This document shows positions 1-41,342 of a stretch of DNA of 41,342 nucleotides, one piece after another. The notes below the pieces were generated by a model that searched no databases, was not told the DNA's origin, and worked only from the letters and a program-made list of their open reading frames with translations. Origin of the DNA: a virus; the IMG/VR virus record IMGVR_UViG_3300026521_000235, positions 1 through 41,342 of that record; one strand, 5' to 3'. The position numbers and the translations under genes are program-made. The first letter of the stretch is position 1, and every line of letters starts with the position of its first letter.

Positions 1-125
1 TAGAGAAGATGAAAGAAATAGCTGAGAACCAACAGAAACTATTAAGACAAGGCGTTCCTTTAGAAGAAATACAAAGACTTAATCTTACTATAGATGTCGA
101 AGTTGAGGATGACGATGATGAATGA
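1..125 (+). CDS. 3' end of an upstream gene, acidic C-terminus
   Basis: The frame is open from the window edge and ends with TGA at 123-125, so only the last ~40 codons are visible. The end is strongly acidic (EVEDDDDE). It overlaps the start of the terminase large subunit, an arrangement typical of translationally coupled genes. By position it could be the small terminase subunit or the small protein beside terL in N4-like phages, but nothing in the visible residues proves this. The real start lies outside the window. Confidence 0.6.
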   Translation, partial: EKMKEIAENQQKLLRQGVPLEEIQRLNLTIDVEVEDDDDE

Positions 126-3100
126 TTTAGACTATAAACCAATTACAACTGACTATTCTAGTGAATTTAGGACTGAACTTGAATTTGATACATATAATGG
201 TATGCCTTTAACCTATGAGCAAATGCAACAAGCTATTGAAGCTAAATGGATACATCCTGCATTTAGAGATGGGATAATTACTGTAGATAAACTATTAGAT
301 CATGTAGATGTTGTTCTTGACTTTTATATTCCTAGCGTAGATGCAATTGATTTTATGAACTTCATTAGGTTGGTTCTTGGAGAAGAACCAGAGAATGCTA
401 ATCCTAAGGCACACTACTTTTTGATTGATTGTATCTTTAGAAGTGATAATGTTAGACCATATTTTCAAGTAAGAAATATAGATTTTGAATTTCTCAATAA
501 CAGGATAGTTGTACTCTGCACCCGTGAGTTTTCAAAAAGTACCCTTCTTGGTACTATGCTTGTTCTTTATATGGCTGCAAAAGGAGAGTTGCCTGGATTT
601 GGTAGAGTTAATTACGTGCTATATGTAGCAGATTCAATGAGAAACAATGTTAAGACTACTATGGAAACTATTGGCTCTGTGTATATGGAAAGTGAATATC
701 TAAGAGGTATATTCGAATCTGCTACTACAAACCAAGATGAAATATCATTTGTTAGAAAACCTGTAACAAAAAAAGAAATTGCATTATATGATGAGTATGT
801 AAACAAGCAGGGATTAAAGCCATCAGAAGTTCCAGGAAGGGCTAAGCGTACATTCTCCATGAAGGGGTTAGGCGCTAGCACCGGAGGGCGTGGTAGTAGG
901 GATGGACTATTTAGGCCTGACATGTGTCACAAAAAAGGAACAGTTGTATATACTGATATTGGTGAACATCTTGTTGAAGACTACTATAAGAAAGGTAATA
1001 GTAGATTTGAACAAGGTAAAGTAATAAAAGTTGCTGGATTACCAAATACAGAAATTGTCACAAATGAGCATAGATATTGGTGTAAAAATATCATGTTAAC
1101 AGAAAAAAAAGTTACTGAATTAAAAGAAGATTGGATAGAAGCTAAAGATATGATTTCTATGAGAACTTACATTGGTTCTGATATAGATATGACAATATGT
1201 GATCCACAAAAAATAAAGACAAGAACACCAGAGATAGCAAAAAGAGATAGTCTTGGACATATTATCTCTACAAAATATGTAGATACCTATGTCTTGCCTA
1301 ATGAATTTTTAGATGAAGATTTTTGGTGGATATATGGTCTATGGCTTGGGGATGGTCATGTATCTAAAAATAAATTTGGATTAACAATAGCATATTCAGA
1401 AGAACATACTATTGGTAAAAAAGTTCTTGAGTATATTAATAAAAATAATTTAAAATATTACAGATCAGAAGCAAAAGGGTGTTATCAAATAACTTTTAAT
1501 AATACAATTATCTCTGACTGGCTTAAAAAATATAAAAATGGGATCAGTGTTAAGAATATGCCAGATTGGGTACTAAATATTGACCCTAAATATCAAAAAC
1601 AAATACTAATAGGCTATATAGATGCAGATGGTTATATTGACAAAAGAGGAAAGCAAGTAAGAATAAATAGTGTTAATTATAATGTGCTGAAACAATTAGG
1701 TGTAATAGCTTTGAGACTTGGATTGCCTTATCACATACGAAACACAAAAAAAGCAACAACAAGTAAATTTCCTGGAGGAATATTTTGTAATACTAGACAT
1801 CAATGGGAAATCAGATTCAAAAAAGGTATAAATAATATACTTGGATATAATGCTATAGATGAGTCAAGTAGGAATAGAGTTGATGAAGTTCATATATCAA
1901 ATGGTAAGCTATGGAGAAAAGTAAAATCAGTATCTGATACAGAACAAAAAGAAGAGTTTATTCCTATACAAACACCCTCACATGTCTATTCTACAGACTT
2001 TGGTATAAGTCATAATTGTATTTTTGATGATATGGTATCTTCTGAGTCTGATGCTACTTCTGATGTGGTTCTTCAAAATATTGAATCAACAATCGAGTCT
2101 GATGTACTTAAAGCTCTTAGCGGTAATGGAAACTTTGCAATACTTATAGGTACTCCATATAATAAGAAGGATCCAGTATATAGAAGAGTTGAAAATAAAC
2201 AATGGTTGCCTATTGTATTCCCTAAAGCTGAAAGAATAAGTGAAGACTTAAAAGAAGAAGACTTTAGAGGTGTTTGGCCAGATAGGCATACATATAAACA
2301 ATGTATTAATGATTTCATAAAAGCCAAGATGTCACAGAATGCTGGTGATCCTGCTCCTATGCGTTCATTAATGCAAGAATATTATCTTAGAATTAGCAAT
2401 GACGAAGATAGGTTAATACCTGATACATTAATACAATGGTTCTCTAGGCAAGATATTATAGCTAAAGCATATTCATATAACTGGTATGTTACAACTGACT
2501 TTACCACAACAGGGAACAAGGGTTCTGATTTTTCTTGTATTATGTTGTGGGCTGTAGATAGCCATCAAAATCATTTCTTAATTGATATGACACTTAAAAA
2601 GTTGGAAGTTGAAGAACAGTATAACGAGACATTCGCAATTGCTATGCAAACAAGTGGTAGAACAAGATGGGTAGAAGTTGGTGTTGAGATAGATGGACAA
2701 CAAAGCTTACATATTCTTGGACTAAAAGATAGAATGCCAAAGAAAAACTTTTTCTTTTCATTTGCTAGACAGAAGGGTGCGAAGCCTGGTGCTCCTGAAG
2801 GAATTAGATCCAGACTTGAAGGTGGAAATAAACATTGGAGATTTAGAATGACGCTACCTTTATGGCAAAATAGAAAAATATGGTTCGCTAAAGAGTTAAA
2901 GAATACTCCTGATATGAAAGAGCTTCTTGATGAAATTAAATATACAACATATTCTGGATTTGGCACAAAACACGATGACGGTGTAGATGGCATCAGTCAA
3001 TTGACCTTAATCGACATCCAATATCCTGCTCCAAATTTATCTGAATTCTATGATTCTGGTTCTTACAAGAACAATAAAAATAGTCTAGGTTATAGAATGT

Positions 3101-3156
3101 GGAATGATTATAACGATGATGATGACGAGTCAGACATATATGATAGTTATATATAG
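118..3156 (+). CDS. terL: Terminase large subunit precursor, intein-containing
   Basis: ATP-driven motor and nuclease that packages DNA into the prohead. The precursor is ~1012 aa; removing the 364-aa intein leaves a ~648-aa terminase. A Walker A-like motif (REFSKST, residues 136-142) has Ser where the family usually has Gly. The Walker B segment (CIFDD) is rebuilt only after splicing. The C-terminal nuclease shows acidic residues in TTDFTTTGNKGSDF, GVEIDGQQ and KHDDGVDG. I chose ATG 118, which has GAGG at 105-108 and overlaps the upstream stop; in-frame ATGs at 94, 109 and 115 are alternatives. The C-terminus ends in an Asp/Tyr-rich tail. Terminase identity is clear; N4 gp68-type assignment is inferred from the neighbours. 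Confidence 0.93.
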   Translation: MNDLDYKPITTDYSSEFRTELEFDTYNGMPLTYEQMQQAIEAKWIHPAFRDGIITVDKLLDHVDVVLDFYIPSVDAIDFMNFIRLVLGEEPENANPKAHYFLIDCIFRSDNVRPYFQVRNIDFEFLNNRIVVLCTREFSKSTLLGTMLVLYMAAKGELPGFGRVNYVLYVADSMRNNVKTTMETIGSVYMESEYLRGIFESATTNQDEISFVRKPVTKKEIALYDEYVNKQGLKPSEVPGRAKRTFSMKGLGASTGGRGSRDGLFRPDMCHKKGTVVYTDIGEHLVEDYYKKGNSRFEQGKVIKVAGLPNTEIVTNEHRYWCKNIMLTEKKVTELKEDWIEAKDMISMRTYIGSDIDMTICDPQKIKTRTPEIAKRDSLGHIISTKYVDTYVLPNEFLDEDFWWIYGLWLGDGHVSKNKFGLTIAYSEEHTIGKKVLEYINKNNLKYYRSEAKGCYQITFNNTIISDWLKKYKNGISVKNMPDWVLNIDPKYQKQILIGYIDADGYIDKRGKQVRINSVNYNVLKQLGVIALRLGLPYHIRNTKKATTSKFPGGIFCNTRHQWEIRFKKGINNILGYNAIDESSRNRVDEVHISNGKLWRKVKSVSDTEQKEEFIPIQTPSHVYSTDFGISHNCIFDDMVSSESDATSDVVLQNIESTIESDVLKALSGNGNFAILIGTPYNKKDPVYRRVENKQWLPIVFPKAERISEDLKEEDFRGVWPDRHTYKQCINDFIKAKMSQNAGDPAPMRSLMQEYYLRISNDEDRLIPDTLIQWFSRQDIIAKAYSYNWYVTTDFTTTGNKGSDFSCIMLWAVDSHQNHFLIDMTLKKLEVEEQYNETFAIAMQTSGRTRWVEVGVEIDGQQSLHILGLKDRMPKKNFFFSFARQKGAKPGAPEGIRSRLEGGNKHWRFRMTLPLWQNRKIWFAKELKNTPDMKELLDEIKYTTYSGFGTKHDDGVDGISQLTLIDIQYPAPNLSEFYDSGSYKNNKNSLGYRMWNDYNDDDDESDIYDSYI
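925..2016 (+). other. Intein with LAGLIDADG endonuclease inside terL
   Basis: In-frame 364-codon insert that starts with Cys (TGT 925-927), ends with His-Asn (2011-2016) and is followed by Cys, so it has the residues of a class 1 self-splicing intein. Block B is seen as VTNEHRYW. Two LAGLIDADG motifs, IYGLWLGDGHV and LIGYIDADGYI (residues 405-415 and 497-507 of the precursor), indicate a dodecapeptide homing endonuclease with both acidic residues present. The C-terminal block reads VYSTDFGISHN. The insertion lies immediately before the Walker B aspartates of the ATPase, so unspliced terminase should be inactive. Endonuclease activity is inferred from motifs only. Confidence 0.93.
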
Positions 3157-3182
3157 ACAATAAAGAATTGAAATGATATAAT
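3154..3182 (+). promoter_or_regulatory. Sigma70-like promoter
   Basis: TAGACA (3154-3159), 17 nt, TATAAT (3177-3182). This is the best -35/-10 pair in the window and lies between terL and the 150-aa gene. Confidence 0.6.
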
Positions 3183-3224
3183 GTCATAATTTAAAACAAA
3201 AAAGGTTGTTTTAGTTATGACATT
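3180..3224 (+). promoter_or_regulatory. Hairpin leader presenting the Shine-Dalgarno in its loop
   Basis: Outer arms AATGTCATAA (3180-3189) and TTATGACATT (3215-3224) are perfectly complementary. Inner arms TAAAACAA (3192-3199) and TTGTTTTA (3206-3213) are also perfect. The six-base loop AAAAGG is the Shine-Dalgarno of the next gene, and its ATG (3217-3219) lies in the right outer arm. The structure is seen directly; a role in translation control or RNA stability is inferred. Confidence 0.65.
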
Positions 3225-3669
3225 GATTGAATTACGAAAATTATCAAGTGCATTACTTGTTGGTGACACTTCCCTTACTAGAGATAAAAATGAATTTCTT
3301 ATGCTGCTAAAGTATGCTTTTGCAAGAATAGCAGATGAAGCTGATGCAATAAAATTACTATCAGAAAAAGATTCAAATAAACAAATAGTAAGGAATGGTC
3401 CTGGTGGTTTATTTGTTAGAATGCCTGATATGCCAGAGAATGATGATGACGAACTTGATATAGATGAAGAGCTTACCTATGCTGTTGCTCGCTTTATTTG
3501 TAGTTTTGTTAGTCAAAAGAAAATAGCTCAACACGTAGCTGAAGCATCTGCTATTATAAAAAATTATAACCAAAAAGTATCTGCATATATAGAGACACTT
3601 GAGACTGAACAGCAATATCCAAAATCATTTGGAGAATCTCACATATATTATGGTACAAACGAGGATTAA
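3217..3669 (+). CDS. Small structural or packaging protein next to terL (unknown)
   Basis: 150-aa, mostly helical, acidic protein (DDDELDIDEE near residue 75). I do not recognise a named domain. It lies between terL and a 283-aa gene whose ATG follows its stop by three bases, so the two are probably co-translated. N4-like genomes carry small conserved proteins of about this size beside the terminase, so head completion or connector function is possible; this is positional inference only. The start at 3217 is fixed by AAAAGG in the loop of an 18-bp leader hairpin, with the ATG itself in the stem, and a TATAAT promoter lies directly upstream. Expression may therefore be separately controlled from terL. 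Confidence 0.75.
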   Translation: MTLIELRKLSSALLVGDTSLTRDKNEFLMLLKYAFARIADEADAIKLLSEKDSNKQIVRNGPGGLFVRMPDMPENDDDELDIDEELTYAVARFICSFVSQKKIAQHVAEASAIIKNYNQKVSAYIETLETEQQYPKSFGESHIYYGTNED

Positions 3670-3672
3670 TAT

Positions 3673-4524
3673 ATGATTGGTGATTTTGAGTATCTTCGTA
3701 GCAATTACGATAAAGTTCAAGGAGCAGTTGGTCCTATAAACAACAAAATGTTGTTAAAAGGTGTTCGTAAATTTTTAGGTAAGAATAGTAAAGTTTTTTA
3801 TGAGCATTCAATAGAAGAAACAAAACCTATATTTGCAGGATCAGCTCCACTTGAACCAGGATTTGATAGTGAACTTGTTTTGATAGAACCACTACCTGGT
3901 TCTGATGGTGTTGTTTTACTACCATATAATATTGATGATATTGAATCTCCATACCCATTAGATTATAGAAATGATTATTGTATGCCAAAGATAATGAACT
4001 CATTGAATAGATACAGAACTAAGAGATATTTTTCTGTTGATCTTGAATATGTGTTGTCTATATCTGCTGCATTTAGTAATCTTGATTTTACTGCATTTGA
4101 AGGTGAAGCTAAGCGTATATTGAAAGCCTGGATTCATGTTATGAGTTATGGTGTTTTAGCTAGTGATGATAAAACTATAATGCTCCAATCAAGTAAAAAT
4201 GAATATGGTAATGATGTTGGAACTAGAGTTCTTGTTCGTAATTCTTCTTACATTATTGGTTCTAATGATAATGATATTGGAGCACCTTATGCTCAATCAA
4301 CAGATCCAGAGTGGGCATTATCTGGTGATGATTATTCTAAAGTTCAGTGTTTAAATACTGTTTTTACGGCATTAGCAGAAGGCAATGACTTATTATATAG
4401 TAAACCTATTGTTAGTGGTATAGTAAAGGATATAAGCATAGATAGGTATGGCGATCCTCAATATTTACCTAACTTGTTAAATGTTAAGGATGCTAAATTG
4501 TATAAAAAAGAAAATATGGAGTAA
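3673..4524 (+). CDS. Putative head-tail or tail-tube protein (about 32 kDa)
   Basis: 283-aa protein with alternating strand-like segments and no signal peptide or membrane segment. No catalytic motif is visible. GAGGATTA precedes the ATG. It sits two genes after terL and just before the tail fibre. N4 has a ~30-kDa virion protein beside its terminase (gp67), and this is the likely positional counterpart, but I cannot confirm homology by reading alone. An alternative is an adaptor that joins portal and tail. Confidence 0.7.
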   Translation: MIGDFEYLRSNYDKVQGAVGPINNKMLLKGVRKFLGKNSKVFYEHSIEETKPIFAGSAPLEPGFDSELVLIEPLPGSDGVVLLPYNIDDIESPYPLDYRNDYCMPKIMNSLNRYRTKRYFSVDLEYVLSISAAFSNLDFTAFEGEAKRILKAWIHVMSYGVLASDDKTIMLQSSKNEYGNDVGTRVLVRNSSYIIGSNDNDIGAPYAQSTDPEWALSGDDYSKVQCLNTVFTALAEGNDLLYSKPIVSGIVKDISIDRYGDPQYLPNLLNVKDAKLYKKENME

Positions 4525-4530
4525 TATGAT

Positions 4531-7278
4531 ATGTATATAGATTTTATGGATATACTAAAGGATATAAAACATGGTATATATCCTCAAGTCTCTGAATGGA
4601 GAGATGAAGTAAAAGAAAATAAAGAGTTAGTAGAAGAGCTTAAAAATGATGTTTCTAGTATAGTTAGTGAAACTACTCGTATAGCTAAAGAGACAAATGC
4701 TTTCGAGTTAACTGCTAAAGATTTAGTTACAGCAGAATATAATGTTCCTGTAAAAGAGTTTTCTGTTGGTTCTGATGGTGAGATACATTCTGTCAATATG
4801 TATCCAGAAACTTTTTCTGGTAAGCATTGGGCTAAGAAGGCACAAGAAGAAGGTTACTTAGAACAACTAAAAGCAGAAGCTGCAAGACTTACTGCTGCAT
4901 CATTTGCAGTAGAACCATATGGACAGCCAGTTAAGGTATATGAATCGAATGGTGATGGTACTTTCACAACAAGAGAGCTTCAGTATGTATTTAGTGCATT
5001 GCATCACAGAGAAGATACAGAGATGTTAAGTGGACATAAGAGATGGGTTGAGACTCAATTTGCTACAGAAGAAAATGATACTGTATTTGGTTTCTCTAAA
5101 AACATAAATCATGCCGATGTGTATGTGAATGGTAATAGAAAAGTTGAAGGTATTGATTATACTAAAGTCTTAAAAGATATAACTTTCACAAATGCATTAA
5201 ATGTTGGTGACATTGTTACTGTATCTGGCATGGAGGCTTGTACAGGCTCTGAGTTTCATGATTTAAGAGATGAAACTAAAGCAATCGAATACCAAGCAAA
5301 GCAAGATGAATGGGAAGCTCAAGCATCCGAAATGACTGCAAAATCATATGCAGCAGAACCAGTTGATGTTCATGTGAAAGAATATACATCTAATGGTGAT
5401 GGTACTTTTACTGCGACTGAAACATTGTATTATTCAGCATTGCACTGGTCTATTAAGCTTAACATAGCAAACTCGAGTATAGTTATTGTTGATAAGTATG
5501 ATGATCTAGAATTACTTAATGTTAATTATGCAAAGGTTGCTTATGTAAGAGGTGGATATTCTCTTGATGATGGAAAACAAGGTTTATTTGATTTTGATCC
5601 ACAAGCATCAGATGTCAATAATCATGGAACAAACATAAACGGATGGAGAAGAAGATATTTTGGGTATGCAAAACTTTCATGGTTTGATGTCAAAGCAGAT
5701 GGGTCAAATGACGACTACAATGCCATAAAAGCAGCACTTGATGATTGCAAATACTTGGACTTTGAAGATAAAGAATATGCTATATCTCAAGAGCTTGTAT
5801 TTGATTGTCATTTTATCAAATCTAATAATACAAAAATAGTGTCGCTGCAAGATGAAGGTGTTGCTATTAAGTTTAAAAACTATAATAATCAAAATGTAAT
5901 AGATGGTAATCTTATTGTTGATTTTTATGGTAATCCAGATTATAGTAAAAATAGAACATGTGTATCTATAAGTGATTCTATTGGTTCTGCATTTAATGTT
6001 CAAAGTGCTGAATCTTCATATGGTATTGTAGTAGAACCAATAGAGAATGATGTTATTGCTAATACAATTAATATCAATAATGTAAGAGATTGTATTCAGT
6101 CTGTTGTACTAAAAAATAATACAAGCAATCTTGTCCTTAAAGCAAACAAAATAAATATTGATTTGGCTAAAAATTCACATCAAGTAGAGTCTTCTGATAT
6201 TGGTTCTAATGATTCATCATTATTGTTTGTTGATGGTAATAATATATTCGACAATGATATCTTGTGCTCAAATCTTATAGTTGAGAATAACAACAATAGA
6301 TCATGCGACTTATTTAAATTAAACAGTGACAATAACAAATTAAAAATACTTAGTGCATCTACTTCTGACTCTAGCCAATTTGTTGCTGAAATAAAAGGTG
6401 AAAATTGTATTTTAAATATAGAAAATGCTATAGGATTAAAAGCTTATTTATGGGATGAAAATGGTGTTCAGTCAAATATAGATATAACATCGTGTAATGA
6501 TATAATTGTTTATGGTAAACAATATGCTAAAAAAACTAATGGACTAGCAGTTGAATTATATTCTAATTCAAGTAAGCCAACACAAACAATACAAAATGAT
6601 AATGGGATTGCTACAGAATATCCAGTAAAACAAGATGGATATATTGCTACAAGAATATATGACAGAGGTGGTAACACTGAGAGTACACATTCTGATATTA
6701 ATAGCAAATATATTAAACATGGAGAAAAATCTTCTACCATATCATATGAAAAAATAATCCTAGAAAATGAATCAAATAGCAATAAAGTTATTATTGAAGA
6801 TACAAATATTAATGTTCTTGATGATTCAGGAAATGTCAAAATTAGTAAATCTCAAATAGATATTAGTGATAATGGTATACTGAAAATAAGAATAGATAAA
6901 GATGGTGATTGCATATTTAACGAAAGAAAAATTAACTGGACACAATTAGGTAAGCCTACCTCTGTTGATAACATAGGCACAATTAAATATGAATCAAATC
7001 CAGAACCTAATGGATACATAGGATATGTATATGTATCTAAAGGAAATACTACTGGTGATACAATATCTGGTTCTTCTGATATTACAAATATAGATAATGT
7101 ATCATTGTTTGCTGTAGACGATGAAGTTATAGGTGATGGAGTACCTTCTGGTTCTCAGGTAGTATCAATTGATACTGCAAATAATACAATTACAATATCA
7201 AACGATTGTACAAATGATGGATCTAGTGTTAGTCTTGATGCTAGAGGGTGGAAAGGCTTTGGGAAGATAGAAGCATAA
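4531..7278 (+). CDS. Tail fibre / tailspike with beta-helix
   Basis: 915-aa adhesin. After a charged coiled-coil-like start, three related ~35-residue units occur at about residues 72-107, 131-162 and 277-310, each with PVK or VKEY followed by a DG turn and a C-terminal SALH or SGKHW signature, as in modular fibre shafts. At ~383-392 WFDVKADGSNDD resembles the entry strand of pectate-lyase-type right-handed beta-helices, and the following ~330 residues are rich in Asn, Ile, Val and Asp. Residues ~850-915 match a common phage-fibre C-terminal module (VDDEVIGDGVPSGSQVVSI). Likely binds or degrades a surface polysaccharide; enzymatic activity is not shown. The stop codon lies in the loop of a terminator hairpin. 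Confidence 0.85.
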   Translation: MYIDFMDILKDIKHGIYPQVSEWRDEVKENKELVEELKNDVSSIVSETTRIAKETNAFELTAKDLVTAEYNVPVKEFSVGSDGEIHSVNMYPETFSGKHWAKKAQEEGYLEQLKAEAARLTAASFAVEPYGQPVKVYESNGDGTFTTRELQYVFSALHHREDTEMLSGHKRWVETQFATEENDTVFGFSKNINHADVYVNGNRKVEGIDYTKVLKDITFTNALNVGDIVTVSGMEACTGSEFHDLRDETKAIEYQAKQDEWEAQASEMTAKSYAAEPVDVHVKEYTSNGDGTFTATETLYYSALHWSIKLNIANSSIVIVDKYDDLELLNVNYAKVAYVRGGYSLDDGKQGLFDFDPQASDVNNHGTNINGWRRRYFGYAKLSWFDVKADGSNDDYNAIKAALDDCKYLDFEDKEYAISQELVFDCHFIKSNNTKIVSLQDEGVAIKFKNYNNQNVIDGNLIVDFYGNPDYSKNRTCVSISDSIGSAFNVQSAESSYGIVVEPIENDVIANTININNVRDCIQSVVLKNNTSNLVLKANKINIDLAKNSHQVESSDIGSNDSSLLFVDGNNIFDNDILCSNLIVENNNNRSCDLFKLNSDNNKLKILSASTSDSSQFVAEIKGENCILNIENAIGLKAYLWDENGVQSNIDITSCNDIIVYGKQYAKKTNGLAVELYSNSSKPTQTIQNDNGIATEYPVKQDGYIATRIYDRGGNTESTHSDINSKYIKHGEKSSTISYEKIILENESNSNKVIIEDTNINVLDDSGNVKISKSQIDISDNGILKIRIDKDGDCIFNERKINWTQLGKPTSVDNIGTIKYESNPEPNGYIGYVYVSKGNTTGDTISGSSDITNIDNVSLFAVDDEVIGDGVPSGSQVVSIDTANNTITISNDCTNDGSSVSLDARGWKGFGKIEA

Positions 7279-7292
7279 TCTTCTATCTTTTT
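7264..7292 (+). terminator. Rho-independent terminator after tail fibre
   Basis: Arms AAGATAGAAG (7264-7273) and CTTCTATCTT (7280-7289) form a perfect 10-bp stem with loop CATAAT, followed by a T run to 7292. The gene's TAA (7276-7278) is in the loop. Confidence 0.85.
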
Positions 7293-7295
7293 GTG

Positions 7296-7311
7296 TATAA
7301 TACTTTATAAT
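7296..7311 (+). promoter_or_regulatory. Possible promoter, two TATAAT boxes
   Basis: TATAAT at 7296-7301 and 7306-7311, a few bases after the terminator. No convincing -35 box. The transcript would start just before the 87-aa gene. Confidence 0.35.
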
Positions 7312-7332
7312 ATATTAAGAAAGGAAATATAT

Positions 7333-7596
7333 ATGGCACTTATCGAAATAAATGTTGATGGAGAATTAACTATTAGCATAGAAAAAGGAAATGAATACAA
7401 ATTTAACAATATGCGTATAATACAAAATAGAGGAGAAAATCCAATACTTGTATCTAGAAATGAAATAGGAAATTCAAGCAAAGGACTTGAGCTTGAAAAT
7501 AATGATATGATAATAGAAGATTCAAATGTTGATAGATATATAAAATTGACACAAGGCCAATCGCAACTGGTTCTTGTAGATAATGATGTATCATAG
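7333..7596 (+). CDS. Small beta-rich tail-associated protein (unknown)
   Basis: 87 aa beginning MALIEINVDGEL. I chose ATG 7333 over an in-frame ATG at 7291 because AAAGGA precedes it and the earlier start falls in the terminator region. The sequence looks like a small beta-sandwich with acidic loops and no membrane segment. It lies between two fibre or spike genes, so a fibre connector or small virion decoration protein is plausible, but I recognise no family. The SD lies in the loop of a potential ATATATT/AATATAT stem. Confidence 0.65.
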   Translation: MALIEINVDGELTISIEKGNEYKFNNMRIIQNRGENPILVSRNEIGNSSKGLELENNDMIIEDSNVDRYIKLTQGQSQLVLVDNDVS

Positions 7597-7619
7597 AAGA
7601 ATGTATAAAGGAATATTAA

Positions 7620-8609
7620 ATGGTATATAATTTTGGAGTATCTAAAGCTGTAGCTACTGTTAAATACTTGTATGATAGATATATAGGAAAAATAACAACA
7701 TATACAGTAGCAAGTCAAGAAGAAACTGATAAGTCCTCTTTTGATTTTGCTACTTTGGAAGAGGCACTTACATTTGCTGAAAATTGTAGTATAGTAGGAG
7801 GTGGAACTGTTAATCTTCATTTACAAGATGGTACGCATTACCTCGAAAGAGATAGTCATCAACCTAGTGTGGCTGGTAATGGTGTTGCTGCTTATAACTT
7901 TAATCACACGCATATCTTTTTAAGTTGTGATAGTAAAGGAAGTGCTACGATTACATTCTCTCCTAATGTGAAGATAAATGGTGGGAATGTATTTAGGATA
8001 GGTAATAGTAAGTTAGGTTTTACAAATGTTAAGGTTGACTATGCTTTGGGTGGAGCTGAACAAACCAAAAATGCTCTTTTTGTAAGAATGAATAATGCTT
8101 ATGTGTATATGACATCTGCTAGTGTCAAAGGGTTGAATAAAAGTGATTTTGTTGCCACGTTATCTATGGAAGGAAATAGTTACTTATACTCTACAAATAC
8201 AGAACTAGATAGTTTTGAATATGGTATTCTCCCTATAAGGGGGGTATCCTCTGGTGGTGTATATAACTTTACTTTTAAGAATATGGCACATCCTATCTTT
8301 GCTGGAGCTCCTGCTTTTGGGGTAATAAAATTAAGAGGAACTATTACAGAAGAAAATGTGGATAACCCAATAAAAAAGCATCAAATACATTCTGGGTATA
8401 AGGATAACTTTTATATAGATACAGATGAGCCTATAGCCCCAAAAGATAACAGAAGATTAATAAAAAATTCATCCGAGAGACCTGAAATGGACGGTGTACC
8501 TGATGGAACTTCTTATCTTCAACTAGATATAGGTAAGCCTATATGGTACAAAGGTAAGAACGACGATGGTAATGATATCTGGATAGACTCAAATGGAAAT
8601 GAAGTGTAA
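7620..8609 (+). CDS. Tail fibre / spike protein, beta-helix type
   Basis: 329 aa. The N-terminal ~35 residues may be an attachment region. FDFATLEEALTFAEN at ~42-56 resembles the start of a beta-helix domain in which a set of entries is laid out, followed by TVNLHLQDGTHYL and many short strands with Asn turns. The C-terminus (SYLQLDIGKPIWYKG, then WIDSNGNEV) is a signature seen at the end of many phage tail and appendage proteins. Cell-surface binding is likely. The next gene follows after nine bases with a full AAGGAGG ribosome site. Confidence 0.75.
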   Translation: MVYNFGVSKAVATVKYLYDRYIGKITTYTVASQEETDKSSFDFATLEEALTFAENCSIVGGGTVNLHLQDGTHYLERDSHQPSVAGNGVAAYNFNHTHIFLSCDSKGSATITFSPNVKINGGNVFRIGNSKLGFTNVKVDYALGGAEQTKNALFVRMNNAYVYMTSASVKGLNKSDFVATLSMEGNSYLYSTNTELDSFEYGILPIRGVSSGGVYNFTFKNMAHPIFAGAPAFGVIKLRGTITEENVDNPIKKHQIHSGYKDNFYIDTDEPIAPKDNRRLIKNSSERPEMDGVPDGTSYLQLDIGKPIWYKGKNDDGNDIWIDSNGNEV

Positions 8610-8618
8610 GGAGGCAAT

Positions 8619-9083
8619 ATGGAAGATTTTGAATTAGAAGAATTAGGACTTTTAGAAGAACAGGAAGAACCAAAAGTCTTAACGGAAGAGCAAATAAAAG
8701 AGAATAGAATAAATAGAATAAATTCTGTTCTTGATAAAATTGTTAAGCAATTAGAAAAAACAGGTGTTGATGTCCCTTATTTAAAAGGTACAGCTATAGA
8801 GGCACAAAAGAAGTTGTATGACTTTATGTATAGTTGTGCTTTGAAAGGCTACTATACTGATGAAGAAAATGACGCTATCATTCAAGCACACGAGAATGCT
8901 GAACAATTTCTAGCAATAACCACAAAGTTAGTTAATGATGTTAGGAGAGTTTTGTTTGAGAGATTAGATGAAAATTATGAAGAAATAGATAGTGATATTG
9001 AATATGTTAGCTCTTTTAAGATAACTAAAGAGAGCATAACAGATGAAGTGCTAGATGCTATTAGAGAAAGGTTTGGACTATGA
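8619..9083 (+). CDS. Hypothetical helical protein upstream of lysis genes
   Basis: 154 aa, acidic N-terminus (about 20 of the first 45 residues are Glu) followed by long charged helices. Strong SD AAGGAGG. Its stop overlaps the ATG of the next gene (ATGA), so the two are translationally coupled. No domain recognised. Position between the tail and lysis modules would suit a chaperone or a minor virion protein, which is inference. Confidence 0.7.
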   Translation: MEDFELEELGLLEEQEEPKVLTEEQIKENRINRINSVLDKIVKQLEKTGVDVPYLKGTAIEAQKKLYDFMYSCALKGYYTDEENDAIIQAHENAEQFLAITTKLVNDVRRVLFERLDENYEEIDSDIEYVSSFKITKESITDEVLDAIRERFGL

Positions 9084-9346
9084 TTTTTAATAAAATAAAT
9101 TGTAACAAGATACCGTTTAAAGATAAAGGATGTCATTTTTTAGCTGGTATGTTAACAAGTGCTATGTTATGCTTTAATGGACTATTAATTGCTAGTGCAT
9201 TTGCATCTTTTATTGTAGGTATCGCTAAAGAAGTATTTGATAAATACATTAGAAAAACTAAGTTCGACATTGAAGATGTGCTAGCAACAGGTTTTGGTGG
9301 TATCTTCTTTACAGTAAGTTATGTTATGTATAAGGGGTATTTATGA
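9080..9346 (+). CDS. Membrane protein resembling the YfiM-type family
   Basis: 88 aa with two hydrophobic segments (about 22-46 and 68-84). The pattern DKGCHFLAG, then GIAKEVFDKY and FDIEDVLATGFGG, follows the DK-x-x-H-x-x-x-G / KE-x-x-D / D-x-x-D arrangement of the small YfiM-like membrane or lipoprotein family often found in phage lysis regions. No lipobox is seen. Overlaps both neighbours by ATGA, so it is part of a tightly coupled lysis cassette. Exact role unknown. Confidence 0.65.
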   Translation: MIFNKINCNKIPFKDKGCHFLAGMLTSAMLCFNGLLIASAFASFIVGIAKEVFDKYIRKTKFDIEDVLATGFGGIFFTVSYVMYKGYL

Positions 9347-9708
9347 GAGCATTATTTTTGTTTTTATTGGCTTATTGTTTGGTTGTTGTGCTTACTCCTT
9401 TTGTACTTATATTTAATATTATTTATAAGTATATATATATGCAACCGATAAGAGAGTATTTAGAAACATCTGCTATAGGTTTTGATCAAGCTGGTGGAAG
9501 TGTAATGTATGGTAAAGAGAATTATACAATATCATCTTATACTCATTATTTGTGTAAGTATAAGGGGTCTAAGTGTTGGTTCGAGAGGTTTATAAATTTC
9601 TTTTTTGGCAAAAACCACTGTAAGAAATCTTTTGAATGGGAGTGTGTCAAAGATGATGAGGATTTACAAGAATTTTATGGAGTATATAGTGGAAAGATTG
9701 CAAAGTAA
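9343..9708 (+). CDS. Lysis-region membrane protein (unknown)
   Basis: 121 aa with one N-terminal transmembrane segment (about 3-30), then a soluble part with SAIGFDQAGGSVMYG and four Cys (C91, C98 and two more: HYLCKYKGSKCW, NHCKKSFEWEC). The DQ-x-GGS-x-x-YG motif with an HC-x-x-S ending recurs in small proteins beside holins and endolysins of several phages; the function is not known to me. It overlaps the holin gene by about 30 bases. Possibly a holin partner. Confidence 0.6.
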   Translation: MRALFLFLLAYCLVVVLTPFVLIFNIIYKYIYMQPIREYLETSAIGFDQAGGSVMYGKENYTISSYTHYLCKYKGSKCWFERFINFFFGKNHCKKSFEWECVKDDEDLQEFYGVYSGKIAK

Positions 9709-10135
9709 TGAATATGTATTTATTTTTACCATATTTTTATCTAATGTAGCAGGTGTGTTAACATATCTTAAAATACCTATAGAGCCTTTTAGTTTATTGG
9801 CTCTTTTAATAGTAATAGATTTTATAACAGGTGTCTGGAAGGCTCACAGTTTAGGATTACAGATAACTTCCCATAAAGCTAAATATGGGATTATAAGCAA
9901 ATTTAGTCTTTTGTTTATTCCTATAGTTATGGGTATAGGAGCTAAGGCTATTGGACAAGATGGTGGAGATTTTTTCACTTACGGACTTAACTTATTGATT
10001 GTTAGTGAAATGTATAGCACTATTAGCAATATCTATTGTCTAAGAACAAAGCAAGAGCTTCCAGAATGGGATGCTATCTCATTGATAGGGAAGAAAATTA
10101 GAAATATGTTTGGAGGAAAAGATGATATGGATTAA
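9677..10135 (+). CDS. Holin (phage holin 4-type)
   Basis: 152 aa with three to four hydrophobic segments (about 9-30, 35-52, 70-92, 100-125). The signature LIVIDFITGVWKA, then SHKAKYGIISK, fits the phage_holin_4 family (ID-x-x-TG-x-x-KA followed by K-x-G-x-x-x-K). It would form the inner-membrane lesion that starts lysis. I chose ATG 9677, which reduces the overlap with the gene before; ATGs at 9653 and 9656 are alternatives that would lengthen the cytosolic start. The i-spanin starts inside its last codons. Confidence 0.85.
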   Translation: MEYIVERLQSNEYVFIFTIFLSNVAGVLTYLKIPIEPFSLLALLIVIDFITGVWKAHSLGLQITSHKAKYGIISKFSLLFIPIVMGIGAKAIGQDGGDFFTYGLNLLIVSEMYSTISNIYCLRTKQELPEWDAISLIGKKIRNMFGGKDDMD

Positions 10136-10400
10136 TATATTGTCTTCAATCAAAGGATTAGTAAAACATCCTTTTGTTGTCGCAATTATCATTCTAGTAA
10201 TTGGATTCTTTGTTATGTTGGGTGTAATTAAACACAAAACAAAAGTCATAGAAGCAATTAAACAAGAAGCAGAATATGAGGTCATAAAAACAACAACCGA
10301 GTTAATACATAAACACGCAGATGTTAATATAAAGGACAACAATGAGATTAATATTACTGATAATAATAACTCTACTAACTTTGACATCTTGTTCGATTAA
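10122..10400 (+). CDS. i-spanin (Rz-like)
   Basis: 92 aa. The ATG at 10122 is set by GGAGG (10112-10116). Residues ~17-37 form one transmembrane segment (FVVAIIILVIGFFVMLGVI), followed by a short charged helix and an Asn/Asp-rich periplasmic end. Type II membrane topology and the overlap with a lipoprotein gene in another frame define an inner-membrane spanin subunit that would join the outer-membrane partner during the last step of lysis. Short for an Rz protein. Sequence similarity to known spanins is not visible; call rests on architecture. Confidence 0.75.
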   Translation: MIWINILSSIKGLVKHPFVVAIIILVIGFFVMLGVIKHKTKVIEAIKQEAEYEVIKTTTELIHKHADVNIKDNNEINITDNNNSTNFDILFD

Positions 10401-10635
10401 TAGTAGATATAAGCCAGAACCAGTTAGATATACTCCTCACAAATTAAGACAATGTGGTGGCTTTAAATATGAGAAGCGAGGTGATAATATAATACTTGAT
10501 TACAAAGTAGCTAAATGCTTGAAACATAATTTAATAGTTTGTTGTAAAGATAAGAAAAATTTGAATGTAGCAAATAGTGCTAATATTGAAATAATAGAAG
10601 CGTTAAACAGAGATAATATCTTGTCAAAATTTTAG
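10342..10635 (+). CDS. o-spanin lipoprotein (Rz1-like)
   Basis: 97 aa. Lipoprotein signal peptide of 16 residues with lipobox LTSC (Cys17 would be acylated). The gene starts inside the i-spanin gene in a different frame and extends 235 bases past it, the overlapped type of Rz/Rz1 pair. ATG 10342 has AAAGGA upstream. The mature part has four further Cys (QCGGF, KCLK, VCCK) and few Pro residues, unlike the Pro-rich Rz1 of lambda. Outer-membrane location implies a Gram-negative host. Confidence 0.8.
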   Translation: MRLILLIIITLLTLTSCSINSRYKPEPVRYTPHKLRQCGGFKYEKRGDNIILDYKVAKCLKHNLIVCCKDKKNLNVANSANIEIIEALNRDNILSKF

Positions 10636-10652
10636 GATAAAGGAGTATATAT

Positions 10653-11318
10653 ATGACTTATTATTTTCAAATAAAGAAAATATTACCTATGGCTAACGAT
10701 AGGTTTTTATATGATCTATTAAATTACATAGACACATATGGTAAAGATTTTAGGCTAGATACAAAGGATAGACTAGCAAAATTCTTGGCTCTTGCAAAGG
10801 CTGAGATGATGTTCAAGAATGGTAAGCCTATACTGACTGAAAATCTAAACTACAGACGCAAACAACTAAGAAGGTTTAGCAAAAAATTTAGAAACAATCC
10901 TAAACTACTTGATAAAGCTATGAGCTTAAAAGGCAATGAAAAACAAAAGTTTATTGCTATGGAGTGGTACGGTACAGGTAAAAAAGCGAGAGATTTAGGC
11001 AATAGATCTAAGCTTGATGGCTGGAAGTTTAGAGGCAGAGGTATCTTTCAAATAACAGGCAGATACAACTATGAAGTTATTGGATGCTATATTTTCGAGC
11101 ATACAGATGTAGCGTGGTATTTTGATGATGATGAAACTTTTAAAAGAATAACTAACTCTATGGAGTTTAACATTTTGAGTGCATTTGGATTTTGGGCGTA
11201 TCATAGAATGTACGATAAGAATATCAAACAGTGTATCAAAATCATAAATGGTGGATTACCATCTTCTGAAGTAGCAAAAAGAAAAAAATATTATAAAGAT
11301 ATTTTGACTATATTGTAA
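10653..11318 (+). CDS. Endolysin, GH19 (chitinase class I-like) muramidase
   Basis: 221 aa. GWKFRGRGIFQITGRYNY at ~126-143 is the substrate-cleft signature of GH19 lysozyme-type endolysins. The first catalytic Glu is in ALAKAEMMF (the usual His before it is Lys here) and the second in TENLNYRRKQL. C-terminal GFWAYHRM and KIINGGLP are also family-like. No signal peptide or signal-anchor is seen, so release through the holin is expected. SD AAGGAG. N4 itself uses a different endolysin fold at this position, so the gene is probably a modular replacement. Confidence 0.88.
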   Translation: MTYYFQIKKILPMANDRFLYDLLNYIDTYGKDFRLDTKDRLAKFLALAKAEMMFKNGKPILTENLNYRRKQLRRFSKKFRNNPKLLDKAMSLKGNEKQKFIAMEWYGTGKKARDLGNRSKLDGWKFRGRGIFQITGRYNYEVIGCYIFEHTDVAWYFDDDETFKRITNSMEFNILSAFGFWAYHRMYDKNIKQCIKIINGGLPSSEVAKRKKYYKDILTIL

Positions 11319-11320
11319 TA

Positions 11321-11349
11321 TTGTCTACTTATGTAAGCTATGGTATAAT
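11321..11349 (+). promoter_or_regulatory. Promoter for the portal-head operon
   Basis: TTGTCT (11321-11326), 17 nt, extended -10 TGGTATAAT (TATAAT 11344-11349), just after the endolysin stop. ATTCAT (11348-11353) is complementary to ATGAAT at the portal start. Confidence 0.6.
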
Positions 11350-11380
11350 TCATTTAATAAAATAAATATAAGGTGCATAT

Positions 11381-13771
11381 ATGAATGAAAAAGAGTTTTC
11401 GTTAGACGACGAAATAAAAAATCATAAAATAACCGATTGGAAAAATGAACCATCTTTTGATGATTTGTACTCTGATTACAAAGAAGCACAAAATGATCAT
11501 AATGATATTTTAAATCAATTAGATGAATATAAGCTATACATGGATGGTGGACCAAAGAAAAAAGTTGCTAGAGGTAGAAGTTCTGTTAGACCAAAATTAA
11601 TAAGAAAGCAAGCAGAATGGAAATATCCTGCACTTGAAGAACCATTTCTTAATACAGAAAATATGTTTAGGATAAAGCCAAGAACATTTGAAGATAAAAA
11701 ATCTGCAGAACAAAATGAATTGGTTCTAAATTATCAATGGTCAACAAAAATAGATAAGGTTTCACTTATTGGTAATATTGTTAGAGGTATTGTTGATGAA
11801 GGAACTGTTGTTGTTAAAACAGGATGGGAAGTAGAAGAGTCTGAAGTTGAGTATGAAGATACTGAAACTATTTATGCATCACCAGAAGAGTCAATCAGAT
11901 TGATTAATCAATACGTTATGGAGGGTAAGATTTCTGAAGAACAAGCTTCGTCGATGATAGCATCAGGAAAGCCTATACCTATTGGTTCTAGACCTGTTAC
12001 AAAAACTAAAACTATATTGACTAAAAATAATCCAACTTATCAAGTATGTAATTTAAGAGACCTAACAATAGATCCTACTTGTAATGGTGACATTCATGAT
12101 GCACAATTTATTATACATGAATATGATACTGATATGTCTACACTTAAAGAGCAAGAATATAAATGCGAATATGACGATGAAGGTAATATTGTTTCAGAAA
12201 CAGGCATATATAAAAACCTTGATAAAATAAAGCTTGAAGATTATAATGAAGATGTTCCTATGGAGCATTATGATTATGACGAACAAAGAAAAGAGTTTAA
12301 ATTTAAAGATAAGCCAAGACAAAAACTAAGAGCCTATGAGTATTGGGGTTATTGGGACATCGAAGGCACTGGCAAGGTTAAACCTATTGTAGCTACTTGG
12401 GTTGGTTCTGTTATAATTAGACTTGAAGAGAATCCATTTCCGTTTGATGAATTGCCTTTTTCATTAGCTAAATATATGCCAAGAAAGAACGAGATATATG
12501 GAGAACCTGATGGTGCTTTGCTAAAAGAGAACCAGGAATCAATAGGTAATATGATGAGAGCTGCACATGATATTACATCAACTCAAGCTGTAGGACAAGA
12601 ATTTATAGACGAACAGTTTTTATCCCCATTGCAACAGAACAATTACAAAACAGGAAAAACTGTATTTTTTAGGCATGGAATGGATCCTAGAACTGCTATA
12701 CATAGAACTACTGTAGACCCAGTTCCTAAAGCTGTGTTTGATATGATATCATATCATCAAAATGATGCTGAGAGTATGACTGGAACTAAATCGTTCTCAC
12801 AAGGCATTGGAAGCCAGTCGCTTGGCTCTGTGGCTGCTGGAATCAGGTCGGCTATGGATTCTACTGCTAAAAGAGAATTAAGTATTCTTAGACGATTAAG
12901 CGAGCAAATATTTAAAGATATCGCTAGAAAAACTATAATGATGAATCAAGCTTTTCTTGATGAAGAAGAAGTTATAAGGATAACAAACGAAGAGTTTGTT
13001 ACAATTAAGCGTGAAGATTTGTCTGGTGAATTTGATCTTATAGTTGATGTTTCTACTCCTGAAAAAGATAATGAAAAAGCAGAAAAACTTAATATGTTAA
13101 TGCAAACAAACGCAGCAAGTATGGATCCCGAATTATCAAAAATAATTTATGCAAGAATAGCTAAGCTATGGAAAGAACCAGATCTAGCTAAAGAAGTTGA
13201 AAATTATCAACCTCAACCAGATCCTATGCAACAACAATTACAAAGAATTCAAATAGAGAACGCTATGTTAGAGAACCAGAAACTCAAGATGGAAATAGCT
13301 AAATCTGCTAAGATGATAGAATCTGAAGATAGTAAAATAGAAGAGAGAGCTTCAAGAACAGCACAGAATCTAAATAGTGAAACTGAAGAAAATAAAGCAG
13401 AAGCAAGACTCAAAAATGCACAAGCTAAATTGATTGAGGCTCAAGCTGACCATGAAGACCTTAAATTTTTAAACAAATATGATGGAGTTGATAGGCAACA
13501 AAAGTTAGTAGATGATATGATTAGAATGGATCATAATAAAGATATACAAAAAATGAAAGCTGAACACGAACGAGAGTTAGCTGAATTAAAAGCTCTTGTC
13601 AAGGCAAAAGAGAATCAGATGAATCAAATGGTTGAATTGTATAAGACAAACAAAGGAGATCAAAATATAAGTAAACCAACAATAGCATCAGTTAGATCTC
13701 AAGAGCTTGGAGATAAGTCACTTGATAGACTAAGCAACATGAAAGGAGATTATTATAATGCAAGAATATAA
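11381..13771 (+). CDS. Portal protein (N4 gp59-like)
   Basis: 796 aa. The dodecameric vertex through which DNA enters and leaves the head. IRKQAEWKYPALEEPFL at ~77-93 and SAEQNELVLNYQWSTKIDK at ~109-127 are recognisable of large N4-like portals; SQGIGSQSLGSVAAGIRSAM (about 475-494) lies in the conserved core. The last ~170 residues are a long charged coiled coil that could reach into the head. Length fits N4 gp59 (94 kDa). Position upstream of the scaffold and capsid genes agrees. The next gene begins inside its 3' end. Confidence 0.88.
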   Translation: MNEKEFSLDDEIKNHKITDWKNEPSFDDLYSDYKEAQNDHNDILNQLDEYKLYMDGGPKKKVARGRSSVRPKLIRKQAEWKYPALEEPFLNTENMFRIKPRTFEDKKSAEQNELVLNYQWSTKIDKVSLIGNIVRGIVDEGTVVVKTGWEVEESEVEYEDTETIYASPEESIRLINQYVMEGKISEEQASSMIASGKPIPIGSRPVTKTKTILTKNNPTYQVCNLRDLTIDPTCNGDIHDAQFIIHEYDTDMSTLKEQEYKCEYDDEGNIVSETGIYKNLDKIKLEDYNEDVPMEHYDYDEQRKEFKFKDKPRQKLRAYEYWGYWDIEGTGKVKPIVATWVGSVIIRLEENPFPFDELPFSLAKYMPRKNEIYGEPDGALLKENQESIGNMMRAAHDITSTQAVGQEFIDEQFLSPLQQNNYKTGKTVFFRHGMDPRTAIHRTTVDPVPKAVFDMISYHQNDAESMTGTKSFSQGIGSQSLGSVAAGIRSAMDSTAKRELSILRRLSEQIFKDIARKTIMMNQAFLDEEEVIRITNEEFVTIKREDLSGEFDLIVDVSTPEKDNEKAEKLNMLMQTNAASMDPELSKIIYARIAKLWKEPDLAKEVENYQPQPDPMQQQLQRIQIENAMLENQKLKMEIAKSAKMIESEDSKIEERASRTAQNLNSETEENKAEARLKNAQAKLIEAQADHEDLKFLNKYDGVDRQQKLVDDMIRMDHNKDIQKMKAEHERELAELKALVKAKENQMNQMVELYKTNKGDQNISKPTIASVRSQELGDKSLDRLSNMKGDYYNARI

Positions 13772-14027
13772 TAATGTATCAGGACTTGGTTCTGATATAG
13801 GCAAAACATTGAACATATCAGAATCTTTAGTTAATAAGTTTGATTCAATGCAAAAAAATGGTATAGACCCAAAATTAATAGCTAAAGAATATAATAAACT
13901 ACCCAATGAATTAAAAATAGCTATGGCAGCAATAAAGAAAAAAAATAGTGAAATAGACTCAAGAAAATCAGATATAACTCAATTTGCTAAAAGTATATTG
14001 CAACAAACTGGTGAACTTAAAGTTTGA
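13758..14027 (+). CDS. Small helical protein between portal and scaffold (unknown)
   Basis: 89 aa, all helical and Lys-rich. ATG 13758 overlaps the last 14 bases of the portal gene and has AAAGGAG, so it is translationally coupled. No domain recognised. Its TGA is in the loop of a terminator. It may be an assembly factor of the head, by position. Confidence 0.7.
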   Translation: MQEYNNVSGLGSDIGKTLNISESLVNKFDSMQKNGIDPKLIAKEYNKLPNELKIAMAAIKKKNSEIDSRKSDITQFAKSILQQTGELKV

Positions 14028-14041
14028 TTTAAGTTTTTTTT
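14014..14041 (+). terminator. Rho-independent terminator
   Basis: Arms AACTTAAA (14014-14021) and TTTAAGTT (14028-14035) are a perfect 8-bp stem with loop GTTTGA, then a T run to 14041. A -10 box follows only four bases later. Confidence 0.8.
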
Positions 14042-14051
14042 ATGGTATAAT
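14024..14051 (+). promoter_or_regulatory. Promoter for scaffold-capsid genes
   Basis: TTGATT (14024-14029), 16 nt that include a T8 tract, extended -10 TGGTATAAT (TATAAT 14046-14051). The -35 and spacer overlap the terminator, so ending and starting of transcription share the same bases. A small ATAGG/CCTAT hairpin lies at 14058-14077 in the leader. Confidence 0.6.
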
Positions 14052-14107
14052 TCCCTGTATAGGTTATATATGCCTATGTCGAATAAAAAACAAAAGGAAT
14101 ATAAGCA

Positions 14108-14512
14108 ATGGAAGAAATTTCTAACTTAACAAAAGATCAAAAGATTGAGCAAATCTTGCAAAAAATAGATGATGAGCTTTCAGTTCATAAAGAAAATGTT
14201 GAAATCGGAGAAGCACTTGAAAATTTGTCCAACAATTCCGATTATAAAAAGGTAATTGAATATGGATATTTTGAGAAAGAAGGCGAAAGATTGTCAAGAA
14301 CACTTCTTGCTCCTAGTGTGTTAAAGAGAGATCAACTTCAAAATATGTACGATAAGATGTCAGCTATTCGTGATCTTAAAGTATTTCTTGCAGTAATTGG
14401 ACAAAATGCTGCATTCTCAGAAGAGGAAATAGAAAGACTTGAAGAATTTAGAACTGATGTTGTTAGTGGAAAAGTAGATCCTGACAATGTTGAAGGGGTT
14501 GATTATGAGTAA
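14108..14512 (+). CDS. Small helical head-region protein (unknown)
   Basis: 134 aa, helical, acidic, no membrane segment. AAAGGA precedes the ATG. Its end overlaps the start of the putative scaffold (ATGAGTAA), indicating coupling. I recognise no family. By position, opposite the N4 gp57-58 interval, it may take part in head assembly. Confidence 0.7.
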   Translation: MEEISNLTKDQKIEQILQKIDDELSVHKENVEIGEALENLSNNSDYKKVIEYGYFEKEGERLSRTLLAPSVLKRDQLQNMYDKMSAIRDLKVFLAVIGQNAAFSEEEIERLEEFRTDVVSGKVDPDNVEGVDYE

Positions 14513-15830
14513 TTATGATGAACTTACTGATGATGAATTTGAATCATTACTTAATGACATTAATGAAGGAAAGCTTGATACTGTTGATAACAATGAATCA
14601 GATGAAGATGACATAGGTAATAATGTAGAAGAAAGTAACAATAATGGTTACGAAAATGATAATGATATTGAGGACACAGATCCTGGTTCTGAATTAGATG
14701 AAGATAATCTTGATGAATCTGACACGAATGATGAGGATGACGATTCTTATCAAGATACTGATGATGAAGAATTAGACTCTTCTGATGAAGAACAGGAAGA
14801 AAACACTCAAGATGATAATGATATTAAAGAAAATGATGATGAAAATAATCATGATGAAGAATCCTCTGATACTATAAATTATCAAGAAGAATATCAAAAA
14901 CTATTATCTGATACAGAAAAATATAAAGATTTTTACAACAAAGTTACTGGTGAGTTTGTTGCTAATGGTAAAGTTATGAAAGGTTTTACAGAACCTGAGA
15001 AAATAATCCAAGCACAACAGATGGCTGCTGGCTTTAGTGAAAAAATGAGAGCTTTTAAGCAATACAGACCTTTTATTGAGCCGTTAAAGAAGAAGGGAAT
15101 ACTTGATAACCCAGATAAGTTCAACCTTATGGTTGATGCTATTGACGGAAATCAAGAAGCTATAAAAGCGTTGCTTAAAGAGACAAACATAGATCCATTA
15201 GAATTAAATATTGATGAAGTTGACTATAAGCCTAAAGATAACTTAGCATCACCTATAGCTCTTGCATATGATGATTTGATTGATACTGCTTCTCAATTCG
15301 GTATTGATAGCAAAGTTAATGATGTTATTGTAAAAGAATGGGATGATGATAGCGTTGCTGAATTACTTAGCGATCCTAAAAATTCATCAGATTTAATTGC
15401 TCATATGAACAATGGTGTCTATGATATGGTTCAGGAAAGGATAGCTAAAAAGAAAATGACTGATATAACAGGTTCTTTTGGTTCTATGAGAGATATAGAC
15501 CAATACAGAGCTGCTGTAGCTGAACTTGAGCAAGAATATATTCAACAACAAGAATTGCAAAAACAGCAAGCAACATATCAACAACAAGAACCTGTTTCAC
15601 AATTTTCTGAAGAAGCTATTCAAGCAGAAATTGCAAAAATTAAAGCTGAAAAAGAGCAAGCAAAAAAAAGAGAACAAGCTAACAATAAAGCAAACACTGC
15701 TAGGAAAAGAGCTGCTTCTGTTAGTAAAAAGAAGTCAACAATAAAACAAACAAAGAAAGAATTTGATCCTATGGATTTATCTGATGATGAATTCGAAAAG
15801 TATCTACTTTCTTTACAATACAAAGAATAA
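14505..15830 (+). CDS. Putative scaffolding protein
   Basis: 441 aa. ATG 14505 preceded by AAGGGG (14493-14498); an ATG at 14487 in the same frame is less likely. Residues ~1-125 are an extremely acidic, low-complexity Asp/Glu/Asn region. The centre is helical, and the C-terminal ~100 residues are a Gln-rich coiled coil followed by a basic Lys-rich patch and an acidic end (PMDLSDDEFEKYL, echoing the TDDEFESLL near the start). Helical, highly charged protein directly before the capsid gene is the usual form of a phage scaffold. The inference rests on position and composition. Confidence 0.65.
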   Translation: MSNYDELTDDEFESLLNDINEGKLDTVDNNESDEDDIGNNVEESNNNGYENDNDIEDTDPGSELDEDNLDESDTNDEDDDSYQDTDDEELDSSDEEQEENTQDDNDIKENDDENNHDEESSDTINYQEEYQKLLSDTEKYKDFYNKVTGEFVANGKVMKGFTEPEKIIQAQQMAAGFSEKMRAFKQYRPFIEPLKKKGILDNPDKFNLMVDAIDGNQEAIKALLKETNIDPLELNIDEVDYKPKDNLASPIALAYDDLIDTASQFGIDSKVNDVIVKEWDDDSVAELLSDPKNSSDLIAHMNNGVYDMVQERIAKKKMTDITGSFGSMRDIDQYRAAVAELEQEYIQQQELQKQQATYQQQEPVSQFSEEAIQAEIAKIKAEKEQAKKREQANNKANTARKRAASVSKKKSTIKQTKKEFDPMDLSDDEFEKYLLSLQYKE

Positions 15831-15844
15831 ATAAGGAAAATTAA

Positions 15845-17143
15845 ATGGCACAAAAGTTTAATCAAGGTGGAACAACATCAAGTATTGGTCCTCAATTTAA
15901 TGACAAGTTTTGGTCGAGAGCTGCAGTAGTAGAAGCTAAAAAGCATAAAGTATTTTCTATGCTTGGAGAGTCACTAACTCAACCTAAACATTATGGGCAA
16001 AAAATGGTTAAATATCATGATATTAGAATTATCGATGATAGAAACATTAATGATCAAGGTATTGATGCAAATGGAGCTAAATTAACTGCTGGTAAATGGT
16101 ATGCCTATGATGTTTCTGGTGCAAGAATTGGAGAGTATGATACTGAAACTGAAGCTAAAGCTGCTGCTGGAACTGATGGATCAATTCTATCTGGTAATGG
16201 TAACTTGTTTGGTTCTAGTAAGGATCTTGCTGTTCAAAATGGTGCGTTTCCATTACTTTCAGAAGAAGGTGGAGTTGTAAATGGTGTTGGTATGAAGCGT
16301 CTTACTATTGAAGCTGAGATTGCTGAATTCGGTTTCCAAATGACATTTACACAAAAATCTATAGATATGGATACAGAAGTTGGTCTATTGAGTAGATATT
16401 CCAAATCAATTGGTGAAGCTCAAGGTGAACTTAGAGAAGCACAAATTAGAAATGCACTTATTGGACAATCTGAGCAAAATAGAGTGTATGCTGGAGATGC
16501 AACATCTATAGATGAAGTTGGTTCTAATGATGTTCTTACATATGCTGACCTTAGACTTATGGATAAATCGCTTAAAGATGCAAGATGTCCAAAAGATACT
16601 AAGATTCTAGATGGTTCTAAGAAATATGATACTAGAACTATTGGTAAAGCAAGATATGCATATGTCGGTACAGAAATGCTTCCAACTCTTCAGGATATGG
16701 AGTGGAATGGTAAGTCTGTATGGGTTCCGGTTGAAATGTATGCTGATGCTGCAGGTAAAAATGCAATAGATGAGTATGAGATTGGTAAAATTGGTGCATT
16801 CAGATTTATTGAAGTAGAAGATATGCCTAATTATTCTGGTCAAGGAGCTGATGCTACTGATGGTACAGATGATGATGAAGCATCAAACAGATATACATCT
16901 ACTGGAGCTGATGGAAAAGAAAGATATGATGTATTCCCTATTTTATTTGTTGGTTCTGAATCGTTTGCTACAATTGGATTTAAAGGTGATGTAGCTAGAG
17001 TTAGAACAGTTATGCCTAAACCAGATGCTTATAATGATCCATTTGGTAAAAAAGGCTCTATGGCTATTAGTTGGTACTTTGGTATGATGTATTTGCGTCC
17101 TGAGTGGATACGCCAGATCGTTTGTAGTGCTAAAATAGTTTAG
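15845..17143 (+). CDS. Major capsid protein, N4-gp56 family
   Basis: 432 aa, HK97-fold shell protein. Family features seen: RNINDQGIDANGA in the N-arm, GNLFGSSKD, MKRLTIEAEIAEFGFQMTFT, YVGTEMLPTLQDM, EIGKIGAFRFIEVEDMPNYSGQGA, then FPILFVGSESFATIGFKG and DPFGKKGSMAISWYFGMMYLRPEW. Between GIDANGA and GNLFGSSKD lies an extra ~40-residue segment with W, Y and a DTETEAKAA helix, probably a surface insertion. Near 340-357 a Thr/Asp-rich loop is a second candidate surface site. Strong SD AAGGAA. A compact G/C-rich hairpin lies directly on the stop codon. Confidence 0.95.
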   Translation: MAQKFNQGGTTSSIGPQFNDKFWSRAAVVEAKKHKVFSMLGESLTQPKHYGQKMVKYHDIRIIDDRNINDQGIDANGAKLTAGKWYAYDVSGARIGEYDTETEAKAAAGTDGSILSGNGNLFGSSKDLAVQNGAFPLLSEEGGVVNGVGMKRLTIEAEIAEFGFQMTFTQKSIDMDTEVGLLSRYSKSIGEAQGELREAQIRNALIGQSEQNRVYAGDATSIDEVGSNDVLTYADLRLMDKSLKDARCPKDTKILDGSKKYDTRTIGKARYAYVGTEMLPTLQDMEWNGKSVWVPVEMYADAAGKNAIDEYEIGKIGAFRFIEVEDMPNYSGQGADATDGTDDDEASNRYTSTGADGKERYDVFPILFVGSESFATIGFKGDVARVRTVMPKPDAYNDPFGKKGSMAISWYFGMMYLRPEWIRQIVCSAKIV

Positions 17144-17163
17144 ATGGTAGGGGTACCCTCCAT
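17144..17163 (+). other. Compact hairpin at the capsid gene 3' end
   Basis: ATGG-T-AGGG, loop GTA, CCCT-CCAT: eight base pairs with one bulged T and a three-base loop, starting one base after the capsid stop. No T run follows, so 3' end protection or RNA processing is more likely than Rho-independent termination. Confidence 0.6.
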
Positions 17164-17235
17164 ATCTGACTAAAATATGAACAAGCTAAAGTAAATTTTC
17201 TAAAAAACTTAAGTTTAATATAAAAGCAAAATGCC

Positions 17236-17274
17236 ATACAATATCCTTATCGAAAATATAAAAGGATATTGTAT
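17236..17274 (+). other. Perfect 13-bp stem-loop
   Basis: ATACAATATCCTT (17236-17248) and AAGGATATTGTAT (17262-17274), loop of 13 bases. No T run after it. The left arm shares ACAATATCCT with the stem-loop region at 25557-25566. Confidence 0.7.
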
Positions 17275-17352
17275 AAAACTACTAAAAAATATTCATTCAA
17301 AGACATTGTACAACTTCGTCAAATAAACAAGAATTATCAGTATTTTAATTAC

Positions 17353-17393
17353 CATTGTTATCATACTACGACTACCTTCACATGAGAACAATG
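17353..17393 (+). other. Imperfect 12-bp stem-loop
   Basis: CATTGTTATCAT (17353-17364) pairs with ATGAGAACAATG (17382-17393) except at one position. The loop is 17 bases. Confidence 0.5.
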
Positions 17394-17424
17394 ATTACTA
17401 TTTGTTTTTATACATATCATAATA

Positions 17425-17452
17425 TTGTTTTTTTAAATATTTGTGGTATAAT
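17425..17452 (+). promoter_or_regulatory. Promoter for the 17512-25556 gene block
   Basis: TTGTTT (17425-17430), 16 nt of T/A-rich spacer, GTGGTATAAT (TATAAT 17447-17452). CTCATTA directly after the -10 box pairs with TAATGAG that holds the start codon of the next gene; ACACT/AGTGT (17463-17482) makes an inner hairpin. Confidence 0.6.
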
Positions 17453-17511
17453 CTCATTACATAACACTTTCATATAATAGTGTGATAAAAATAACACAAA
17501 AGGATAACATA

Positions 17512-18168
17512 ATGAGTCAAGATTTTGAATCAATGAAAAACTCTGAACTTGTTGAATATTGCAAAGTAAGAAATATTCCTGTTCAAGCTAAAAATGTAAG
17601 CAAACCAACTAAAGCAGAATTACTATTTGCTATCTCTGAATTTAATGCATCGCAAAAAAAAGAACCAGCTATAGAAGATGAAATACTGTCTGAGCTTGAA
17701 GAACAAGAAAAGGAAGCTAAAATTATAATAAAAAAAGCTGATGACTTTTTAGACAATAGCGATATTGTACTTGCAGAAAAAGCTAACAAAAAAGTTGAAA
17801 AAGCCAAAAAGAAAAGAGCTAGAAAATTAGATCTTATCTCGAAAAAGAGAGTCATAATTAATGCTAATTCAAAAACACAAACAATGCATCCAAATCAAGT
17901 TCATTTTGTTACATGGGGAAATAGAAATGGTCACTATACTGATAGATTTATTTTAGGTAAGCCATGGACAATAAGAACTGGAGCTCTTGAAAATTTAAGA
18001 AGACAAACAATTAGAGTTGGTATACAGAATGAAGATGGTGAAACTATAAGATTTGAAACAAAACCTGCATGGTTAATTCAAGAATTGCCGCAACTTACAG
18101 AACAGGAACTTTCAGTTATAGCGAAAAGACAAACTATTAGAGAAAATTCTATAGAGAATTTGGTTTAA
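17512..18168 (+). CDS. Virion-block protein with HeH/SAP-like N-terminus
   Basis: 218 aa. ATG 17512 has AAAGGA upstream; an earlier in-frame ATG at 17482 falls in the leader hairpin. Residues ~7-43 (MKNSELVEYCKVRNIPV then KPTKAELLFAIS) fit a helix-extended-loop-helix/SAP-like DNA-binding fold. A charged coiled coil follows (about 50-115), then a beta-rich C-terminal part (VHFVTWGNRNGHYTDRFILG). It follows the capsid gene like N4 gp55, a positional match only. TAATG joins its stop to a 16-codon open frame. Confidence 0.7.
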   Translation: MSQDFESMKNSELVEYCKVRNIPVQAKNVSKPTKAELLFAISEFNASQKKEPAIEDEILSELEEQEKEAKIIIKKADDFLDNSDIVLAEKANKKVEKAKKKRARKLDLISKKRVIINANSKTQTMHPNQVHFVTWGNRNGHYTDRFILGKPWTIRTGALENLRRQTIRVGIQNEDGETIRFETKPAWLIQELPQLTEQELSVIAKRQTIRENSIENLV

Positions 18169-18218
18169 TGAGATACGACAGAGCTACTTTGGTTCTGTTG
18201 TTGATGTATCTAATATAA
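18168..18218 (+). other. 16-codon open frame joined by TAATG
   Basis: MRYDRATLVLLLMYLI starts on the last base of the preceding gene's stop and ends at TAA 18216-18218. Hydrophobic end. Could be chance; may be a micro-gene that links translation to the next gene at 18241. Confidence 0.25.
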
Positions 18219-18240
18219 AATTAAAAGGAACATAAATATA

Positions 18241-18984
18241 ATGGCTGATGAACTATTAGACTCATATATAAATACATTAGAAAATGAAACATCTATGCAT
18301 GATTGTGATAGTTGTAAGAAATGTGAAAATGTATCTTTTGCTGATGTTGTTGGAGCTTGTACTATTGATAATGGTGGGTACTTTGGAAAATTATTGACAT
18401 TGGCTACAAAACATATAGAAGCAGCAAAAGATAAAGGTTATTTTACAGAAGAAACAGCAGGTCAAGTATTTGCTCAGGCACTTGTTTCCTCTATGCAGCA
18501 AGCTATACAGTTTGAGTTATCTCATGGTAAAGCACAAAGAGAGATATGCTTGATAGACGCTCAAACTAAACATGAATATAATAAAATAGTTTTAGAGAAC
18601 AAAGAACTAGAAGAAAAGAAAAAAGTAAATGATGCTCAAATTGAAAAAATAAATAAAGATATTGAGATGGAAGATAAGCAAATTGATAAAATAACAGCAG
18701 ATATTGCAAATGCTGCAGACCAATTGGCTGAAAAAATAAGATTAGATGATGCACAGATAGCTAAATGGGAATGTGATTGTGAAAATAATGAAAAACTTAT
18801 TGATGCTCAAGCTGCATTGTATGGTAGACAAGCTGAAGGATTTGGTGATAATGTTAGACAAAAATTGTTCGATACACAAGCTCAAGCATTTGCTATGGTG
18901 TTTGAAGCAGTTGATGGTCTTAGTTTACCAGCGTGTTTATCTGAAGATGCATTAAATGATTCATATGAAAATATAACTGGTTAG
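18241..18984 (+). CDS. Internal virion protein candidate, N4 gp54-like position
   Basis: 247 aa. Begins with an acidic segment and a C-x-x-C-x-x-C cluster (C22, C25, C28), then C40; two further Cys in KWECDCEN. Residues ~110-200 are a long coiled coil. The C-terminal GRQAEGFGDNVRQKLFDTQAQAFAMVF pattern (about 198-224) recurs in proteins downstream of N4-like capsid genes. Likely structural or ejected with the DNA. Metal binding by the Cys cluster is possible. SD AAAAGGAA. Confidence 0.7.
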   Translation: MADELLDSYINTLENETSMHDCDSCKKCENVSFADVVGACTIDNGGYFGKLLTLATKHIEAAKDKGYFTEETAGQVFAQALVSSMQQAIQFELSHGKAQREICLIDAQTKHEYNKIVLENKELEEKKKVNDAQIEKINKDIEMEDKQIDKITADIANAADQLAEKIRLDDAQIAKWECDCENNEKLIDAQAALYGRQAEGFGDNVRQKLFDTQAQAFAMVFEAVDGLSLPACLSEDALNDSYENITG

Positions 18985-18999
18985 TAAAAGGATAAGTGT

Positions 19000-20505
19000 A
19001 TGAGTAAAAGTACTGTTATCTGCGTCGATAGAATGACTCAAATAGAATCAGTAGATGTTTCTTTTGCTACTAGAGAACCAGTGTGTAGAAACAGTATGAT
19101 CTCTCTTCGATGTCCTGATAATATATCAGATATTCAAATGATAGACTATCAAACATTTATAGGTATATCAACTGAAGACATTAATCCTATTGAAAATTAT
19201 CCAACAATAGATTCACATATTGTAATATTCAATAGAGACGGTGAAATATTAGATAGAGTATTTATTGATGAATCAATTATTGTTTCTTCTACATCACTAT
19301 CTGTTTCTGAATTTAAAGTTAATGATGATTATATAGCTTCTGTATGGAACTTTAACAACAATAGTGTTGGAAAGCATACTATTTACGGTGTAGGAAATAT
19401 TCATAAAATAATAAGAAACAATGAAACAGGTTCATATAATGGTTTTGAGGTTTTCTCTGCATTAGAAATTGATTCTAACGATGGAAATAGCAATGAGAAA
19501 CCATATATATCATATCCGTATATACACACTGATGGTTCAGTATCTGTATTGATTGGTGTACCTAGAACAACAATAGACGATGGAGATAATATTGTATATT
19601 TTAAACGATGGAATAGCATCGGTATTCTTGAATTTCAAAGACTAATGATACTTGATCTGGTAGCATTAGATTATGAGGATAGTTTTGAGCATAATCCTTT
19701 ATGTTGCGTATCAATGTATGGTGAACGACTATGGTGTGGATACGACAGATATGCTGTTGGTCTAGGTACAACCCAGTATTTATTGCCGCATATTGACGGA
19801 CATGGGGCATATGATCAATCATTAAGTGGTATTCAGGTTGTAGATGCAAATAACGGTCATTTTATAATATGTGCTCCAAATATAGATATATATACTCATT
19901 ATGATGATGATAGGATAGTTTTAGGTCGTTATGGTTTTGTTGATGAGTATTTAGGAAAATATACTGTTGCTGTGTTAAATTCTACTGAAAATTTTTCAAC
20001 AGGAATAAATGGCGAAGTTAACGATGAACTTGAAGTTGGTATAGTTATTTATGACACATCTCATATAAAAACTGAAAACATTGATGGAAAAAAAATATAT
20101 TATGATCAAAAATTTGCTATAGCACATATAAAACCTCCAACAATTTATGATAGCGATCCAAATAGGATGGCTTTTGGCAAACAATTACTTATGCTTGGCA
20201 ATTTAATCTTTGTTACAGGAACTGCAAATAATGGATATATACATATATATAATGTTTTATCTAAAGATGATAAACCAAGTAGTATTTCTTTTATATGTAC
20301 TATAACTCCTGAATATATAAATGAACAAGATATATCTATTTTTGCAGATACAATATCAATAAAAGATAATGTTGTTACTATTAATAGTGTCAAAACAGAT
20401 AATACACAAATAGTAACTCTTATTGATTTAGAGTGTTTTTTTATAAAACATAGTATTTATGCAGGATTAAAAGAGATTGAACTAATAAAAAATGGAGTAG
20501 AATAA
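19000..20505 (+). CDS. Virion structural protein (unknown, beta-rich)
   Basis: 501 aa, almost entirely strand-forming with regularly spaced YIHTDGSVSVLIG, NGHFIICAPNI and LGNLIFVTGT segments, which looks like a beta-propeller, but I cannot assign it to a family. No signal peptide. Its TAA overlaps the ATG of the next gene (TAATG), so they are coupled. By order it lies opposite N4 gp53-gp52. A tail-tube, appendage or vertex role is plausible. Confidence 0.7.
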   Translation: MSKSTVICVDRMTQIESVDVSFATREPVCRNSMISLRCPDNISDIQMIDYQTFIGISTEDINPIENYPTIDSHIVIFNRDGEILDRVFIDESIIVSSTSLSVSEFKVNDDYIASVWNFNNNSVGKHTIYGVGNIHKIIRNNETGSYNGFEVFSALEIDSNDGNSNEKPYISYPYIHTDGSVSVLIGVPRTTIDDGDNIVYFKRWNSIGILEFQRLMILDLVALDYEDSFEHNPLCCVSMYGERLWCGYDRYAVGLGTTQYLLPHIDGHGAYDQSLSGIQVVDANNGHFIICAPNIDIYTHYDDDRIVLGRYGFVDEYLGKYTVAVLNSTENFSTGINGEVNDELEVGIVIYDTSHIKTENIDGKKIYYDQKFAIAHIKPPTIYDSDPNRMAFGKQLLMLGNLIFVTGTANNGYIHIYNVLSKDDKPSSISFICTITPEYINEQDISIFADTISIKDNVVTINSVKTDNTQIVTLIDLECFFIKHSIYAGLKEIELIKNGVE

Positions 20506-21086
20506 TGCAAGATACTTTTTTCAAAGAAGATGATAGATTAAAGCTAACGCTTAGAGATATAATAGCTGCAGATATGTTTAAAGATGATACTATTGCAGAT
20601 GAAATGCTTGGATACAATATATCTAGTGCATCAAGAGAATTTGATTATTTTATAGATGAATCTGAACAGTTTTCAACTATAGTATTTGATGTTAAAATAA
20701 ATTCAGTTGAAGCAGTTAAGTTAGCAACTTACTTTAAATTGGTTCTTGTTTCTGGCAATAAAAATGATAGTGGTGCAGAACCACTTGAAGTAGTTGGTAA
20801 ATTTACTTCTGTTGACGGTCACACTATAGTTGAGTTTACTATAGACAATAGTTATTCAACCTTTTGTTTTTCCCAACACAGTAATGGATATTCTGTTTCT
20901 AACTATGCAATGTATGCTGCAATAAATGAAAAAGAACAATCAATAGGTAATACTACTGAGGCTGATAATCTAATCATTGGTTCTACTTTTTATCCTAATG
21001 AGAACACTCAATGGCTCATGTGTGCAAAAGGTAGAATAATTAAAACAGATATTGTTTATGACTTAACTGAAGGAAATGAATATTAG
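20505..21086 (+). CDS. Virion-block protein (unknown)
   Basis: 193 aa, mixed strands and helices, acidic. Starts on the last base of the preceding stop codon, and its own stop is directly followed by the next ATG. No known domain seen. The three-gene coupling 19000-23474 suggests that the products are made in fixed ratio for one assembly. Confidence 0.7.
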   Translation: MQDTFFKEDDRLKLTLRDIIAADMFKDDTIADEMLGYNISSASREFDYFIDESEQFSTIVFDVKINSVEAVKLATYFKLVLVSGNKNDSGAEPLEVVGKFTSVDGHTIVEFTIDNSYSTFCFSQHSNGYSVSNYAMYAAINEKEQSIGNTTEADNLIIGSTFYPNENTQWLMCAKGRIIKTDIVYDLTEGNEY

Positions 21087-23474
21087 ATGGGACATAAGAC
21101 TTTTACATCACTAAGCTATGTATCATTGTATGATAAAGACAAAACTATACATGACTCAAAGTTTAATATTATGGCAAATTCTATAGATATGTCTTCATAT
21201 AATAAGCAATTTTTTTTCTTTAAAAGATCATATAGATCTAGATTTAAAGAATCATATTTAGAAAAATATGGTATGTCTTATAAATCAGTTGATACTTCTA
21301 TTGTACTTGGAGAAAATGAGCAAGATATTAGAGATAGAATATTAAATGATGTCGATGAAGAAGTAACTGATTTTATGTATATTAATATTATTGATGAATC
21401 ATTGGTTGCTTTTTGTAAATTTGTACTACAGAACCACTTTAGATATGAATACTATATGAATGAACAGATATTGATTACTACATACACTGGTTCAAACAAA
21501 GATGATTTATGTTGTAGTGGTGCTGACGGTATAGTTATGTGTAAATGTTGTGATGATAATGATGATTGTGATAATGATGATTGTGATGGAGATGATCCTA
21601 GTTGTAAGGCAATATATGATTCATTTAAATTTGAATATACTAATGGAGACAGAACAGAGGTTAAAATAACACTAACAAGCTCGCTTAACGAAGATATAGA
21701 GCAGATTGAAGTAATAAGTCATATAAACAGATATGATAAGATTGTTATATTGGAGTACTATATAGATGTTGATTATGCAATAAGCCAAGGATACACAGTA
21801 GATGACCCTGACAGAACCAGAAATAATACTAGATTATATATAGCTGATGCTGAAGAAGAAGATAGTATTTTTTATGATTTAGAAGACAATACAGAATCAA
21901 TGACTCCTATTGTTTGTTTAAAGCGTCAAAATGAGATTATAGCAGATTCAAACCATACAAGAAAAATATTACGAAAATATGCTTTGCATCCAGATGATTT
22001 AATGGAAACATTAGAAAATGAAGATCTTGATAATCTATATTTAATGAGTGGAGCATACTTTAAAGACATATATAAATTAGAGCCAAAAACATATAACGCA
22101 GAAGAAGCTCAAAACTTTCCTCCTGCTGTACTCAGAAGAGCTAAAGTGTCTGATGATGAATACACCATAACTGAAGAAATAGCTTCATGGTGGAAGCGTA
22201 GAAATAGACTTAAAATGTCAAGGTATAATAAATTTTTAGTTGATCTTTTAAATTATTACGGTAATACTGAAAAATTAATGATGATAGGTGAAGATAGTGT
22301 TTCTACATATTTTGATTTTGAAACACTTGATCCTGTATTTTCTGATGGAGAATTTGATGGACCAAATGGAGTCATACTTCCATCTACAAGATTGATAGAT
22401 GGTAATTATAGTAAAACATCAGCAATTTTTGTTGAAGATAGACCATATGAAGTTGAAAAAACTAAAGATTGGTTCTTCCAGCACCAACAAGGAGAACCAT
22501 GGATGTCAACAATAATATCTCAAGATAATGATGATTTTATTGGATGCTTTCATAATTGGTCAATTGGAGATACATATGAGTATTGCATAAGAGGTCTTGA
22601 CGTGTTAAATCTTGAAGAAGGAGAAACACTCACTGTTAAAGTAAAATGTTCATCTATATTTGTACAGCACTATACAGATGACGGAACACCGTATTATGTT
22701 GAAACTGTAATAAAAGAACTTGTACAAAAACTACATATAAATCATCAAAGATTTACATTAAATTTATCTGGCAAATGGACATCTACATCAGCAAAAAATA
22801 ATAAAGGTGATGATATTTATCCTCTAGTCCCGATACCTAATGATATGATGAATAAATTAATGTTTTCTACATATTCTATAGTGAAAGAATATGGTACTAT
22901 GTTTATTGCTTATGCTGAAGTAACTGTTAATACACATTGGTATGATAAGTTTTTGTCTCTTATAATATCTATAGTTATTGGTATATTTACTTTTGGTATA
23001 GGTAACATAGCAATAATTATTGCTCAAGCAGTTATAAATTTCGTTATTAGTATAGTTATTCAAGCTGTATTAAAAGCAATAGATTCTCCATTATTCAATC
23101 TTATTTTTGAATTAGTTTCTATGCTATATGGTGACTTTTCTGCATTAACAAATTTAACAGCTGAAAATTTTTTAAAGTTAGCTACAGATATTACATCATT
23201 TGCAAATGATGCTATGATGTATATAAAGCATAAAGATTCTAAAGATATGCAAGATGAGTTAAGTAGAGAAGAAGCTATAGATAGAATAAATAAATTAATG
23301 GATACCGAGAAAAAGATAATACCTAAAGCTGATCAGACTGCAATGTATTCTTATGTTGAACAAAATTCACCAGAAGCATTATATCAGTCTGTATTAAATG
23401 GTCCATTCAATTTTGAACAACTATTTGATGTAAGTGGTGAGCTTACTAGACGTGTTAATGTTGTATCTGGTTGA
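21087..23474 (+). CDS. Large virion protein with Cys/Asp-rich insert and hydrophobic region
   Basis: 795 aa. Residues 142-173 contain eight Cys among runs of Asp (CC, CKCC, then three DC or SC units), a likely metal-binding or disulfide-linked loop. Residues ~630-690 (LIISIVIGIFTFGIGNIAII and following) are hydrophobic with two or three membrane-spanning-length stretches, unusual for a shell protein and suggestive of a membrane-active or ejected internal protein. The C-terminal ~90 residues are helical. Position fits one of the N4 gp51-gp53 internal proteins; I cannot say which. Confidence 0.7.
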   Translation: MGHKTFTSLSYVSLYDKDKTIHDSKFNIMANSIDMSSYNKQFFFFKRSYRSRFKESYLEKYGMSYKSVDTSIVLGENEQDIRDRILNDVDEEVTDFMYINIIDESLVAFCKFVLQNHFRYEYYMNEQILITTYTGSNKDDLCCSGADGIVMCKCCDDNDDCDNDDCDGDDPSCKAIYDSFKFEYTNGDRTEVKITLTSSLNEDIEQIEVISHINRYDKIVILEYYIDVDYAISQGYTVDDPDRTRNNTRLYIADAEEEDSIFYDLEDNTESMTPIVCLKRQNEIIADSNHTRKILRKYALHPDDLMETLENEDLDNLYLMSGAYFKDIYKLEPKTYNAEEAQNFPPAVLRRAKVSDDEYTITEEIASWWKRRNRLKMSRYNKFLVDLLNYYGNTEKLMMIGEDSVSTYFDFETLDPVFSDGEFDGPNGVILPSTRLIDGNYSKTSAIFVEDRPYEVEKTKDWFFQHQQGEPWMSTIISQDNDDFIGCFHNWSIGDTYEYCIRGLDVLNLEEGETLTVKVKCSSIFVQHYTDDGTPYYVETVIKELVQKLHINHQRFTLNLSGKWTSTSAKNNKGDDIYPLVPIPNDMMNKLMFSTYSIVKEYGTMFIAYAEVTVNTHWYDKFLSLIISIVIGIFTFGIGNIAIIIAQAVINFVISIVIQAVLKAIDSPLFNLIFELVSMLYGDFSALTNLTAENFLKLATDITSFANDAMMYIKHKDSKDMQDELSREEAIDRINKLMDTEKKIIPKADQTAMYSYVEQNSPEALYQSVLNGPFNFEQLFDVSGELTRRVNVVSG

Positions 23475-23531
23475 TTAATTATAATTAAGATATAATAATA
23501 AAAATATATAAATAAATAAAAGGAAATTAAT

Positions 23532-24098
23532 ATGAGTTTTACTTCAGGTTTAGGAAGCTTGTTTTCAGGTATCGGTAGCTTATTTGGTGGTGGTGGTATT
23601 GATCTACCAAAAAATGTATCAGTTGATACTCCTATGTATCAAGGAACTAATTCTAACGGTGTTAGTGCATGGAGCAGTGATCCAGCATCTCTTACAAATA
23701 TCAGAAATACAGCTATGGATTTAAATGGTAACGGTAGAGTCGATATAGCTGGTATGGATATAAAAGGTATTCAGGATTATAATGACTTTAAAACTGCAAA
23801 TAGTGGTTTAGGTGGTTCTATTTTAGGCAAAGCATGGGATGGAGTAGGTGGATTATCTGGACTTGCAAATATGTTTGGTATGTATCAATCTTACAAGAAT
23901 GATAAGTTTAATCAAAAAATGGCAAAACACCAACAAGCATTACTTGATGAAAAGTGGAATATGTATAAAGATGATAAGGCTAATCAAAAACTAAAAAATG
24001 ATCTTGTTATATCTGATTATCATACTAAGAAGCGTCCAGGTAGTAATGAGCCTGATAGTGCGTATACTGTTAGTAATTCAAGTAATATTTATGTATAA
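23532..24098 (+). CDS. Small internal virion protein (Gly-rich start)
   Basis: 188 aa. The first ~30 residues are Gly/Ser/Phe-rich (FTSGLGSLFSGIGSLFGGGG), an amphipathic, flexible segment often found in small tail or ejection proteins. Residues ~65-78 (DLNGNGRVDIAGMD) look like a dockerin/EF-hand-like Ca-binding turn. The C-terminal ~70 residues are a charged helix with Lys/Gln. SD AAAGGA. By order it could be the counterpart of N4 gp52. A TATAAT at 23491-23496 may give a local promoter. Confidence 0.7.
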   Translation: MSFTSGLGSLFSGIGSLFGGGGIDLPKNVSVDTPMYQGTNSNGVSAWSSDPASLTNIRNTAMDLNGNGRVDIAGMDIKGIQDYNDFKTANSGLGGSILGKAWDGVGGLSGLANMFGMYQSYKNDKFNQKMAKHQQALLDEKWNMYKDDKANQKLKNDLVISDYHTKKRPGSNEPDSAYTVSNSSNIYV

Positions 24099-24113
24099 AA
24101 ATAAGGATATAGA

Positions 24114-25556
24114 ATGTTAGGAAGTTCAAGATCATTCGTAAACAGTATACGAGAACCAAATATACCTGCTCCACAACAAGTCAGACTAGATCCTGGGTTC
24201 TCTAGTGCTGTAAGAAATTTATATGATATGAAAAGAACCAGGTTGAATAACATATCTGCAGCTGAGAGACAAGCAGCACAAGCTAAAGCTGCTATGGATA
24301 GAGCTAAACTTCAAAAAGAAGCTGCTGATACAAGAGCTGCTGCAGCAAGAGCACTTCAAGAAAAAAGATTAAATTATGATATAGAAAAAGATAAGAAAGC
24401 AGAACAAGCAGAAAAAGATAAGAATCAAGCTTTTATAGAAAGTATTGGTAAAATATATGAACCTGTTGATTTTGTTACTCAAACAAAAAAAGAAGTTGTA
24501 GATAAAGATAATATTGTTGGTCAAGAACATCAAGATCAAAAAGCTGCTGATTTTTGGACTTCGCCTAAAGGTCAAGCTATAGTAAACAAAATAAAACCTT
24601 TACAATACAAAGAAGATGAACAATACAGAGATTTATATACTCAATATGCTAACCTTGGTTCTAAATATAAGAACAAATCTGAATTACAAGATGCACAAAA
24701 TAAGTTTATAGAACAACACCCTAAGATGTTTGGACTAAAAGGTGATGAGTTCGATAGATGGAAAAAATCATCAGTAATTGATTCAGTTGCTGATTCTCTT
24801 GGAACATGGGAAAATGATGTTATGAAATATACATCTAGAGCATATCATAAATTAAATCCATTTGAAACAAAAGGAGATACTGAATACAACATAAAACAAT
24901 CTGATGAATTTTGGACAAGAAACAACATAGTTCCAGATAATCCATATGAGCAAGCAAGAAAAAGAGTTAATATTCTTGGCAAGCATTTGCAACAGAATAA
25001 TACAGTAAATGAGTTAAATAAAAATATTGAACAAGAAGTTAATACTATTGAAGATAAATTTTATAGTCCTGTATATGGTAAAAAGACAGTAACAAAACCT
25101 ATGATTATGTCTAAAAAAGACTATTATAATAATTTAAATAGTAAATACCAACCTATATTTGAATCTATAAAGTCTGATCCTAACTTAAACATATATCAAA
25201 GGACTGCTCAATTAACTGCTGCACAAAAAGCGTATAATAGAGATATAAATAATTATCAAGCAGCTGTTCAAAATATTAAAGCTAAAGCTGCTAAAGTTGC
25301 AGAAGATAAAAAGAAAATGAGTGAATTTGCAGCAAAAGAAAAAATTAAATTTAGCTATGATGATTTACTAGATATCAGAAAGAAAAATAGACAACTTGAT
25401 AATGATATAGCTAAACTTGAATACAAAAAACAAAATGGTACAATTACAGAAAAAGAAAAATTAGAACTTGATAATTTAAGACAAACTTATAAAAATAATC
25501 AAGCAAGAGAAAAGTTAATTCAAGCTCAAACAGCTAAAGCAAATAGATCTAAATAA
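24114..25556 (+). CDS. Long helical virion protein upstream of the vRNAP
   Basis: 480 aa with a coiled coil rich in Ala/Lys/Gln/Arg at ~35-105, a folded middle part, and a second Lys-rich coiled coil at ~375-480. No membrane segment. In the N4 order this is the place of gp51, directly before the vRNAP, and such proteins are encapsidated. Identity by position only. SD AAGGAT. Confidence 0.7.
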   Translation: MLGSSRSFVNSIREPNIPAPQQVRLDPGFSSAVRNLYDMKRTRLNNISAAERQAAQAKAAMDRAKLQKEAADTRAAAARALQEKRLNYDIEKDKKAEQAEKDKNQAFIESIGKIYEPVDFVTQTKKEVVDKDNIVGQEHQDQKAADFWTSPKGQAIVNKIKPLQYKEDEQYRDLYTQYANLGSKYKNKSELQDAQNKFIEQHPKMFGLKGDEFDRWKKSSVIDSVADSLGTWENDVMKYTSRAYHKLNPFETKGDTEYNIKQSDEFWTRNNIVPDNPYEQARKRVNILGKHLQQNNTVNELNKNIEQEVNTIEDKFYSPVYGKKTVTKPMIMSKKDYYNNLNSKYQPIFESIKSDPNLNIYQRTAQLTAAQKAYNRDINNYQAAVQNIKAKAAKVAEDKKKMSEFAAKEKIKFSYDDLLDIRKKNRQLDNDIAKLEYKKQNGTITEKEKLELDNLRQTYKNNQAREKLIQAQTAKANRSK

Positions 25557-25562
25557 AACAAT

Positions 25563-25608
25563 ATCCTATATACGATATAATACATAAAATATAAATTGTA
25601 TATAGGAT
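25563..25608 (+). promoter_or_regulatory. 11-bp hairpin with TATAAT in the loop, covering an SD
   Basis: Arms ATCCTATATAC (25563-25573) and GTATATAGGAT (25598-25608) are perfect; the 24-base loop holds GATATAAT (TATAAT 25576-25581). The right arm contains the AGGA Shine-Dalgarno of the 1304-aa gene (ATG 25615). If transcription starts upstream, the hairpin would hide the ribosome site; if it starts at the TATAAT, the left arm is missing and the site is open. This switch is inference. Confidence 0.55.
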
Positions 25609-25614
25609 TACTAC

Positions 25615-28600
25615 ATGAACGAAGATTATCAAATACCTCAATTATCAGATCAAGAACCAGTTGGTTATGTTGATGAATATGGTAATGAAGTAACAACTAA
25701 TAACGATGTTGCAAATTATTATCAACAGTATGCTGATGCTGTTTCTTATGATAATATGATTCAAGCAAATCAAGCTGAACTAGAATCTCAAAAAATATTA
25801 GAAAAACAAAAAAATTTAGCAAGAGCAGCTGAACTTAAGCGAAATGAAATATATCGTAAAGCTCCATTAAAGTATGAGCAAGATGGTTCTCTAATAAACG
25901 ATAGTGACGCTATGATAAGAGCTAAAACTTATGCTAATAAGGTAATACATGCTGCAGACTGGTTACTTGAAGCTACTGAAAATGTAGTTGATTTTGGTCA
26001 AGGAGATTGGATAGATCACGATACTGGATTTAAAGCAGAAGTTAATGGTCGTGAATACAATATGGGCAATAAAGATTTCATAGGTGCAAAAGGGCTAACA
26101 AGACAGGATTTAATTGATCAATTTTTAACTGCAGAAGATGATCCTAATGCTGAAGGTGGAGTATATTATCTTCGTAAATTTGATGGTTATAATCCTGATG
26201 GCTCCACTAAATATATCTATAAAGTTGGATATGCTCATGATGGAGCATACAATAGATATAAAGATCAATATATTCAAGATGGATATGAAATAATAGCTGA
26301 AAAGAAATTTGCTGGAGCTCTTGATTGGGAGAATAAATGGCATGCACTTCAGGAAAATTTAGATGATAGAGTTCTTACTGTAACTTCTGATGAGGTTCTA
26401 ACTCCGGATGGACTACTGCCAAGAGATAAAGCTTCAAAGATAAATTTTGGTTCCGGTAAAACTGAATTATATTATAATGATCCACTAGGACTAGATACTG
26501 GTTCTAAAGAAGATTATGCTAAGAATCTTGAGCGTTCTAAGCTTATATATCAACAGTACATGCAAAGACCTAAAGATAGTAATTTTATTGATGCTATACA
26601 GGCAGGAGCTCTTGGTTTAGCTACTGGTACTGCTGATGCTGTACTTGATTTGTTTACACCTGGTGATAACACTTTACTTAATAATTATAATCAAGAATGG
26701 GCTGATAAAGTTGCAGGATATGATAGGCATTACGGAGCTAGTAAAGTTAATGAAGCTGATGCTGCTTTTAGACGAGGAGATATTCTTACCGGATTATGGG
26801 ATGCAGTACAAGCAGCACCTTCATTTATAGGAGAAAGTTTACCGTATATGGCTGCAATGAGCATAGGTGCTGGTGAAGTAGCTGGAACAGCTAGAGCTTT
26901 AAAACTAGTTAATGCTGTAAGTGAAGCTAAAAAAGCTGGTTCTACTGCTGAAGAAATTGCTAACTTAATAGCTAAAACCAAAAAGACAATGAACCCAAAA
27001 GAGCTTAAAGTTTATGATACTTTTAAGGATAGTGAGAATACATTAAAAGCATTAAACTTAATAGCTAAAGGTGCTGGTATTGAAGCTGTAAACCTTGAAC
27101 TTACCAATCAAATAATCAATGAAAGAATGAAAGCAAAGAAAGCTGCTGGACAAGATCCAACTGTTAGTGCTGGAGAAGCTGTTGCTTTATATATGTCTCA
27201 GCTACCATTTACATTGCTTGATAAGGTAGCATTTGATGATATAGTTAATGTTAAAGGTATAAGTAAAGCCCTTAAATCTGCCATAAATAAGACATCAGAT
27301 GCAACAAAAAAAGAATTCACTACTAGGCTACTTGATAAGTCAAGATCTTTTTTGACAAGTGCTACGGAGGAAGGCCTTCAAGAATATGTTCAACAATGGG
27401 GACAATTAATTGGAGAGCAATATGGTATCGATAATAAAGATGTTATGGATATATTAAAAGATACTAAGAACCAGTTAGAAGCAAGACAAGCAGCTATAGC
27501 TGGAGCTGCTGCTGGTGTCGGAATGCATACTATCCCTGGTTCTAAAGCATTTGCAAATGCAGCAATTAATCATATAGCTCAAAAAAGAAAAATAAAAAAT
27601 CTTGAAACTATCGTTAATAATCTTGATGATGATCAATTTAATTTCTATATCAATAATGAACAAAATGATATAGATGCTTCAAAAGCTAATGCTGAATTAA
27701 TGAATGATACAAAAATAGTATTAAAAAGAGCCAAAACGATTGATGAAATGATTGAGTCATCTATTCCTGAAGTTAAATCTTTTGGTGAGCATTTAAGAGA
27801 TATTGCTATATATGAAGCTTTTAAAGATGATAAGTTTAATAATTATATTGCAGATAGCATAAGAAATAATATAAGTGCATCAATTTCTCCGGAAACAATA
27901 ATGTTGCTTGACCCAGAAATGACACAAAAAGCCATAAACAATGAAGAAGTAAAAGAGAAGATTACTGATGAAGAGTATAGGAAAAGATTAGCAAAAGCAT
28001 ATCTTGACGCACCTCTTGATTTGAAAATTAAAGTGATAAAACAAGATGCTGTAAGTAATAATGAAGAAACAAAGCTTATAGATAATAACAATAACCCATT
28101 TCATGAATATTTAAAAAATAACGATCTCTATAATAAATTTATTAAGCATACTGAAAAGAAAATATTTGAAGAATCAAAAGGAATTATTGATGAACAAATA
28201 GCCTCAATAGATGGTAAAGTAAAAGAATACAGAAATAAAATTAAAGAAAGAGAAGAAAGGTTACATAATCATAAGTTAGCTAGACAAGAAGCTATAGATA
28301 CTGGTTCTGGTATTAAATCTTTTAATGATAACGATATTGATGTTGAAGAGTTTAATAAAGATCCTAAAGGTTTTATTAATAAGATTATGTCTTTTAAAAC
28401 TAAAAGTAAAATTACTGATAATATAAAACATTATTCTGATGAAGCATTACAAAGAGCATATAATCATCCTAATTCTAGTTTAGCTGTAAAAAAAGCTATA
28501 GATAGCGTATTGAATACAAGAGAAAAAACTAGAACAAGATTAGCTAATATCGAAACAGAATTAGAACCAGATGAATATAAAATTAGACTTGTATCTAATG

Positions 28601-29529
28601 CGGTAAGACACTCTAATAGGATTTTAAATAATGTAAAAAATGAAATAAATAAAAAGAAAAAATATAAATATTACAATGAATTAGAGGATCATCTTATTGC
28701 TGCTAATTCAGCGTATACACTTGGTAGAATTGATGAAAGCGAGTATGAAAATATCTTATCTAATATTGCTGTTAAGCTTATGGATAGTCTTGTAAATAAT
28801 GAACAAAAAACAAAACTAAGTAAGTTGGTTGTTGAGCTTGGTGATATTTTTAAAGATAGTAATCTTCCTTTATATCGCAAAAACAAAGTTATGCAGTCAA
28901 TGTTAGCTAAATTTGGACAATCTTCTTTAAAAGAAGCTAAAGATAAAGATATCTTTGGTGAAAACATTTACCTTCTTGAAAGATTCAATCAGAAAGCATT
29001 TAATACTATAATGAATCACGCAAAGAAAACATCAATAAAAACAAAAGAAGAAAAAAAGCATATACTTAAAATGATAGATGTTGCTGAAAAAGTTGGTGAT
29101 ATTACAAATAAACAAGCTGATATTTTCAGGAAAAGAATTGAAGCTATAAGTAAAAATGCTAGAAATACTGTTGATAAAGAAGATAGAAAAAAATATAAAG
29201 TAAAAAAAACACTATTAACTTCAAAAGCTGCTAATAAACTTGTTGAAAAAAATCATTCTAAACAAATTCTAACAAAAGCATATATTAGTGATCTTGATTA
29301 TAAATACACTCAAGAAGATTTGACATCAGAAGAGAAAGCTAAAAGAGAAGAGCTTATTAATAAACTAGACGCACTTAAAAAACAAAACAAAGAAATAATA
29401 GATTTTAGTACATCAGAGCAATTATCTAATGAAAGATTTGATGAAATTTTTGATATAATTGGTGAAGTTGATGAAGAGTCAAAAGAAGAAGTTAAAAGTC
29501 TGTTTAATTTTTGTTTAAATAAATTGTAA
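25615..29529 (+). CDS. Split vRNAP, N-terminal part (1304 aa)
   Basis: Lies where N4 has the N-terminal ~1000-aa domain of gp50, which enters the cell first. Residues ~180-245 look like a GIY-YIG/T5orf172-like fold: GVYYL (182-186), IYKVGYA (201-207), Arg214 and Glu239 (DWENKWHAL). Residues ~325-660 include amphipathic, Ala/Gly-rich helices (FIGESLPYMAAMSIGAGEVAG) and ATEEGLQEYVQQWGQ, as in internal virion or polyvalent proteins. The last ~500 residues are Lys/Glu-rich helices. It ends with TAA (29527-29529), in the same frame as the next gene and separated from its GTG start by only three sense codons. Confidence 0.75.
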   Translation: MNEDYQIPQLSDQEPVGYVDEYGNEVTTNNDVANYYQQYADAVSYDNMIQANQAELESQKILEKQKNLARAAELKRNEIYRKAPLKYEQDGSLINDSDAMIRAKTYANKVIHAADWLLEATENVVDFGQGDWIDHDTGFKAEVNGREYNMGNKDFIGAKGLTRQDLIDQFLTAEDDPNAEGGVYYLRKFDGYNPDGSTKYIYKVGYAHDGAYNRYKDQYIQDGYEIIAEKKFAGALDWENKWHALQENLDDRVLTVTSDEVLTPDGLLPRDKASKINFGSGKTELYYNDPLGLDTGSKEDYAKNLERSKLIYQQYMQRPKDSNFIDAIQAGALGLATGTADAVLDLFTPGDNTLLNNYNQEWADKVAGYDRHYGASKVNEADAAFRRGDILTGLWDAVQAAPSFIGESLPYMAAMSIGAGEVAGTARALKLVNAVSEAKKAGSTAEEIANLIAKTKKTMNPKELKVYDTFKDSENTLKALNLIAKGAGIEAVNLELTNQIINERMKAKKAAGQDPTVSAGEAVALYMSQLPFTLLDKVAFDDIVNVKGISKALKSAINKTSDATKKEFTTRLLDKSRSFLTSATEEGLQEYVQQWGQLIGEQYGIDNKDVMDILKDTKNQLEARQAAIAGAAAGVGMHTIPGSKAFANAAINHIAQKRKIKNLETIVNNLDDDQFNFYINNEQNDIDASKANAELMNDTKIVLKRAKTIDEMIESSIPEVKSFGEHLRDIAIYEAFKDDKFNNYIADSIRNNISASISPETIMLLDPEMTQKAINNEEVKEKITDEEYRKRLAKAYLDAPLDLKIKVIKQDAVSNNEETKLIDNNNNPFHEYLKNNDLYNKFIKHTEKKIFEESKGIIDEQIASIDGKVKEYRNKIKEREERLHNHKLARQEAIDTGSGIKSFNDNDIDVEEFNKDPKGFINKIMSFKTKSKITDNIKHYSDEALQRAYNHPNSSLAVKKAIDSVLNTREKTRTRLANIETELEPDEYKIRLVSNAVRHSNRILNNVKNEINKKKKYKYYNELEDHLIAANSAYTLGRIDESEYENILSNIAVKLMDSLVNNEQKTKLSKLVVELGDIFKDSNLPLYRKNKVMQSMLAKFGQSSLKEAKDKDIFGENIYLLERFNQKAFNTIMNHAKKTSIKTKEEKKHILKMIDVAEKVGDITNKQADIFRKRIEAISKNARNTVDKEDRKKYKVKKTLLTSKAANKLVEKNHSKQILTKAYISDLDYKYTQEDLTSEEKAKREELINKLDALKKQNKEIIDFSTSEQLSNERFDEIFDIIGEVDEESKEEVKSLFNFCLNKL

Positions 29530-29538
29530 GGATATTTT

Positions 29539-32500
29539 GTGAGTAAAATTAAAAATTGTAAAAAAGTAATTGAATTATTTATAGGGAATAAGATTGTCAA
29601 GGTAAAGACAGATATAAATAGTATAGATAATAGTTCAGGCGGCTCTAAGCCTTTAGCATGGAATATACAAAGCATAAAAGAAGAACATTACTTTGATTTA
29701 TTTAGTGAACTTGACAAAACTAAACAGAATGAAGCAAAAAAAGATATACGAAAAATTATAAGCCACAATAAGATAGTTAATAAAGTTGATAGATATCTTA
29801 AATTTTCTTTGAATTCTAAATATAATATATTGTTTAATGATATTATTGATGAACAAAAATTTAATAATTTAGATGATGAAAAACAAGCAGAATATGCAAT
29901 AAGAGTTGGATCCACAATGAGAGCTATAGGTATAGCTTTCAATGCTATAGTTAATGGAGTTTCAGCAGATATAAATATACAAAAAAAATTAAAATTAAAC
30001 AAAGATGAAGATGAGCATACAACATCAATATTGACAACAGAAGATGGATCCAGGATAGTAAATACATTAAATTTATATCCAGCAATAGGTAGGCAGATAG
30101 CTGTTGCTACTGGGTATTTAGTCGATTCAGATCCAATATCAAATAAAAATTTTTATGCTCAATTAGGTAGAACAGCTGTTGAAGCACTATCTAATATTAA
30201 AGATAACGATGGTAATCCTCTTATTCACATATTGAAAGATACAAATGTTATCAATCATGAATATAGAAATCTTGATGGAGAATCAATATCGTCAGATTCA
30301 ACTATAATAGCTGATGGTGTTACTTTAGATCTTAATACATTGATGAAGAATAGTGATAAAAGTGCATCAAAAGAAGAATTAAACTCCATGTTAAACACTG
30401 GTTCTTTTGGCTCTAAAACTATTAATAAGTACAGAACATTTAATAATACATTTAATGCTTCTCAAGCAATAAATACTTTAACGACACCTGTAAATAGTCA
30501 ATTAAATATAACAAATAATTACTACACAAAAACAATAAATAAATACCTTGAAGATCTTAAAGAATGGGAATCTCTTGATGAAGAAAGTCAAGATAAAAAG
30601 AAGAAACCAAAAAAACCTTCAGCTAGATTTATTAGGCAATTTTGGACAAAAGACTTAGGATATAGTAAAGATGGTAAACAAGGCCTAGGAGTGCCTAAAA
30701 CTATTGAAAATATTATGGTTGATTTATCACATAGGGTAGCAAGAGTTAATCCTGTTATTGATCCACTACTTCAGTTCATGGCTGAAGAATTTAATAATAA
30801 CCAAGACGAAGAACCAATGGTTACATTAAATCAAGTATATAATAAATTAGGAATAACGGATATTAAACTTAAAAATGCTATATTTGGAGCATATAATGGT
30901 TCTATATCTCCTGAATTAAAAAGTAGTACAGCAGGTAAAACAATATCTAAAGAGACACCATTGATTGAATTGTTAAGTAATTATAATAGATATAAAGATG
31001 GCAAAGAATATATTAGAGAATTAATGATGTTTAGAAGTACTAGATACCTTCCAACTTCTACAGCATTGAATGAAGTCTCTGATAAGATGTCAAGAGCTAT
31101 AGTTGTAGGTAAAAGATATAAAGTTGAAAGAGGAAGTGCTGCTTATTTTAATATCATTGAATCATTAGTTGATGAATTCACTGGTTCTGCTAACGCTACA
31201 GAGTTAGAACAAAGAGAGATGATAGAAAATAAAGGTATAAATAAAGCACTTGATGCATTACTTGACATCCTTGGTTCTATTAAAAATACAAAACTTGACA
31301 TAAAAGAGCAAGCATTATTAACAGCTAAACTACTTAAAATATTAGCTATAGGTAAAATTAAAATTGATGGTAAAGTTGTTGATATTGATCTTAATACAAA
31401 AAATGTATGGGAAGCATTTGGAGCCTTGTCTGGAATTTACGATATCAGAACATATAATGGTAATAATAATGTTAGAGATAGTTTTTATACAACATATAGA
31501 ACCAAGCCAGATGCATCTGCTTCTGGTGTTGTCTTATCATTATTACAAGCTTTAGGTACTGATCCAGAGAATGATAAACACATAATCAACATATTAGCTA
31601 GAATGCAATTAGCTAAATATGAAAACAGAGAATTAACTGAAGATGAAATTTATGATGATGCATATGCAATACTTAGACATGAGATTGAGAAACAATACAA
31701 TAATAAAATAGATGGAGAAACTGAAGAAACTGTGTATGAACAACTTATGCCTTTTGTTGAATTAGGTTTGTTCACAAGTTTAAGAGATATGCTTAAACCT
31801 ATTACAATGGTTACTAACTATGAAGCAGGTAAGGATGGTGCATCAAAATCTGCTGCTAATGATATGGCAGAAGAAATAATTAAGTCTTTTGTAAGAGCAA
31901 AAGGTTCTATAAAAGATAGACAAAAAAGACTTGATTTTTTGTTAAATATAATCAAAAAGCAAGATCCAGAATTTTATAAAGATAATAATATAGACGAATA
32001 TTCAACAATAGAAAGTTCAAGCAGTAATAATGAAGCAAAGCTTGCTCAAATAGAAGGATTTTATACAGTAATTAATGACTTTTTTGCAGATAAAGATAAT
32101 GGTGTTACAGGTAAAATGTATGAATTACTACAAGAAGCTTTTAGCCCTGCTGTTGGTAAAAACAAAAATGCTATTAAAAATATGTACTACAAAATTGCTG
32201 ATGTTGTTCATAAAACTAATAAATATTATGGTTATGGTAATGGTAAATTTATACAATATATTATTCCTGCTGGTTCCTGGTTAGCTATAACTGATAGCAA
32301 GCTTGATAGCAATGGTATAGAATTAAATCATGATCATATACTGTACGGAAAGAAACATACAGAAGAAAACTTAAAAGCATATGTTAAAGGTACTGATAAC
32401 TATAGAAAATGGTATGATTCTATGATTAGAAAATATGGTATGCCTATAACATCAAATAGGCAAGTTATGCTAGGCTATGAATCTGATAATCCATTATTGA

Positions 32501-35500
32501 TCAATAAAGAGCAAGATAATGCACTTATACCAATTGTATCAGGAGTACACGGTATAGATTCTGGTATATTACAATATGCTCATATAAAAACAGTAGCAGA
32601 GCTAGAAAGTAGAATAAGAATATTAGAAGATAGATTATCTGTTTTAGACACTGGTTCTAAGTTATATAATAATACTGAATCTGATATAAAAAATTATAAA
32701 AAAGCACTAAATAGCGTATCAAGTGATATCTATGATGCGTCTCATGGTACAGCTATATATAACGAAATATTAGAAGAAGAATATCAAAAAGCTACATTTG
32801 AAGTGTCGAAAAAATATGATATTCAAGAACAGATGGCATTATTGTACGATTCTTATGCTATTAAATTTGAAGATACTGAAGATTTTGGTTCTGCTGATCA
32901 AATCAAATCAAAGTTATATGATAGTAAAGAAGCTACAAATTATTTAGACAAAACAAATCAAAAGGTTAAAACTAAAAAAGAATTGATAGATAAATATATA
33001 GTAAATCAAGGATTAGATATTAACTATAGATTATTTGGATTCAACAATGAGATGATAAGTTATAATGTAGATAAAGATGGTGTACTTAGAAATGATTATA
33101 GAACCAACAATGAAAACATCAAAGAGTCAAATAAGAAGACAGATCAAGCTGAAAAAAACACCAAAACGAATAAATATATACAAGTAGAAGAAAAATCATG
33201 GACTAAAAATATTCCACAAGATATTCTCGATGAAAACAAAGGCTTACCTACTGGTTCTAACGATGATGTATCCGAAAGTAAAAAATTTGGTGATGATGAA
33301 ATATCTAAATTTATGAAAAAACATTCTATTGAGTTGTCTAATGCTGTTTTGTCAGGTAAACCATTTGTGGTTCTTGATATTGAAAATACATTTAGTCCTG
33401 ATGTTAAAAATAATGACATATACAACTATGACTCAAGCAAAGGCGGTCAAGAGAAAGAATTACTTCAATTGTATGCACAAAAATATAAGCTAAATAAGAG
33501 AACTGGTAGACTAGAAAAAATTGGAGAATCAATTGAGATGTCTTATAAGCCATCAAATATTGAAGCATACAAAGAAATATTAAGTAAAGAGAAGTATAGA
33601 GATTATAATGTCTATGGTATATTTGACGGTAAAGATTATGATTATAATGCAATTTCAAATGAGCTTATTGTAAAACTTGGTTCTTTAACTGAAGACAAGA
33701 AGATACCATTGTTAGCATATAATGGATTTAAATCTGATTTTAATATATTATCTTCATATGATGGTGTAGATAAACTATTGAGTGATAATTTTAATGTTAT
33801 GGATCCAAGATTGTTGGCTAATTATACTCTTAGAAGATCAAAAGATAAATCTAAGACATACAATAAACCAGATGGTTCTATAGTTAAAACAAAAGAGAGA
33901 AATCAACAATATGTTGCTAATATGCTCGGTATAAATAGTGAATCAGCTCATGATGCAAAAAGTGATGTTGAAGCTCTTGCTAAAATTACATCAAGACTAT
34001 CTAAAAAGATGAGAGATCAATATAAGAATGAATTGTTCAAAAATAATAAAAACAAGAACTTTGATAAAAAATTAAACAATGAACTTGATAAGATATTAAA
34101 GAAAATATATCCTGATATTAATCTTGAATATGTTGATAGTATAGATGATAAAATTAAAGGTCAAGCAGATATAGCAAATAAAACAGTGTTAATTAATGGT
34201 ATATTGGCTAGTACAGATACATTACCACATGAGTATGCTCATCACTATATATCTATGTTTATAGAAAGCCCATTAGTCAAAGAAGCTATTAAAAAATGGG
34301 GTAGTGAAGAAGCATTAGTTCAAGCTATAGGAGAACAGGTTATTAAACAAAAAGGTGAAGCTTATGGTTGGTGGAAGAAATTTAGTAAGTGGGTTAAAGA
34401 CTTGTTTAAAAATATATCTAAAGCTGATAAAGAAGAGTTAAAAAACTTGCTTACTGATGCTTTTTTAGAGAATAGAGATTTAGGTAATAGAATTGACAAC
34501 ACATCTGGTTCTGAAAATATAAAGAACCAATATGAAGACGAAGAGTATGGAGAAGAAAATACTGATTATACAGAACCAAAGAGACCTAAAAAGTTAGCTC
34601 CACAAACATTGAATGAACAAATGTATTATAAATACAAAAAGAAAAATTACACAATAAGCGATTATTCAATAATAGATGAATCGCTATTTGCATTAAATAA
34701 GAATATTCGTAATGGTATAGGTAATATATACGAAAATACTGCAGAGCCTTTTATTAATGATAAAGCAAAACAAGCTCATGAATTTATGTATCAAAACTTT
34801 GATATATATAAAATGCAATATGATAGAGCTACTAAATATTGGGAGTCTTCATCTTGGATCTCTAGCATTAAAGGTTATCTTGATCCGTGGGGGAGATTTA
34901 AGAATTATGATGATTTAAACAAGGCTATAACTGCTACAATTAATGCTGCATCAAAAAGAAAGCAGTTTGAGGATACTGCTATTGCTAAAATTAATAAGCT
35001 ACTATCAAAGATAAGTCAAGAAGATCAAAAAGATATATATTATACATTTGTACAAGCACCTATTTTTTATCTTATAAAGAATAATGTATTAAGCAAGCTA
35101 ATAAATAGTGATAATGTAAATAGTGATATAGATACACTTATAAAAGAGTATGAAAGTAAAATATCATCATACAATAGAAGATCAATTAAGCGTATCAGCG
35201 AGTTCTTGTCAGGAAACAAAGAACCACAAGATGGTGTAGCTTATAATCTTGATCAATTAAAATATAATGATCAAGAAGAAAAAGATTTATTCGGTTCTTT
35301 ATTGGCTCTATACACAATTAAAGAGAACCAAACTAGTGCTAATGAAAACATAAATAAAACTGGATACGAAAATGCATTTAATCTATTAAAAAATAATCCT
35401 AAATTGGCTACAACTATATTTGATGCTTCAACTGGTATCAAAAGTATACATGATAGTGTTTATGGTATGACAAAAGATCAAATGCTAGAGAAAGATAATC

Positions 35501-37281
35501 TTATATATGAACACTATGAAGTTCCTAAAGAATTTAGAGTTGTAAATAAAAAAGACTTGCTAAATAGTGTATATAATAAAGAATCTGGTTGGAAGATCTT
35601 AATTAAGCCTGAATCTAAGCAATATGGTGTTGTATATAGAGATAGACGAGACGAAACTGTACAAGATGGAGCAGGAACCACAATTAACTATTTGCAACAT
35701 GACATAATTGTACCTACAAATAAGATTATACCTAATGCTAAAAATTCTGTATCACTAAAAACAAATAAAGGTAAGTTCGAAAAGATTGTATTAACAAAAG
35801 AACAAAAAGAAGAGTTAGGATTGAGTACTAGTATTGGAGATGCTCTGTATAGAGCATATGGTAGGCTTATGGAAATAGAAGATACTCAAGCTGTAAGAGA
35901 TTTAATGATTAGTGAAACTATGACTAAATATATTGATACAGAAGTTGATGTTAGTGAATTTGATAAATCACTTAAAAAGATGAAAGTAGAAGATAGACCA
36001 TTGTTGTTGTCATTACCTAAAGGCTCTATACCTAAAGAGATACTTGAGGATAATGAACTTATTGGTACATACTATGAAGTTAGACCAAAAGTATCAAGAA
36101 TAGGTCAATTCAATGAGCATGTTGATTTGGTTAGAAAAGATTTTTCAGATATAGCATTAGGATATGAGGATCCAGTATTATTCGAACATAACGCTGTTCT
36201 TAGAAAATCAGCATATGCAATTAGACAAATGGTTAAGCTTACTAAGATACATTGGGCTGTAACTAATATTCCTAAGCTAATTGGTGATGTAACATCAAAT
36301 ACAGCTATATTGTTAGCATATGGTATGCCTATACAAGATATGCCTAAAAAGTTTCAAGATAATATAATTGAACTTAAAAAGTTTGAAAAATTAAGACTAA
36401 AACAGCTTGAACTTGAAGTTGCTAAATATGAAGGTAAAGATGTAGATAAGCAATTAAAAATAGTAAAAGATAAGATAGCTAAACACTCATATGGAATGAT
36501 GTTGCAAGAAGGAATGTTTGGTTCTCTATCGATAGAGGTTATGAATAAAGATGAATCTGTTATTTCTGGATTACAAAATGATATAGAGAACCTACTAAAT
36601 AAGTTTTTAAAGAAAGAAAATGGTAAGAAAACTGCACTAGCTAAAGCTATTAAGACGTTAGCTCAAAGTGGACCTGATTATCTTAATGTTGAGAATATTC
36701 TTGCATTTGCTGGTAAGAGTGCTAAGAATTTTAAAATGCTTGAAACTTTTGGTGAAGGATTAGAAGATGCTGGTAAAAGAATAAAAGTTAATAAAAAAGA
36801 AGATATAGCTAAATATATATCTGAGTTTTTAGCTACACCTGATAGTGCTTTAGTTAGATTTGGTTCTTCTACAATGCAAACAGTTGATATAATATCAAGA
36901 AAGATGTTACTTGATACCTTAATATCTCAAGGTAAATCTAAAAAAGAAGCTATACAAATAGCATTAGAATCTTTTGTTGATTATAAAATCAATATGCCTA
37001 AAGAGATGAAAGTATTGAGTGATTATGGTATCTTGTTATTCCCTGCATTCTGGACAAGAATACAAAAAGTAATTTTAGCTACATCAAAAGCCAATCCATC
37101 AGGTATATTCTTTGCATTATTAATGCAACGATTCCTTGAAGAACATCCTGAAACTATATTTGATAGTAATTTAATATATAAAGCATTTGGACAACATTTA
37201 AGTGGTAGCGGATTTGAATTTATAAACGGTATACCGCCAGTAGAGATTGGTACATTTTATCCGGCAGAACTGTTTGGATAG
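29539..37281 (+). CDS. Virion RNA polymerase (N4 gp50-like) with exonuclease and zincin domains
   Basis: 2580 aa. T7-type single-subunit polymerase motifs: A, DASASG (D658); B, RDMLKPITMVTNY (R749, K753, Y761), with the R+4 K, +12 Y spacing of T7 R627/K631/Y639 and N4 R666/K670/Y678; C, VHGIDSG (D1007). R499-R502 (RSTRYLP) may be the T-x-x-GR-like region. After the polymerase: a DEDDh exonuclease with VLDIEN (D1280, E1282), AYNGFKSDFNIL (D1400) and HDAKSD (H1471, D1476), then PHEYAHH (H1564, E1565, H1568), a zinc-protease motif. The rest is helical. GTG start with AAGGA overlapping the upstream TAA. Polymerase start and C-terminal length match N4 mini-vRNAP plus its C-terminal domain. Expected to be injected and to transcribe early genes. 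Confidence 0.88.
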   Translation: MSKIKNCKKVIELFIGNKIVKVKTDINSIDNSSGGSKPLAWNIQSIKEEHYFDLFSELDKTKQNEAKKDIRKIISHNKIVNKVDRYLKFSLNSKYNILFNDIIDEQKFNNLDDEKQAEYAIRVGSTMRAIGIAFNAIVNGVSADINIQKKLKLNKDEDEHTTSILTTEDGSRIVNTLNLYPAIGRQIAVATGYLVDSDPISNKNFYAQLGRTAVEALSNIKDNDGNPLIHILKDTNVINHEYRNLDGESISSDSTIIADGVTLDLNTLMKNSDKSASKEELNSMLNTGSFGSKTINKYRTFNNTFNASQAINTLTTPVNSQLNITNNYYTKTINKYLEDLKEWESLDEESQDKKKKPKKPSARFIRQFWTKDLGYSKDGKQGLGVPKTIENIMVDLSHRVARVNPVIDPLLQFMAEEFNNNQDEEPMVTLNQVYNKLGITDIKLKNAIFGAYNGSISPELKSSTAGKTISKETPLIELLSNYNRYKDGKEYIRELMMFRSTRYLPTSTALNEVSDKMSRAIVVGKRYKVERGSAAYFNIIESLVDEFTGSANATELEQREMIENKGINKALDALLDILGSIKNTKLDIKEQALLTAKLLKILAIGKIKIDGKVVDIDLNTKNVWEAFGALSGIYDIRTYNGNNNVRDSFYTTYRTKPDASASGVVLSLLQALGTDPENDKHIINILARMQLAKYENRELTEDEIYDDAYAILRHEIEKQYNNKIDGETEETVYEQLMPFVELGLFTSLRDMLKPITMVTNYEAGKDGASKSAANDMAEEIIKSFVRAKGSIKDRQKRLDFLLNIIKKQDPEFYKDNNIDEYSTIESSSSNNEAKLAQIEGFYTVINDFFADKDNGVTGKMYELLQEAFSPAVGKNKNAIKNMYYKIADVVHKTNKYYGYGNGKFIQYIIPAGSWLAITDSKLDSNGIELNHDHILYGKKHTEENLKAYVKGTDNYRKWYDSMIRKYGMPITSNRQVMLGYESDNPLLINKEQDNALIPIVSGVHGIDSGILQYAHIKTVAELESRIRILEDRLSVLDTGSKLYNNTESDIKNYKKALNSVSSDIYDASHGTAIYNEILEEEYQKATFEVSKKYDIQEQMALLYDSYAIKFEDTEDFGSADQIKSKLYDSKEATNYLDKTNQKVKTKKELIDKYIVNQGLDINYRLFGFNNEMISYNVDKDGVLRNDYRTNNENIKESNKKTDQAEKNTKTNKYIQVEEKSWTKNIPQDILDENKGLPTGSNDDVSESKKFGDDEISKFMKKHSIELSNAVLSGKPFVVLDIENTFSPDVKNNDIYNYDSSKGGQEKELLQLYAQKYKLNKRTGRLEKIGESIEMSYKPSNIEAYKEILSKEKYRDYNVYGIFDGKDYDYNAISNELIVKLGSLTEDKKIPLLAYNGFKSDFNILSSYDGVDKLLSDNFNVMDPRLLANYTLRRSKDKSKTYNKPDGSIVKTKERNQQYVANMLGINSESAHDAKSDVEALAKITSRLSKKMRDQYKNELFKNNKNKNFDKKLNNELDKILKKIYPDINLEYVDSIDDKIKGQADIANKTVLINGILASTDTLPHEYAHHYISMFIESPLVKEAIKKWGSEEALVQAIGEQVIKQKGEAYGWWKKFSKWVKDLFKNISKADKEELKNLLTDAFLENRDLGNRIDNTSGSENIKNQYEDEEYGEENTDYTEPKRPKKLAPQTLNEQMYYKYKKKNYTISDYSIIDESLFALNKNIRNGIGNIYENTAEPFINDKAKQAHEFMYQNFDIYKMQYDRATKYWESSSWISSIKGYLDPWGRFKNYDDLNKAITATINAASKRKQFEDTAIAKINKLLSKISQEDQKDIYYTFVQAPIFYLIKNNVLSKLINSDNVNSDIDTLIKEYESKISSYNRRSIKRISEFLSGNKEPQDGVAYNLDQLKYNDQEEKDLFGSLLALYTIKENQTSANENINKTGYENAFNLLKNNPKLATTIFDASTGIKSIHDSVYGMTKDQMLEKDNLIYEHYEVPKEFRVVNKKDLLNSVYNKESGWKILIKPESKQYGVVYRDRRDETVQDGAGTTINYLQHDIIVPTNKIIPNAKNSVSLKTNKGKFEKIVLTKEQKEELGLSTSIGDALYRAYGRLMEIEDTQAVRDLMISETMTKYIDTEVDVSEFDKSLKKMKVEDRPLLLSLPKGSIPKEILEDNELIGTYYEVRPKVSRIGQFNEHVDLVRKDFSDIALGYEDPVLFEHNAVLRKSAYAIRQMVKLTKIHWAVTNIPKLIGDVTSNTAILLAYGMPIQDMPKKFQDNIIELKKFEKLRLKQLELEVAKYEGKDVDKQLKIVKDKIAKHSYGMMLQEGMFGSLSIEVMNKDESVISGLQNDIENLLNKFLKKENGKKTALAKAIKTLAQSGPDYLNVENILAFAGKSAKNFKMLETFGEGLEDAGKRIKVNKKEDIAKYISEFLATPDSALVRFGSSTMQTVDIISRKMLLDTLISQGKSKKEAIQIALESFVDYKINMPKEMKVLSDYGILLFPAFWTRIQKVILATSKANPSGIFFALLMQRFLEEHPETIFDSNLIYKAFGQHLSGSGFEFINGIPPVEIGTFYPAELFG

Positions 37282-37434
37282 GATACAATAGAACCAGAAG
37301 GATAATTCTTTTTTTTGGTTCTTGTATAATGATGTAACTTAATAAAATACTTTATTGTAGCATTTTGATGTTATTCTATTTGTTTGTTTGCTCATATTGA
37401 ATCCTATTATGATGTGTAGTTTTTTTAATTTATT
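37282..37434. other. Intergenic gap between convergent blocks
   Basis: About 150 bases with the stem-loop above, a small AATAAA/TTTATT inverted repeat near 37340, and no supported gene. Confidence 0.5.
37283..37327 (+). terminator. Stem-loop at the end of the late operon
   Basis: ATACAA-TA-GAACCA (37283-37296) pairs with TGGTTC-TTGTAT (37316-37327) with two bulged bases. Inside, AGAA/TTCT and a T8 tract (37309-37316). The T tract lies within the loop side, so it is not a classical terminator; a convergent-end or RNA-end structure is likely. It is one of the AGAACC/GGTTCT inverted pairs. Confidence 0.5.
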
Positions 37435-37710
37435 TATTTCTTGAAGTAATACTGCTAATTTTATTCATTGTCTTAATTGCTTTAGCGTTTAACATACTTT
37501 TAGTAAAATTTATCTTGCTAAAAAAAATAATTTAATTCATCTTGAGTAACAGTATATGTGTCTTTTTCTTCTTACCATCTTCAAGCTTAATGATAGGTTT
37601 TGATGGAGTTTAACATACATCTTGAACATCTTTTTGCTCAACAAAACAGACTATTCGTCCTACTTCGTTTAACATTAAAAGCTTGTGCAGTTTTTACATT
37701 TAAAATTCAT
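37435..37710 (-). pseudogene. Decayed gene, formerly about 92 aa, Zn-ribbon-like start
   Basis: Read on the minus strand, ATG 37710 with AAGGAT upstream begins MNFKCKNCTSF, then meaningful fragments continue in other frames: EVGRIVCFVEQKDVQDV, SKPIIKLEDGKKKK, DTYTVTQDELNYFF and KINFTKSMLNAKAIKTMNK, ending at TAA. They are joined by changes at an A run (37566-37570), a T8 tract (37529-37536), an in-frame TAA near 37610 and a shift near 37670. It would follow the 263-aa gene by nine bases. Either a real decaying gene or sequence errors in homopolymers. Confidence 0.5.
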
Positions 37711-37719
37711 ATCAATCCT

Positions 37720-38511
37720 TTACAATTCTTTAATTTTTATATCCAAATTAGACAAACTTTCTTTGGCTTTTTTATATTGATTTATATATAGCGTGTCTAT
37801 GTAAGGAGCGTACTCTTTTATTTTTAATATGTACTCATTTTTTAGTTTGGTGGTAACTATTATTAGGTTTAATTTACCGTATTCTTTTATGAGTGAAGCT
37901 ATAAACTCTTTGGTTTTAGGGTGTTCACTTATAGTATCAAAAGCATATATTATGTTGGAATTAGATAAGTTTAAACCATAATCTTTTTCTCTTTTCGCTT
38001 TGTAAATTATATAGTAAAAATCATCATCTAAGATTGTTGAGTTTTCTACAATTAACAAATTTGATTTACCTCTCTGTAAAAACTTCTCTACCAAAGATGA
38101 ACTAAAATTTTCACATTTTATCCAATCTTCTTGTTTGCTCCACCATCCATCATTATCATTAATTATATCTTTTTCTGAAAACCAACCACCTACACTATTT
38201 ATATAAAGGGTGTGTCCACTTTTTAAAACATCAAGTTGATTTTGTTTACTTTCTCTCATAAGATTATCAAAATTAACTAAAATGTCTTGTAGTGTAATTT
38301 CATTAGAAATGTAAGGTTGAAGTTTTAGTAAACCACCTCCTGCTGTTTTAGCTATATTGTGTGATAATTGTTTATCATCTCTTTGGAGAATAATAGATAA
38401 GATACTTCTTATCTCTGAGTTTGTTAAATTATCCATATTCTCACTAAATAATAGATAATCTGCTAAATTATCTATTCTATACCACTCGTAGTCTTTGTGT
38501 TTGTAAATCAT
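37720..38511 (-). CDS. Hypothetical protein, 263 aa
   Basis: Acidic, soluble, mixed alpha/beta. The central part has strands alternating with helices (NLLIVENSTILDDDFYYIIY, then LNLIIVTTK), resembling a nucleotide-binding or Rossmann-like fold without a readable P-loop. GAGAAG lies before the ATG. It is the last intact gene of the minus-strand block. No family recognised. Confidence 0.7.
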   Translation of the reverse strand: MIYKHKDYEWYRIDNLADYLLFSENMDNLTNSEIRSILSIILQRDDKQLSHNIAKTAGGGLLKLQPYISNEITLQDILVNFDNLMRESKQNQLDVLKSGHTLYINSVGGWFSEKDIINDNDGWWSKQEDWIKCENFSSSLVEKFLQRGKSNLLIVENSTILDDDFYYIIYKAKREKDYGLNLSNSNIIYAFDTISEHPKTKEFIASLIKEYGKLNLIIVTTKLKNEYILKIKEYAPYIDTLYINQYKKAKESLSNLDIKIKEL

Positions 38512-38621
38512 TTTTGCTTCTCACTTCTTGATAACTTCATAAGAATCTAAACTTTCTATACTTCTATATCAAAAATATTGCTTAAGTATTTAATAATTTT
38601 TTTTGTTATACATTTTAGTTT

Positions 38622-38876
38622 TTATTCTACATCTTTAGGTTTTATTAGCCATTCTATAGTTTTTCTAAATGGTTTTATATCGTTAAACATGTCTACTAAC
38701 CAGACAAGAATTGCAAACAATGCAGTTAACCAGCTTCCTACCATAGTTACTACTGTTTCATAGTAATCAAATGAAGCTGAATACTGAAATTTTGTACCTA
38801 CTATTACTTTATTATAAAATATAACAAGTAATAAACTTACTATACATCCTATTAAATACCAATATAAATATATCAT
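38622..38876 (-). CDS. Small membrane protein, 84 aa
   Basis: Two transmembrane segments (about 2-22 and 43-65) with a short loop between (VIVGTKFQYSASFDYYE) and a basic C-terminal tail. AAAGGA precedes the ATG. In the minus-strand early or middle block; could be a host-takeover or superinfection-exclusion type membrane protein, but this is only a guess from form. Confidence 0.65.
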   Translation of the reverse strand: MIYLYWYLIGCIVSLLLVIFYNKVIVGTKFQYSASFDYYETVVTMVGSWLTALFAILVWLVDMFNDIKPFRKTIEWLIKPKDVE

Positions 38877-38896
38877 GTCATTTTTCCTTTATTTTT

Positions 38897-39382
38897 TTAT
38901 TTATTTTCTAATTCGTATATTCTTTTCTTAGAATAATCATAAAATCGTTTTGCTGCTGATATAGAATTATCAAATAATTCTTTATAGCTATTATATTTTT
39001 CTGGTTCTTTTTTCTTAATTACTATCATTTCTATAGCAAATTCAGGCAATGGTCCAATTGATAGCTTTTTTTTATTTGTGCATAATTTTTTAGCTATATC
39101 ATATGAATCTTCATTTAAAAGTTTTAATATCTCTAAAGCATATACATAATATGATACTTGAATTTCCATCTCTTTTTTTACAAAATCATCAGAACCAATA
39201 GATATTATTATATCAGATTGTTTTTGTGTTAATTTGTTTAGATTGTTAAATCTTTTTATTTCCCATATATATTTGTATATTTTATTTGTTTTCTTTTTAT
39301 CGTCTTTGAAGTCATTTTTACATGATTCAAAGTAATATAAAACAGTATTTAGCATTAATTTCATATGAGTATCTGTATTCAT
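38897..39382 (-). CDS. Hypothetical helical protein, 161 aa
   Basis: All-helical, Lys-rich soluble protein. GAGG nine bases before the ATG. The ATG follows the stop of the 74-aa gene directly, so both are probably co-translated. No domain recognised. Confidence 0.65.
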   Translation of the reverse strand: MNTDTHMKLMLNTVLYYFESCKNDFKDDKKKTNKIYKYIWEIKRFNNLNKLTQKQSDIIISIGSDDFVKKEMEIQVSYYVYALEILKLLNEDSYDIAKKLCTNKKKLSIGPLPEFAIEMIVIKKKEPEKYNSYKELFDNSISAAKRFYDYSKKRIYELENK

Positions 39383-39383
39383 T

Positions 39384-39608
39384 TTATTGTACCTCTATGT
39401 AATATATATTTTGTTTTAATAATTTTTTTAAATCTTCATACTCATCATATGTATCATCCATTTGATCGAGTAAATGACTTAAATTGTATTGTGCTGCTGT
39501 ACCATCTTTTTCAATCATTATTGGTGTTGTTTCTACTAGTAGTTTATAGAACTTATCTGAAATAACACTATCTATTACTGCTATTTTTATTACTGTATAA
39601 TCAATCAT
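39384..39608 (-). CDS. Hypothetical protein, 74 aa
   Basis: Small acidic protein starting MIDYTVIKIAVIDSV. AAAGGA is present eight or so bases before the ATG. It follows the small membrane gene by 17 bases and precedes the 161-aa gene without a gap. No family recognised. Confidence 0.65.
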   Translation of the reverse strand: MIDYTVIKIAVIDSVISDKFYKLLVETTPIMIEKDGTAAQYNLSHLLDQMDDTYDEYEDLKKLLKQNIYYIEVQ

Positions 39609-39625
39609 TTTTTTGTCCTTTTATT

Positions 39626-39760
39626 TTATTTTCTAATATCTTCTATTGCAAAATAAGCTATTACTCCGATTATAAATAGCCAAGGTACTGCTAAAAACAA
39701 TGATATACTTAAAGCTATAATAATAGCACCACTTATATTTAAGAATTTATTTATATCCAT
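39626..39760 (-). CDS. Small membrane protein, 44 aa
   Basis: MDINKFLNIS, then a hydrophobic stretch (about residues 11-38, SGAIIIALSISLFLAVPWLF with following IIGVIAYFA) and a charged end, EDIRK. AAAGGA lies eight bases before the ATG. Its first 10 bases overlap the end of the helicase gene and it precedes the 74-aa gene by 17 bases, consistent with the tight minus-strand operon. Single- or hairpin-spanning membrane peptide; function unknown. Confidence 0.65.
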   Translation of the reverse strand: MDINKFLNISGAIIIALSISLFLAVPWLFIIGVIAYFAIEDIRK

Positions 39761-41342
39761 CTATTATCCTTTTTGTTTATTTTATAATCTAGCATTTTTG
39801 CGTTAATTAAAACATGACTTGCTCTAGTACATGCTACATAGTACAATCTAATTTCTTCTAGTTCAGTCTCTGTTCTATTATCATGTTCTTTTTCTAATAT
39901 TTTTTCTATTGTTTTATTTAGATCATCATGAATATATACTTTGTAAAATTCTAAACCTTTGCTTGAATGGCTTGTTGTTAATGTTATTTTATGTTTTGTT
40001 TTGTCTTCTTTGCATTGTTTTGAATAAGCATATGCTTTAAATATTTCTTCTCTTGAATATGTTCCTATTATTGTTAATGCTGATTTTAAATCTATATCAT
40101 CATTATATTTTGATGCTATATATGACATATATGTTTCATATTCATTTTGTAGTGATTCATCAATATTCCACAAATCGACATCTTCTTGTAAATGTTTCCA
40201 TTGCTTTTGTCTAATTTCTCCACCTGGCTTTAGATACAATAAGATTAGAATAAGTTCAAAGATAGATTGTGGTTGTCTTGCTAGATTGAACTTTTCTCCA
40301 GTTTTCATTAGTTCAATCATAGAACCAATCATTGATGAGTTTGTTCTTGATATATATGCAACTGTTTTTTCTTGTTCTTCATCTGGCTCTACTCCTGAAA
40401 ATTTAAAGTTTTCATCATAGTGTACTTGCATAAACCTTTCTACTCTTTGTGCGATATCTTTTGAGCATCTAAATGATTGTGTTAATTCTAGCAATATTCC
40501 TTCGTTTTTCATCTCTTCAAATCCGTTTATTGTGCCATTAAATGAGTAAATCGTCTGACTAATGTCACCTACCATTATCTTTTTTTTTGCTTTTAACAAT
40601 TTGAATATTTCTAGTGTTACAGGATTAAGATCTCCACAATTATGAGATAGCACTTCGTTATATTCGTGTCCTAGGTTGATAAAATAATTATTATTATCTA
40701 CTACTTGCAAATCAAATACATCTATTTTCCTGTTTTGCTCTATTGATCGTATATATTGAGTCAAAAAAGTAAGCCTTTTATTATCCACTTCTCCTTCTCT
40801 GTCTTTATCTTTGTATGGTGTAGATAAAACTGTTTTATCGTTTAGTTTTTTTGATTCTAACCATTCAAACATGACCTCTTCATTTTCTGTGCTATAATCA
40901 ATACCATATAATTTATGGTTTGGTGTCGTAATTAATGTACCTCTTGATGTTGTTATTTTTATTGTATCTCTATTTTTATGCTTGACTACTGCACCAATCT
41001 CCCTATATTCTATTTTTTTTTCTTTTTCATTATAAGATTTTACTCTTGGCAATGCCGAACCATTTTGATACATTGCATACAACCATTCTATAGCAATCAA
41101 TCCTTTTTCTGTATCAATAATAGAAGAACCATCAATGCACTCGTCAAGCATTATTATATCTTGTTCTTCTAATTGTATTTTATTGTTTGCTAATAATATG
41201 TGAAACATTTTTAAGTATACTGCATGAGTTATATCTACTTCTCCTTTAAACATTTTACCTATATACTCTTTTGCTAATATTAGTATTTTTTTATTTACGC
41301 TATTCATCTTTTCTGCAAGTTCTTTGTTGTTAGATATAAAGT
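39751..41342 (-). CDS. SF1 (UvrD/FBH1-like) DNA helicase, partial, with mini-intein
   Basis: The frame is open to the window edge, so the N-terminus with Walker A is missing. Read in order: DITHAVYLKMF, like the FBH1-type region before motif II; Walker B IIMLDE, then CGDLNPVT after splicing; motif III IMVGDISQTIYSFNG; motif IV ELTQSFRCS; motif V TTSHSSKGLEF; motif VI RLYYVACTRA. These are all typical of UvrD/Rep-type 3'-5' helicases. ATG at 41307 is internal, since codons continue upstream. It is interrupted by a 167-aa intein. Likely a replication or recombination gene of the early or middle block. Confidence 0.9.
   Translation of the reverse strand, partial: FISNNKELAEKMNSVNKKILILAKEYIGKMFKGEVDITHAVYLKMFHILLANNKIQLEEQDIIMLDECIDGSSIIDTEKGLIAIEWLYAMYQNGSALPRVKSYNEKEKKIEYREIGAVVKHKNRDTIKITTSRGTLITTPNHKLYGIDYSTENEEVMFEWLESKKLNDKTVLSTPYKDKDREGEVDNKRLTFLTQYIRSIEQNRKIDVFDLQVVDNNNYFINLGHEYNEVLSHNCGDLNPVTLEIFKLLKAKKKIMVGDISQTIYSFNGTINGFEEMKNEGILLELTQSFRCSKDIAQRVERFMQVHYDENFKFSGVEPDEEQEKTVAYISRTNSSMIGSMIELMKTGEKFNLARQPQSIFELILILLYLKPGGEIRQKQWKHLQEDVDLWNIDESLQNEYETYMSYIASKYNDDIDLKSALTIIGTYSREEIFKAYAYSKQCKEDKTKHKITLTTSHSSKGLEFYKVYIHDDLNKTIEKILEKEHDNRTETELEEIRLYYVACTRASHVLINAKMLDYKINKKDNRWI
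40639..41139 (-). other. Mini-intein (167 aa) in the helicase
   Basis: Begins with Cys (codon 41139-41137), ends with His-Asn (40644-40639) and is followed by Cys, all splice residues being present. Block A CIDGSSIIDTEKGLIAIEW, block B GTLITTPNHKLY, block F-like KIDVFDLQVVDNNNYF and final EVLSHN are seen. No LAGLIDADG or other endonuclease motif, so homing ability has been lost or was never present. The insert lies between the Glu of the DE box and the following residue of Walker B. Confidence 0.92.

Follow-up and report, generated by a model that had tools for sequence, protein, structure and literature searches.

What can an 18-pair hairpin do when it lies between two phage genes, with one arm inside a promoter and the other over a start codon? 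The question is raised by a viral stretch of 41,342 nt (IMG/VR record IMGVR_UViG_3300026521_000235), the whole of which is here called the window. The window belongs to an N4-like phage, with a terminase (terL, phrog_38), a portal protein (phrog_1216) and a major head protein (phrog_1357), and the homologs of terL among phage records came from N4-like phages, with approximately 25–35% identity. A 2580-aa gene (29539–37281) matched the virion RNA polymerase (vRNAP) family phrog_2206 at the C-terminus of its product (residues 2249–2557). This match was confined to the C-terminal end and the Pfam search of the 2580-aa protein returned no family; its polymerase part may be very diverged.

The hairpin sits between terL and a 150-aa gene. 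The AUG at 3217 is supported as the start of the latter, since nine of ten homologs of the 150-aa protein align with it residue 1 to residue 1. The product is perhaps head-tail adaptor-like, to judge from the position of its gene only, and the region following terL in an isolate phage (L033) contains a gene annotated as head completion adaptor. The 150-aa product had no endonuclease match, and neither this protein nor the DNA of positions 2400–4600 was matched among phage records. A LAGLIDADG intein (PF14528, PF05204) is found inside terL at approximately 923–2020; the terL gene of one close relative, G001, is uninterrupted and lacks the intein.

The two stacked perfect arms of 10 and 8 bp reported in the first-pass annotation of this locus were verified, both in their coordinates and pair by pair. 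Positions 3180–3189 form ten Watson–Crick pairs with 3215–3224, and positions 3192–3199 form eight with 3206–3213, the two arms being separated by one T.G pair and one bulged T. Also as described there, the left arm starts in the last three bases of the −10 hexamer TATAAT (3177–3182), the loop AAAAGG (3200–3205) holds the Shine-Dalgarno sequence AAGG, and the right arm, which includes the ATG, ends past the start codon (Table 1). The fold of 3180–3224 was predicted at −15.9 kcal/mol (z −7.0), a value that none of 200 shuffles equalled. An Rfam search of the window gave no match at the gathering score.

Table 1. Positions of the leaders, promoter and genes discussed in the text; positions are those of the window unless a contig is named.
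Feature	Position	Strand	Remark
terL, terminase large subunit (phrog_38) with LAGLIDADG intein	94..3156	+	Presumed source of the read-through mRNA
Sigma70-type promoter TAGACA-17-TGaTATAAT, extended −10	3154..3182	+	11/12 consensus positions plus TG
First leader, outer left arm	3180-3189	+	AATGTCATAA; overlaps the −10 end and the discriminator
First leader, inner hairpin	3192..3213	+	8 pairs, Shine-Dalgarno AAGG in loop; retained in the own transcript
First leader, outer right arm	3215-3224	+	TTATGACATT; contains the start codon (3217-3219)
150-aa gene, directly 3' of terL	3217..3669	+	phrog_9292
Second leader hairpin, same geometry	25563..25608	+	Left arm 25563-25576, right arm 25595-25608
1304-aa gene behind the second hairpin	25615..29529	+	Upstream of the vRNAP-like gene
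Free-standing GIY-YIG-type genes	L066:10116, L084:10619, L076:11207, L087:13887, L075:8652, L152:2001		Each with a promoter-embedded leader that hides the ribosome binding site (RBS)

The promoter that overlaps the left arm was one of two sites in positions 1–20000 matching 11 of the 12 consensus positions, and the only one of these with a TG element. As a class, sigma70-type matches were at chance level (124 found, 114 expected). After terL, a TGn element with a TATAAT-like hexamer was observed in seven of 12 relatives read, two of the seven leaders being identical. Transcription usually starts 6–7 nt after the −10 hexamer, which places the putative +1 at 3188/3189, at the junction of the two arms, with the outer left arm occupying −10 to −1. 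On sequence grounds, the transcript made from this promoter (hereafter, the own transcript) would be left without nearly all of the outer left arm, which is the 5' strand of the outer helix, so that any switch would act between read-through and own transcripts and not within one mRNA. A start past the outer left arm is thus what the promoter itself predicts for the own transcript, and it is compatible with a switch between transcripts. Among the three roles that had been suggested for the hairpin, a translation switch is the best supported, although not within a single mRNA as the promoter lies in the left arm.

Folding predictions for the two mRNAs differed accordingly in the first leader. 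The stretch that a read-through mRNA would carry (3160–3228) folded at −17.2 kcal/mol (z −5.3), with none of 200 shuffles as good, whereas the own mRNA (3189–3228) reached −4.8 kcal/mol (z −0.8) and was equalled by 33 of 200 shuffles. In the read-through form only, the AUG is predicted to be wholly paired with bases that are untranscribed from the own promoter, so that this form has the start codon in the helix and the Shine-Dalgarno sequence in the loop. Because the latter is looped in both mRNAs, 11 nt from the AUG, the contrast between them rests on the AUG. The predicted openness of the Shine-Dalgarno sequence and AUG together rose from 0.40 in the read-through mRNA to 0.76 in the own mRNA.

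These predictions point to the following sequence of events. An mRNA of the terminase unit running into the 150-aa gene would fold into the 18-pair hairpin, which would pair the AUG and leave the Shine-Dalgarno sequence unpaired in the loop, and the 150-aa gene would be poorly translated from this mRNA. RNA polymerase at the TGATATAAT promoter would start past the outer left arm, and the resulting transcript, being unable to close the outer stem, would leave the AUG open. Expression of the 150-aa gene would then follow its own promoter and not that of its neighbour. We consider it most likely, with a probability of roughly 0.6, that the leader keeps the 150-aa gene silent when the mRNA has run through from terL and releases it when the mRNA starts at the gene's own promoter. 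What we infer from the arrangement is that read-through mRNA exists, that the two mRNAs are translated unequally and that the phage gains from this; the most natural purpose would be to keep neighbouring late units independent of each other in amount or timing. None of the four terminator-like matches in a scan of positions 1–20000 lay between terL and the hairpin, and a promoter-like site was found upstream of terL in G001 (L002:733).

A second hairpin of the same geometry precedes the 1304-aa gene, the product of which had neither a PHROG nor a Pfam match. Its left arm runs into a −10 hexamer TATAAT (25576–25581), and its right arm carries the Shine-Dalgarno sequence AGGA. Here, the read-through mRNA was predicted to fold at −14.4 kcal/mol (z −5.1) and the own mRNA at −0.8 kcal/mol (134 of 200 shuffles as good), and the predicted openness rose from 0.36 to 0.59. 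The two leaders are alike in geometry but have no evident common sequence and differ in the placement of the arm on the −10 hexamer.

How far the fold of the first leader is exceptional depends on the comparison. When composition was disregarded, 45-nt folds of −15.9 kcal/mol or lower were not rare in this genome (three observed against 1.6 expected from 12 genome shuffles), and perfect 10-pair stems showed no clear excess (five against 3.25). Among 45-nt windows with a GC content of 27% or less, in contrast, two folds of −15 kcal/mol or lower were observed against 0.08 expected, the other one being a terminator-like hairpin at 37283. A stronger argument than the rarity of the fold is its placement, that is, the pairing of a promoter with a translation start.

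Placement was evaluated in N4-like contigs over 220 units, each being a gene on the late strand that has a Shine-Dalgarno sequence at its start and is preceded, at most 90 nt upstream, by a TATAAT-type promoter. The score was the pairing of the translation start with the 25 nt before the inferred +1, which are untranscribed from that promoter, and the null was obtained by swapping promoters among units, so that promoter and start motifs were preserved. Set 1 comprised 85 units from the window and its relatives, after ten G001 units had been dropped as near-duplicates of those of the window; set 2 comprised the 135 units that were left of 171 after removal of 36 near-identical ones, and these came from 50 of 92 new loci. 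Four contigs that had already been used (L054, L061, L089, and L125) were left out. Set 1 gave an exploratory excess. A test on the −10 hexamer plus discriminator, with a threshold of −6 chosen after seeing set 1, was not replicated in set 2 (seven observed, 7.5 expected), and there was no excess at the moderate duplex energy of −8 in both sets together (34 against 33.8). An enrichment was found only in the extreme tail, for which the thresholds were read off a list: at a duplex energy of −12 or lower, set 1 gave four units against 1.26 expected (p 0.03), set 2 gave ten against 3.08 (p 0.0009), and the 220 units together gave 14 (6%) against 4.1. Watson–Crick runs of at least nine pairs occurred in five of the 220 units against 0.46 expected, and both window leaders were among the five.

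The excess was confined to the segment just before the inferred +1: positions −25 to −1 gave 12 units against 3.4 expected (191 units), while four windows further upstream and two transcribed windows gave no significant excess. The reverse-strand control had none of its 29 units, a small sample, against 0.95 expected. Removing one family of GIY-YIG-type genes left five units against 1.9 in set 2 (p 0.04), with the mean unshifted. Removing both this family and the window left eight against 2.95 by energy (p 0.007) and two against 0.39 by runs of at least nine (p 0.06). By energy, the second window leader ranked 8th of the 220 units and the first ranked 22nd (score −9.6), and 14% of swapped promoters paired with the start region of the first leader equally well or better, because untranscribed bases take part in only ten of the pairs of this leader. 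By length of the Watson–Crick run between promoter segment and translation start, the first leader was the 5th longest of 220. Stretches from eight isolate N4-like phages provided only three usable units, the best of which, in Vibrio phage 1.245.O (L033:16566, −9.9), is a lead only.

In relatives, the pairing was conserved in part. In G001, which shares 89% nucleotide identity over the block, the first leader is unchanged while the sequences flanking it on both sides carry substitutions; in the second leader of G001, the flanks have diverged and the stem is kept, a G.U pair of the window being replaced by G-C. A search of the viral collection for the exact first palindrome and arm patterns matched G001 only. 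Among the matches listed, the 150-aa family has 11 members including the window and G001, of which nine leaders, that of the window included, were folded; the leaders of G001 and of L068, which is cut by the contig end, were left unfolded. An ortholog with 51% amino acid identity (L056) has the same topology, with a 10-pair stem, the Shine-Dalgarno sequence in the loop and the start codon paired, but its leader is weak (−8.6) and seven of its pairs involve untranscribed bases. In another (L037rc), a shorter stem of 7–8 pairs covers the Shine-Dalgarno sequence. The hairpin was absent from the other six of the nine folded leaders (L004, L038, L049, L060, L063, and L071), and it is thus a local solution and not a trait of the family. 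Likewise, a relative of the 1304-aa gene with 44–47% identity (L023 and L035rc, one contig) has the promoter without the hairpin. In L004, a 9-bp hairpin (AGAACCACA...TGTGGTTCT, 1439–1471) was observed instead; it closely follows the inferred +1, precedes the Shine-Dalgarno sequence and is perhaps a 5' stabiliser.

Five of the 14 leaders at −12 or lower belong to a single family, the free-standing GIY-YIG-type (MUG113/T5orf172) genes. A further scan returned 35 loci, consisting of these five genes, a full-length homolog (L152) and 29 others. The L152 leader also has the stem, with −17.7 for the read-through mRNA and −2.5 for the own mRNA. Among the 29 others, 14 had no start call, and a recognised promoter was found in one of the remaining 15, without a stem. 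The Shine-Dalgarno sequence is at least mostly paired in all six full-length GIY-YIG-type leaders, and in five of them, for which the arms were picked by hand, eight or nine of nine discriminator/Shine-Dalgarno positions pair. Some pairs have changed on both sides between members, and five of the six genes lie in N4-like contigs. These results suggest that the endonuclease gene and its leader travel together. Another such leader precedes an HNH endonuclease gene (L042), and the remaining leaders at −12 or lower include those of a portal gene (L058), a phrog_2050 virion gene (L055) and two phrog_2109 genes (L043 and L053). A wider proposal, which we hold tentatively and with less confidence than the reading of the window leader, is that in a subset of N4-like late genes, including virion and mobile endonuclease genes, the extended −10 segment also serves as an anti-RBS strand. 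It would be a translational insulator that ties a gene to its own promoter in a one-directional late array and would have evolved repeatedly from sequences that are not related; homing endonucleases may carry it with them.

Four other explanations of the first hairpin have to be weighed against this evidence. It could be a palindrome that arose by chance in AT-rich DNA and was inherited by two closely related phages, as the ordinary number of 10-pair stems, the hairpin-free orthologous leaders, the failure of the preset test on set 2 and the modest energy rank of the first leader would allow; we regard this as unlikely, given that two of the five longest Watson–Crick promoter/start runs among 220 units are in the window, and given the excess of low-GC folds. 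Less likely again is the protein-binding operator suggested in the first-pass annotation, in which a dimeric repressor or activator would bind the palindrome overlapping the −10 hexamer. PMC2988022 describes an operator overlapping the late promoter of T4 I-TevI. However, the two palindromes of the window have no sequence evidently in common and are placed differently relative to the −10 hexamer, the exact first one was found in G001 alone, and G.U pairs, which are meaningless in DNA, are present in 12 of the 14 leaders tabulated; an operator is therefore not favoured.

An RNase III site, at which the long stem would be cut in the read-through mRNA to part terL mRNA from downstream mRNA, would fit a stem of approximately 18 pairs that is predicted to form in this mRNA only. 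We find it improbable, since it gives no reason for the contact of the right arm with a start codon or Shine-Dalgarno sequence, here and in other genes, and since this enzyme usually cuts stems of this length or longer. Least probable of the four is a stabiliser of the 5' end, with the inner hairpin guarding the own mRNA from decay. The protective role proposed earlier may hold weakly, in that 2 nt would separate the 5' end of the own mRNA from the inner stem and small hairpins lie near the inferred +1 of two other late leaders (14059–14077 and 17464–17483), but the inner stem is itself weak, as its folding energy and z-score indicate, and the outer arm would be left unexplained. A terminator was also considered and rejected for the first hairpin, which lacks a G+C-rich stem with a U run (GATTGA follows the right arm) and was absent from the four terminator-like matches of the scan.

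The silencing of read-through mRNA has well-described counterparts in phage T4. PMC3014915 reports that the Shine-Dalgarno sequence and/or AUG of genes e, soc, and 49 are sequestered in long mRNAs, and that late promoters of gene e lie within the DNA encoding the 5' strand, so that late mRNAs lack this strand. The gene e leader thus resembles that of the window in having the promoter in the hiding strand. With our duplex metric, gene e scored −11.9 from its far and −8.2 from its near late promoter, no stronger than the window leaders; a documented case therefore comes close to the −12 cut without passing it and has scores similar to the −9.6 of the first leader. According to PMC2988022, the leaders of I-TevI, I-TevII, I-TevIII, segB, and Aeh1 mobE have an RBS-hiding hairpin and a promoter from which late transcripts are made free of this hairpin. 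The same design is present in the six full-length GIY-YIG-type genes, whereas the 150-aa gene has no endonuclease similarity and the phage family is unrelated.

The promoters also differ. Late transcription in T4 uses the promoter TATAAATA, which is recognised with gp55, whereas the window has a sigma70-type extended −10 promoter with TAGACA at 17 nt; since the T4 late-promoter sequence is absent, the leader is not assigned to the T4 type by descent. In T4, it is early read-through that is silenced, whereas terL, upstream of the window leader, is itself on the late strand. According to PMC4496689, N4 late genes are transcribed by host sigma70 RNA polymerase with N4SSB, in the direction opposite to early and middle transcripts; because of this opposite direction, the T4 rationale for silencing is not directly applicable. 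The best reading is that the window leader works like the T4 e and I-TevI leaders without being one of them by promoter class or descent. Inverted repeats at promoters are also known from N4 itself, where, in PMC6027278, vRNAP promoters of the early region are described with a 5-nt hairpin stem and a 3-nt loop. The hairpin of the window, with 10 + 8 pairs, a 6-nt loop, a location on the late strand and a sigma70-type −10 hexamer, was not retained as a promoter of this kind.

Among the matches listed in open-access literature, judged by title and the beginning of the abstract, no description of such leaders in N4-like phages was found. The principle is already known from T4, and what is new, as far as these listings show, is its probable occurrence in N4-like phages. 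If the proposed mechanism is correct, T4-style hiding of the start, with the promoter in the hiding strand, would extend to an unrelated phage family and to host-type promoters, and the device would serve virion genes in a late array, where the blocking of early read-through is not directly applicable. Complementarity between promoter and start, compared with swapped promoters, offers a simple sequence test for such leaders in other phages.

Other stem-loops were observed in the window. A 13-bp perfect inverted repeat (17236–17274), the longest Watson–Crick stem found with loops of 3–30 nt, separates the major head protein gene from the gene that follows it, in a terminator-like position and without a clear U run. 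Strong stem-loops with T-rich right arms are present at gene ends at 7260–7293, which was not among the terminator-like matches of the scan of 1–20000, and at 37290–37322. The latter divides the late genes from genes on the opposite strand and is a candidate terminator between these two arms. Finally, a contig binned in a Caldisericia genome (L134) encodes an N4-like portal protein with 60% identity to that of the window and is probably a mis-binned phage fragment.
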